35,230 nt of DNA, taken from positions 1-35,230 of the IMG/VR virus record IMGVR_UViG_3300048549_001764; one strand, given 5' to 3'. Shown piece after piece: positions 1-35,230 of this stretch. This DNA is from a virus. The notes under the pieces were generated by a model. The model was not told the origin of the DNA. It did not search any database and saw only the letters and a program-made list of their open reading frames with translations. A program made the translations under genes and the position numbers. Numbering within the stretch: position 1 is the stretch's first letter; every line of letters begins with the position of its first letter.

Positions 1-1105
1 CCATATTAGCCGAAAGTCCTTTTATTAAATTATATTCACCAGTCAGCAAATTAAACCATACCTGAGAATCTGGCAGTGTACCTCCTGTATTATCCCATAT
101 TGTTGCGTATACATGATGAAGCTCTCCTTTTTTTGCATAAAATGATAATGTATAATCATCTCCATCTGTAGACGAACCAAAGAGAGTGTTCGAATAAACC
201 CTATTGTAACTAACAGAGCTAGCGTTAGCTATGAGTTTATCGGCAGTATTTGTACCATCTGGAGCGATCATGGTATTATGTTCAATCAATACTTTCTGCT
301 CATTCATACTAGAAATATCTTCACTGTTTGGCACTAAATTCGTCCTACTCTCTTCAATCAACAATCCTTTGCTTTCACCAGTCAACACATCATGATCAAA
401 TCGCGGTTGATCTGCCGAAGCGAACATTAGTTGTGGTTGATATTTTGTTACGGGGGTACCATTTGTGGGTGTGTATGCTGTGACTATGTCGCGTTGTTCA
501 AGCTGTGCGCCCCAGAGGTAAAATCCAGAAGATCCATCACCAGTATCTTCGACGTTTCTAATAATATAACCAGTTGCGCCAGTTGCAATAGTTTTCCCTA
601 CCATTACAATTCTATACCAATTATTACCCACGTCAGTTATACTCGAACTTATATTATCTAATCCCGATGCAATTATAGACCCAATCGATAAATCAACATT
701 TACACCCGTATCCCCAAAAACACTATTAGTTACATCTAAATTAAACACACTAAATTCCCCTGCCTTAGCATATATACTAAAAGTATAAAAATTATTAATT
801 GAAACCGAAGAATCAACTCTTAATGAAGCGGTGGTCGTGGTGTTATTTAATACAACTTTACTCGCTGTTGTTGTTCCATCTGGAGCAGTTGTAGAGTTTG
901 TTGTAACCGTATAACCACTAGCAGACCAATTGTTATCAGGTATAGATGGATAAATCAAATTCTCTTCTGCTTTTGCATATGTTTTTCCACCATAATATGC
1001 GCCAGGTGTGCCGCGGCGAAAATTGATGCGCGGATCGAGGGTTTTCGTGTTTGAAAAATCGAGGTTTAAACTTGGTTTGGTTGTTGGGTATTTTTTGCTG
1101 ATCAT
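1..1105 (-). CDS. Phage fibre/adhesin protein with tandem carbohydrate-binding-like modules (C-terminus off window)
   Basis: An open minus-strand frame runs from ATG at 1105 to the left edge, 368 codons without a stop, so the C-terminus lies outside the window. The start is one base after the stop of the upstream fibre gene. The N-terminus reads MISKKYPTTKPSLNLDFSNT. A first module begins near residue 48 with NLIYPSIPDNNW and APDGTTTASK and ends with FYLWGAQLEQ. A linker follows with RFDHDVLTGESKGLLIEESRTN. A second module repeats the pattern (APDGTNTADK, YTLSFYAKKGE). This layout is common in virion surface proteins of marine phages, where the modules resemble LamG or CBM jelly rolls. A role in virion adhesion is inferred from the module type and from position behind three fibre genes. 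The exact family is uncertain. Confidence 0.72.
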   Translation of the reverse strand, partial: MISKKYPTTKPSLNLDFSNTKTLDPRINFRRGTPGAYYGGKTYAKAEENLIYPSIPDNNWSASGYTVTTNSTTAPDGTTTASKVVLNNTTTTASLRVDSSVSINNFYTFSIYAKAGEFSVFNLDVTNSVFGDTGVNVDLSIGSIIASGLDNISSSITDVGNNWYRIVMVGKTIATGATGYIIRNVEDTGDGSSGFYLWGAQLEQRDIVTAYTPTNGTPVTKYQPQLMFASADQPRFDHDVLTGESKGLLIEESRTNLVPNSEDISSMNEQKVLIEHNTMIAPDGTNTADKLIANASSVSYNRVYSNTLFGSSTDGDDYTLSFYAKKGELHHVYATIWDNTGGTLPDSQVWFNLLTGEYNLIKGLSANM

Positions 1106-1106
1106 T

Positions 1107-2615
1107 TTATTTAGATTCTAGAGTTTCGATACGGGATTTTAAGTCTTCGATTATGGTTTGTTGTTCTTGGATTGCTTTGGTGAGAACCGCGATCATTGAG
1201 TTGTATTCCAGAGCTTTGTAATAACCGCCCTCACCATCTTCAAGACCTTGTTGCCTGACTATATCTGGCAAAATATCCTCAACATCTTGAGCAACAAAAC
1301 CATACTTAAAGCCCTTCTCAGGACTACCGATCATTTTGTACTTTTTGGGCTCAAGATTTTTCACAACCTCAATACCGTGTTCTAGCTCAACGATGTCTTG
1401 TTTAGTTCTTTTGTCAGAAGAAGTAACACTTCCTGTAGTAATTACATCTCCATCTGCTTCAACCCGAAATTTAAGTTTCTTTGTTCCATTTACATTTGAA
1501 TACAAATCTATCAAATAAGCCCCAGAAGAAGTCGTTTCTCTGTAACCTCTAAGAGGAACATGGTTCAAACCACTTAAAACTTCTAATTTACTAGCAGGAT
1601 TCGCAGTACCAATACCTACGTTGCCGCCACCTTTAACTACAAACTTTACATCACTATCTCCACCTCCACCGACTAATTTAATACTATCTGCGTCTCCATT
1701 GTCAGTACGAACCTTTAGTCCCCAAGCAGAAGCTCCCGTCGTGTAAATATCCAACTTAGCACTAGGATTCGTAGTACCAATACCTACGTTGCCACCATTA
1801 AAGTAACTTGTATTATCAGAATGTATAGTAACTGTCCTTTCTCCGTTAGCGTCTTGGTCAATGCGATTCATGATCAAAGCTGGTTGTGTGGTTATAATAT
1901 CACCATTACCTCCATTGTCTCTAGAAAGACCTCCTCCCCATGTGAATTGCGAGTAAGCATTAGGTTCATCTGTAACAGAGGCTCTGAGTACTCCTTCAAC
2001 ATGAAGTTTCACTGAGGCAGCAAGACTCGAAGTCCCTATTCCGACGTTGCCACCGATAAGATATGAATCACCATCAGATTTTAAATAAACCTGATTATTA
2101 CCAACACTATTAGCCAATTGAAGGTTACCATTTTTATTTGCATTATGACCAATAGACGCATGGCTAATAGCAACTCCAGAAGAAGAAGAAGAAGTGCAAG
2201 CAATAGTCTGTGACACATTAGTATCTGTATGAGCCTGTAATTTTCTATTAGGATCCGTAGTACCAATACCTACATTTCCATTAGAATTTATTGAAATACA
2301 TTCATTAGAACCACGCGCGATATGTGCAGAGTTATCATCATCGTGAAAAAATCTTAAAGTTGTTAAACTGCTTCCATCATCTTTTCTTCCAGCCAAAGTT
2401 ATTCCTTCGTTGTAATGATTTCCACCAATTATATAAAGCCTTCCGCTAATAGCGTTTGTAGTACCAATACCAACATTACCGCCGTCTTTGTTTAAAATGA
2501 GCGACGATGTATTTTCTCCAAGGCCACGTACAACCTCTTCAAAGCTTACCTTTTCTTCTGTCTCTGCGAGTTTTTCGCGGAGATTTATTTTTTGTTTATT
2601 TATTCTTACTGTCAT
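1107..2615 (-). CDS. Tail fibre with GNVGIGTT repeats and C-terminal S74 intramolecular chaperone
   Basis: This 502-residue fibre contains five copies of a GGNVGIGTTNP-xxx-KLxI repeat spread over residues about 45-345. Such repeats form trimeric beta-structured shafts in phage fibres. Residues about 399-502 match the Peptidase_S74 (endosialidase-type) intramolecular chaperone: SSDKRTKQDI, then LEPKKYKM, GFVAQDVEDILP, and a C-terminal coiled coil (AIQEQQTIIEDLKSRIETLE). In studied members this domain drives trimer folding and is cut off at the Ser of the SDxRxK motif. The start overlaps the stop of the upstream fibre gene by ATGA. Fibre identity is strong from the repeats plus chaperone; the ligand is unknown. 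Its C-terminal DNA is partly identical to the end of the 1626-residue fibre gene. Confidence 0.9.
   Translation of the reverse strand: MTVRINKQKINLREKLAETEEKVSFEEVVRGLGENTSSLILNKDGGNVGIGTTNAISGRLYIIGGNHYNEGITLAGRKDDGSSLTTLRFFHDDDNSAHIARGSNECISINSNGNVGIGTTDPNRKLQAHTDTNVSQTIACTSSSSSGVAISHASIGHNANKNGNLQLANSVGNNQVYLKSDGDSYLIGGNVGIGTSSLAASVKLHVEGVLRASVTDEPNAYSQFTWGGGLSRDNGGNGDIITTQPALIMNRIDQDANGERTVTIHSDNTSYFNGGNVGIGTTNPSAKLDIYTTGASAWGLKVRTDNGDADSIKLVGGGGDSDVKFVVKGGGNVGIGTANPASKLEVLSGLNHVPLRGYRETTSSGAYLIDLYSNVNGTKKLKFRVEADGDVITTGSVTSSDKRTKQDIVELEHGIEVVKNLEPKKYKMIGSPEKGFKYGFVAQDVEDILPDIVRQQGLEDGEGGYYKALEYNSMIAVLTKAIQEQQTIIEDLKSRIETLESK
1141..1175 (-). repeat. 35-bp repeat shared with 5484-5518 (end of S74 domain)
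   Basis: The 35 bases here are identical to 5484-5518 in the larger fibre gene. Both copies encode the AIQEQQTIIEDLK coiled-coil stretch at the chaperone C-terminus. Flanking bases differ, so this is a short conserved patch rather than a whole-gene duplication. Confidence 0.85.
1595..2490 (-). repeat. DNA repeats encoding GNVGIGTT motifs, array in the shorter fibre
   Basis: Five degenerate copies of a roughly 30-bp unit lie in the gene, near 1605, 1772, 2030, 2258 and 2458. One copy contains TAGTACCAATACCTACGTTG on the plus strand at 1772-1791, base for base the same as copies inside the neighbouring 1626-residue fibre gene. Conservation at the nucleotide level, across synonymous positions, goes beyond what the peptide repeat requires. 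Confidence 0.8.
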
Positions 2616-5419
2616 TGTTCTGCGATTAGATTGTTATGGGCACTGATTGATGTGGTGATGGCGGTTGTTGTGTTGTTGATTCTGCGTAATCCAGAAAAGT
2701 CGCTGCGACCAGCGCTTGTACCAACATGTAGAAGTTCGGTTTTTTGATCGTATGCAAGTGCAGTCACGGCATCGCTTGTGCTATATAATGTGGCCTGCGC
2801 GCCATCACTAAATAATGGTTTTTCATCGCGATAGATCTTGGCGATTTGAGCATCGGTTGGAGCGGTGGCGGAGATTCTAAATAAAGCCAATGAAGCTTTG
2901 CAAGATCCTTCGTTTAAATAACTTATCCCCCCCAAAACTAAAGGTGTATCTTCACTAGCATCATCATCTAAATTTCCTTGCGATAAAAGAATTCCATTAA
3001 TATAAATATAACCAATGCCATCCCGCCTAACAAAAGACATAAAAACCCAAGAGCCTGTTGGAAAGTTTACGCCGCCAAGCGAGTCGGAAGTTCCATTTCT
3101 AATAGAAACATATAACAAATTACCAGTATTTATGCTCATAGAAATACCGTTATTAGCTCCAGACCTTCTGTCGAACAAGTAACTCGTTTGACCTGCCGGC
3201 TGATTTACCCACCCCATCACACAAAAATCCCCCGTACCAAAATCAAGATCCGCATTATATGGCTGAATCAAATAATTGTTCTCACTGAATCCACTGTACG
3301 CCACAAGATCCGCGCCGGGTGCAACGGGTGTTTTGTTTATTTCGCCAATAATTTGCAAACCATTGTCGTTGACGGATCGATCTTCCTCGGCGGGACGAAC
3401 GCTGACGTTGTCGAACGTTGCCGTAAAGCTTGATGTAGAAGCGGGGGTTAAACGCACAACACTAGTACTACTTTCTGCAACAAAAGTTAATGAAAATTCT
3501 GCTGGCGTTTCATGAAGGCCAATAGGATCAATAGAATTTAGCATTGTGCCAGCGAAACTTGCGTCTCTAACCTGTATATTACCATCTGATCCATCATTAA
3601 ATTGACCAGATAAACTTAATGTGTATTTTTGTCCGACTATTGTATTGATTGCTTGATATGCAGATGCACTAGATCCAGCATCAACTATTTTAAGCCTGCC
3701 ACCCTCAACAGAAAGGCTTGCTTTATTCGAAGTCCACCCACCACTTGTTTGTCCATCGGTTGCAGTTACATCTGTTGAAAAATCGCCATTTGTTATTAGT
3801 TCTGTTGTGGCGCGAACGCTGATGTTGTCCCATATTCCTGAACTATTACCACCTGAGTCCTGAAGCATTAATGCAATATAAACGCTTCCTGTAGATGATG
3901 CAGTAAACCTATTAACGTGAGTAGTTCCTGCGCTTTTAATAGTTCCATTAACTATATCTCCACCCAATGGATTAGATGAACTAACTCGAATTCTTCCGCT
4001 AAAAGAGTTAGAGTTACTGATATATTCCGCAGAAACTTCGTACTCAATACCTTCAACAACATTTACCGAAGTATATGCGGTGGGATAAGAGCTTCCCGCG
4101 CCTTGAATTTTGAGTCTTTGATTATCAACACTTAATGTGGCACTGTTTGTTCCTGACCATCCGCTAGTGTCACTACTAAAATCGCCATTCGTTACCAACT
4201 CATCACTACTCACCCCCACATTTTCCACAACACTATCACTCAATGCAGCAAGTTTGATGTCACCGGGCATCCAACCGGTGTTGTATCGCGATGTGGTATA
4301 TACAGCCACTTGATTATCACCAACTTGACCAACTCCATCGCCAGATGTGAATCTAGAAATTCCTTCGGAATCAGAGCCAACAATTATTTGATTATCTTTA
4401 CCAAAAGAAATTGCTTTATTCTGCGTAGAACTATCGACAAAATTAGCGGGGACAGTTCCGTATGTCCTAAAAAAGTCGTAAGAAAATGATGCGCTTGAAT
4501 AATCCGATGAAAAATACATTGTGGTTGTGTTTTCCCTATAATACAATAGATTGTTTTGTTCGTTAAATATAATTCCTTCAATAGCGGCAGATACTCCACT
4601 ATCCACCACCGTTCCATCATCCTTTATCACACTCACACCACCATCGGTGGCCACAGCAATTGTGGGCACCGGTAAACCAGTATCATCATCAATTGGTGCA
4701 TTTGGTAGTACGGTCATGGCGACGTCGTTTATATTAGTGCTAATTATGCCAACTGAATTAACTTGGTTCGTAAATAAAGTGTTAGCGTTTCTTTTTGATA
4801 TATTTGTAGAACTTAATCTTGCACTATTAGTAAACCACCCAATAGTATGATCATTTATCAACTTCACTTGAAAAAGTAGCATATCTGATCCGAAGTCCCC
4901 AGCAATAAATATCTGAGAATTAAGAGCGTGTATACTGGATAAAATTACATTAGAAGGTCCTATATGAGAAAAATTACTAGCAATATCAGTCCCAGATCCT
5001 CTATTAAACACCATCCACATGCCCATATCTGGATCATCGCCATCATAAATGGTAACCTTGTCTGCTTCCGCCACAATCACTGCCACTACGGGAAATTCGC
5101 GACGAGCACCCCTAGTCGCAGTATTCAACTCCTCATTATACCAACTGGTATGCTGTGTACGCTTTCTCCAAGCGCCACCATCACTGTCACGACTGGTATC
5201 ATACACAAAAACATCTACTGCGCTATCGCTAATCTCAGCAGCAATTGCGTGCAACTCAACCATATCCGCGCTAACATCATCAAGATTAACCGCATCCTGA
5301 TAAGCTAACGAACCTAAATCTTTGTTTAATGGTATTTGATTTGGGTCACCTCCAATGTCTCCTTGAACAACTGGAGATTGACCGCTGATTAATATATTAT
5401 TTACTGAAAGATCTTTCAT
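2612..5419 (-). CDS. Fibre/adhesin with propeller-like repeats, two CBM-like modules and a LamG domain
   Basis: A 935-residue virion surface protein. Residues 1-140 form an N-terminal region with repeated 'VFVYDTSRDSDGGAWRKR' and 'MWMVFNRG' type signatures that recur in marine phage fibres. Residues about 140-395 show beta-propeller-like stretches (TIAVATDGGVSVI, IIVGSDSEGISRF). Two tandem CBM-like jelly rolls follow at about 408-536 and 540-675, each starting (E)LxTNGDFSxD and ending W/FDNxSVR. Residues about 700-860 look like a LamG/concanavalin-A fold (FCVMGWVNQ, WVFMSFVRRDGIGYIYING). The last 60 residues return to propeller style (VTALAYDQKTELLHVGTSAG). There is no S74 chaperone of its own. 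It overlaps the next gene by ATGA and follows the large fibre by 12 nt. Carbohydrate binding is inferred from the modules. Confidence 0.78.
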   Translation of the reverse strand: MKDLSVNNILISGQSPVVQGDIGGDPNQIPLNKDLGSLAYQDAVNLDDVSADMVELHAIAAEISDSAVDVFVYDTSRDSDGGAWRKRTQHTSWYNEELNTATRGARREFPVVAVIVAEADKVTIYDGDDPDMGMWMVFNRGSGTDIASNFSHIGPSNVILSSIHALNSQIFIAGDFGSDMLLFQVKLINDHTIGWFTNSARLSSTNISKRNANTLFTNQVNSVGIISTNINDVAMTVLPNAPIDDDTGLPVPTIAVATDGGVSVIKDDGTVVDSGVSAAIEGIIFNEQNNLLYYRENTTTMYFSSDYSSASFSYDFFRTYGTVPANFVDSSTQNKAISFGKDNQIIVGSDSEGISRFTSGDGVGQVGDNQVAVYTTSRYNTGWMPGDIKLAALSDSVVENVGVSSDELVTNGDFSSDTSGWSGTNSATLSVDNQRLKIQGAGSSYPTAYTSVNVVEGIEYEVSAEYISNSNSFSGRIRVSSSNPLGGDIVNGTIKSAGTTHVNRFTASSTGSVYIALMLQDSGGNSSGIWDNISVRATTELITNGDFSTDVTATDGQTSGGWTSNKASLSVEGGRLKIVDAGSSASAYQAINTIVGQKYTLSLSGQFNDGSDGNIQVRDASFAGTMLNSIDPIGLHETPAEFSLTFVAESSTSVVRLTPASTSSFTATFDNVSVRPAEEDRSVNDNGLQIIGEINKTPVAPGADLVAYSGFSENNYLIQPYNADLDFGTGDFCVMGWVNQPAGQTSYLFDRRSGANNGISMSINTGNLLYVSIRNGTSDSLGGVNFPTGSWVFMSFVRRDGIGYIYINGILLSQGNLDDDASEDTPLVLGGISYLNEGSCKASLALFRISATAPTDAQIAKIYRDEKPLFSDGAQATLYSTSDAVTALAYDQKTELLHVGTSAGRSDFSGLRRINNTTTAITTSISAHNNLIAEQ

Positions 5420-5431
5420 TTTATTTTTTGT

Positions 5432-8400
5432 TTAAGATTCTAGAGCTGAAATGCGCGATTCAAGTGAGGCGTTTTGAGATTTCAAGTCTTCGATTATGGT
5501 TTGTTGTTCTTGGATTGCAGCGATTGCATAAGTAAATAAACTATTGTAATCTAATGAATAAGGCCAGACAGTATTTCCATCTTCGTCTAACTTTTCCTCT
5601 CTTACCAAGAATTTAAGCTCGGGTATATTAAGAACCTGTTGTGCAATTACACCTGCCTCAATATGATGTGGTACGAGGTCTCCATTTTCATCAATTGGAT
5701 TGCCGTTTTCATCAAATTGTAAATCATGATTAGGTTCATACAAGTTGCTTGTTTTAATATATTTTTTTGGAGTGATTTTACTAAGTGTTTCTATCGCTTC
5801 AAAAATCTCTTGCTCTTTATGCTTTAATCTATCATCAGAAGTCAAAAGAGAGGCTCCAGTGTAAGCTTTACCGTCTGCTTCAATTTTGAATTTAGTAGAA
5901 TTCACACTCCCGACATCACTATTCAAGGTAAATAAATCGTGACTTGCTGTAGTAGTCTCTCGATGCCCCAGAATGGACTGCTCTGACCCTTTAATATGTA
6001 ATTTAACAACAGGACTCGTAGTACCAATACCTAGATTTTGCCCTGTGTTGATATAGTTATCACCAGTAGTTCTTAAGCGTACTTTAGCTGTTCCTGATTG
6101 TGATAAACGGAACTCAGGGGCTGAAGCATCTATATGAAGGTTAGCCGCAGGACTCGTAGTACCAATACCTACGTTGCCGTCGGAAAGGATTGTCATCCTC
6201 GGTTCTGCTGGCTGCCCCTCTGTTGCTGCTCCTGCTGGTGCTGCTTCGGTAGAAAAAACAAGAGAACCTCCTGCACCTGTAGAAGAGTGCGATTGAGCAT
6301 GAATTGATGCAGCAACATTCGGCCCATCCCCTGATCCGTCTCTGTTGTAAAATTGAATTTCTCCAAAGTTTGTATTGAGTGCGTTATTACCTGTTCCAGT
6401 AAGCCTAATTATAGGTTTAACCGCGCTAAAGATTTCTAAATTCGCAATAGGATTCGTAGTACCAATACCTACGTTGCCGCCATCTTTATTTATTATAAGT
6501 GGCACCGCAGTATTATTATTAGTCATGGATTGTATGCCTGTCTTGCGATCAGCTGTTATTGTTGTAGAAGGATAGCTTTGTATATAAATACTAGCCTCCG
6601 CAGGGGCGTCATCTAACCCAGGCCTAAACTTAGCAAGAGTATTCCACGCGTTATCTTGCGCGGTACTATCATATATATCTAATTTTGAACCAGCATTCGT
6701 AGTACCAATACCTACGTTGCCGCTGGAGTTGATGCGCATAGCTTCAAGGTCTGTTTTAATATTATCTTTGCGAATGTTAAAAGCTAACTCTCCCTTATCC
6801 GTACCTAAGCTATAAGCTTTTATACCTCCAAAGTATTTTGTGGCGCCAGACGAATTTTTCCCTTGTAAATTAATTACTGGGCCAGTTGTAGCGCTCCAAT
6901 CAGAAGTGCTTCTTATTTTCAAGTTAGGTAAAGGTCCCTCTAAATGTAAAATGCCAGTAGGATTCGTAGTACCAATACCTACATTGCCGTCACCCGTTAC
7001 CACGAAAGGAGCGTCAGTATTTTCAGAACTTTCTACTTTTAGTCTAAATTGTCCACTAGATCCACCGCCCTTTATGAATGCACCATGTCCCGTTGATGTA
7101 GAATTGTAGGCTTTTAGTGCAAATTCAGCACTAGAGGCAGTTAAAATATGCAACTTCACATCAGGACTCGTAGTACCAATACCTACGTTGCCGCCGTCTG
7201 GTTGAAGACTTATATTGTTACTCGCAGAAGTATTTGAGCTACTTACTATTGTTTGAATTTGTAATGATCCATTAACAGATTTAAACGCAACACCTCGATT
7301 TGTGTTTAATGAGGTAGTTTGATGGAAAAACTTAAAAGACTCAGCGTTGCTTACGGAACTGTAATTACCACCAAGAAAACTAGCTACTTCAGTCAATGTA
7401 TTCGTCTCACTACTTTGTAAAACTTCCAATTTCGCACTAGGATCCGTAGTACCAATACCGACGTTGCCGTCTCGATCAATACGCATAGCTTCATCAAGCG
7501 TTTCATCTTGTTGAGATACTTCAAAAACTAGCTCTGTACTTGTAGCGTTTTCTGTGCCACCCTCTTTAACCGCTGCTATTCTTGCGCCTATTGCAGATGT
7601 TTCATTATTGCCTACAGGAACTTTAAATAATATACCAAGCCCATCTCCAGCTTCTAAGTTTTGCCCGCTTTTTTCTACCGCTTCTAAGGTCAATAAATTA
7701 TCAATTGAATTCGTATCAGAATGAGTAGCTGTTATATGTAATTTGCTAGATGGACTCGTAGTACCAATACCTACGTTGCCCGAGCTATCAATGCGCATGC
7801 GTTCTAATACGCCTGCAGTTGATGAAGGCGCAGTGTAAAAAGCTAGTGAATTTAGATTTGCGTAATGATCGACGGTTGTTTTTATTGCGGTCCTAACTCC
7901 AGTACCAGAAGATATATCCGTTGATTCAAATTCAATACCACCAAGAAAATCGGGGGTGGATCCACCGGTATTATAGCTCGATTGCCAATTTGCATTGTGA
8001 GTTAATCTTAATACTGCGCCGGACCTACCCGCTCCACTGGTGATATCATCCGCTGTTGTATCTTCAATATGCAACTTCACATTAGGATTCGTAGTACCAA
8101 TACCTACGTTGCCGCCATTAAAATAAGAATCAACGTTTGCTCCTAATTGAGTTAATGTCGCAGTATTCGCGCTGTTTCTGATTTGAATAGCGCAGGCTTC
8201 ATCTGTTGATCTAGCAATCAATCTTACTGGACCACTATTGGCTCCTGCATCAATCACTAAGTTCCTATCAGGATTCGTAGTACCAATACCTACGTTGCCG
8301 TCTCTAATAAGCATTACATGGTCGCCATCAATCTTAAACTGAATTTTTGAAGGGTTATTCGAATCAGATACATTATTTAAGTCAGCGTTTAGAATTATAT

Positions 8401-10312
8401 CTCCTCCGTTATTACTACTAATAACGGCATCAGTATTATAGGTTGTATCAGTTATGTATAACGCTGGACCAACAGACTCTAAATGAAGAAGTCCAGAAGG
8501 ATTAGTAGCACCAATACCAACATTACCCCCCTCAAAAGCAAATCCATTATTGTGTTGATAAGTTAAACTAACAGGCGAAGCACCTCCTGCATCTCCAGTG
8601 CCCCAGAGTATACCTGCATACGCACCACCTGCACTTGGATATTCGTTCGTTAACTGATTGTATCCAGTATTAGAAGCAATAACAATATTATGGTCTTCGA
8701 TCTCTACAGTTTGAGTATTAACGATTGTTTCTGTACCATTAACTGTTAAATTTCCACCAACAACAAGATTTCTTTGTAAGCTTACATCTCCATCGTTATA
8801 GTAAATACTATTCGACGCACCTGTTTCCCAGTAAACATCTTTTCCTCCGAAAACGGTATGTATTTTATAATTATTATTTGGAACTTCCTGAGCAAACGTT
8901 ACGTGGTAACCGCTTGTTGATACGCCTGAAATACTATATGGAATGATTGCTCCTTCACCGTTAATTTCTAAATCGGTAGCAATTCTAGGGGCAGTATTAT
9001 AAATGTCAAGAAATTGAATAAATTGAGAAGATTCCCCGGAAGCTATAGAATTAATCAAAGCGTTAGGCACTTCGCTACTTCCTCCTCCGCCTCCTCCGCC
9101 TGGGTTAGCGCCAGCAACCCATTTTATTCCGTTCCATTTTATGATATCATCAACGGCCGCAGGAGCAATTCCTCCAACTGCTCCATTTGAACCAAAATTA
9201 AATTCATTTTGTAAAGTAAAAGATCCGTCCACATTTACAGATCCGTTTACATCTAAAGAATAAGAAGGATTGGTCGTACCAATTCCAACATTTCCGCCAT
9301 CTTCTATAAAAATACCATTACCACCATCATCTTGCAAGCTCAAGCCGTCAGCGTTGATGGCTCTTACCGCATCAGTTTGTATATGTTTTCCGCCGACAAC
9401 CTGCAAACTTTCACTTGATTGCCAGAAGTTTGATCCTTCAACATATTCAAATGTTTTTTGAGCATTATTAGAATCATTGACTATAATTCCTCCTCGATTA
9501 CTAGTCAACGAATTTCCTTGAGAATTAATTTCTATATGATCTCCTGATATCAAAAAGTCTTCTACATTAAATGTTCCAGTTGTTCCTTTTACAAAAAATT
9601 CTCCATTTATATTTGTAGAACCATTAACATCTAAAGCGTAAGAAGGGTCTTGCAAACCAATACCAACATTTCCTTGATTGTAATAAATTTCTCCTTGAGT
9701 TGATCCGTCTGTCCATTTACCAAGAACCGATGAGTCTCCAGTTAAAACAGAATTTCCATCAACAAATAAACCTTCTGAAAAATTACCGCTTCCATCAACA
9801 TCAAAATCTGCAACAGGACTTGTTTTATTTACTCCTACTTTTCCGTTTGAGATAGTGATGCCTGTTTCTGTAGAATCTAATAAATTTAAACTACTTGAGC
9901 TTTGTAATTGTTCTCCTATAAATTTTTTACCATTTTCAAGCTGAACGTTTTGATTGAATTCCCAAGCATCATCACTTGTGCCATCGGCACCCGTAACAAA
10001 TGTTATTGTTTTATCTGTCGCTCCTTTTACTGTAATGCCTCCGCCATCAGCATGTGCATCTGAAGTGGCGCCAACACCAAGAGATATATTTTTATCATCT
10101 AGATCAATTGTTGTTTGATTGATTGTCGTAAAATCACCCTTAACAGTTAGATCGCCATCTATTTGAGTGTTGCCAGTGACATGAAAGTCGGCTTCTGGAT
10201 GAGTGGTTCCGATACCAAGCTTGCCGCCGCTAATACCTACCGTAATTTCAGTTTCTGTTTCAACAAAAGAGTTTTGTCCGCTTTTAATTAAATATACTTG
10301 ATTTTGATCCAT
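5432..10312 (-). CDS. Giant tail fibre with about 15 GNVGIGTT repeats and C-terminal S74 chaperone
   Basis: A 1626-residue fibre, the largest gene in the window. It carries about 15 versions of the G-x-V-G-I-G-T-T-x-P repeat, each followed by a KLxI-type strand and a variable 50-90 residue insert. Residues about 30-130 and again about 520-590 contain a 'GDLTVKG...INQTTIDLDDKNISLGV' type block, also found repeated in other phage fibres. A glycine run (GGGGGGGSS) near residue 410 looks like a hinge. The C-terminal 136 residues are an S74 chaperone, with TSDDRLKHKE near 1491, then AGVIAQQVL and LDYNSLFTYAIAAIQEQQ. It is probably a long trimeric fibre whose chaperone is cleaved after folding. The ATG has no Shine-Dalgarno and is preceded by a 61-nt gap that may hold a promoter. 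Confidence 0.92.
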   Translation of the reverse strand: MDQNQVYLIKSGQNSFVETETEITVGISGGKLGIGTTHPEADFHVTGNTQIDGDLTVKGDFTTINQTTIDLDDKNISLGVGATSDAHADGGGITVKGATDKTITFVTGADGTSDDAWEFNQNVQLENGKKFIGEQLQSSSSLNLLDSTETGITISNGKVGVNKTSPVADFDVDGSGNFSEGLFVDGNSVLTGDSSVLGKWTDGSTQGEIYYNQGNVGIGLQDPSYALDVNGSTNINGEFFVKGTTGTFNVEDFLISGDHIEINSQGNSLTSNRGGIIVNDSNNAQKTFEYVEGSNFWQSSESLQVVGGKHIQTDAVRAINADGLSLQDDGGNGIFIEDGGNVGIGTTNPSYSLDVNGSVNVDGSFTLQNEFNFGSNGAVGGIAPAAVDDIIKWNGIKWVAGANPGGGGGGGSSEVPNALINSIASGESSQFIQFLDIYNTAPRIATDLEINGEGAIIPYSISGVSTSGYHVTFAQEVPNNNYKIHTVFGGKDVYWETGASNSIYYNDGDVSLQRNLVVGGNLTVNGTETIVNTQTVEIEDHNIVIASNTGYNQLTNEYPSAGGAYAGILWGTGDAGGASPVSLTYQHNNGFAFEGGNVGIGATNPSGLLHLESVGPALYITDTTYNTDAVISSNNGGDIILNADLNNVSDSNNPSKIQFKIDGDHVMLIRDGNVGIGTTNPDRNLVIDAGANSGPVRLIARSTDEACAIQIRNSANTATLTQLGANVDSYFNGGNVGIGTTNPNVKLHIEDTTADDITSGAGRSGAVLRLTHNANWQSSYNTGGSTPDFLGGIEFESTDISSGTGVRTAIKTTVDHYANLNSLAFYTAPSSTAGVLERMRIDSSGNVGIGTTSPSSKLHITATHSDTNSIDNLLTLEAVEKSGQNLEAGDGLGILFKVPVGNNETSAIGARIAAVKEGGTENATSTELVFEVSQQDETLDEAMRIDRDGNVGIGTTDPSAKLEVLQSSETNTLTEVASFLGGNYSSVSNAESFKFFHQTTSLNTNRGVAFKSVNGSLQIQTIVSSSNTSASNNISLQPDGGNVGIGTTSPDVKLHILTASSAEFALKAYNSTSTGHGAFIKGGGSSGQFRLKVESSENTDAPFVVTGDGNVGIGTTNPTGILHLEGPLPNLKIRSTSDWSATTGPVINLQGKNSSGATKYFGGIKAYSLGTDKGELAFNIRKDNIKTDLEAMRINSSGNVGIGTTNAGSKLDIYDSTAQDNAWNTLAKFRPGLDDAPAEASIYIQSYPSTTITADRKTGIQSMTNNNTAVPLIINKDGGNVGIGTTNPIANLEIFSAVKPIIRLTGTGNNALNTNFGEIQFYNRDGSGDGPNVAASIHAQSHSSTGAGGSLVFSTEAAPAGAATEGQPAEPRMTILSDGNVGIGTTSPAANLHIDASAPEFRLSQSGTAKVRLRTTGDNYINTGQNLGIGTTSPVVKLHIKGSEQSILGHRETTTASHDLFTLNSDVGSVNSTKFKIEADGKAYTGASLLTSDDRLKHKEQEIFEAIETLSKITPKKYIKTSNLYEPNHDLQFDENGNPIDENGDLVPHHIEAGVIAQQVLNIPELKFLVREEKLDEDGNTVWPYSLDYNSLFTYAIAAIQEQQTIIEDLKSQNASLESRISALES
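5484..5518 (-). repeat. 35-bp repeat shared with 1141-1175
   Basis: Identical to 1141-1175; it encodes the same coiled-coil stretch near the C-terminus of the S74 chaperone of the large fibre. Confidence 0.85.
6010..10225 (-). repeat. DNA repeat array encoding GNVGIGTT motifs in the giant fibre
   Basis: About 15 copies of a 25-30 bp unit are spaced at roughly 200-330 bp, with tighter conservation on the left part (6010-8300). Exact copies of TAGTACCAATACCTACGTTG (plus strand) begin at 6158, 6458, 6700, 7171, 7759, 8092 and 8278, with near copies at 6018, 6965, 7446 and 8507. Copies beyond 9.2 kb are more diverged. The units between repeats are unlike each other in sequence. Confidence 0.85.
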
Positions 10313-10373
10313 GATAAATAAAGGTTTACTTGTGTGCGATTGAGCTCATTCAATGATATACACAATACCATAT
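10313..10373 (-). promoter_or_regulatory. Fibre-gene leader with possible promoter
   Basis: This is the only gap over 15 nt inside the left arm. On the minus strand it contains GTGTATATCATTG, with a TATCAT hexamer at 10358-10353, the same -10 variant seen upstream of the portal and two right-arm genes. No good -35 lies 17 nt upstream. The fibre start codon is about 40 nt downstream, so unlike the others this would give a leadered mRNA. A weak hyphenated repeat (ATTGA/TCAAT around GAGCTC) lies in the leader. A terminator for the sugar block was looked for and not seen. Confidence 0.25.
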
Positions 10374-12545
10374 TCAACTAGAAACAAAATACTTCATGAA
10401 TATAGTTTTCAATTGAATAGGATACGCCATAAAATGAACTATAAAAGTTTCATCGTTAATCATTCTTGGCTCTGTATTAAATTGATTCATTGGAAATATT
10501 TTTCTATTATGCCCAAAGCCATCGCTTTTCTTTAAAATTTCACATAAAATTTCTTGATCTCCTCCGCTAGCATATAATGAAGATTTATCTCCATTAAAAT
10601 CGCGCCATTTTTTGAGTATGTTTTTTGTATAATTGTGATTTCTAAAAATTATTACTCCGCTATTAAACATAGATCCCTTTGGTAGGTTTTTATTGTTAGT
10701 ACCTATATCTTCACAAGCGACTATTTTTTTCGTTTTCGTGCATCTTGATAATATATCTTCAAATCTTTTTTCTGGATTAAACACTAAAGTATCTGAATCC
10801 ATCCAAACAATATCATCGTGATCATCAAAATGATTCAATATAGCTTGAGCTTTTGACCAATTTGGACTTGAGTTTTGTTCGATCTTTTCGCGGTATACAT
10901 AAAAAGTATAATTATTTTTTTCGCAGTATTTTTTAATATTTTGTTCAGAATACACCGCATAGTCAGAAATTTCTGGGGTATACAAACTTACAATAGCAAT
11001 ACTTTTGCCAGGATTATATACAGAAAATTTTTCTTTCGGCGTTTCAGGCTTAGGCATTTCTTGGTGAATATATTTCAAAAAATCGTAATCTTTGAAATTA
11101 ACCCATTCATTTTTTAGTTTTGTAAGTTCGCTTTTTTTATTTTCTAAATTTTTATCTATTTTGATTTCTGGCTCAGGAGAAATTTCTAAATCATAGATCT
11201 CATAACTAAAATTATTTACTCCCGCAAAACAAAAAAGGCTATCAAGTTTTTTATTTAAAATAATTCCTGAACAATATGAATTTTTATTTGGTATATCAAT
11301 ACTTTCTGAGCTAATAATATTTATTTGATCATTGTTTACAGAAAATTTGACCAGATTATATTTATAATCCACATTATCTTTTTGATGACAAAGCATAACA
11401 TATTTATTTTCTTCAAATAATATTGGTTGACAAGAATTGCGCCATTCACATTTTTTTGTTTCATCAAGCAAATTTTTATTATTAATTCCAAAATTTCCAT
11501 CTTTTGAAAATTCGTATACCAAAGGAAACATGCTTAGTATTGTAAATGCACCCGAACTTGTTTTTAAACCCATCCAATTTTTTTGATTTTCCTGCGACAC
11601 CTCTAAATCGCATAACATTTTTAAAAATAAAATTTTACCTTGAGTGAAATTTACCTCGCAGAGACCTGGATTATAAGGAGGAAATCCTTTCCAGAATTTT
11701 TCAGTTAATGCAGTGCAGGTAGCTTTGGCGCAAATATCTCCATTTGAGTTTTTGTATTCAGAATTTTCTATCAATCTTATATCTTCAATCACAACAACCC
11801 CCGAATCTTTAGCGTCTATTCTATAGTAATCCCAATATTCAATATTATTCGCGCAAAACTTTAATTGCTTAAATTCTATTTTATTTAAATCTTCATCAAA
11901 AACTTTCATCCAATAAGAAGCTCTGGTATAAATAAGAGACTGAACCATCCCAATTTTACCGCTATTAATGTCATCTATTTGTTCTCCAAAATCTTCTCCC
12001 CTGAATACTCCATAATATTTATTATCAATATTCAAAACCGATGGATTACTTAGCTTTAGTAAACTTTCAATTTTTTTTGGTTTTTGATTTATTTTTTCAA
12101 CAATTTCATTTGTCAATTTTTTTTTAAAACTTTTCCACCATAATTTAATTTTGATATTATATTCTTCTAATGATTGATTATTTTCTAGCAGACGATTAAT
12201 TTCCTGAGAAGCTTCCTTCCAAGAGGAAACTTCTATCAGTGGATGGTCTTTGAGCATGTATTTCCAATATTTACTTTTTTCTATAATAGGAATACTTCCA
12301 ACCTCTAAGGCTTCATACAGTCTAAATGTATCAACAGAAGAGTTTCCTGCGGGACACGGAATAAAAATAGAATTAGACAATATATCTTTATATTCTTTAG
12401 TGCTCAATGAATCACTCGATTGCCAACCAGATGCAACATTACAATAATATTCTCCCTTACAAAATTTAAGGTCATTTATCATTTTTGATCTAATTCCCTG
12501 AGCATGAACTTGCCCCATAAAACTCCATGTATATTTTTTATTCAT
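10374..12545 (-). CDS. Multidomain glycosyltransferase: C-terminal half of exostosin (GT47)-like domain, propeller-like middle, GT34-like domain
   Basis: A 723-residue protein with three parts. Residues about 5-140 match the C-terminal half of bacterial exostosin-like domains: YTWSFMGQ, SGWQSSDSLSTKEY, FIPCPAGNSSVDTFRLYEAL, EVGSIPIIE. The N-terminal half of that domain is missing here and appears at the end of the gene at 13275-15173. Residues about 165-465 resemble a five-bladed propeller of the GH43/GH130 style (VVIEDIRLIE near 252-260, later CQPILFEENKYVMLCHQK); this is a low-certainty call. Residues about 514-723 resemble GT34 galactosyl/mannosyltransferases with DxD in IVWMDSDTLVF (583-585), then FNSGVIIFRN, ASGGDQEIL and IVHFMAY. 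The start overlaps the previous stop by ATGA. It is very AT-rich compared with the fibre genes. Confidence 0.75.
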   Translation of the reverse strand: MNKKYTWSFMGQVHAQGIRSKMINDLKFCKGEYYCNVASGWQSSDSLSTKEYKDILSNSIFIPCPAGNSSVDTFRLYEALEVGSIPIIEKSKYWKYMLKDHPLIEVSSWKEASQEINRLLENNQSLEEYNIKIKLWWKSFKKKLTNEIVEKINQKPKKIESLLKLSNPSVLNIDNKYYGVFRGEDFGEQIDDINSGKIGMVQSLIYTRASYWMKVFDEDLNKIEFKQLKFCANNIEYWDYYRIDAKDSGVVVIEDIRLIENSEYKNSNGDICAKATCTALTEKFWKGFPPYNPGLCEVNFTQGKILFLKMLCDLEVSQENQKNWMGLKTSSGAFTILSMFPLVYEFSKDGNFGINNKNLLDETKKCEWRNSCQPILFEENKYVMLCHQKDNVDYKYNLVKFSVNNDQINIISSESIDIPNKNSYCSGIILNKKLDSLFCFAGVNNFSYEIYDLEISPEPEIKIDKNLENKKSELTKLKNEWVNFKDYDFLKYIHQEMPKPETPKEKFSVYNPGKSIAIVSLYTPEISDYAVYSEQNIKKYCEKNNYTFYVYREKIEQNSSPNWSKAQAILNHFDDHDDIVWMDSDTLVFNPEKRFEDILSRCTKTKKIVACEDIGTNNKNLPKGSMFNSGVIIFRNHNYTKNILKKWRDFNGDKSSLYASGGDQEILCEILKKSDGFGHNRKIFPMNQFNTEPRMINDETFIVHFMAYPIQLKTIFMKYFVSS

Positions 12546-13282
12546 TTATAAGCTCGACCATCTAATGTATTTAATATACTGATGTTATTTTCTCTTATTT
12601 TAACAGTTAATAATTTTTCATTTAATATGGCTTTAGTTTTATTCTTGAACAATTGAATATCAGAATTTATATCAAACCTACCGTGCCACTGATAAGTTAA
12701 CCAGTTGTATATGTGAGTTTTTAAACCTTTGTTTAATTTATCACTACTCATAAAAAAATCCAGGCTTTTAGCTATATCCTCAACCTCAAATAAGTGACTA
12801 TTATCTATATCGACATTCTCAAACAAAGATCTTGGCGCAGCAAAACAATTAGTGCATATCCAGGACCTAACATCATAATCCATAAAATACATTTCATGTT
12901 CAACCATATCAAGTCTTCCGCAGAATATTGAATTTGAAAAACTATGATCCAAGATTTCTTCAAGCATATTTAATTCAAGCATTTTATGATCCCTGTATGA
13001 AGTCAAAGAATCATTTAAAAATAAAACTAAATCGCAATCAATATTGTTTTTAACATAATCTAAACCTTTTTGCCATCCAGAAAATTCCCAGTTAGAATTA
13101 TCTCCAGGTAAAACAAATACGTTATCAAATTTTTGTACGCCCCCGCTTTCTACTTTATTGTCTATTAAAAAATATTGCTTATCGTAAGACAATTTATTTA
13201 AATGCCCAAAAACATAAGGAAAAGAATAAGGGTATTTATCTTTATCATATTGTAAATATATTATAGCAATTTTTTTATTCAT
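12542..13282 (-). CDS. GT-A-like glycosyltransferase inserted between two halves of an exostosin-like domain
   Basis: A 246-residue protein, probably a nucleotide-sugar transferase with a GT-A fold. The visible signature is NWEFSGWQKGLDYV (residues about 64-77) followed by CDLVLFLNDS (83-92). That combination is seen in rhamnan-synthesis-type and related glycosyltransferases. A Cys/Trp-rich middle (RSWICTNCFAAPRSLF) probably builds the acceptor side. The start ATGAATAA overlaps the upstream stop by 8 nt and its own stop overlaps the next ATG by 4 nt. It lies exactly between two genes that each carry half of one exostosin domain, so it looks like a later insertion. Donor and acceptor are unknown. 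Confidence 0.62.
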   Translation of the reverse strand: MNKKIAIIYLQYDKDKYPYSFPYVFGHLNKLSYDKQYFLIDNKVESGGVQKFDNVFVLPGDNSNWEFSGWQKGLDYVKNNIDCDLVLFLNDSLTSYRDHKMLELNMLEEILDHSFSNSIFCGRLDMVEHEMYFMDYDVRSWICTNCFAAPRSLFENVDIDNSHLFEVEDIAKSLDFFMSSDKLNKGLKTHIYNWLTYQWHGRFDINSDIQLFKNKTKAILNEKLLTVKIRENNISILNTLDGRAYK

Positions 13283-15173
13283 TCTTAAAGCCTTTTTTAT
13301 AACCCAAAGGAATAAAAGTTACATTTTTTGATTCTACATCTACTCTATAATACTGTCTAAATACATGCTTAAAATATTTATAATGACTTATTTCTGCGTG
13401 ACAATGCTCATCACTAAGATGAATCAAGCAACAATTTTTGTCTTTTAATTTTTTGAAATATTTTTCGCGCTTCTCTTTTTTGCTTTCAATTTGTGATCTA
13501 TATTTTTCTGGATATAAATTTAAATTACTTGCATATATATCGCTATAAACAATGCAAGCATTTTCGTATTGCTCATTCATTTCTGTATCATATACAATTT
13601 CTGGATCATTAAATAACTCAATTAAAAAGTCTTGCTCAAATAAATTATTTTCAGTGAATACAAGTTTTTGTCTTGAGTCTTGAAAAGTATCGAGCGCGTG
13701 TCTTAGATCTGAATTCTTATCTGGCTCAGGATTATTATTTTCCTCATGAAGTTGATGCGCCATTAAAGGATTAATATGCAATATTTTTTTGTAGTCAATT
13801 TTATTGACTAATGATATCATAAAAACATCTACAGCCTTATCCATGCCAACTTGCTCGCAGTATTTACATAAAAACACAGCAGCCTCCTTGCTTATAATAT
13901 AAGAGTTTGCATTCATGTGCCAAAAATGATCGTTCTGTATAAAATAATCATTTTTCTTTACTCTTAAAAATAAATCATTATGCTTTTCTAAAACTTCGTT
14001 ATATTTAATTTTGTTCCATGGTTGACACCCTCCTAGATAGCTAATCCATGCATTTTCGTCAAACTTTTTGTGATATGCTACATTCCAAAATTCATCAAAT
14101 CCATCTTTAAAAACTGTATCATCTTCAAGTATTAAATAGTTTCTTGATTTACTATCTTCGCTTAGTTTTTTCCATAATTTATAATGACTTAAAGCGCAGC
14201 ATATTTCAGCTTTTGTTCTCTCTTTCCATGTCTTCGGAAAAAGCATTTTGACTTCATCATTCAATTCTATAGTATTACAGTCTATAGCTGAAAATCTTTC
14301 AGCAAAAAAAGGCAAATTAATTAACATATGATTTAATCTATCTACACGTCTATCTAAATTTATAAAATAACTTTTAGATATATTTTTTAATTTTACGTTC
14401 ATTGACTTGTCTGGATATATTCCTATTTGATCTGTAATTTTTCCATTGCCCCTTACGAACCTTAATTCAAAATTATGAATTTTACCAATTTTTAAATTAT
14501 CCTCGCGAATACATTTCATTAAATATTTTTCTGCATGATAAAATTCTGGAGATTTTTTTAACCGAGAATACCTACAACAATAACCCTTCATCGCCTCTTT
14601 ATTTTTTATAACAGCAAACCTATCATTAACTCCGCCAAACCATCCATAATCAATTTGCGGCAAATTATCATAATATGGAACTAATATATCATAGTCATTA
14701 CTAAATTGACTAATATCAATAGGGTGAGTATGAAACAAATCGCTTCTAGAAAAAATATATAAATCATAATTTTTATCTAACTTAGAAAACTGATTATAAA
14801 AAAACTCAAGAGAATAAATTTGCTTTAATGAATTCTCAGTACTAATCTTTGAGTCTTCGCCCCAGGCACCACCAAATTGATTAATTAATTTTTCGCTTAA
14901 ATTTTTAATTTCTGAACAATCAATACTGTCAAGCTCGTCATAAAATGTATTTTTAAAATTAAAATATTTTTTAATTGATTGGTAGTAAATATTATTTTCC
15001 TCATCCTCAGATTCTTGCTGTCGAGGATTAGAGTATTTTAAATTCTTGCTGGTTACAAGGTGAAAATCAACATCGTGCGAATCGATATACCTGTAAACAT
15101 TTTCATTAAATGAATTAAATTGTTTTTCATTGAAATTCTTTACTTGTCCAAAAAATATATATGCAATTTTCAT
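13275..15173 (-). CDS. Fusion: N-terminal GT-like domain, GT25 (LPS) glycosyltransferase, and N-terminal half of an exostosin-like domain
   Basis: A 632-residue protein from ATG 15173, whose A is also the last base of the upstream stop (TGATG). A TTG one codon earlier is possible but less likely. Residues 1-260 look like a separate GT-A domain: MKIAYIFFGQVKNF, DLYIFSRSDLFH, DYGWFGGVNDRFAVI. Residues about 268-490 are a GT25-type domain with YFINLDRRVDRL, AERFSAIDC, EICCALSHYKLWKKL and the metal motif LILEDD (about 348-353). Residues about 505-632 match the N-terminal half of exostosin-like proteins (CLIHLSDEHC, YKYFKHVFRQYYR, FIPLGYKKGF), and then the frame stops. The missing half begins two genes downstream at 12545. 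GT25 enzymes commonly add sugars to LPS or capsule. Confidence 0.78.
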   Translation of the reverse strand: MKIAYIFFGQVKNFNEKQFNSFNENVYRYIDSHDVDFHLVTSKNLKYSNPRQQESEDEENNIYYQSIKKYFNFKNTFYDELDSIDCSEIKNLSEKLINQFGGAWGEDSKISTENSLKQIYSLEFFYNQFSKLDKNYDLYIFSRSDLFHTHPIDISQFSNDYDILVPYYDNLPQIDYGWFGGVNDRFAVIKNKEAMKGYCCRYSRLKKSPEFYHAEKYLMKCIREDNLKIGKIHNFELRFVRGNGKITDQIGIYPDKSMNVKLKNISKSYFINLDRRVDRLNHMLINLPFFAERFSAIDCNTIELNDEVKMLFPKTWKERTKAEICCALSHYKLWKKLSEDSKSRNYLILEDDTVFKDGFDEFWNVAYHKKFDENAWISYLGGCQPWNKIKYNEVLEKHNDLFLRVKKNDYFIQNDHFWHMNANSYIISKEAAVFLCKYCEQVGMDKAVDVFMISLVNKIDYKKILHINPLMAHQLHEENNNPEPDKNSDLRHALDTFQDSRQKLVFTENNLFEQDFLIELFNDPEIVYDTEMNEQYENACIVYSDIYASNLNLYPEKYRSQIESKKEKREKYFKKLKDKNCCLIHLSDEHCHAEISHYKYFKHVFRQYYRVDVESKNVTFIPLGYKKGFKNE

Positions 15174-15844
15174 CAATAACCTTCTCCACTAAAGCCATTT
15201 ATATCGGAAGATATATTATTATTTTCATCAATTCTTTGACCTATATAAGAACCGTACTCAAAGGGTGAATAAGCTGGGTATTCATTTTCTTTAATTCTTT
15301 CATTAGATCCATGAGACAAAAATAAATCTTTATATCTATCATGAAAAATTTTTAAAAACATCTGATCAGTTTTAAACTTTGGGTTTTTACTGCGATACAA
15401 ATTATTTAAATCGAAAAAAGCTTCTTGGCTTAAAGAGTTTTTAACTCCCCACATTCCCGCCATTACTGGCCAGTGATGTAATTCATGATCTACCATGGAA
15501 TGCAATGGTAAATCGCAATTTTCCCACTCTAATACCGCTTGATATTCTTTATCTGAAACCCTAGAATCCGCGTCTCTACTAACAGATATTTTTACATCAG
15601 GATTAAATATAGAAGAAAATCTTTCAAAAGCAAGGCTAAAGTCGCAACGATTAACAAAAATAATTTTACTTGCAAACTTATCAAGTTCGCAGATATATTT
15701 TTGCGGTACATTATTACCAAGATAAAACCAACTCTCCCAGTCTTTGTATAGTTTTTTTCCAATTAGCTTGGCGTTTTCTATCGCTCCAACGCAGTATGCG
15801 GGATGAGATCCCCACAAAGAAAATGAAACTACCTTTTTATTCAT
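15173..15844 (-). CDS. Putative glycosyltransferase with RDADSR (DxD) motif
   Basis: A 223-residue protein. The core KISVSRDADSRVSDKE (residues about 85-100) holds an Asp-x-Asp likely to bind a metal-nucleotide sugar. It is followed by AVLEWENC and HSMVDHELHHWPVMAGMWG. The pattern (D-x-DSR, EW, H-x-M-x-DH, GGMWG-like) recurs in small proteins of capsule and LPS gene clusters. The protein starts with ATGAATAA, overlapping the stop of the upstream DUF2827-like gene by 8 nt. Its stop shares a base with the GT25 fusion start. It is probably cytoplasmic, as no signal or membrane segment is seen. The transferase role is inferred from the motif and the neighbours. Confidence 0.6.
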   Translation of the reverse strand: MNKKVVSFSLWGSHPAYCVGAIENAKLIGKKLYKDWESWFYLGNNVPQKYICELDKFASKIIFVNRCDFSLAFERFSSIFNPDVKISVSRDADSRVSDKEYQAVLEWENCDLPLHSMVDHELHHWPVMAGMWGVKNSLSQEAFFDLNNLYRSKNPKFKTDQMFLKIFHDRYKDLFLSHGSNERIKENEYPAYSPFEYGSYIGQRIDENNNISSDINGFSGEGY

Positions 15845-16931
15845 CTAACATAGAGGAATATGCATTAATATTGTCTATGTTATCGCAACTAAATTTATGT
15901 AATAGTTTTTTAACGTCTTTTTTATAATCACCTATATTATTGTAATGATTCAATAAAACATTTTTAATTTGCTTGGCGCCCATATCTACATCAAATTCTG
16001 GATAGAAATAACCATAATCCATTAATAATTTTGAATTATGTATTACAGGCATATCTAGATACATTGCTTCTAGGTGAGAATAATTCAATTCATTATATAC
16101 TTGATGACTAATCAACGTTTTCCCAAATTTACAAAAAGCCTCTAAAGAACCCCATCTATTATTAAAAAACATAAACTCTTTGCGCTTTCCTGCTTGAGTA
16201 GATTTGATAAATTCCTTGAAAAATTTTCTTTCTCGTATTTTTTCACAACAAAAAACATTAACAGACTTCAATTCGTTTCCAAAAATTTGATTAAACCTTT
16301 CTGTAATCATAACTGGTATCAAGCAGTTTTTAGAGGTTGTTCTATTCGGCTCAAATATACAAACTTGATTAACTGCATTTTTATCAAAATAAGGATTAAG
16401 GTTTTTTGATTTTAAAAATTCTATTTTTTTATCAACGAAATAGCTCCCCCATATATATGGACAGATTTTAACATTTTCATTTTGATGATAAGCTTTTATA
16501 TAATTTAAAGCAAATCCATAATGCGGCGAAGTCCATATCTGATCAAATTTAAATTTATCAACATTCACTGGAGTTTTCACGCTCTCTGGACCAGTTAAGC
16601 CATGGTGCATGTCATCAAGCAATTTGTTACCATAATGAATTAAAATAAATTTAGTTTTACTACTTCTCTTCTTTAGTGATGAATACATATTTGGCAGTAG
16701 TTCGAATCCGCAAACTAAAACAATATCAAACACCTCATTTTTGTCGCTCAATAAATCATCAAGCATCATACCTTTATGATTTAAGCTTAATGTAGTAGAA
16801 GGTTTGTTTTGGGTTATATAGTAACAGTCGTGACCTGCCTTTTTTAATATTTCATATAAAAATACTATATTCTGTTGCATTCCATTAGTCCAAAAGGCAA
16901 TAGACATATTTACTGTGATTGCAATTTTCAT
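15837..16931 (-). CDS. DUF2827-like GT-B glycosyltransferase, copy 2
   Basis: A 364-residue protein related along its length to the gene immediately upstream. Shared marks include the N-terminal NGMQQNIVFLYEILKKAG, IHYGNKLLDDM, the DQIWTSPHYGFALNY strand, CPYIWGSYFV, FEPNRTTSKNCLIPVMI, and the C-terminal LISHQVYNELNYSHLEAMYLDMPVIHNS and GYFYPEFD. These fit DUF2827, a GT-B-like family found in proteobacterial surface polysaccharide loci and in phages. The LEA-x-x-x-x-x-PVIHNS segment would be the donor-binding region. The ATG overlaps the upstream stop by ATGA. It is probably one of a duplicated pair with diverged acceptor use. Confidence 0.72.
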   Translation of the reverse strand: MKIAITVNMSIAFWTNGMQQNIVFLYEILKKAGHDCYYITQNKPSTTLSLNHKGMMLDDLLSDKNEVFDIVLVCGFELLPNMYSSLKKRSSKTKFILIHYGNKLLDDMHHGLTGPESVKTPVNVDKFKFDQIWTSPHYGFALNYIKAYHQNENVKICPYIWGSYFVDKKIEFLKSKNLNPYFDKNAVNQVCIFEPNRTTSKNCLIPVMITERFNQIFGNELKSVNVFCCEKIRERKFFKEFIKSTQAGKRKEFMFFNNRWGSLEAFCKFGKTLISHQVYNELNYSHLEAMYLDMPVIHNSKLLMDYGYFYPEFDVDMGAKQIKNVLLNHYNNIGDYKKDVKKLLHKFSCDNIDNINAYSSMLDE

Positions 16932-18007
16932 TCAAAAAGTTTTCTATATCTTTCTTGTACAGCTGGGCTTTTTGGGTTATATCTTTCTATAACAGCGCGA
17001 GCTTTTGCATTATAATCTTCAATATTTTTATCATGATAATTTAAAGCTTCATTTAGTTTGATTGCCCCTTGCTTTATGTCGTAGTCCTTATAATAATATC
17101 CTGCGTCTTTAATATGCTCAGAATTATGAACTAATGGTATATTAAAATGAAGTGCCTCAAGATATGTATAGTTTAGTGCGTTCATTAACTGATGAGATAA
17201 AACGATATTACAATCCGAGGAAAAGATCTTGGACACTTTTTCTCTAGAGGAAAAATTAATTTTTCCATTATTAGTTATATCTAATCCCCACATAAAAAAT
17301 TTAAAAAACTTTTTATCAGCTAATTTTTGAGAGCAATAAGACGTTAATTTGTTGAATGAATTTCGATTATAATTCCTGAAATATTCTTCTACGATCATAA
17401 TCGAAGGAAGACAGTGCTTCGTGAGATTTAGATTGGGCTCTAATATCGCAATGTTTTTTTCTCGATCTGGAGAATACAAGCATGTCTTTCCAGTTTTTTT
17501 CCAAATTTCTTCGTGAAGATCTACATATTTACTTGACCATATGTATGGTAATTCTAAAACTCTATCTGTATTATAATAAGTTTTGAAGTAATTAAAAGAA
17601 AATTTATAATGCGGAGATATCCAAGCCTCATCAACTTTATACTTATCAATAGGCATTGCATTATTCCAAGAACATCTTTCTATATCAGCAAGCATAGAAT
17701 TTCCATAAATAACATGAATATTTCTGCATCTCGGATTTTTTTCTTTTATAAAATCAATGTCGCCTCTTTCTAATACAAACGCAGAATTTATTATAAAATT
17801 TAAGCTTTCTGAATATTCTTTAATTTCTCTCTCCTCTATTATAAGGATGTCTGCAGGTGGATCTATACAATTATCAATAGAATGATTAATGCAAATAATA
17901 GGATTAAGCCCTATGTCTTTTATTAATTCTGCCAAAAAAACTATATTTTGCTGAAGCCCGTTGCAAAATAATCCTCTTTCAAAATTCGCGGTTAACAGTA
18001 TGTTCAT
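16928..18007 (-). CDS. DUF2827-like GT-B glycosyltransferase, copy 1
   Basis: A 359-residue paralogue of the following gene and the first sugar-transfer gene in the left arm. The N-terminus MNILLTANFERGLFCNGLQQNIVFL aligns with the same region of copy 2. So do HVIYGNSMLADIE, DEAWISPHYKFSFNYFKTYY, LPYIWSSKYVD, LEPNLNLTKHCLPSIMI and LSHQLMNALNYTYLEALHFNIPLVHNSEHIKDAGYYY. Its start overlaps the stop of the small structural gene by ATGA, so it is translationally tied to structural genes. It is AT-rich, with no membrane segments. Family assignment is good; donor and acceptor sugars are unknown. Confidence 0.72.
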   Translation of the reverse strand: MNILLTANFERGLFCNGLQQNIVFLAELIKDIGLNPIICINHSIDNCIDPPADILIIEEREIKEYSESLNFIINSAFVLERGDIDFIKEKNPRCRNIHVIYGNSMLADIERCSWNNAMPIDKYKVDEAWISPHYKFSFNYFKTYYNTDRVLELPYIWSSKYVDLHEEIWKKTGKTCLYSPDREKNIAILEPNLNLTKHCLPSIMIVEEYFRNYNRNSFNKLTSYCSQKLADKKFFKFFMWGLDITNNGKINFSSREKVSKIFSSDCNIVLSHQLMNALNYTYLEALHFNIPLVHNSEHIKDAGYYYKDYDIKQGAIKLNEALNYHDKNIEDYNAKARAVIERYNPKSPAVQERYRKLFE

Positions 18008-18483
18008 TGTCTATGAATTGATATATCTAAATAATTTCCAGTTTCTAAGATTGTGTCTGAAAATGTTACACTGAAACCTGTCTCTGAAACATTAAATGTT
18101 GAATACGCATAGAAAAAGTCGGAATCTTCTTGAACCCTCATGTTAACATTAACCCTAGGAACAGATGTATGCGTTGCATTATCTCCTATATCTGAGTAAT
18201 TATATGATAAGGTGTCTACTCCAGAAGGAATCAATAAAGAAGTTCCAAAAGCTCTTTCTGAAGTTATAGCTTCATATAAATTATCGCCAAGTCTTCTAAT
18301 TTTTACCCAATCAGAAGTATTATTTTCTCCTGTCTTTTCGTATATATCAAGGGTGTCTGAATCAATATAATGCGAACCAATAATTCCAGCAGCCTTTGCA
18401 CTACCGGAAGGTGGCCCCGCATCAGTGATTAAGGGCTTTCTAATACCAAGATTGGCATTAACGAAAGCTTCAAACGCCCCCAT
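18004..18483 (-). CDS. Small phage structural protein next to portal
   Basis: A 159-residue protein of unrecognised family. The N-terminus MGAFEAFVNANLGIRKPLI is followed by a GSHYIDSDTLDIYEKTG...DWVKIRRLGD segment. That segment resembles the short 'G-x-x-Y-x-D-x-x-x-x-x-x-Y-x-K' strand pair at the head of many phage fibre and decoration proteins. The second half (residues 85-159) is beta-rich, ending FSDTILETGNYLDISIHRQ. It lies 6 nt after the portal stop and overlaps the first DUF2827-like gene by ATGA. A virion role (fibre base, decoration or connector) is inferred from position and composition only. Confidence 0.45.
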   Translation of the reverse strand: MGAFEAFVNANLGIRKPLITDAGPPSGSAKAAGIIGSHYIDSDTLDIYEKTGENNTSDWVKIRRLGDNLYEAITSERAFGTSLLIPSGVDTLSYNYSDIGDNATHTSVPRVNVNMRVQEDSDFFYAYSTFNVSETGFSVTFSDTILETGNYLDISIHRQ

Positions 18484-18489
18484 TAGTAA

Positions 18490-20466
18490 TTATCCCTTTC
18501 TACTACTGTGGAATAAAATGGCGGCAGAATATAAATCCAGGTTATGCTTTAAAGATAACTCCTGAATTTCATTCTTTACATCTAATAACTCTATATTTTC
18601 TGGGCTTTGAATACAACCAATCAATTTATTTTTCCAATCAGACTTATAAGAAGAAACTACTACAGACTCACAAAGTTCATCAATCATAGATTTTTCGCTA
18701 TTCTTGAGTTTGTTTTTTTTCATTTTTTTGCGCATTTCTTTGTAACCTTGATTTCTTAAATCTTCTGTAGAATATATAATTTCTTGAAGATTTTTTCTCG
18801 AGAACAACTCATCTTTGTTTATCGATGCATTATCTTGAGGTATGCCAGAAGTACCTACAGGCCTTCCAACCTCTTGAGTAGGTTGCTGCGCATCACCTTC
18901 TGGTGATATCATCGGCACACCCCCTACAATTGGATTATACATACCATCTCTTCTTTGCTCGATGTATTTTTTCTGAGCAACCTCCATTTCTTCTGGTTTC
19001 GGATAAGAACCTTTTTCCAAGACATCCATGCCTTGTTCAGGCGTTATAATTCCCAATTCCATTAGTCGAGTTGCAACTCTTTGTAGTTGAACTTCATCTT
19101 TTATATCTGCTTGTTCAAATTTTACTGTTGGGTATTTTCTAAAACCTAAGTTTTGACAAATCATTTTAACTTGAGGCTGAAGAAAATCATAAATAAAAGC
19201 GTTTCTAGACTCTTCTAATCTTTCTAAAAATATCTTAGCTTTAACTTGCGTATTACTATACCTTTCATCTCCAACAATTACATTTTGTAGCCCCTCCTTA
19301 ATATCGTTATTTATAACTTCATATTTAGCTGGGCCAACAACCTTCCCTATATCAGGAATAACGAATTGAGCTTTAGTGGTATAGTCACTAACAAGAACTC
19401 TTCCTACGCTTTCATTTTTAAAAAGGTTTTGCATGGCTTCCATGTTTCTTGGATTAATTCCACCTTTATCTGGCTCTGCTCCCATAGTAATGAGCAAGAT
19501 TACATTTTCTATGGTGCGACAAATTGCTTGGTCAATTTGTTTGAGTTCGAGCTTGAAATTTATATCGTCAAGAACAGGGTAACCGAATGGTACAGCAAAC
19601 GGTTCGTAGTCTTGTTTTTTATAAAAAGAGTAAACTAGATGTCCCGGATCTAATTTTATTCTAATTCCGTCGGAATTATATTTTCCGTTTTTAATTTTTT
19701 CTTTGACAGAATCTTCTAGGGCTTCATAAACCTGTTGGTCGTATTCTGTCTTTGGGTTTTTTAATCTCTCTATATCATATTCAGATAATATTTTTTCATA
19801 CAAGCCTGTTTCAAAAGAAGATCCTTTTGTTGCAACTATATCATATGGATTTAATAGAATATATTTTACAGGAAGTTTTCCTGGCTTAAGGGCTAGAGAT
19901 GAGCCATATATTTTCGTTAGTTTTTCAAAGTCAGATTTAGAAAACTTTCCGTCTACTCGATACAGAAAAATGTTCCCACTTCTATAATATTCTCTAAAGT
20001 ACTGATCTTTTAGATTCCATAAATTAATTTTATCAAACCATTTATAAACGAAATCCCTAGAGTTTTGCGTTCCTCCTTCAAGATAAATTTGAGAATTTGC
20101 AAACTCTGACATTACATCGATAGCGTTTCTAAAAACGGCTATATTAGCATATGCTTTTTGACAAAGTTCTATAGAGTCTCTAATATTGACTCCATCACTT
20201 CCGTAAACATACGGTAACATTCCTCCTGAAATGTTAGAAAATCTGTATTTTTTATCAGATTTATGCGTTGCATTTCTTCTCGATACAAAATCTTCAGAAC
20301 TCGATTTTGTTCGACTATAAGCGGCCTTAGACTCCAAGTAATAAGGCTCGCCCGCCGAAGACGGTCCAACTATCGGAACTTCTAAAAAGTTATTTAAAGT
20401 TTGGGACTCACTTTTTTCGAATTTTTTCCAATAATCAGAGCGTTTTATATATTTTCTCTTGCTCAT
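18490..20466 (-). CDS. Phage portal protein
   Basis: About 658 residues. It forms the dodecameric ring at the capsid vertex through which DNA is packaged and ejected. Portal features are FREYYRSGNIFLYRVDG (about 150-166), YILLNPYDIVA, a long alpha/beta stem region with IGKVVGPAKYEVINNDIKEGLQNVIVGDERYSNTQ, and the late LMELGIITPEQGMDVLEKGSYPKPEE. That last motif is typical of C-terminal portal segments. The C-terminus is a charged helical tail. I chose ATG 20466 over GTG 20469 because a TAGACT-17-TATCAT promoter places the transcript start right at this ATG. No terminase is visible; it should lie outside the window. It is the first gene of the minus-strand unit. Confidence 0.85.
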   Translation of the reverse strand: MSKRKYIKRSDYWKKFEKSESQTLNNFLEVPIVGPSSAGEPYYLESKAAYSRTKSSSEDFVSRRNATHKSDKKYRFSNISGGMLPYVYGSDGVNIRDSIELCQKAYANIAVFRNAIDVMSEFANSQIYLEGGTQNSRDFVYKWFDKINLWNLKDQYFREYYRSGNIFLYRVDGKFSKSDFEKLTKIYGSSLALKPGKLPVKYILLNPYDIVATKGSSFETGLYEKILSEYDIERLKNPKTEYDQQVYEALEDSVKEKIKNGKYNSDGIRIKLDPGHLVYSFYKKQDYEPFAVPFGYPVLDDINFKLELKQIDQAICRTIENVILLITMGAEPDKGGINPRNMEAMQNLFKNESVGRVLVSDYTTKAQFVIPDIGKVVGPAKYEVINNDIKEGLQNVIVGDERYSNTQVKAKIFLERLEESRNAFIYDFLQPQVKMICQNLGFRKYPTVKFEQADIKDEVQLQRVATRLMELGIITPEQGMDVLEKGSYPKPEEMEVAQKKYIEQRRDGMYNPIVGGVPMISPEGDAQQPTQEVGRPVGTSGIPQDNASINKDELFSRKNLQEIIYSTEDLRNQGYKEMRKKMKKNKLKNSEKSMIDELCESVVVSSYKSDWKNKLIGCIQSPENIELLDVKNEIQELSLKHNLDLYSAAILFHSSRKG

Positions 20467-20471
20467 CACTT

Positions 20472-20500
20472 ATGATACACGAAAGTCAAAGTAAAGTCTA
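20472..20500 (-). promoter_or_regulatory. Portal promoter, predicted leaderless
   Basis: On the minus strand TAGACT (20500-20495) is followed by a 17-nt spacer and TATCAT (20477-20472). The portal ATG at 20466 begins 6 nt after the end of the hexamer, where transcription would be expected to start. Same layout as the promoters at 23019 and 25181. Confidence 0.55.
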
Positions 20501-20501
20501 T

Positions 20502-20530
20502 AAAAGTTAAAAAGTTAACTTTTAACTTTT
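20502..20530. promoter_or_regulatory. Imperfect palindrome between divergent promoters (candidate operator)
   Basis: The 29 bp hold AAAAGTT-A-AAAAGTT facing AACTTTT-AACTTTT around a GTTAAC centre (20514-20519). The arms match apart from one extra A on the left. Each arm is itself two tandem AAAAGTT units. It lies between the portal -35 (20495-20500) and the right-arm promoter, overlapping the latter's -35 region. Its place suggests a shared operator; a repressor gene was not found in the window. Confidence 0.5.
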
Positions 20531-20554
20531 ACAGATATTTAAAATGTGTATAAC
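20527..20554 (+). promoter_or_regulatory. Candidate right-arm promoter
   Basis: TTTTAC (20527-20532), 16-nt spacer, TATAAC (20549-20554), then ATG at 20561 seven bases after the end of the hexamer. The -35 is weak and overlaps the palindrome. The spacing to the ATG matches the other predicted leaderless starts. Confidence 0.4.
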
Positions 20555-20560
20555 ATGTCT

Positions 20561-20740
20561 ATGTCAGAAAACGAACGACAAAGATGTATAGTTAGCTTGC
20601 CTCGTGGAGAGATAAAAGGAACCATAATTAATAGATACGAAGAGGTAGGGGGGCCAGATGATGGTGCAATTTTTGCAGTCATTGATCTAGATAATGGCCA
20701 ACTCATTACCGTAAGAATGTCAGAGATTTTGCCTGAATAA
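20561..20740 (+). CDS. Small conserved-looking phage protein, unknown function
   Basis: A 59-residue protein from ATG 20561. Earlier in-frame starts at 20546 (GTG) and 20555 (ATG) would add up to five residues. The 20561 start is preferred from promoter spacing. The sequence MSENERQRCIVSLP, GTIINRYEEVGGPDDGAIFAVIDLDNGQLITV looks like a small five-stranded SH3-like barrel with acidic ends. That fold is a guess from strand alternation. It is the first gene of the right arm, just across the divergent region from the portal. Function is not recognised. Confidence 0.5.
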   Translation: MSENERQRCIVSLPRGEIKGTIINRYEEVGGPDDGAIFAVIDLDNGQLITVRMSEILPE

Positions 20741-20755
20741 GTGTAATCATAACTT

Positions 20756-21013
20756 ATGAGCAATCACACACATAACCCTAATTTTAGATATGGTAACGAC
20801 AATAGAGATCTTACCGCAGCAAATAATCCATTTCTTTTTCCTGTAAGCTATCCATCTCAAGGTATGCCTCCGCTAGGGGCAATAAAAGGCAACAAGGGTT
20901 ATTATCCAAATGATAATAAAGGTTATTACATAAATTCAAACAGAGTAGATATTTCTACAATTGACCAACCAAATAAAAAACAACCCCCAAATTCTAACTA
21001 TAAAATCCCATGA
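20756..21013 (+). CDS. Asn/Pro/Gly-rich hypothetical protein
   Basis: An 85-residue low-complexity protein rich in Asn, Pro, Gly and Tyr, with a doubled GNKGYYPN / DNKGYYIN motif (residues about 45-60). No signal peptide or membrane segment is seen, and it is likely disordered. It sits 15 nt after the first small gene, and its stop overlaps the start of the membrane protein by ATGA, suggesting the two are made together. A scaffold or linker role would be speculation. The family is not recognised. Confidence 0.45.
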   Translation: MSNHTHNPNFRYGNDNRDLTAANNPFLFPVSYPSQGMPPLGAIKGNKGYYPNDNKGYYINSNRVDISTIDQPNKKQPPNSNYKIP

Positions 21014-23022
21014 TATTTGCAATATTAACATTGATCTCCGCATTAAGTATTTCTTGCATTGCGGCTTACTTTAGTATAATTGGACTTGCCACCATCTTCC
21101 CAGGTTCCATTGGGGCGGTTATAGCTATGGGCGCAGCCTTAGAAATTGGCAAAATTATTGCAGCTATATGGCTTCACAAAAACTGGAAATTAGCCCCGAC
21201 TACAATAAAAATATATTTATTTTCAGCAATTTTAGTATTAATGGGAATTACAAGCATGGGTATTTTTGGGTTTTTATCAAAATCTCACATTGAACACCAA
21301 AACCACGCAGAAAAGAATCTAGCTCTTGCTTCTCAGGTAGAAACAAAAATTACAAGAGAGCGCGAATTTATTGAAAGACAAAAAGAGCTAATACAACAAA
21401 CCGAAAATAGCAATCAAAACCTTAGCGACAAAAGTCAAGAAAACATAAAACTAGAACAAGAAAAGATAGATCAACTAAATATTCAATTAGAGAAAGATAT
21501 CGCGCTTGACAGCAAAATGCTTTTACCTATTCAATCCAGAATAGATGAATTAAACAAACAGTTAAATGAAGTAAAAAATAAGCCCGGCGGACTTTTTTCA
21601 AACAAAACAAAAGAAATAGAAAAAATTCAAACTGAACAAGCAGAAGAAAGAAAAGAATTGTCTGCAAAAAAATCTGATATTGAATCGCGCATCTCAAAAT
21701 ACAGAAATGAAACATCTACATTAATCTCTGATATACGAAAAAGAATACAAGAATATCAATCTATTGGATTCGAAAAGCCAGATGATGTAAAAAATAAAAT
21801 AGAAGAATATAACAATAAAATTTCTGCTTCATTAGATAAAATTGATGAGCTAGAAAAAGAAAAATTTAATTACGACGATGGCTCTAGACAGCTAGAAGCT
21901 GAAGTCGGACCAATTAAATATGTCGCCGAACTTATATCCGATTTTACTGGAGTAGAATTTGATATAGGTAAAGCGGTAAGAATAGTAATTATAATACTTA
22001 TTTTTGTATTTGACCCGCTTGCAGTGCTTCTCGTATTAGCTGCACACATAAGTCTAACAAAGCATTTTCCTAAATTAACAGAAAGCCAAGAAATAACTTT
22101 TGAAAAAATTGCAGAAATAGAATCTCAAGCTAAACTATTAGAACAACAAGAAATAGAAATATCCGAGAAGAAGAAAGATCTTGATCACGAGAAATCTATA
22201 CTAGAACTAAATGAGGTTCAAGTGAAAAAATATCAAGATGAAATATCAAAAACAAAAGAAGCATTAAGGTTATCAAAAATAGAAGCAGAAAAAAAGTTGC
22301 TAGAACAAGAAGATGTTTCTGTAATTTCGTCAGAAGTTCAACAGCTTATTAGTCAAAAAGAAGCTGCGCAAAAAGAAATTCAACAAATAAAAATAAATAA
22401 AAGCAAGCTTTTAAATAAAGCGGACGAAACAATCAAAAGCGCAAAAGAAATTAAAGCGGTTCTAGGAAATCATCAAAAACACAAAGCTCAAATTGAACAA
22501 TTAAAAAATGAAGTTTGCATGAACGCTGAAAAGTTTAATTCTCTTAAAAACGGAATTCTTGATCTTGAGTCCAGTAATAAACTATTGAGGCAAAACATAA
22601 AATCTTTAAAAGAAGAAAATTCGTCTCTCAAACAAAGAAAGCCGATCGATCCAAATCCAGAGCTCAAAAATAAAATATCTCAATTAATCGATCAAAAAAA
22701 TGAATTACTTCAGCAGAATAAAGAAATTCAAGCTTCAAATTCAGTTATTGGGCGAGTTAATTCTATAGACAATAAGAACTTTGAACTATCTGTATCTTCT
22801 TCTATATCAGGAACACATTTCTATACCAAGCAAGAAAACTTTTCTAATGAACAAGTCAACTTATTTGTATCTCTTAGTTTAGAACTAGATAACGAGAACC
22901 CAAATAGATCTCCTCAAGAGCTAGAAAGCTTATACAATAAAAAAATCAACACAATTATTGACCCAAGAATTAGCAACAGAGAGTATAATAAATTAAACCC
23001 AAACTATAAGTTTTTACCTTGA
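21010..23022 (+). CDS. Coiled-coil membrane protein conserved in marine phages, unknown function
   Basis: A 670-residue protein. Three hydrophobic helices come first (about 2-28, 30-55, 67-90), including GAALEIGKIIAAIWLHKNWK and ITSMGIFGFLSKSHIE. Long coiled coil follows (about 95-300). A fourth membrane helix lies at about 322-348 (VRIVIIILIFVFDPLAVLLVLAA), and a second long coiled coil at about 360-600. The membrane-helix sequences resemble a protein I know from T4-like cyanophages, annotated there only as a hypothetical or structural protein. The likely location is the host inner membrane, with the large coiled coils on one face. Proposed roles could include organising replication or remodelling the cell; nothing in the sequence decides. 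It follows the Asn/Pro-rich gene by ATGA overlap. Confidence 0.7.
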   Translation: MIFAILTLISALSISCIAAYFSIIGLATIFPGSIGAVIAMGAALEIGKIIAAIWLHKNWKLAPTTIKIYLFSAILVLMGITSMGIFGFLSKSHIEHQNHAEKNLALASQVETKITREREFIERQKELIQQTENSNQNLSDKSQENIKLEQEKIDQLNIQLEKDIALDSKMLLPIQSRIDELNKQLNEVKNKPGGLFSNKTKEIEKIQTEQAEERKELSAKKSDIESRISKYRNETSTLISDIRKRIQEYQSIGFEKPDDVKNKIEEYNNKISASLDKIDELEKEKFNYDDGSRQLEAEVGPIKYVAELISDFTGVEFDIGKAVRIVIIILIFVFDPLAVLLVLAAHISLTKHFPKLTESQEITFEKIAEIESQAKLLEQQEIEISEKKKDLDHEKSILELNEVQVKKYQDEISKTKEALRLSKIEAEKKLLEQEDVSVISSEVQQLISQKEAAQKEIQQIKINKSKLLNKADETIKSAKEIKAVLGNHQKHKAQIEQLKNEVCMNAEKFNSLKNGILDLESSNKLLRQNIKSLKEENSSLKQRKPIDPNPELKNKISQLIDQKNELLQQNKEIQASNSVIGRVNSIDNKNFELSVSSSISGTHFYTKQENFSNEQVNLFVSLSLELDNENPNRSPQELESLYNKKINTIIDPRISNREYNKLNPNYKFLP

Positions 23023-23047
23023 CTTTATATATAAACTGGTTTATCAT
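23019..23047 (+). promoter_or_regulatory. Sigma-70-like promoter, predicted leaderless
   Basis: TTGACT (23019-23024), 17-nt spacer, TATCAT (23042-23047). The GTG start of the next gene is at 23054, seven bases after the hexamer end. No Shine-Dalgarno lies between. It begins the recombination block, and its -35 overlaps the stop of the membrane-protein gene. Confidence 0.65.
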
Positions 23048-23053
23048 AACCAG

Positions 23054-23386
23054 GTGAAAGAATTAAATAAAAGAGAGATAATCAAAAAGTTTGTCTCTAC
23101 CCCAAAGAAAAGCACGCGAGCATTTTGGTCAAAAGAGATGAAAGTTCTCAATGATCTTTTGGAAATTTTTCCCAATAGAACATTTTGGACCAAGGCAAGT
23201 ATGCCCAAAGTGGCGTCGCTATTGATGCTTAAATCTGGTTTCGGTTTTGGTGTTTTACAAAAAAAATATAATGAATTTCATTATAAAGTTCCCCCAAAAA
23301 TAGATATACCAATTGGCAAAAAAACTGGAGAAGATAAAATTTTATCGAAAAAACCTAAAACAATTAGAGAATTTATAGATGAGTAA
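23054..23386 (+). CDS. Hypothetical basic phage protein upstream of UvsX
   Basis: A 110-residue, Lys-rich protein with start GTG at 23054. The sequence KKSTRAFWSKEMKVLNDLLEIFPNRTFW looks helical with aromatic anchors, and SLLMLKSGFGFGVLQKKYNEFHYKVP follows. It overlaps the UvsX start by 8 nt (ATGAGTAA), so the two are probably co-translated. Basic charge and position suggest a DNA- or recombinase-associated accessory role; this is inference, and no family is recognised. The GTG is the only start that fits the promoter at 23019. Confidence 0.5.
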   Translation: MKELNKREIIKKFVSTPKKSTRAFWSKEMKVLNDLLEIFPNRTFWTKASMPKVASLLMLKSGFGFGVLQKKYNEFHYKVPPKIDIPIGKKTGEDKILSKKPKTIREFIDE

Positions 23387-24485
23387 AGTAAAAGAAGTTC
23401 AAACTACAGATCAGATCGCAAAGTTTCTTTCCGATAAAGATAATAAAAAATACCATTACAATTTTCACGAAGGAGAGGAATATAAAATTTCTAGCGGCAG
23501 CCTAAACCTTGATATTGCACTTGGCGGCGGACTACCCAGTGGAGCTCACAGGTTCACAGGAATCAATGAAGGAGGAAAAACTAGCTGCGCAATGGCTTTT
23601 GCAAAAAATTTCCAAAAGCATTTTAAGAACAATGGAATGATTATATACATTAAAAGCGAAGGAAGATTTAGCTCTGAAATGATTGAAAGGTCAGGGATTG
23701 ATACGGATCCCGAAAAATTCTTTTGCTTTGATTGTAATATTTTTGAAAAAGTTTTTGAGCTGATCAGAGAATTAGTTTTTAATAATGAAAGCGACAAGAA
23801 ATATATGTTCATTGTAGATAGTGTTGATGCTTTATGTAGGGTCGGAGACATTGACAAGCCTTTTGCCGAATCAGAACAAGTTGCGGGAGGAGCGTTGATT
23901 ACTTCGGTATTTCTTAAAAAAATGGTTTTACCAATCACCAAAATGGGACACACAATGATATTGACTAGTCAAGTTCGAGTTGAAGTCGCAACCAATCCAT
24001 ACGCCGCAAGAGGTGGGCCCAAGGTAAAGCAAGCTGGAGGTAATGCAATTAAGCATTATGCAAACTTTATTTTAGAGTTTGAAGAAAGATACAATTCTGA
24101 TTTAATTTTTAAAAATCCCACAGCAACTAAACTTGATGAAAAAGGAGAACCAATAGGTCATTATTGCAAAATAAAATTCAGAAAAAGCGTCAATGAAAAA
24201 ACAGGATCTACCGTTAGATATCCAATTAAATATGGTCAAAAAAATGGCAAATCAGTATGGAGAGCAAGGGAAATATTAGATATGTTATATTTGTTTAATT
24301 TAATCGAGAAAAAAGGAGCGTGGATATCTGTGTCTGAAGATCTAATAAAAGAGCTGTCAGACAAAAAATTTGAAATAAATGAAAAATTTCAAGGAGAGCA
24401 GAGGTTAATTGATTATTTAGAAGAGAATGAAAAGCTTTCCGATTTTTTATATGAAGACTTTAAAAAGTTAACTAATGCGCTTTAA
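23379..24485 (+). CDS. uvsX: UvsX/RecA-like recombinase
   Basis: A 368-residue ATPase that forms filaments on single-stranded DNA and drives strand exchange in phage recombination-dependent replication and repair. Walker A is FTGINEGGKTSC (GxxxxGKT at 61-68). An acidic residue in the KSEGRFSSE segment may be the RecA catalytic Glu equivalent. Walker B is KYMFIVDSVDAL (141-152). The loop VRVEVATNPYAARGGPKVKQAGGNAIKHYANF (199-230; key residues GG-x-K and QAGGNA) is the UvsX-type DNA-binding region. Length fits phage UvsX (about 350-390). The start overlaps the previous gene by ATGAGTAA and its end overlaps the nuclease by 11 nt. Confidence 0.88.
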   Translation: MSKVKEVQTTDQIAKFLSDKDNKKYHYNFHEGEEYKISSGSLNLDIALGGGLPSGAHRFTGINEGGKTSCAMAFAKNFQKHFKNNGMIIYIKSEGRFSSEMIERSGIDTDPEKFFCFDCNIFEKVFELIRELVFNNESDKKYMFIVDSVDALCRVGDIDKPFAESEQVAGGALITSVFLKKMVLPITKMGHTMILTSQVRVEVATNPYAARGGPKVKQAGGNAIKHYANFILEFEERYNSDLIFKNPTATKLDEKGEPIGHYCKIKFRKSVNEKTGSTVRYPIKYGQKNGKSVWRAREILDMLYLFNLIEKKGAWISVSEDLIKELSDKKFEINEKFQGEQRLIDYLEENEKLSDFLYEDFKKLTNAL

Positions 24486-24885
24486 GACCTTAACAGGGGC
24501 AACTAGAACTGTCAAAAAAGCTAAAAATTATTTGATCAAATGGGACTCTCCCAGCAGAAGTAAAATACAATTTGAAGCCAAGCAGTTTTTAAAAAAATAC
24601 TGGCAGAACCATATTGTATTCGAAGAGTTTCCGGTAGCAGGTACAAAGCTCTCTTTAGATTTTTATAACGCAAATAAAAAAATAGCAATAGAAGTTCAAG
24701 GCAAACAACATACAAAATATGTTCCATTTTTTCATGGCAAAAATAAAATTAATTATATCAATCAATTAAAACGGGATCAAGATAAATTACGATTCTGCGA
24801 ATTAAATAACATAGATCTTGTAGAAATATACGATGGAGACACCTTAAATGAAAAACTTTTTGAAAGTTTTGGTGTTATTCTTTAA
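24475..24885 (+). CDS. Small PD-(D/E)XK-type endonuclease
   Basis: A 136-residue nuclease-like protein. The active-site pattern is TKLSLDFYN (D near 61) followed by KIAIEVQGKQHTKY (E and Q near 73-75, H near 78), then a helix with QLKRDQDKLRFCELN and a final strand IDLVEIYDGD. The D...ExQGxxH layout is that of Vsr-like and phage Holliday-junction or homing-type nucleases of the PD-(D/E)XK superfamily. It overlaps the uvsX end by 11 nt (ATG inside the last codons), so a recombination-intermediate cutter is plausible. A homing endonuclease is an alternative, but none of the flanking genes is interrupted by it. Confidence 0.65.
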   Translation: MRFKTLTGATRTVKKAKNYLIKWDSPSRSKIQFEAKQFLKKYWQNHIVFEEFPVAGTKLSLDFYNANKKIAIEVQGKQHTKYVPFFHGKNKINYINQLKRDQDKLRFCELNNIDLVEIYDGDTLNEKLFESFGVIL

Positions 24886-24897
24886 TTTGTGTAATAT
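24869..24897 (+). promoter_or_regulatory. Candidate promoter, possibly leaderless
   Basis: TTGGTG (24869-24874), 17-nt spacer, TAATAT (24892-24897), with ATG at 24903. The spacing matches the stronger promoters at 23019 and 25181, but both hexamers are weaker and the region is AT-rich enough for chance. Confidence 0.35.
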
Positions 24898-24902
24898 ATA
24901 AT

Positions 24903-25184
24903 ATGAACGAAGATTTTATTGATCCTGAAAATTTAGAAAAATTTCAATTGCCAGAGAATATTATTCGACAACTCTTTGAATTTACTGGGTCAACAAATGG
25001 AGATAGCGGCTTTATTCTTTCGTTTGTTAATCAAGATGGCTTACCTTCGGTAATTACAAAAGCTCAATCTCCAATAGTAGAAATGGGTTTACGCAAGGCT
25101 CTTGAACAGTACCTCGAACAAGTCTCTGCCCAGGAAATTGAATTAAACTTTCCTACCGATTTGGGAGACGAAGAAACTCCTTGA
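24903..25184 (+). CDS. Acidic hypothetical protein
   Basis: A 93-residue, strongly acidic protein (MNEDFIDPENLEKFQLPENI, ending LNFPTDLGDEETP). The middle has GFILSFVNQDGLPSVITKAQSP and a helix GLRKALEQYLEQVSAQ, suggesting a small alpha/beta fold. Acidic small proteins beside helicase genes in phages are sometimes DNA mimics or SSB-tail-like binders; that is conjecture here. It stands between uvsX/nuclease and the helicase, each bordered by its own promoter-like sequence. The family is not recognised. Confidence 0.5.
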   Translation: MNEDFIDPENLEKFQLPENIIRQLFEFTGSTNGDSGFILSFVNQDGLPSVITKAQSPIVEMGLRKALEQYLEQVSAQEIELNFPTDLGDEETP

Positions 25185-25209
25185 CTTTTTAAACTCTTTT
25201 TGCTATCAT
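25181..25209 (+). promoter_or_regulatory. Sigma-70-like promoter, predicted leaderless
   Basis: TTGACT (25181-25186), 17-nt spacer, TATCAT (25204-25209), then ATG at 25216, seven bases after the hexamer end. Identical hexamers, spacer length and start-codon distance to the promoter at 23019. It drives the helicase-primase-nuclease genes and perhaps the sugar block beyond. Confidence 0.65.
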
Positions 25210-25215
25210 GTAAGA

Positions 25216-26730
25216 ATGATATATTCTTACGAATTAGAAAAACACCTCATAGCAGGATTGATTAAGTTCCCAGAAAGCTATCCATTAATAGCTTCCTTTA
25301 TAGATCAAAAAGATTTTTTTGACAAAAATAGTATTGTAAATAAAACTATCTTTTCTATCTTAAAACAATCTCTAGAAGAGAGAGACGCGCTAGACGAAGT
25401 TATTTTATCCCAAAGAGTTCAATCACTAAACATTTCATTTGAAGACAATATTAATATCGCAGATTATATTAAAGCTTTATCCATGAGACAAATCTCTAAA
25501 GATGGAGTTTTAAAAACAGCGAAAGAATTAAAAAAAATAACAGTCAGAAGAGAAATTCATGACGCATCAATTGATGTAGCAAAAAATATGAAATCACTAT
25601 CTTCTTCAGCTTCTTTTGATGACATCGTATCTGAAGCAGATAAAACTTACAATGAAAAAATTAATCTTTATGAAATAGGATCAAACAATCCAGAAAATTT
25701 ATTTGAAGACATGGAAGACTTTATTGAAGAAAGAGGCAATAACCCAATAGAAGAATTTGGCTTGATGGGCCCTCATAGAAGAATCAATGAGCTTTATGGA
25801 TCTCTTTTTAGACCAGGCAATATCACCGTAGTTGTGGCTAGAGCTGGAGTAGGTAAAACTCAATTTTGCATGGATTTTTGTACAAAAGTATCAGCTATAA
25901 ATAATCATGTACCAATTTTACATTTTGATAATGGAGAAATGAGTAAAGAAGAATTGATAATAAGGCAATGCTCTGCTTTATCAGGAGTTCCCATGCATTT
26001 ACTTGAAACAGGACTATGGAGGCAAGCAGGAGCAGAAGTCGTATCAAAGGTTAGGAGCACATGGTCGAAAGTAAAAAACTTTAAATTTTATTACTATAAC
26101 GTGGCAGGTCATAGCGTAGACAGCATGATTAATATAATCAGGAGATTCTATTACTCAGAAGTCGGAAGAGGTAACCCCATGCTTTTTAGCTTTGACTATA
26201 TTAAAACTACATATGAAAAACAAAATGGATCCAGTAGCTGGGAAACGGTAGGCAGAATGGTTGATAAATTTAAACAGCTCATTCAAAAAGAATTATGTTT
26301 CAACGGCAAACCAGCTGTAGCCATGCTAACAAGCGTGCAGAGCAATCGATTAGGTATCACAAACAATAGAAATTCAGAAAACATAGTAGACGATGAAAGC
26401 ATCGTATCTCTTAGTGATCAGATTACGCAGTTTTGCTCTCATTTATTTTTATTAAGGCAAAAAACAATGGATGAAATTTTAGCAGAGCCTGAAGATTTTG
26501 GAACTCATAAATTTATTTGCTTGAAATATAGGTGGTTAGGTAAAGAGGTTCACAGAGCCTTGCAACCTGTTGAAATGCCAGACGGAAGTAAAAGAAAAAA
26601 CTATATAAATCTTCATATGGAAAATTTTAATTTAGAAGAAAAAGGAGACTTGCAAGATATGGTTGACCACATGGATTCTGAAGGGGTCGGAGCTATAGAA
26701 GGCTTCTTGGAAGACGCTCCAGATATTTAA
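25216..26730 (+). CDS. Replicative DNA helicase, DnaB family
   Basis: A 504-residue hexameric helicase that unwinds the replication fork. The N-terminal DnaB-N helical domain (about 4-145) begins SYELEKHLIAGLIKFPESYP and includes RQISKDGVLKTAKEL. The RecA-fold motor has Walker A VVVARAGVGKTQFC (GVGKT 211-215), the HFDNGEMSKEELIIRQ loop equivalent to DnaB motif H1a, and Walker B MLFSFDYIK (322-330). A later Q/SNR segment is MLTSVQSNR. The length suits bacterial-type DnaB or phage gp41-like proteins. The primase follows after one nucleotide, the usual helicase-primase pairing. The start is fixed by the promoter at 25181. Confidence 0.88.
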   Translation: MIYSYELEKHLIAGLIKFPESYPLIASFIDQKDFFDKNSIVNKTIFSILKQSLEERDALDEVILSQRVQSLNISFEDNINIADYIKALSMRQISKDGVLKTAKELKKITVRREIHDASIDVAKNMKSLSSSASFDDIVSEADKTYNEKINLYEIGSNNPENLFEDMEDFIEERGNNPIEEFGLMGPHRRINELYGSLFRPGNITVVVARAGVGKTQFCMDFCTKVSAINNHVPILHFDNGEMSKEELIIRQCSALSGVPMHLLETGLWRQAGAEVVSKVRSTWSKVKNFKFYYYNVAGHSVDSMINIIRRFYYSEVGRGNPMLFSFDYIKTTYEKQNGSSSWETVGRMVDKFKQLIQKELCFNGKPAVAMLTSVQSNRLGITNNRNSENIVDDESIVSLSDQITQFCSHLFLLRQKTMDEILAEPEDFGTHKFICLKYRWLGKEVHRALQPVEMPDGSKRKNYINLHMENFNLEEKGDLQDMVDHMDSEGVGAIEGFLEDAPDI

Positions 26731-26731
26731 A

Positions 26732-27766
26732 ATGAGCCCAGAAAAAATAAAAGACTCTCTAATTAAATTAGGGTACAAACTAGCAGACAGGGGTCAGTAC
26801 TGGCAAACAAACGCCGTATTCAGAAATGGAGACAATAAAACCGCAATTCAAATTTACAAAAATACTGGAGTATGGAAAGATCACGTTCAAAATAGTTCGT
26901 TCTCTCCATTTAAGCGGCTCGTAGAAATAACCCTAGGAACAAACGATCAAACTCAAGTTAAGGAATTTATTGATGAAGATAATTTGGGAGACAATTATAA
27001 TAGATTAACAATTTCAGAAAAATTAGAGATGGAAGAAATTTACCCAGAAAGCTGCTTAGAGAGGTTGTTGCCTCATTATAAATTTTATAATAACAAAGGC
27101 ATTTCAAGTGAAACGCTGACAGCGCTAAAAGGAGGTTATGCTACAACAGGCAAACTTGGCAATAGATTTGTTTTTCCTATCTATAATGAGCATAATCAGA
27201 TTCACGGATTCTCAGGGAGAGACATGGCAGTTAATAGCTCTCGTCCAAAATGGAAACACTTGGGGAGAAAAAAAAGCTGGATATATCCTTTGTATGCTAA
27301 CCAAGATACTCGAAAAGCTATAGAAGAAACAGGTGAAGTTATTTTTGTAGAAAGTATCGGAGATATGTTAAATCTTCACGAGAATGGATATAAAAATGTT
27401 TTAGTTACATTTGGACTAGATATATCTTCTAAATTAATATGCTCTACATTATCTTTTAACATTAAAAAGGTTATAATTTCATTAAACAATGATATTGGTG
27501 CTGATAAAAATAGAGGTCTTGAAGCTAGCATCAAGAACTATCTTAGATTGTTAAATTACTATAACCCGGAAAATATATTAATCTGCCTGCCTCTTGCAAA
27601 AGATTTTGGAGAAATGAATGAACAACAGTTTATTAAATGGAAAAATAAGTTATCATCAATAGACCTAAAAGAACAACAATCTTTCATTATACAAAAAATA
27701 AATCAAATATATAAAAGCTTGCCAAAAAATTTATTAAAAAATAAAAAAATAATTATCAATGAGTGA
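26732..27766 (+). CDS. DNA primase, T4 gp61-like Toprim family
   Basis: A 344-residue primase that makes RNA primers at the fork with the upstream helicase. The N-terminal module (about 20-65: YWQTNAVFRNGDNKTAIQIY, GVWKDHVQ) has the zinc-domain outline but no zinc-binding Cys cluster. The core includes GNRFVFPIYNEHNQIHGFSGRD (143-164) and KWKHLG. The Toprim acidic residue is E207 in VIFVESIGDMLNL. The second Toprim motif reads ISLNNDIGADKNRG (249-262), with N-N-D where DnaG has D-x-D; NND is also what I recall for T4 gp61-type primases. KDFGEMN completes the fold. It overlaps the nuclease start by 8 nt. Confidence 0.78.
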   Translation: MSPEKIKDSLIKLGYKLADRGQYWQTNAVFRNGDNKTAIQIYKNTGVWKDHVQNSSFSPFKRLVEITLGTNDQTQVKEFIDEDNLGDNYNRLTISEKLEMEEIYPESCLERLLPHYKFYNNKGISSETLTALKGGYATTGKLGNRFVFPIYNEHNQIHGFSGRDMAVNSSRPKWKHLGRKKSWIYPLYANQDTRKAIEETGEVIFVESIGDMLNLHENGYKNVLVTFGLDISSKLICSTLSFNIKKVIISLNNDIGADKNRGLEASIKNYLRLLNYYNPENILICLPLAKDFGEMNEQQFIKWKNKLSSIDLKEQQSFIIQKINQIYKSLPKNLLKNKKIIINE

Positions 27767-28829
27767 GTTAACTAAACTTTCGGCAAGTAGAATAAAAACA
27801 GCGCAGCAATGCTCTTGGACATATTGGTGCAAGTATAAATTAAAACTGCCTGAATCAGGAAACGATGGGTCTAGCCGAGGTACAATTTGTCATAATATTT
27901 TCGAGTTGTTAGGAGATAAGCATAAAAGAGAGTTTAATAAAATAATCAAAGATGGAACAATCTGGAATACAAAAATTGTTGCAGCGCAAGTGCAAAAAGA
28001 AGCTGAAAATCTTAGGGTAGATGATCAAGAAAATCTTGATTTAATTGATGAAATGATAGTTAATGGATTAAGATGCGATTTCTTCGGGGATGAAACTCAG
28101 ACTCCGGTACTTGCAGAGTCTGAAAGGTTTTTTGATTTAGAGATAGATAAAGGTGACAAGAGTTACGCAATTAGGGGGTATATAGATAAACTTTTTGTAT
28201 ACAAAGATAACTCTGTAATTATTAGAGATTTTAAAAGTAGCAAATCAGTATTCAAAGGGAAAGATATTACAGACAATCTTCAAAATTTAATATACTGCCT
28301 AGCAGTGAAGCATCTTATGCCTGAAACAGAACCTCAAAGCGAATTCTTATTCTTACGATTTGATTTAGAAAAAGATTTATTAGGTAACAGCGGAAAAGGT
28401 TATGTTCGAATGGATAAAATTACCCCTGAAGAACTAGAAGGCTTTGAACATCAATTAACTCAATTCCAAAACTATCTAGACAACTTTAATGAAGAATCTG
28501 CGAATTCTAATTTTGCAGCAAACCAAGATTTTCCAAGAGACGGAACCTTTGGAGGCCCTTTAGCTTGTGGTAAAGATGGCTACAAAATATCTAAGGGTGA
28601 ACCAATTTTAGATAAAGAAGGTAACCCAATTAAAGCATTCATATGTCCATTCAGAAAACCAATGGAATATTATGCTCTAAAAGATCAAGATGGCAACATT
28701 AAAAAAACATCGTTTATAGATAATAAGCACGAGCTTGAAGTTGAAGAGGGAGATGAAATCATTAAAATGAAATATGACGGATGCCCACACTGGAACAATA
28801 AACAAGTCTTGGACAATTTTTTAGACTAA
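27759..28829 (+). CDS. RecB/Cas4-like PD-(D/E)XK exonuclease with possible Fe-S cluster
   Basis: A 356-residue nuclease. RecB-family motifs are TICHNIFEL (H45), AIRGYIDKL (D143), IIRDFKSSK (D157, K159) and the QNLIYCLA motif (Q175). Cysteines sit at about 18 and 24 (QQCSWTYWCKYK) and at 270, 296 and 342 (LACG, FICPF, DGCPHW). One N-terminal plus three C-terminal Cys is the [4Fe-4S] layout of AddB and Cas4 nucleases. The likely role is DNA end processing in replication-linked recombination alongside UvsX. There is no CRISPR array or Cas1 nearby, so an adaptation role is not supported. The start ATGAGTGA overlaps the primase by 8 nt. Confidence 0.8.
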   Translation: MSELTKLSASRIKTAQQCSWTYWCKYKLKLPESGNDGSSRGTICHNIFELLGDKHKREFNKIIKDGTIWNTKIVAAQVQKEAENLRVDDQENLDLIDEMIVNGLRCDFFGDETQTPVLAESERFFDLEIDKGDKSYAIRGYIDKLFVYKDNSVIIRDFKSSKSVFKGKDITDNLQNLIYCLAVKHLMPETEPQSEFLFLRFDLEKDLLGNSGKGYVRMDKITPEELEGFEHQLTQFQNYLDNFNEESANSNFAANQDFPRDGTFGGPLACGKDGYKISKGEPILDKEGNPIKAFICPFRKPMEYYALKDQDGNIKKTSFIDNKHELEVEEGDEIIKMKYDGCPHWNNKQVLDNFLD

Positions 28830-28831
28830 TC

Positions 28832-29734
28832 ATGGATGTAAGCTTTATTATCATAACCAATGGCAACAAGCCCAAAGAACTTCTGCTTCAAATAGAAAGT
28901 ATATACAATCAAAAAATTAAAAACTTTGAAATCGTAATTTGCGGGGACATTAAAGATATACAAATTCCTAAAAAAAATATAAAATATATTGAATCAATAC
29001 AAGACGCAAAATTAGGATCGCTTGGAGGCATGAGAAACAAAGCTTGCAAATATTCAAGGTTTGATAATTTGGTGATATCAGATGATGACATGATTTTCTG
29101 TTCAGATTGGTATGAAAGCTTATTGATGCATAAAGAAAACTTTGATATACTTACTCCATTGGTTAAGCTTCCTGATGGCACCAGGTTTTGGGATAAATGT
29201 TGTTATCAAAGCCCAACACATGGACATTCAATACTAGAGCCTGACGAAAAAGACGAACATCTTTATATGTCAGGAGGTCAAAGCTGGGTTATGAAAAAGC
29301 ATGTCTGGGAAAAAGTTCAATGGGATGAAAGTTTGGCGATTTATACTATGAAAAATATCTCTGACTATAAACAAGGAAAAGATAATGAAGATACAGATTT
29401 TGCAAAACGATGCAGAGAATCAGGATTTTCGATTAGTCATAATCAAAAAATAAAAGTTATACATAATGATGCGTCCTATACAGGTCTGGGAAGACTTGTC
29501 AGAAGAAGAATTCATGCCAACCAAAACTGGTGCTCAAATTTAAAGTTTCCCCACAAAGTAAATACCGAAATTGCAAAAACACTTTTAAGCTTTGGAATTG
29601 AAGCGGAAGCGGCGGATATCTTGAGAAAGTCATCTAGCGAAGGAGATATATCCGCAGGAATCATGCTGGATGAAATTGAAGATGCAAGAGGAGGTAAATT
29701 AAGTAATACAAATTTTTGTTTTAGCGATGAATAA
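28832..29734 (+). CDS. GT2-family glycosyltransferase
   Basis: A 300-residue GT-A transferase that opens the right sugar block. The N-terminal strand is VSFIIITNGNKPKELLLQIESI, then LGSLGGMRNKAC, and the metal motif LVISDDDMIFC (DDD near 86-88). MSGGQSWVMKKHVWE and EDTDFAKRCRESGF form the acceptor-side and catalytic-base region, with a late VIHNDASYTG strand. Residues about 235-300 form a small helical C-terminal domain of unknown role. It lies 2 nt behind the nuclease gene, so it is in the same transcription unit as replication genes. Donor and acceptor cannot be read from the sequence. Confidence 0.8.
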   Translation: MDVSFIIITNGNKPKELLLQIESIYNQKIKNFEIVICGDIKDIQIPKKNIKYIESIQDAKLGSLGGMRNKACKYSRFDNLVISDDDMIFCSDWYESLLMHKENFDILTPLVKLPDGTRFWDKCCYQSPTHGHSILEPDEKDEHLYMSGGQSWVMKKHVWEKVQWDESLAIYTMKNISDYKQGKDNEDTDFAKRCRESGFSISHNQKIKVIHNDASYTGLGRLVRRRIHANQNWCSNLKFPHKVNTEIAKTLLSFGIEAEAADILRKSSSEGDISAGIMLDEIEDARGGKLSNTNFCFSDE

Positions 29735-30413
29735 AGTAGGTTTATTAATTATCGCAACCAATAAATACATTGACTTTGCGATAAATTTAATTAAAAGTGC
29801 AGACGAATATTTTTTACCCAATCAAGATGTAGAGTACTTTCTATTCACCAATCATCAAGATTTAAAAATTGATTCTTGCAGAAAAGTTAACTTGATTAAA
29901 ACTAGCCATAAGCCCTGGCCGTGGATGACCCTTGGAAGATATGAAATTTTTTATTCAAAAAAACAAAAACTATTACAGCAAGATTATTTATTCTACTGTG
30001 ACGCAGATATGAGATTTTGTGATATGGTTGGAGATGAAATCTTAAGCAAAAGAGTCGCAACTCAACACCCAGGATACTTCAACACAAGAGGCACGCCAGA
30101 AACTAATCCAAATTCCTTGGCGTGTGTTTTTGAGTTCGAAAATATGCAATATTTTGCAGGAGGCTTTAACGGCGGAGAATCTGTAGAGTACATAAAAATG
30201 TCAGAAATTTTATCAAACAATATCAATGAAGATTTAAAGAAAAATATTATAGCTGTTTGGCATGATGAGTCTCACATAAACAGATATTTTATTGATAATC
30301 CACCAACCAAAATACTAGATCCGGGTTATTGTTACGGAGAAAGCCTGCGTCCTCCTTTTGTTCCTAGGCTCTTGGCTTTAGACAAAAACCATCAAGAAAT
30401 AAGATCCGAATGA
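29727..30413 (+). CDS. GT6 glycosyltransferase (ABO histo-blood-group transferase family)
   Basis: A 228-residue GT6 enzyme that would add alpha-1,3-linked Gal or GalNAc to a galactose, usually one carrying alpha-1,2-fucose. Family motifs are HKPWPWMTLGRYEIF (61-75), YCDADMRF (metal-binding DAD 92-94), TQHPGYF, QYFAGGFNGGE (141-151), IIAVWHDESHINRYF (174-188, including the catalytic-region Glu of WHDES) and PTKILDPGYCY. The length suits the soluble bacterial/phage form, which lacks the vertebrate transmembrane stem. The specificity triplet reads A-G-G, matching human A-transferase Gly268 at its last position. It overlaps the upstream transferase by ATGAATAA. Family assignment is strong; donor is uncertain. 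Confidence 0.88.
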   Translation: MNKVGLLIIATNKYIDFAINLIKSADEYFLPNQDVEYFLFTNHQDLKIDSCRKVNLIKTSHKPWPWMTLGRYEIFYSKKQKLLQQDYLFYCDADMRFCDMVGDEILSKRVATQHPGYFNTRGTPETNPNSLACVFEFENMQYFAGGFNGGESVEYIKMSEILSNNINEDLKKNIIAVWHDESHINRYFIDNPPTKILDPGYCYGESLRPPFVPRLLALDKNHQEIRSE

Positions 30414-31243
30414 TACATAAATTAATTTCTTTATTTGCTAAAAAAGAAAAAAGGAAGTATGCAATCTTGGGATATTCGACGATAAACATTGGAGATGACA
30501 TACAAAGCTTAGTTGTTTCAAAACATATTACAGTAAGCTATATAATCAATAGAGATGATCATAATCTCGTCTATGATATTAATGGCAATCGTTGTAAATT
30601 AAAAGAACGTGTTTATTTAATTATGAACGGTTGGTTTATGCATAATAAAAACTGGAGACATGGAAATAAAAATTTAACCTTTCCCATTGAAAACGAATTA
30701 ATACAACCAATATATATATCTACCTGCCTTAGTAAAGACGTTAAAGAATTATACAATCAAAAATGCCTTGATCATTATAAAAAATTTTCCCCTATCCTAA
30801 CTAGAGACAATACTACTTGCAGTAAACTTCGAGAGCTAGGAGTTGAAGCTGATTTTTTTGGGTGCATGACTCAAACTTTACTTCCAGAGCAAATTGAAGA
30901 ACTTTCAGAAGAATTTTCGAGCGTCAAAAACAAAACTATATTTGTCGATTGTAAAAGACACTTCATTAACCATAGAAGTCAAAATAAAATTTTTATAAAA
31001 CATTACGACCCTAATTTAGAAAAGCTAAACCCAAAAGAAAGACTCCAGAAAGCAGAAACTCTTTTGGCAATCTATAAATGCGCAGCCAAGATATATACAT
31101 CAAGACTACACGCTTTTCTTCCGTGTCGCGCAATGGGTCTAAACGTAGAATACGTAGGTAATATAAATTACAGAGTTAAAGATTTAATCAATTATAACCC
31201 AGATAAGGAATTGATGTTAAAAACTTTTTATGATTTTATTTAA
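30410..31243 (+). CDS. Polysaccharide pyruvyl transferase family protein
   Basis: A 277-residue protein of the CsaB/WcaK family. The family transfers a pyruvyl ketal from phosphoenolpyruvate onto cell-surface sugars. Visible marks are YAILGYSTINIGDDIQS near the N-terminus (GD-x-IQS), ILTRDNTTCSKLRELGVEADFFGCMTQTLL (about 124-153; key RD, GV, GC-x-T) and IYTSRLHAFLPCRAMGL (RLHA about 231-234). The protein is on the short side for the family. Four-base overlap with GT6 and 14-base overlap with the fucosyltransferase place it inside the fucose/ABO-like set. A role in pyruvylating the same glycan is inferred from context; some members may act differently. Confidence 0.75.
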   Translation: MIHKLISLFAKKEKRKYAILGYSTINIGDDIQSLVVSKHITVSYIINRDDHNLVYDINGNRCKLKERVYLIMNGWFMHNKNWRHGNKNLTFPIENELIQPIYISTCLSKDVKELYNQKCLDHYKKFSPILTRDNTTCSKLRELGVEADFFGCMTQTLLPEQIEELSEEFSSVKNKTIFVDCKRHFINHRSQNKIFIKHYDPNLEKLNPKERLQKAETLLAIYKCAAKIYTSRLHAFLPCRAMGLNVEYVGNINYRVKDLINYNPDKELMLKTFYDFI

Positions 31244-32000
31244 AATACAAGGCGGCTTATGCAACCAACTATTTCAATGGGCATACGCCTATAAGCTAAG
31301 CAAGTCTCACGAACTATATATTGATAATTCATTTTATGCAAATCAATTTTTAGAGCCTTTGGTTACAAACAGAGATTTTCAATTAAACGAAATTCTATCA
31401 AAACCTTTAACCCTGATAGATAATACAGCATACCAAAAATTTATCTCTAAAACCCCGCAAAGAATTTTAGACAATTTTAATTTTCAAGATTTTATTTTTT
31501 CACCTGATCAAAATTATTATCTCGAGGGGTATTGGCAAAGCGAAAAATATTTCCTTGACGTAAGAGATGAAACCATAAACTCTTTTATTTGGCCTAAAAT
31601 AAAAAATTTTGACTTTAAAGATTCTTGTTCTGTTCATGTTCGTCGCGGCGATTATTTAAACACTCAGCACGTTCATCCAGTTCAAACAATAGATTACTAC
31701 AATAAATCTCTTGACATAATTCAACCAAAAGGTAATATATTTATATTCTCAGATGATATCAAATGGTGCAAAGAAAACTTTCATTTCGAAAACTGTACAT
31801 TTATGGAAAACAATACAAATATACAAGACCTTAGATATATGAGTTTATGCGAAAATAATATTATTGCAAATAGTAGTTTTAGCTGGTGGGGCGCTTGGCT
31901 AAATCAAAATGAAAATAAAAAAGTTATATGCCCCAAAAATTGGTTTAGCGATCAAACCAACGACAAAGATATTAAAATTCAAAATTGGATACAAATTTAA
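31230..32000 (+). CDS. GT11 alpha-1,2-fucosyltransferase
   Basis: A 256-residue GT11 enzyme moving L-fucose from GDP-fucose to the 2-OH of galactose (H-antigen formation). Marks are the N-terminal MILFKIQGGLCNQLFQWAYAYKL, matching the family K-x-x-GGLGNQ-x-FQYA, then YYLEGYWQSEKYF. SVHVRRGDYL (135-143) is the GDP-fucose-binding motif HxRRGDY. YMSLCENNIIANSSFSWWGAWL (203-224; SSFSWWGAWL) is the C-terminal motif. Length is a little under the usual 280-300. The start lies 14 nt inside the previous gene but is fixed by the conserved N-terminal motif. Its donor would be made by gmd and fcl just downstream. Confidence 0.9.
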   Translation: MILFKIQGGLCNQLFQWAYAYKLSKSHELYIDNSFYANQFLEPLVTNRDFQLNEILSKPLTLIDNTAYQKFISKTPQRILDNFNFQDFIFSPDQNYYLEGYWQSEKYFLDVRDETINSFIWPKIKNFDFKDSCSVHVRRGDYLNTQHVHPVQTIDYYNKSLDIIQPKGNIFIFSDDIKWCKENFHFENCTFMENNTNIQDLRYMSLCENNIIANSSFSWWGAWLNQNENKKVICPKNWFSDQTNDKDIKIQNWIQI

Positions 32001-32626
32001 TGAAAGTAGGAGTAGTTTTTTTTCACAGTAATATTTTAAAAATATATAAACAAAAATGGATAGACCGATGCGTTGACTCAATCAAGCAGCAAACCCATAA
32101 ACCCCTGCATTTATACGAGGTTAATTACGGAGATGGCAAAAAACAATTTGTAGAAGGAGCAAAATTTTTTAATAATAAATTCGAGAATCATTCTGTGGCG
32201 ATGAACTTTATTATATCAAAAGCTTTTGACGACGGATGTGATTATGTTTTTAATACAAATATGGATGATTTTTACGAGTTTATTAGAATAGGTGCTCAGT
32301 TAAAGTTTTTTAAACAAGGTTATGATCTTATATCTTCAGATTTTTTCGAGGTAGATGAAAACGATAAGATTTTAAGCTATCGACATATGAATGGATTTGG
32401 CAGTCTACGCGCAAATCTTACTGTTGGCCATAATATTGTACCTCATCCTGCGGTAGCTTATAGTAAAAATTTTTGGGCAGACAAAGAAAATAGATACGGA
32501 AAGGATGACATTCCAGAGGAAGATCTTATATTATGGAAAAAAGCTATATACAAAGGATATAAATTCAAAGTAATCAATGAACCGTTGTTTTTTTACCGCA
32601 GGCACGACAATCAAATTTGTAAGTAA
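32000..32626 (+). CDS. GT-A glycosyltransferase (GT2-like)
   Basis: A 208-residue transferase starting at ATG 32000, whose A is the last base of the upstream stop. A TTG at 31985 is possible but would overlap more. MKVGVVFFHSNI begins a Rossmann-like strand. Then come WIDRCVDSIKQQTHKPLHLYEVNYGD, AMNFIISKAFDDGCDYVFNTNMDDFYE (metal motif NMDD), ISSDFFEVDENDKI, a GHNIVPHPAVAYSKNFW acceptor loop and EEDLILWKKAIYKGYKF (possible base ED). This is the GT2 pattern in shortened form. It is probably the last transferase of the same glycan; donor unknown. Confidence 0.7.
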   Translation: MKVGVVFFHSNILKIYKQKWIDRCVDSIKQQTHKPLHLYEVNYGDGKKQFVEGAKFFNNKFENHSVAMNFIISKAFDDGCDYVFNTNMDDFYEFIRIGAQLKFFKQGYDLISSDFFEVDENDKILSYRHMNGFGSLRANLTVGHNIVPHPAVAYSKNFWADKENRYGKDDIPEEDLILWKKAIYKGYKFKVINEPLFFYRRHDNQICK

Positions 32627-32666
32627 GTGTATATTTATATACTAAATTTAATGACATTATAATATA
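32627..32666 (+). promoter_or_regulatory. Gap before gmd with possible -10
   Basis: This 40-nt AT-rich gap is the largest break in the right sugar block. It contains a perfect TATAAT (32658-32663), with TTTATA 18 nt upstream. The ATG is only 4 nt after the hexamer, so transcription would be expected to start inside the start codon or later. No Shine-Dalgarno and no hairpin terminator are seen. A promoter here is possible but weakly supported. Confidence 0.25.
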
Positions 32667-33698
32667 ATGAAAACAATAATAGTAACAGGAGTAACCGGTC
32701 AAGACGGCAGCCACATGGTCGACTATTTATTAAAGAATACGGAGTATAAAGTATACGGAACCGCAAGAAGATTAAGCGTAAAAAATCATGAAAATATACT
32801 GCATCTAGAAAACGAACCTCGATTCGAGTTAATCAATATGGATCTTAATGATGCACATAGCATTAGAGATGTAGTAATTGATATTCAGCCAGACTACTTT
32901 ATTAATTTTGCAGCGCAGTCATTTGTTGCTGGTAGCTGGGATTACCCAATTCAAACATGGGATACAGATGCAGATGCAGTACTTCATATACTAGAATCAA
33001 TCCGTAGATTTGCGCCTAACTGTAAATTTTATAACGCTGGATCTTCAGAAGAGTTTGGAGATGTAATCTGTAGCCCGCAAAATGAAGAGCATCCGCTTAG
33101 ACCTCAAAGCCCATATGGTGCTGCAAAATGTGCGGCAAGACACATCGTTAGAGTTTATAGAGAGTCCTATAATCTGTATGCAGTACAAGGCTGGCTGTTT
33201 AATCACGAAGGTTCAAGAAGAGGCCTAGATTTTGTTACAAGAAAAATTAGTCATACAGTTGCCAAAATAAAATTAGCTATAGAAGACAAAAAGCCAGTTA
33301 CAGTTCTCAAATTAGGTAACCTAGAAGCAAGACGAGACTGGAGCGACGCAGAAGATTTTATGGAAGGAGTCTGGCTTATGCTGAATCAGAAGTTTCCAAA
33401 AAACTATGTTCTTGGCAGTGGAGAAATGCATACCGTACGAGAGTTTTTAAATGAGGCTTTAAAATGCGCAAACATACAATTCAGACAAGAAGGCGTTGAA
33501 GATCAAGAAAAATATTATACCCTAGACGGCACACTCATATTTGAAGTTGATCCTAAATTTTATCGACCAGCAGAAGTTCACGAATTATGCGGAGATTGTA
33601 GTTTAGCAGAAAACGAAATGGGCTGGAAAAGAAAAACAGACTTTTATGGGCTTGTTAAAAAAATGTACCAAAATGACTACATGCAGTTAAGTAGATGA
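32667..33698 (+). CDS. gmd: GDP-mannose 4,6-dehydratase
   Basis: A 343-residue extended short-chain dehydrogenase converting GDP-D-mannose to GDP-4-keto-6-deoxymannose, the first step to GDP-L-fucose. The NADP-binding motif is GVTGQDGSHM (8-17). The active-site set is SSEEFG (126-131) with Ser and Glu, plus YGAAK (150-154) with Tyr and Lys. NHEGSRRGLDFVTRKI (179-194) matches the family NHESPRRGxxFVTRKI substrate and tetramer loop. KLGNLEARRDWSDAEDFMEGVW (key NL-x-ARRDW) follows. The length is slightly short of the usual 350-375. Cytoplasmic. It overlaps fcl by ATGA. No manA, manB or manC is present, so GDP-mannose must come from the host. Confidence 0.93.
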   Translation: MKTIIVTGVTGQDGSHMVDYLLKNTEYKVYGTARRLSVKNHENILHLENEPRFELINMDLNDAHSIRDVVIDIQPDYFINFAAQSFVAGSWDYPIQTWDTDADAVLHILESIRRFAPNCKFYNAGSSEEFGDVICSPQNEEHPLRPQSPYGAAKCAARHIVRVYRESYNLYAVQGWLFNHEGSRRGLDFVTRKISHTVAKIKLAIEDKKPVTVLKLGNLEARRDWSDAEDFMEGVWLMLNQKFPKNYVLGSGEMHTVREFLNEALKCANIQFRQEGVEDQEKYYTLDGTLIFEVDPKFYRPAEVHELCGDCSLAENEMGWKRKTDFYGLVKKMYQNDYMQLSR

Positions 33699-34651
33699 AA
33701 GATAAAAAAATCTTTATAGCTGGGCACAATGGAATGGTTGGCTCGGCGATACTAGATAATTTAAAGTCTAACGGTTACGCAAATCTTGTTGTTCGCACAA
33801 GAAATGAACTTGATCTAAAACTTCAAGCTGATGTAAATCGCTTTTTTGATAAAGAGCGCCCAGATGTGGTTATTATTTGTGCCGCCAAAGTCGGCGGCAT
33901 TCTTGCAAACAATACTCTTCGCGCAGATTTTATTTACGATAATATACAAATTGCTTCTAATTTAATACATGCTTCTCACATTTATAACACACAAAAGCTG
34001 ATTAACCTAGGTAGTTCATGCATATATCCAAAGCATGCAGATATACCAATTGCAGAAGAAAGTCTATTGACTGGTGTGCTAGAAAAAACAAACGAACCAT
34101 ATGCAATTGCAAAAATAGCCGCGATTAAAATGTGTGAAAGTTATTACCAGCAATACGATAGAAATTTTTATTCGATTATGCCGTGCAACATGTATGGGCC
34201 TCGCGACAACTTTGATCTAAAAAGTTCGCATGTTTTACCAGCTCTCATTAGAAAAGTACATGAAGCTAAAGAAAATGGCGCGAAAACGATTGAAGTGTGG
34301 GGAACAGGAAAGCCATTACGCGAGTTTTTATATGTCGATGATTTGGCAGAAATGTCGATACGTTGTTTAGAATGCGTCGATGCGATCGACGTATATGAAC
34401 AAGGAATTTCGCACCTCAATTGCGGATCTGAAGATGAAGTAACTATTCTTGAATTGACCAACATTATACAAGATGTCGTTGGCTACACTGGCGAGATTGT
34501 ATTCGATAGCTCGAAGCCTGATGGAACATATCGCAAAAAAATGAACAACGGTCGAATGATCAATCTAGGATGCACACCAAAACACACGCTAAAACAAGGA
34601 CTACAAAAAACATATGCTTGGTATCTAGAAAATAAAGAAAAATTTGTGTAA
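33695..34651 (+). CDS. fcl: GDP-L-fucose synthase (epimerase/reductase)
   Basis: A 318-residue enzyme epimerising and reducing GDP-4-keto-6-deoxymannose to GDP-L-fucose with NADPH. The nucleotide motif is GHNGMVGSA (10-18), then AAKVGGILANN (63-73). Catalytic residues fall at the positions I know from the E. coli enzyme: Ser107 and Cys109 in LGSSCIYP, Tyr136 and Lys140 in EPYAIAK, and His179 in DLKSSHVLPALIRK. GKPLREFLYVDDLAE is also typical. Length is normal. It overlaps gmd by ATGA, the conserved gmd-fcl pairing. All expected catalytic residues are present, so it should be active. Confidence 0.94.
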   Translation: MKDKKIFIAGHNGMVGSAILDNLKSNGYANLVVRTRNELDLKLQADVNRFFDKERPDVVIICAAKVGGILANNTLRADFIYDNIQIASNLIHASHIYNTQKLINLGSSCIYPKHADIPIAEESLLTGVLEKTNEPYAIAKIAAIKMCESYYQQYDRNFYSIMPCNMYGPRDNFDLKSSHVLPALIRKVHEAKENGAKTIEVWGTGKPLREFLYVDDLAEMSIRCLECVDAIDVYEQGISHLNCGSEDEVTILELTNIIQDVVGYTGEIVFDSSKPDGTYRKKMNNGRMINLGCTPKHTLKQGLQKTYAWYLENKEKFV

Positions 34652-34660
34652 TAAATAGCT

Positions 34661-35230
34661 ATGGAAAATGAATCTCACTCTGCAAAACGTTCTGGACCGA
34701 AAAGTTCAGCCCAAACCCCAGCGAAAAAATCTGAGCAAAAAAAGGGTTCTAATAAAAACAAACCAGGAAGCGCTGGAGAAAAAGGTGGCAAAATTACTTT
34801 CTCTGATCGTGTACTCGAATCATTAAAGACTAAAGTAAAAGAACATAACTCCAAGTACAGTAAGAAAGTCACTTTATCTCAACTTAAAAAAATATATAGA
34901 CGCGGAGCAGGAGCCTTTTCATCAAGCCATAGACCAGGCAAAAGCAGAGGTCAATGGGCAATGGCAAGAGTAAATATGTTCTTAAAAATGGTTCGTGGAG
35001 GTAAAGTTAAAGACAGCTACAGAAAAGCGGACCAGGATGTGGCCAAAGCTTCTGCCGCAGTTATGATTGATGATGGTGTGCGTGACGAATTAAATTTATT
35101 CACCGAAGAAGACTTTATTGAGGCTAAACTAGATATATATAACCACCAACTACAAGAAGATCCAGAATTTACAGATGAAATGTGGAGCACAATTTTTATT
35201 GATGTTGATGAGCTTGGCTTTGAAGAGTAT
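34661..35230 (+). CDS. Conserved phage protein, DUF5824-like (C-terminus off window)
   Basis: An open frame from ATG 34661 runs 190 codons to the right edge without a stop. Residues about 1-45 are Lys/Ser/Pro-rich and likely disordered (SAKRSGPKSSAQTPAKKSEQ). Residues about 60-135 include VTLSQLKKIYRRGAGAFSSS, HRPGKSRGQWAMARVNMFLKM and VRGGKVKDSYRKADQDV. This is a strongly conserved block in many marine phages that I recall as DUF5824. The tail is acidic (NLFTEEDFIEAKLDI). The function is unknown; the basic block may bind nucleic acid or a virion partner. It starts 9 nt after fcl, with a weak TAATAA hexamer overlapping the fcl stop seven bases before the ATG. Confidence 0.68.
   Translation, partial: MENESHSAKRSGPKSSAQTPAKKSEQKKGSNKNKPGSAGEKGGKITFSDRVLESLKTKVKEHNSKYSKKVTLSQLKKIYRRGAGAFSSSHRPGKSRGQWAMARVNMFLKMVRGGKVKDSYRKADQDVAKASAAVMIDDGVRDELNLFTEEDFIEAKLDIYNHQLQEDPEFTDEMWSTIFIDVDELGFEEY

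Follow-up and report, generated by a model that had tools for sequence, protein, structure and literature searches.

To our knowledge, the Alg13/Alg14/EpsE/EpsF clade supplies most known cases of GT-B enzymes that are split in nature. Alg13/Alg14 and the bacterial EpsE/EpsF belong to a MurG/GT28-like family in which the N- and C-lobes are encoded by two genes and the active site is shared out between them, the split being old and fused relatives existing, a plan that the phage gene pair described here appears to share (PMC8993221). In those enzymes each lobe makes up approximately a whole protein (PMC8993221), whereas in the phage the lobes sit at the ends of multidomain glycosyltransferases, with foreign modules in the gap. 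A laboratory construct of the same kind is the heterodimeric GT-B engineered from plant enzymes, in which the lobes were separated at the inter-lobe linker, co-expressed, and self-assembled; as in the phage enzyme, the linker is cut, and lobes of different parents are combined, as also appears to have happened in the phages; some of the engineered pairings failed (PMC10937113). The closest solved relative of the phage C-terminal half (profile E 3e-6, in a sequence alignment that covers this half only) is A075L of chlorovirus PBCV-1, a GT114 beta-xylosyltransferase formerly placed under GT47 (PMC11571054). Both enzymes are about 280 aa, but A075L is a single chain from a eukaryotic virus and the phage enzyme would consist of two chains. 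In the literature searched, no phage was reported to have a split enzyme of the exostosin kind; this does not prove that none exists.

The DNA analyzed, hereafter the window, comprises positions 1 to 35,230 of IMG/VR record IMGVR_UViG_3300048549_001764, from an uncultivated phage. Three minus-strand ORFs, gene 1, an inserted gene, and gene 2, lie where an earlier note on this DNA had located them (Table 1).

Table 1. Features of the split GT-B locus, in window coordinates unless residues are given
Feature	Position	Strand	Description or basis
Two tandem DUF2827 genes	15837..18007	-	PF10933, 4.8e-58 and 2.9e-63; module map
223-aa gene upstream of gene 1	15173..15844	-	ORF
Gene 1	13275..15173	-	632 aa from ATG: N-terminal module, GT25, then N-lobe of split GT-B at C-terminus
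Gene 1 N-terminal module	residues 1-255		module map
GT25 domain, gene 1	residues 267-452		PF01755, E 3e-19
N-half (acceptor lobe) of split GT-B	13278..13658	-	gene 1 residues 506-632; single-chain HMM; alignment with 10 other phages
Asp588 codon, motif LSDEH	13410..13412	-	putative catalytic base, probable counterpart of A075L Asp73
Gene 1/inserted gene stop-start overlap ATGAATAA, 8 nt	13275..13282	-	sequence
12-nt direct repeat ATGAATAAAAAA, upstream copy	13271..13282	-	flanks insert
Inserted gene, 246 aa, GT-A-like fold	12542..13282	-	model, fold search, L011 relative
12-nt direct repeat ATGAATAAAAAA, downstream copy	12534..12545	-	flanks insert
Inserted gene/gene 2 stop-start overlap ATGA, 4 nt	12542..12545	-	sequence
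Gene 2	10374..12545	-	723 aa: C-lobe of split GT-B, ~310-aa module, GT34-like domain
C-half (nucleotide-sugar lobe) of split GT-B	12084..12545	-	gene 2 residues 1-154; single-chain HMM
Arg75-Leu-Tyr-Glu78, gene 2	12312..12323	-	counterpart of A075L UDP-binding Arg208, Glu211; profile alignment to 8q8i/8avq; invariant
~310-aa module, gene 2	11136..12080	-	tblastn to modules in L009, L011
GT34-like domain, gene 2	10491..10952	-	PF05637, residues 532-685, E 1.9e-9

Profile comparisons confirm that one exostosin/GT47-like GT-B glycosyltransferase is divided between the end of gene 1, which holds its N-terminal lobe, and the start of gene 2, which holds its C-terminal lobe; this is the domain that the earlier note had described as carried in two halves. 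The C-half (gene 2 residues 2–154) matches Pfam RXYLT1_C (PF24785) at 1.3e-14 from profile position 17 of 187, scoring 54.5 bits against a curated cut-off of 27, and the C-halves of related phage records L008, L009, L011, and L032 likewise score above it. Against Exostosin_GT47 (PF03016) the match (2e-6) begins at profile position 171 of 293 and reaches 27.8 bits, below the 33.4 cut-off, as do L008 (30.9) and L032 (30.2), with L009 (35.3) and L011 (37.9) above. These entry points place the start of the C-half in mid-domain. Both families describe one chain; the N-half matches neither, gene 1 residues 562–631 having no Pfam match. An HMM of length 287, built from five natural single-chain relatives (285–292 aa), is nevertheless tiled by the two window genes: the N-half matches positions 59–132 (E 7e-9, with HMMER filters off and a nominal 10,000 sequences) and the C-half positions 138–286 (E 1e-34), with a 5-position gap between them. 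Outside its two motifs the N-half alignment is weak, a point that counts against the assembly we propose below. Neither gene matched a MurG/GT28-like or Alg14 Pfam family, even with E values up to 1 admitted.

The five single-chain relatives carry GYKxGF/GL, a linker of ~12 residues, and then Y/F-x-W-x-F, bearing out the one-chain order (GY-x-x-GF, a short linker, Y-T/A-WSF) on which the two-halves reading had drawn. Scanning GTDB with an alignment of the C-half gave no matches; a motif pattern then recovered the single-chain SAR11 relatives, most of the other pattern matches being chance. The GT-B fold was checked on a single-chain relative onto which both window halves map; AlphaFold models that relative as a single GT-B fold of two Rossmann lobes (pTM 0.81; Z 16–17 to GT-B enzymes), and the split point maps to the inter-lobe coil.

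The division also runs through the predicted active site. Asp588 of gene 1, invariant across five single-chain and 10 split members, is likely the catalytic base equivalent to Asp73 of A075L, an assignment made by motif and spacing and not by residue-level superposition. Gene 2 Asn68, Arg75, and Glu78 align with the donor-binding Asn/Arg/Glu of A075L, which bind UDP, in the profile alignment to 8q8i/8avq, and the Ser-Asp motif of the N-lobe is likely equivalent, by spacing only (PMC11571054). The putative catalytic base and the donor-binding residues sit on separate polypeptides. Among residues invariant in the single-chain enzymes, the split C-half retains 16 of 23 covered columns and the split N-half 6 of 15, including the motif Asp-Glu, Arg, and Gly-Lys.

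We surveyed twelve virus records, the window included, all of them metagenome assemblies and drawn from different projects. Each of the twelve carries a single N-half and a single complete C-half, encoded by separate ORFs. When virus contigs were scanned by motif for further N-halves, only known records and two chance matches (L067 and L074) came back, and among 50,697 cultured-phage records the matches to gene 1 were confined to GT25 and those to gene 2 to the GT34 part, with none to the insert. Purifying selection acts on both halves (dN/dS 0.07–0.30 for the N-half and 0.09–0.23 for the C-half).

We regard it as unlikely that the halves have become uncoupled, with the C-half now serving on its own, for donor binding or otherwise, and the N-half reduced to a relic or spacer. 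C-halves do accept varied N-terminal fusions, GT2 in L009 and L032 and a ~310-aa module in L011; the ~310-aa module of gene 2 is akin to this last and to a module preceding the N-half in L009 (25–30% identity, E 1e-20 to 1e-22 by tblastn). The distance matrices of the two halves correlate at Mantel r 0.74, and those of each half with the neighboring GT34 domain at 0.82 and 0.88, so the half-half correlation is no stronger than that with GT34 and carries no specific signal of co-evolution. A relic would decay, however, whereas the N-half is retained in 12 of 12 records at low dN/dS with the single-chain residues listed above. Halves of different histories appear to have been re-paired, as judged from the aligned comparison and not from the Fisher test, which gave p 0.005 for the L008–L010 comparison; rows involving L009 or L011, compared out of frame over the C-half, and L008–L029, partly misaligned by an indel, were set aside. 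A finely tuned interface would be strained by re-pairing across lineages, and this too counts against assembly of the two lobes.

On balance, we give a probability of roughly 0.8 to a bipartite GT-B enzyme whose parts come together in trans, as in Alg13/Alg14, but which belongs to a different family and has its lobes built into multidomain phage proteins. Homology, the way the active site is divided, and selection all lend strong support to a split enzyme, and from them we infer the physical complex. The N-lobe, contributing the acceptor side and the putative catalytic Asp, is the last domain of the GT25-containing polypeptide, and the C-lobe, on the nucleotide-sugar side, opens a second polypeptide, at whose end the GT34-like domain lies. 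The two polypeptides would be produced from overlapping genes by coupled translation, and their lobes would associate non-covalently into one active site, as in Alg14 plus Alg13, an association that would also join two multi-enzyme proteins.

The junction itself varies among the records. The earlier note had suggested looking for phage homologues split without an insert, and in six of the twelve the halves indeed abut, the start of one gene overlapping the stop of the other by 4 or 8 nt. Exactly the empty site that had been deduced, with the halves out of frame and overlapping by ATGAATAA, is present in four of the six. In the other six the gap is filled by one of three unrelated glycosyltransferase modules. 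The downstream frame is +1 of the upstream frame in all six abutting records, a constancy that would fit a programmed +1 frameshift at the overlap yielding a fusion, the split then being merely apparent. This is very improbable: the overlaps vary (ATGAATAA, GTGAATAA, and ATGA after TCA or TTA) with no slippery site retained, and the halves of the six insert-bearing records are not joinable by any frameshift.

Also very improbable, and contradicted by the relatives, is the reading in the title of the earlier note, by which the insert, in the window lineage, broke an intact domain in two. The insert is flanked by 12-nt direct repeats, the same sequence at both borders that had been pointed out before, and the window has exactly two copies of ATGAATAAAAAA, against 0.08 expected from shuffles; both copies also begin an MNKK ORF, which makes the repeat less surprising. 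Insert-free relatives, however, are split at the identical point, some with the same 8-nt overlap, others hold different inserts at the same site, and in the C-lobe tree a single branch (83/98) has all split members to one side of it, consistent with one older split. A frame broken by sequencing or assembly error, which metagenome assemblies such as these could contain, is contradicted: the break, start codon included, recurs in all twelve records, which come from different projects, and six of them carry a whole module between the halves.

Frame break and insertion are two distinct events, as had been proposed. The split probably arose once, at the linker, by a frame break or by an insertion gained and then lost. 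An enzyme with no further need for a continuous frame at the linker would then render the junction harmless for module gain, and glycosyltransferase modules have entered the gap repeatedly. The 246-aa insert of the window, earlier called a transferase, has no Pfam or NCBIfam family; the label takes its basis from fold only, from a moderate-confidence GT-A-like model (pLDDT 65, pTM 0.71) whose best fold match is mannosylglycerate synthase (Z 12.7, rmsd 3.5 over 179 residues). A relative 44% identical to it occupies the same junction in L011.

The tandem DUF2827 genes lie upstream of gene 1 in all relatives with enough sequence to tell. The intervening 223-aa gene has no Pfam or PHROG match and is missing from the corresponding site in the relatives examined. 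Tail fibre genes directly follow the split-enzyme genes, and the product is likely a glycan on the virion or host surface. Pelagimyophages, AT-rich phages of aquatic habitats, similarly carry glycosyltransferase genes beside those for tail fibres in their tail-fibre variable region, and, unlike here, the available portion of that account reports no split enzyme (PMC7029224).

Taken together, the locus appears to represent a separate splitting event, in phages and in a GT-B family other than that of Alg13/Alg14, with the lobes set within multidomain glycosyltransferases and modules repeatedly inserted at the split. More speculatively, and with greater doubt than confidence on our part, the split GT-B might be a docking joint whose lobes clamp two multi-enzyme polypeptides into an assembly-line complex; because such a joint would be non-covalent, the gap between the genes could serve as a standing insertion port for module swaps and lobe re-pairing, diversifying the phage-made glycan. 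If the halves do assemble, they would provide a natural test system for GT-B lobe exchange, so far an engineering exercise, and a concrete view of how phage glycan machinery diversifies beside tail fibre genes.

The window holds three overlapping open reading frames on the minus strand. As the earlier note had observed, a single exostosin-like domain is carried there as two halves, the acceptor lobe (N-half) ending gene 1 and the nucleotide-sugar lobe (C-half) starting gene 2; the reading frames, a mid-profile domain start and HMM tiling all confirm it. The Pfam matches of gene 2 begin inside their profiles, at position 17 of 187 (RXYLT1_C) and 171 of 293 (exostosin), as expected for a domain without its first part. 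The 246-aa insert between the two genes matched no family in Pfam or NCBIfam.

Genes of the split enzyme, an unsplit relative, and the inserts found between the halves
Feature	Location	Strand	Content or records
Gene 1	13275-15173	-	GT25 domain within
Gene 2	10374-12545	-	RXYLT1_C/exostosin at very start; GT34-like domain at end
Unsplit 267-aa exostosin/A075L-like gene	L078 653-1456		record 3300046169_000120, G307:C1:27600-30200
Insert, separate 246-aa gene			window, L011 (44% identical)
Insert, GT2 module fused in frame ahead of C-half			L009, L032
Insert, separate 263-aa GT34-like gene			L017, L018

The pattern GYxxGF, gap, Y/F-x-W-x-F-x-G, run over GTDB genomes and virus contigs, identified natural single-chain proteins of 289 aa in two SAR11 genomes (L042, L045) and one of 291 aa in a virus contig (L055), and a PF24785 search within the order of L045 added two more (L059, 285 aa; L060, 292 aa). 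In an HMM built from these five chains (287 positions), gene 1 residues 562-631 occupy 59-132, and residues 2-153 of gene 2 occupy 138-286, a tiling repeated in 9/9 gene pairs examined; the N-half matches required HMMER filters to be off (E 7e-9 in the window to 1.5e-5, nominal 10,000 sequences). In three SAR11 genomes (L056, L057, L060), the single-chain relative directly follows a gene whose sequence resembles that of an RNA polymerase sigma-32 factor on reading. The record of L017, which has the split enzyme, also holds the unsplit 267-aa gene elsewhere, directly followed by a nucleotide-sugar epimerase-like gene; intact and split members thus coexist in one phage.

Scans of IMG/VR revealed 11 split records beyond the window. 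All 12, about ten lineages given the near-duplicates L002/L005 and L006/L007, encode a single N-half and a single full C-half, on separate open reading frames in every case. The halves abut with an 8-nt overlap in four records (ATGAATAA in L002 and L005, GTGAATAA in L006 and L007) and with an ATGA overlap in two (L008, L010), and the remaining six carry an insert; L011 has, besides its insert, a further module fused ahead of the C-half. Programmed frameshifting would be of no use in these six records. ATGAATAAAAAA lies on both sides of the insert, as its only two copies in the window (0.08 expected), although both double as starts of MNKK open reading frames. The empty site deduced in the earlier note is real, matching the relatives with 8-nt overlaps, but the insert-free relatives, which are split too, contradict its proposal that the insert broke the domain apart. 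One old split, with later and recurrent inserts, is the simplest reading, because in the C-lobe tree all split members fall to one side of a single branch (83/98).

Modelled from 24 aligned rows (pLDDT 79, pTM 0.81), a single-chain viral relative forms a complete GT-B fold over its full length (Z 16-17 to SenB, Gtf3, HepE and others), and its Foldseek matches include EXT1/EXT2 and A075L, the GT114 beta-xylosyltransferase of chlorovirus PBCV-1. The phage break maps, in this model, to the coil that links the final strand of the N-lobe (110-112) to the first one of the C-lobe (133-139). A075L has its acceptor and base Asp73 at the N-lobe, and its UDP-sugar sits on the C-lobe (PMC11571054). Its donor-side Asn202, Arg208 and Glu211 align with gene 2 Asn68, Arg75 and Glu78 (the chain used in the alignment is numbered with an offset of 2 from the paper), and L-S-D-E-H of gene 1, whose Asp and Glu are invariant across single-chain and split members, is by motif and spacing the likely counterpart of Ser72-Asp73. 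With the putative base motif on gene 1 and the donor-side residues on gene 2, neither polypeptide alone appears to hold the whole active site.

The best-supported reading is a bipartite GT-B enzyme that would assemble in trans, as the earlier note had suggested, an idea that homology and conservation support well. Alg14/Alg13 is a natural two-chain precedent (PMC8993221), and engineered GT-B lobes re-assemble in bacteria, although some pairings failed (PMC10937113). The stop-start overlaps joining gene 1, insert and gene 2 suggest coupled translation. Judging from domain order, the paired lobes would also dock two multi-enzyme proteins together.

Constraint acts on both halves, with dN/dS of about 0.07-0.30 in the N-half and 0.09-0.23 in the C-half. 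The distances of the two halves correlate with each other, yet at most as well as they do with those of the adjacent GT34 domain, so co-evolution is no specific proof of contact. L008 shares 95% (N-half) and 83% (C-half) amino acid identity with L010 but 70% and 92% with L029; this reversal, with synonymous differences shifting in the same direction, points to recombination near the junction and pairings that are not fixed. Modules vary at other slots too: in gene 1, GT32-type and pyruvyltransferase modules may separate GT25 from the N-half (L002, L006, L008-L011, L032), and in gene 2 the C-half may be followed, ahead of GT34, by GT8, a GXM-like domain or an unassigned ~310-aa module (window, L008, L017). 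The junction is thus one of several shuffling points, and the only one inside an enzyme. Gene 2 of L008 (5378-8101) has both a GT8 and an IRX15/GXM-family domain, the latter family being known chiefly for its role in making plant xylan.

A tandem DUF2827 pair (window 15837-18007, only about 30% alike) is kept upstream of gene 1 in all relatives of sufficient length. Window 32667-34651 is a tandem gene pair, both matching nucleotide-sugar epimerase family phrog_540. After the glycosyltransferase genes, window 5432-10312 encodes a tail fibre protein of 1626 aa that contains many repeats of the GNVGIGTT type, where GC rises from about 29% to 39%; downstream of those of L028, a short peptide (LSLKTGNFSILC...) recurs in tandem copies in overlapping frames (5725-6059). 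The glycosyltransferase operon of the window leads directly into tail fibre genes, and nucleotide-sugar epimerase genes are also present in the phage. In published pelagimyophages, too, the tail-fibre variable region houses glycosyltransferases, and these phages were proposed to modify the host surface (PMC7029224). By this parallel, together with the tail fibre adjacency and the epimerase genes, the product of the split enzyme is likely a virion or host-surface glycan.

Follow-up and report, generated by a model that had tools for sequence, protein, structure and literature searches.

A GT6-GT11 gene block in a variable slot beside predicted GDP-deoxyhexose genes in an uncultured phage lineage

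Our analyses point to a phage locus for cell-surface glycans, in which a constant supply of GDP-deoxyhexose is combined with an exchangeable block of sugar genes acting on the host envelope; we put the probability of this reading at roughly one half. The locus lies in a 35,230-nucleotide contig (IMG/VR record IMGVR_UViG_3300048549_001764), the whole of which is referred to as the window. The first-pass annotation had proposed a phage-encoded ABO/H-antigen-like pathway here. Its gene families, its phage origin and its pairing of a fucose supply with GT11 and GT6 held up, while its suggestion that the whole set was new to phages did not, since P-SSM2 has all four genes.

The four genes Gmd, Fcl, GT11 and GT6 had been placed on one strand between 29727 and 34651, and all of them do lie there on the plus strand, as part of a longer run. 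The run is preceded by a PD-(D/E)XK exonuclease gene (27759-28829, plus strand; PF12705, 63.8 bits) and opens with a GT2-like glycosyltransferase (28832-29734; PF00535, 24.9 bits, cut-off 23.3). The GT6 gene (29727-30413; PF03414, 136 bits, cut-off 25; phrog_3317), a predicted polysaccharide pyruvyl transferase (30410-31243; PF04230, 37.6 bits, cut-off 25.3), the GT11 fucosyltransferase (31230-32000; PF01531, 111 bits, cut-off 23.9) and a second GT2-like gene (31985-32626, TTG start as called; PF00535, 25.7 bits, cut-off 23.3) follow. Gmd, a predicted GDP-mannose 4,6-dehydratase (32667-33698; PF16363, GDP_Man_Dehyd, 345 bits, cut-off 27), and Fcl, a predicted GDP-L-fucose synthase (33695-34651), complete the run ahead of a DUF5824 gene truncated by the contig end (34661-35230; PF19141, 38.2 bits, cut-off 25), all on the plus strand. 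The pyruvyl transferase and the two GT2-like genes are additions to the earlier gene list. The run is tightly packed, with adjacent ORFs overlapping by 4-16 bases or lying 9-40 bases apart, and its reading frames are open with intact motifs. No promoter signal stood out in the window (32 sites found, 32.0 expected).

The GT2-like gene that opens the run has a 67% identical copy in L173 (the contig of L001) and is unmatched in L237 (the contig of L002), L138 and L167; the second is retained in the contigs of both L001 (73%) and L002 (64%). For the pyruvyl transferase, a PDB search returned no match at E <= 1 and a viral scan gave no relatives. An alignment of three rows, the other two being weak homologues (27% and 15%), was judged too poor for folding.

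An HMM search agreed with the assignment to GT6, the PF03414 match covering profile positions 77-312 of 313. The protein has a DXD motif (D92-A-D94), the triad A144-G-G and a catalytic-type glutamate, E181, in WHDES; in the GT6 motif alignment two phage rows were gapped at the motif. The row aligned for L008 is a second GT6-like ORF (D-x-C), and the GT6 first found in L008 has DAD. The AF2 model (pLDDT 93) is predicted to adopt the GT-A fold, with a TM of 0.93 to BoGT6a of Bacteroides ovatus (PDB 4ayj, 4cj8) and a second value of 0.91 in the GTA/BoGT6a fold test. BoGT6a and human GTA/GTB act on fucosylated acceptors, and judged by its sequence the window GT6 is closer to these enzymes (143 bits to BoGT6a, about 113-118 to GTA/GTB) than to alpha-1,3-galactosyltransferase (82 bits). 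It shares the AGG triad with BoGT6a, and a pairwise alignment read by eye places H122, T134, W189, H190, D191, E192 and K231 of BoGT6a opposite H114, T123, W178, H179, D180, E181 and K220 of the window protein. BoGT6a has been reported to transfer GalNAc to 2'-fucosyllactose, and in the available text is an NXN-type, metal-independent enzyme (PMC3961637); the window GT6 has DXD instead, and metal dependence is therefore predicted. DXD-type GT6s of this kind are compact candidates for A/B-type transferases.

The GT11 assignment was likewise upheld by HMM search, the PF01531 match being accompanied by HVRRGD and NSSFSWW, which correspond to the family motifs HxRRxD and NSSxSWW. H136, R138, R139, D141, N214, S215, S218, W219 and W220 are invariant across a 15-row alignment. 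The nearest folds to its AF2 model (pLDDT 90) are NodZ and POFUT1, a moderate likeness (TM about 0.47) that gives no linkage. For Gmd and Fcl, named in the first-pass annotation as the fucose supply, the best hit of each is its own NCBIfam model, although both score below the equivalog cut-offs. Gmd reaches 319 bits on TIGR01472 (cut-off 415) and is therefore treated as a prediction and not as an equivalog; four scanned relatives give 299-314 bits on the NCBIfam model, a Gmd passing the cut-off is present in 21 of 50 GT6-bearing virus records, and the match to the PDB GDP-D-mannose dehydratase 2z1m is 266 bits. Fcl reaches 442 bits on NF047922 (cut-off 500, passed in 0 of the 50 records), and its closest PDB chains are GDP-fucose synthetases (1bsv, 353 bits). 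The SDR motifs GxxGxxG and YxxxK occur in both proteins (G8 and Y150-K154 in Gmd). Fcl also has SSC at 107, YAIAK at 136 and SHV at 178, matching S107, C109, Y136, K140 and H179, the catalytic residues of the E. coli enzyme.

A phage origin had been proposed for these genes, and the surroundings bear it out. The contig itself carries tail-fibre and phage replication genes, and many further virus contigs have the slot embedded in the same backbone order, which counts strongly against a host O-antigen locus or an assembly artefact. That explanation could draw on bacterial relatives of the GT6 with up to 54% identity and on bacterial loci in which the same gene types occur together; with the closest GT6s viral, at 78% identity, we consider it hardly credible. 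The nearest cellular GT6s form a 24-row clade of Dependentiae and Chlamydiae (54% at best). In the GT6 tree, built without L052 (the window again), phage rows fall in more than one branch, with four label changes of which at least two are forced. As to the host, the window has no tRNA, and the best DnaB match among the named phages listed is 23%. Of 50 related records none reached the Photo_RC cut-off and one had a match below it, which gives no sign of a cyanophage. A link to the Bacteroidota-infecting moraphages as described in the available text of PMC12619734 was rejected (glutamine synthetase in 0 of 32 records and HSP70 in 0 of 32).

The variable slot was defined as the interval between the exonuclease gene, its 5' border, and the DUF5824 gene, its 3' border. 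From the window's lineage 35 contigs were chosen, and 29 had both borders, the exonuclease lying upstream in each. Among the remaining six, four (L140, L145, L150 and L179) stop short of DUF5824, and in L195 and L196 Gmd is followed by other genes and DUF5824 is unmatched; contigs cut before the slot and a more distant lineage fall outside the comparison. Four pairs with identical figures may each represent the same phage, leaving 25 distinct slot rows by our reading. A Gmd homologue was found in all 29 complete slots (four, in L144, L169, L180 and L192, are more divergent, at 444-459 bits against 636-803), Fcl in 19, and GT6 and GT11 in three each. As 10 of the 29 lack Fcl, fucose is not a shared product of the lineage. 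Slots under 2.5 kb numbered 14, and eight of these contain Gmd and Fcl but no transferase gene. The scanned lineage members had other sugar genes in the slot, or none; in contigs lacking GT6 the slot genes match GT2, GT4, GT47/RXYLT1-like, LicD, pyruvyl transferase and NUDIX models. GT6 and GT11 are thus one of several alternative contents and not a conserved core, and the slot seems to pair a GDP-deoxyhexose supply with a glycan block that can be swapped. The NUDIX gene lies 3' of the exonuclease, with a Pfam match in all three relatives scanned for it (L138, L139 and L002), and no such ORF was found in the window or L001. Its identification as a GDP-mannose hydrolase was dropped, NCBIfam giving no support.

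The pairing of GT6 with GT11 extends well beyond this lineage. A search of other phages for GT6 near GT11, suggested in the first-pass annotation, was carried out on a census of 50 GT6-bearing virus records (L051 left out), with matches counted as Gmd at 265 bits or more and as Fcl at 208 bits or more. GT11 occurs in 47 of these records (46 over the Pfam cut-off). In 44 it lies on the GT6 strand no more than 5 kb away, and in 29 the distance is at most 100 bases; one of the 44, L024, contributes a fragment below the cut-off at the end of its contig. The contrast sugar gene, PF04230, occurs in five of the same 50. In the 24 records that are 40 kb or longer, the count with GT11 within 5 kb was 21, compared with 3.1 expected under random GT11 placement, a lenient null given that sugar genes cluster generally and some records are near-copies. 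The grouping is not due to chance. General sugar-gene clustering and near-identical records do inflate the linkage figures. GT11 neighbours were found in three groups (the P-SSM2 group, a large clade with Synechococcus phages and the window's own), and the pairing recurs in distant phages. Bacterial N-motif GT6s have GT11 within 5 kb in 36 of 46 cases, and the Dependentiae and Chlamydiae clade in only 2 of 24, counts made with an HMM built from phage GT11s that may miss distant ones. From the latter count it follows that the GT6 need not require an H-type acceptor.

The turnover of slot content among close relatives could also mean that the cluster is passenger DNA with no function in infection. 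For cyanophage LPS genes, Sullivan et al. 2010 leave open in the available text whether they are functional or 'stuffer DNA' (PMC3037559), a question that the 29 slots, as natural variants in one backbone suited to testing phage sugar-cluster function, could address. We regard passenger DNA as improbable here, given the open frames and intact motifs, the retention of a Gmd homologue in every one of the 29 complete slots, and the recurrence of the GT6-GT11 pair across distant phages.

The position of the slot bears on two further readings. A second sugar cluster (GT25, RXYLT1_C/GT34 and two DUF2827 genes; 10374-20469, minus strand) adjoins the tail-fibre genes and would fit glycosylation of fibres or other virion proteins instead of the host envelope. 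The GT6/GT11 slot, however, is surrounded by replication genes (UvsX, DnaB, primase and exonuclease) and not by fibres. The families GT6, GT11 and pyruvyl transferase work on sugar chains, so that GT11 and GT6 would need a primed glycan for virion glycosylation. Virion glycosylation is among the phage activities cited in the available text of PMC12619734, but pelagimyophage clusters of this kind are read, in the part of PMC7029224 available, as O-chain modification; we consider a virion target unlikely. The replication neighbourhood would suit hypermodification of phage DNA with sugars, and phage glycosyltransferases able to glycosylate DNA are mentioned in the available texts of both sources (PMC12619734, PMC7029224). 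The sugar-chain families in the slot argue against it, as does the lack of base hydroxymethylases among the scanned ORFs of the window, itself a fragment, and we think it very unlikely.

Returning to a locus acting on the host envelope, we infer substrates, order of steps, target and benefit from families, motifs, predicted GT6 and GT11 folds, linkage and slot content. During infection Gmd and Fcl would convert host GDP-mannose to GDP-L-fucose. GT11 would link fucose alpha-1,2 to a galactose at the end of an envelope glycan of the host, and GT6 would attach GalNAc (Gal being less likely) alpha-1,3 to that galactose, so that an A-like (or B-like) determinant results. Such an A/B-like trisaccharide, made by GT11 and then GT6, is plausible. 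A predicted pyruvyl transferase and two GT2-like proteins are also encoded in the run and may further modify the determinant, so the product is probably not the plain A or B trisaccharide. With its envelope altered, the host might no longer expose receptors to rival phages, or might be grazed differently. More tentatively, the lineage may be one of uncultured large phages with a dedicated slot for surface-sugar alleles beside a fixed GDP-deoxyhexose supply, one allele being GT11 with a metal-dependent GT6 that makes a fucose-dependent, A-like (GalNAc), pyruvylated determinant, and with a blood-group-like polymorphism arising again and again from phage competition for host surfaces. We see this as possible and somewhat doubtful; if true, phages repeatedly assemble the two-step chemistry of vertebrate ABO and swap it like an allele.

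Classical gtrABC serotype-conversion operons consist of the flippase GtrA, the bactoprenol transferase GtrB and a specific GtrC, and no such Pfam family was found among the 20 window proteins scanned. The locus does combine nucleotide-sugar synthesis and glycosyltransferases in a phage backbone, as in phage LPS/O-antigen clusters. A literature search, thin on subscription papers, found no paper that links GT6 and GT11 of phages into an ABO-like pathway. The hypervariable host-recognition islands of pelagimyophages are similarly variable, with glycosyltransferases and a proposed role in host O-chain modification, but according to the available text accompany tail fibres in the structural region (PMC7029224), whereas the window slot belongs to the replication region and adjoins Gmd. 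Cyanophage S-SCSM1 is reported to have GDP-mannose 4,6-dehydratase, GDP-L-fucose synthase and alpha-1,2-fucosyltransferase as cell wall genes; it differs in that GT6 is not named in the available text (PMC9602691) and that it is absent from the best 60 of 71 GT6 matches. The four-gene set itself is already known from ocean phages: it is complete in eight of ten named phage records compared by coordinates, with spans of 4.9-9.8 kb. ACG-2014f Synechococcus phages resemble the window in having gmd, fcl, GT11 and GT6 on one strand within 5.4 kb (from three compared records with all four genes), and differ in a GT6 of 29% identity and in the triad, QGC in IMG/VR contig L049 (equal in length to NC_047714) versus AGG. 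P-SSM2 (NC_006883, about 193.4-205.5 kb), named in the first-pass annotation for a lone GT6, has gmd, fcl, GT11, GT6, GT2s and further sugar genes, all on a single strand, its LPS clusters having been described in print by 2010 (PMC3037559). Unlike the window, it spreads the four genes over 9.8 kb near hli and psbA in a cyanophage backbone, and its GT6 is 42% identical. What is new here comes from comparison: in the lineage of the window the sugar set looks like a single exchangeable unit, set in a part of the genome that is otherwise fixed.

The 35,230-base virus record is a genome fragment, truncated within both its first and its last gene. The first-pass annotation had proposed a phage ABO/H-antigen-like pathway here, and ORF calls with Pfam and NCBIfam profile scores confirmed its four genes, on the plus strand and in the families assigned: GT6 (29727-30413; 136 bits to the Pfam profile), GT11 (31230-32000; 111 bits), the GDP-mannose dehydratase Gmd (32667-33698; 345 bits) and Fcl (33695-34651), an SDR protein named GDP-L-fucose synthase by NCBIfam. 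Motifs are intact in all four. Gmd and Fcl each score under the NCBIfam equivalog cut-off (319 vs 415 and 442 vs 500 bits, respectively), so both names are predictions. Pfam matches added genes to the same run that had been missed, namely two GT2-like genes (28832-29734 and 31985-32626) and a polysaccharide pyruvyl transferase match (30410-31243). Neighbouring ORFs overlap or almost touch, as in an operon, and the observation of a four-gene locus holds.

Searching with the exonuclease and DnaB of the window recovered a lineage of uncultured phage contigs, with contigs of up to 184 kb among the close relatives (L192) and up to 211 kb among the more distant (L200). Close relatives share the backbone order UvsX, HNH, small ORF, DnaB, primase and exonuclease; the HNH endonuclease ORF of the window (24475-24885), between UvsX and DnaB, has a homologue in the same place in them. 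Since this phage backbone around the sugar genes is shared with other phage contigs, the objection that they derive from a host O-antigen locus is answered. Between the exonuclease gene (27759-28829) and the DUF5824 gene (34661-35230), which closes the slot in the 29 contigs with both borders, lies a stretch of 1.4 to 7.4 kb. Gmd occurs in all 29 of these stretches and Fcl in 19; three (the window and contigs L001 and L002) carry GT6 and GT11. Fourteen of the 29 stretches fall short of 2.5 kb; these contain Gmd and an ORF of 131-136 aa, plus Fcl in eight. A Pfam scan of thirty slot ORFs from nine contigs gave matches to NUDIX, GT2, GT4, GT25, galactosyl-T, GT47/RXYLT1-like, LicD, pyruvyl transferase and sulfotransferase families (GT25, galactosyl-T and sulfotransferase from L002, itself a GT6 carrier), sub-cut-off matches to methyltransferase and SAM_DprA, and no match at E <= 0.01 for 12 of the 30. 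Identity between the window and L001 is 75-92% for five backbone proteins, 86% for Gmd, 70% for Fcl, 78% for GT6 and 64% for GT11. When 50 other contigs (31 close, 19 distant) were searched over the whole record, L163 alone had GT6, and two (L163 and L218) had GT11 above the cut-off; L163 carries a GT2-GT6-GT11-Gmd block elsewhere, ahead of UvsX.

We read the slot as a constant GDP-deoxyhexose supply accompanied by other sugar genes that are swapped. Because the supply genes are constant while the others are exchanged, a target that diversifies (a surface glycan, for example) is favoured over a housekeeping role, and the slot sugars might shield the infected cell from other phages. Modification of the DNA, or a slot of filler DNA, is less likely. 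Glycosylation of the virion itself remains a serious rival because a second sugar cluster (10374-20469, minus strand) adjoins the tail fibres, lying between them and the replication genes. It encodes a protein with RXYLT1_C and GT34 matches, a 633-aa protein with a GT25 domain, two adjacent DUF2827 proteins and several ORFs without a family, all on the minus strand. A 659-aa ORF on that strand (18490-20469) had no Pfam or PHROGs match at the limits used and none by tblastn in the phage collection.

The full set had been thought new to phages, and P-SSM2 to be a single-GT6 phage; neither was borne out. In tblastn against 50,697 phage records, 71 matched GT6 and 102 matched GT11 at E <= 1e-5; at E <= 1e-30, 78 matched Fcl and 83 matched Gmd. 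Eight of ten records compared by coordinates hold all four genes within 4.9-9.8 kb: P-SSM2 (9.8 kb), P-SSM5, DSL-LC02, AG-345-F15, AG-345-E02 and three ACG-2014f phages. NC_026927 and LR756502 have three of the four among the matches listed (60 rows per search), and the fourth may be absent or lie beyond those rows. The claim of novelty therefore falls. Large LPS gene clusters were described in P-SSM2 and two other cyanophages, with the question of their function left open (Sullivan et al. 2010, PMC3037559), and S-SCSM1 is reported to carry Gmd, Fcl and an alpha-1,2-fucosyltransferase (PMC9602691). Sugar clusters of jumbo phages (PMC7824862) and pelagimyophages (PMC7029224) have been discussed as modifying the host surface.

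GT6 tends to accompany GT11 across 50 GT6-bearing IMG/VR records, many of them short fragments and several near-copies. GT11 matched in 47 (46 over the Pfam cut-off), compared with five for the contrast family PF04230; it lay within 5 kb of GT6 and on its strand in 44 (43 if the sub-cut-off fragment of record L024 is discounted), and no more than 100 b away in 29. Twenty of the 50 held all four genes. The exceptions were L003 and L007 (6.7 kb apart) and L027 (34 kb, opposite strand), and a profile search did not find GT11 in L029, L031 or L039. Among the 24 records that are 40 kb or longer, GT11 was within 5 kb in 21, against 3.1 expected by random placement. For bacteria we took the best 80 of 206 GT6 loci found by phage-seeded patterns, detecting GT11 with a phage-built HMM. 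GT11 lay within 5 kb for 36 of the 46 GT6s bearing N-type motifs and for 9 of the 34 bearing DXD; those nine comprise 2 of 24 in a clade made up chiefly of Dependentiae and Chlamydiae MAGs and 7 of the remaining 10. The figure for that clade counts against a general need of GT6 for an H-type acceptor. These 34 DXD loci, mostly among L058-L092, come from a set biased by its phage seeds; two DXD bacterial GT6s were known as of 2014, according to PMC3961637.

In a GT6 tree of 137 rows, whose bootstrap had not settled, phage GT6s required four label changes, at least two of them forced. The window GT6 clusters with those of L001, L002 and contig L009 (100/99), followed by L003 and phage records LR745206 and LR756502 of 635-642 kb (100/99). 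Of 57 phage rows, 49 carry DXD, six D-x-C and two are gapped; NXN was found in none of the readable rows. Direct translation of the GT6 span of L009 (8001-8678) meets 11 stop codons, so the gene may carry a frameshift introduced in assembly or may be in decay. D-x-C accompanies an IGG triad in six near-identical phage GT6-like ORFs (L008, L037-L040 and L042); L008 has a second GT6, with DAD, and L037, L038, L040 and L042 have Gmd at 518 bits, yet an Fcl match of just 32 bits.

A blood-group-like mechanism is plausible from the predicted enzymes and directly testable with purified proteins. GT11 had no meaningful match among PDB sequences (best E 0.01, to myosin); its predicted model (pLDDT 90) is nearest to the NodZ and POFUT1 fucosyltransferases (TM about 0.47), a likeness that supports fucosyltransferase identity and is silent on linkage. 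The GT6 model (pLDDT 93) has TM 0.93 to Bacteroides ovatus BoGT6a and 0.91 to human GTA, and by sequence GT6 scores 143 bits with BoGT6a, about 113-118 with the blood-group transferases GTA/GTB and 82 with alpha-1,3-galactosyltransferase. BoGT6a is reported to transfer GalNAc onto 2'-fucosyllactose (PMC3961637). Since the AGG triad at residues 144-146 is identical to that of BoGT6a in their alignment, GalNAc would be the likelier donor. BoGT6a is metal-independent with an NXN motif (PMC3961637), whereas the window GT6 has DXD, which predicts metal dependence.
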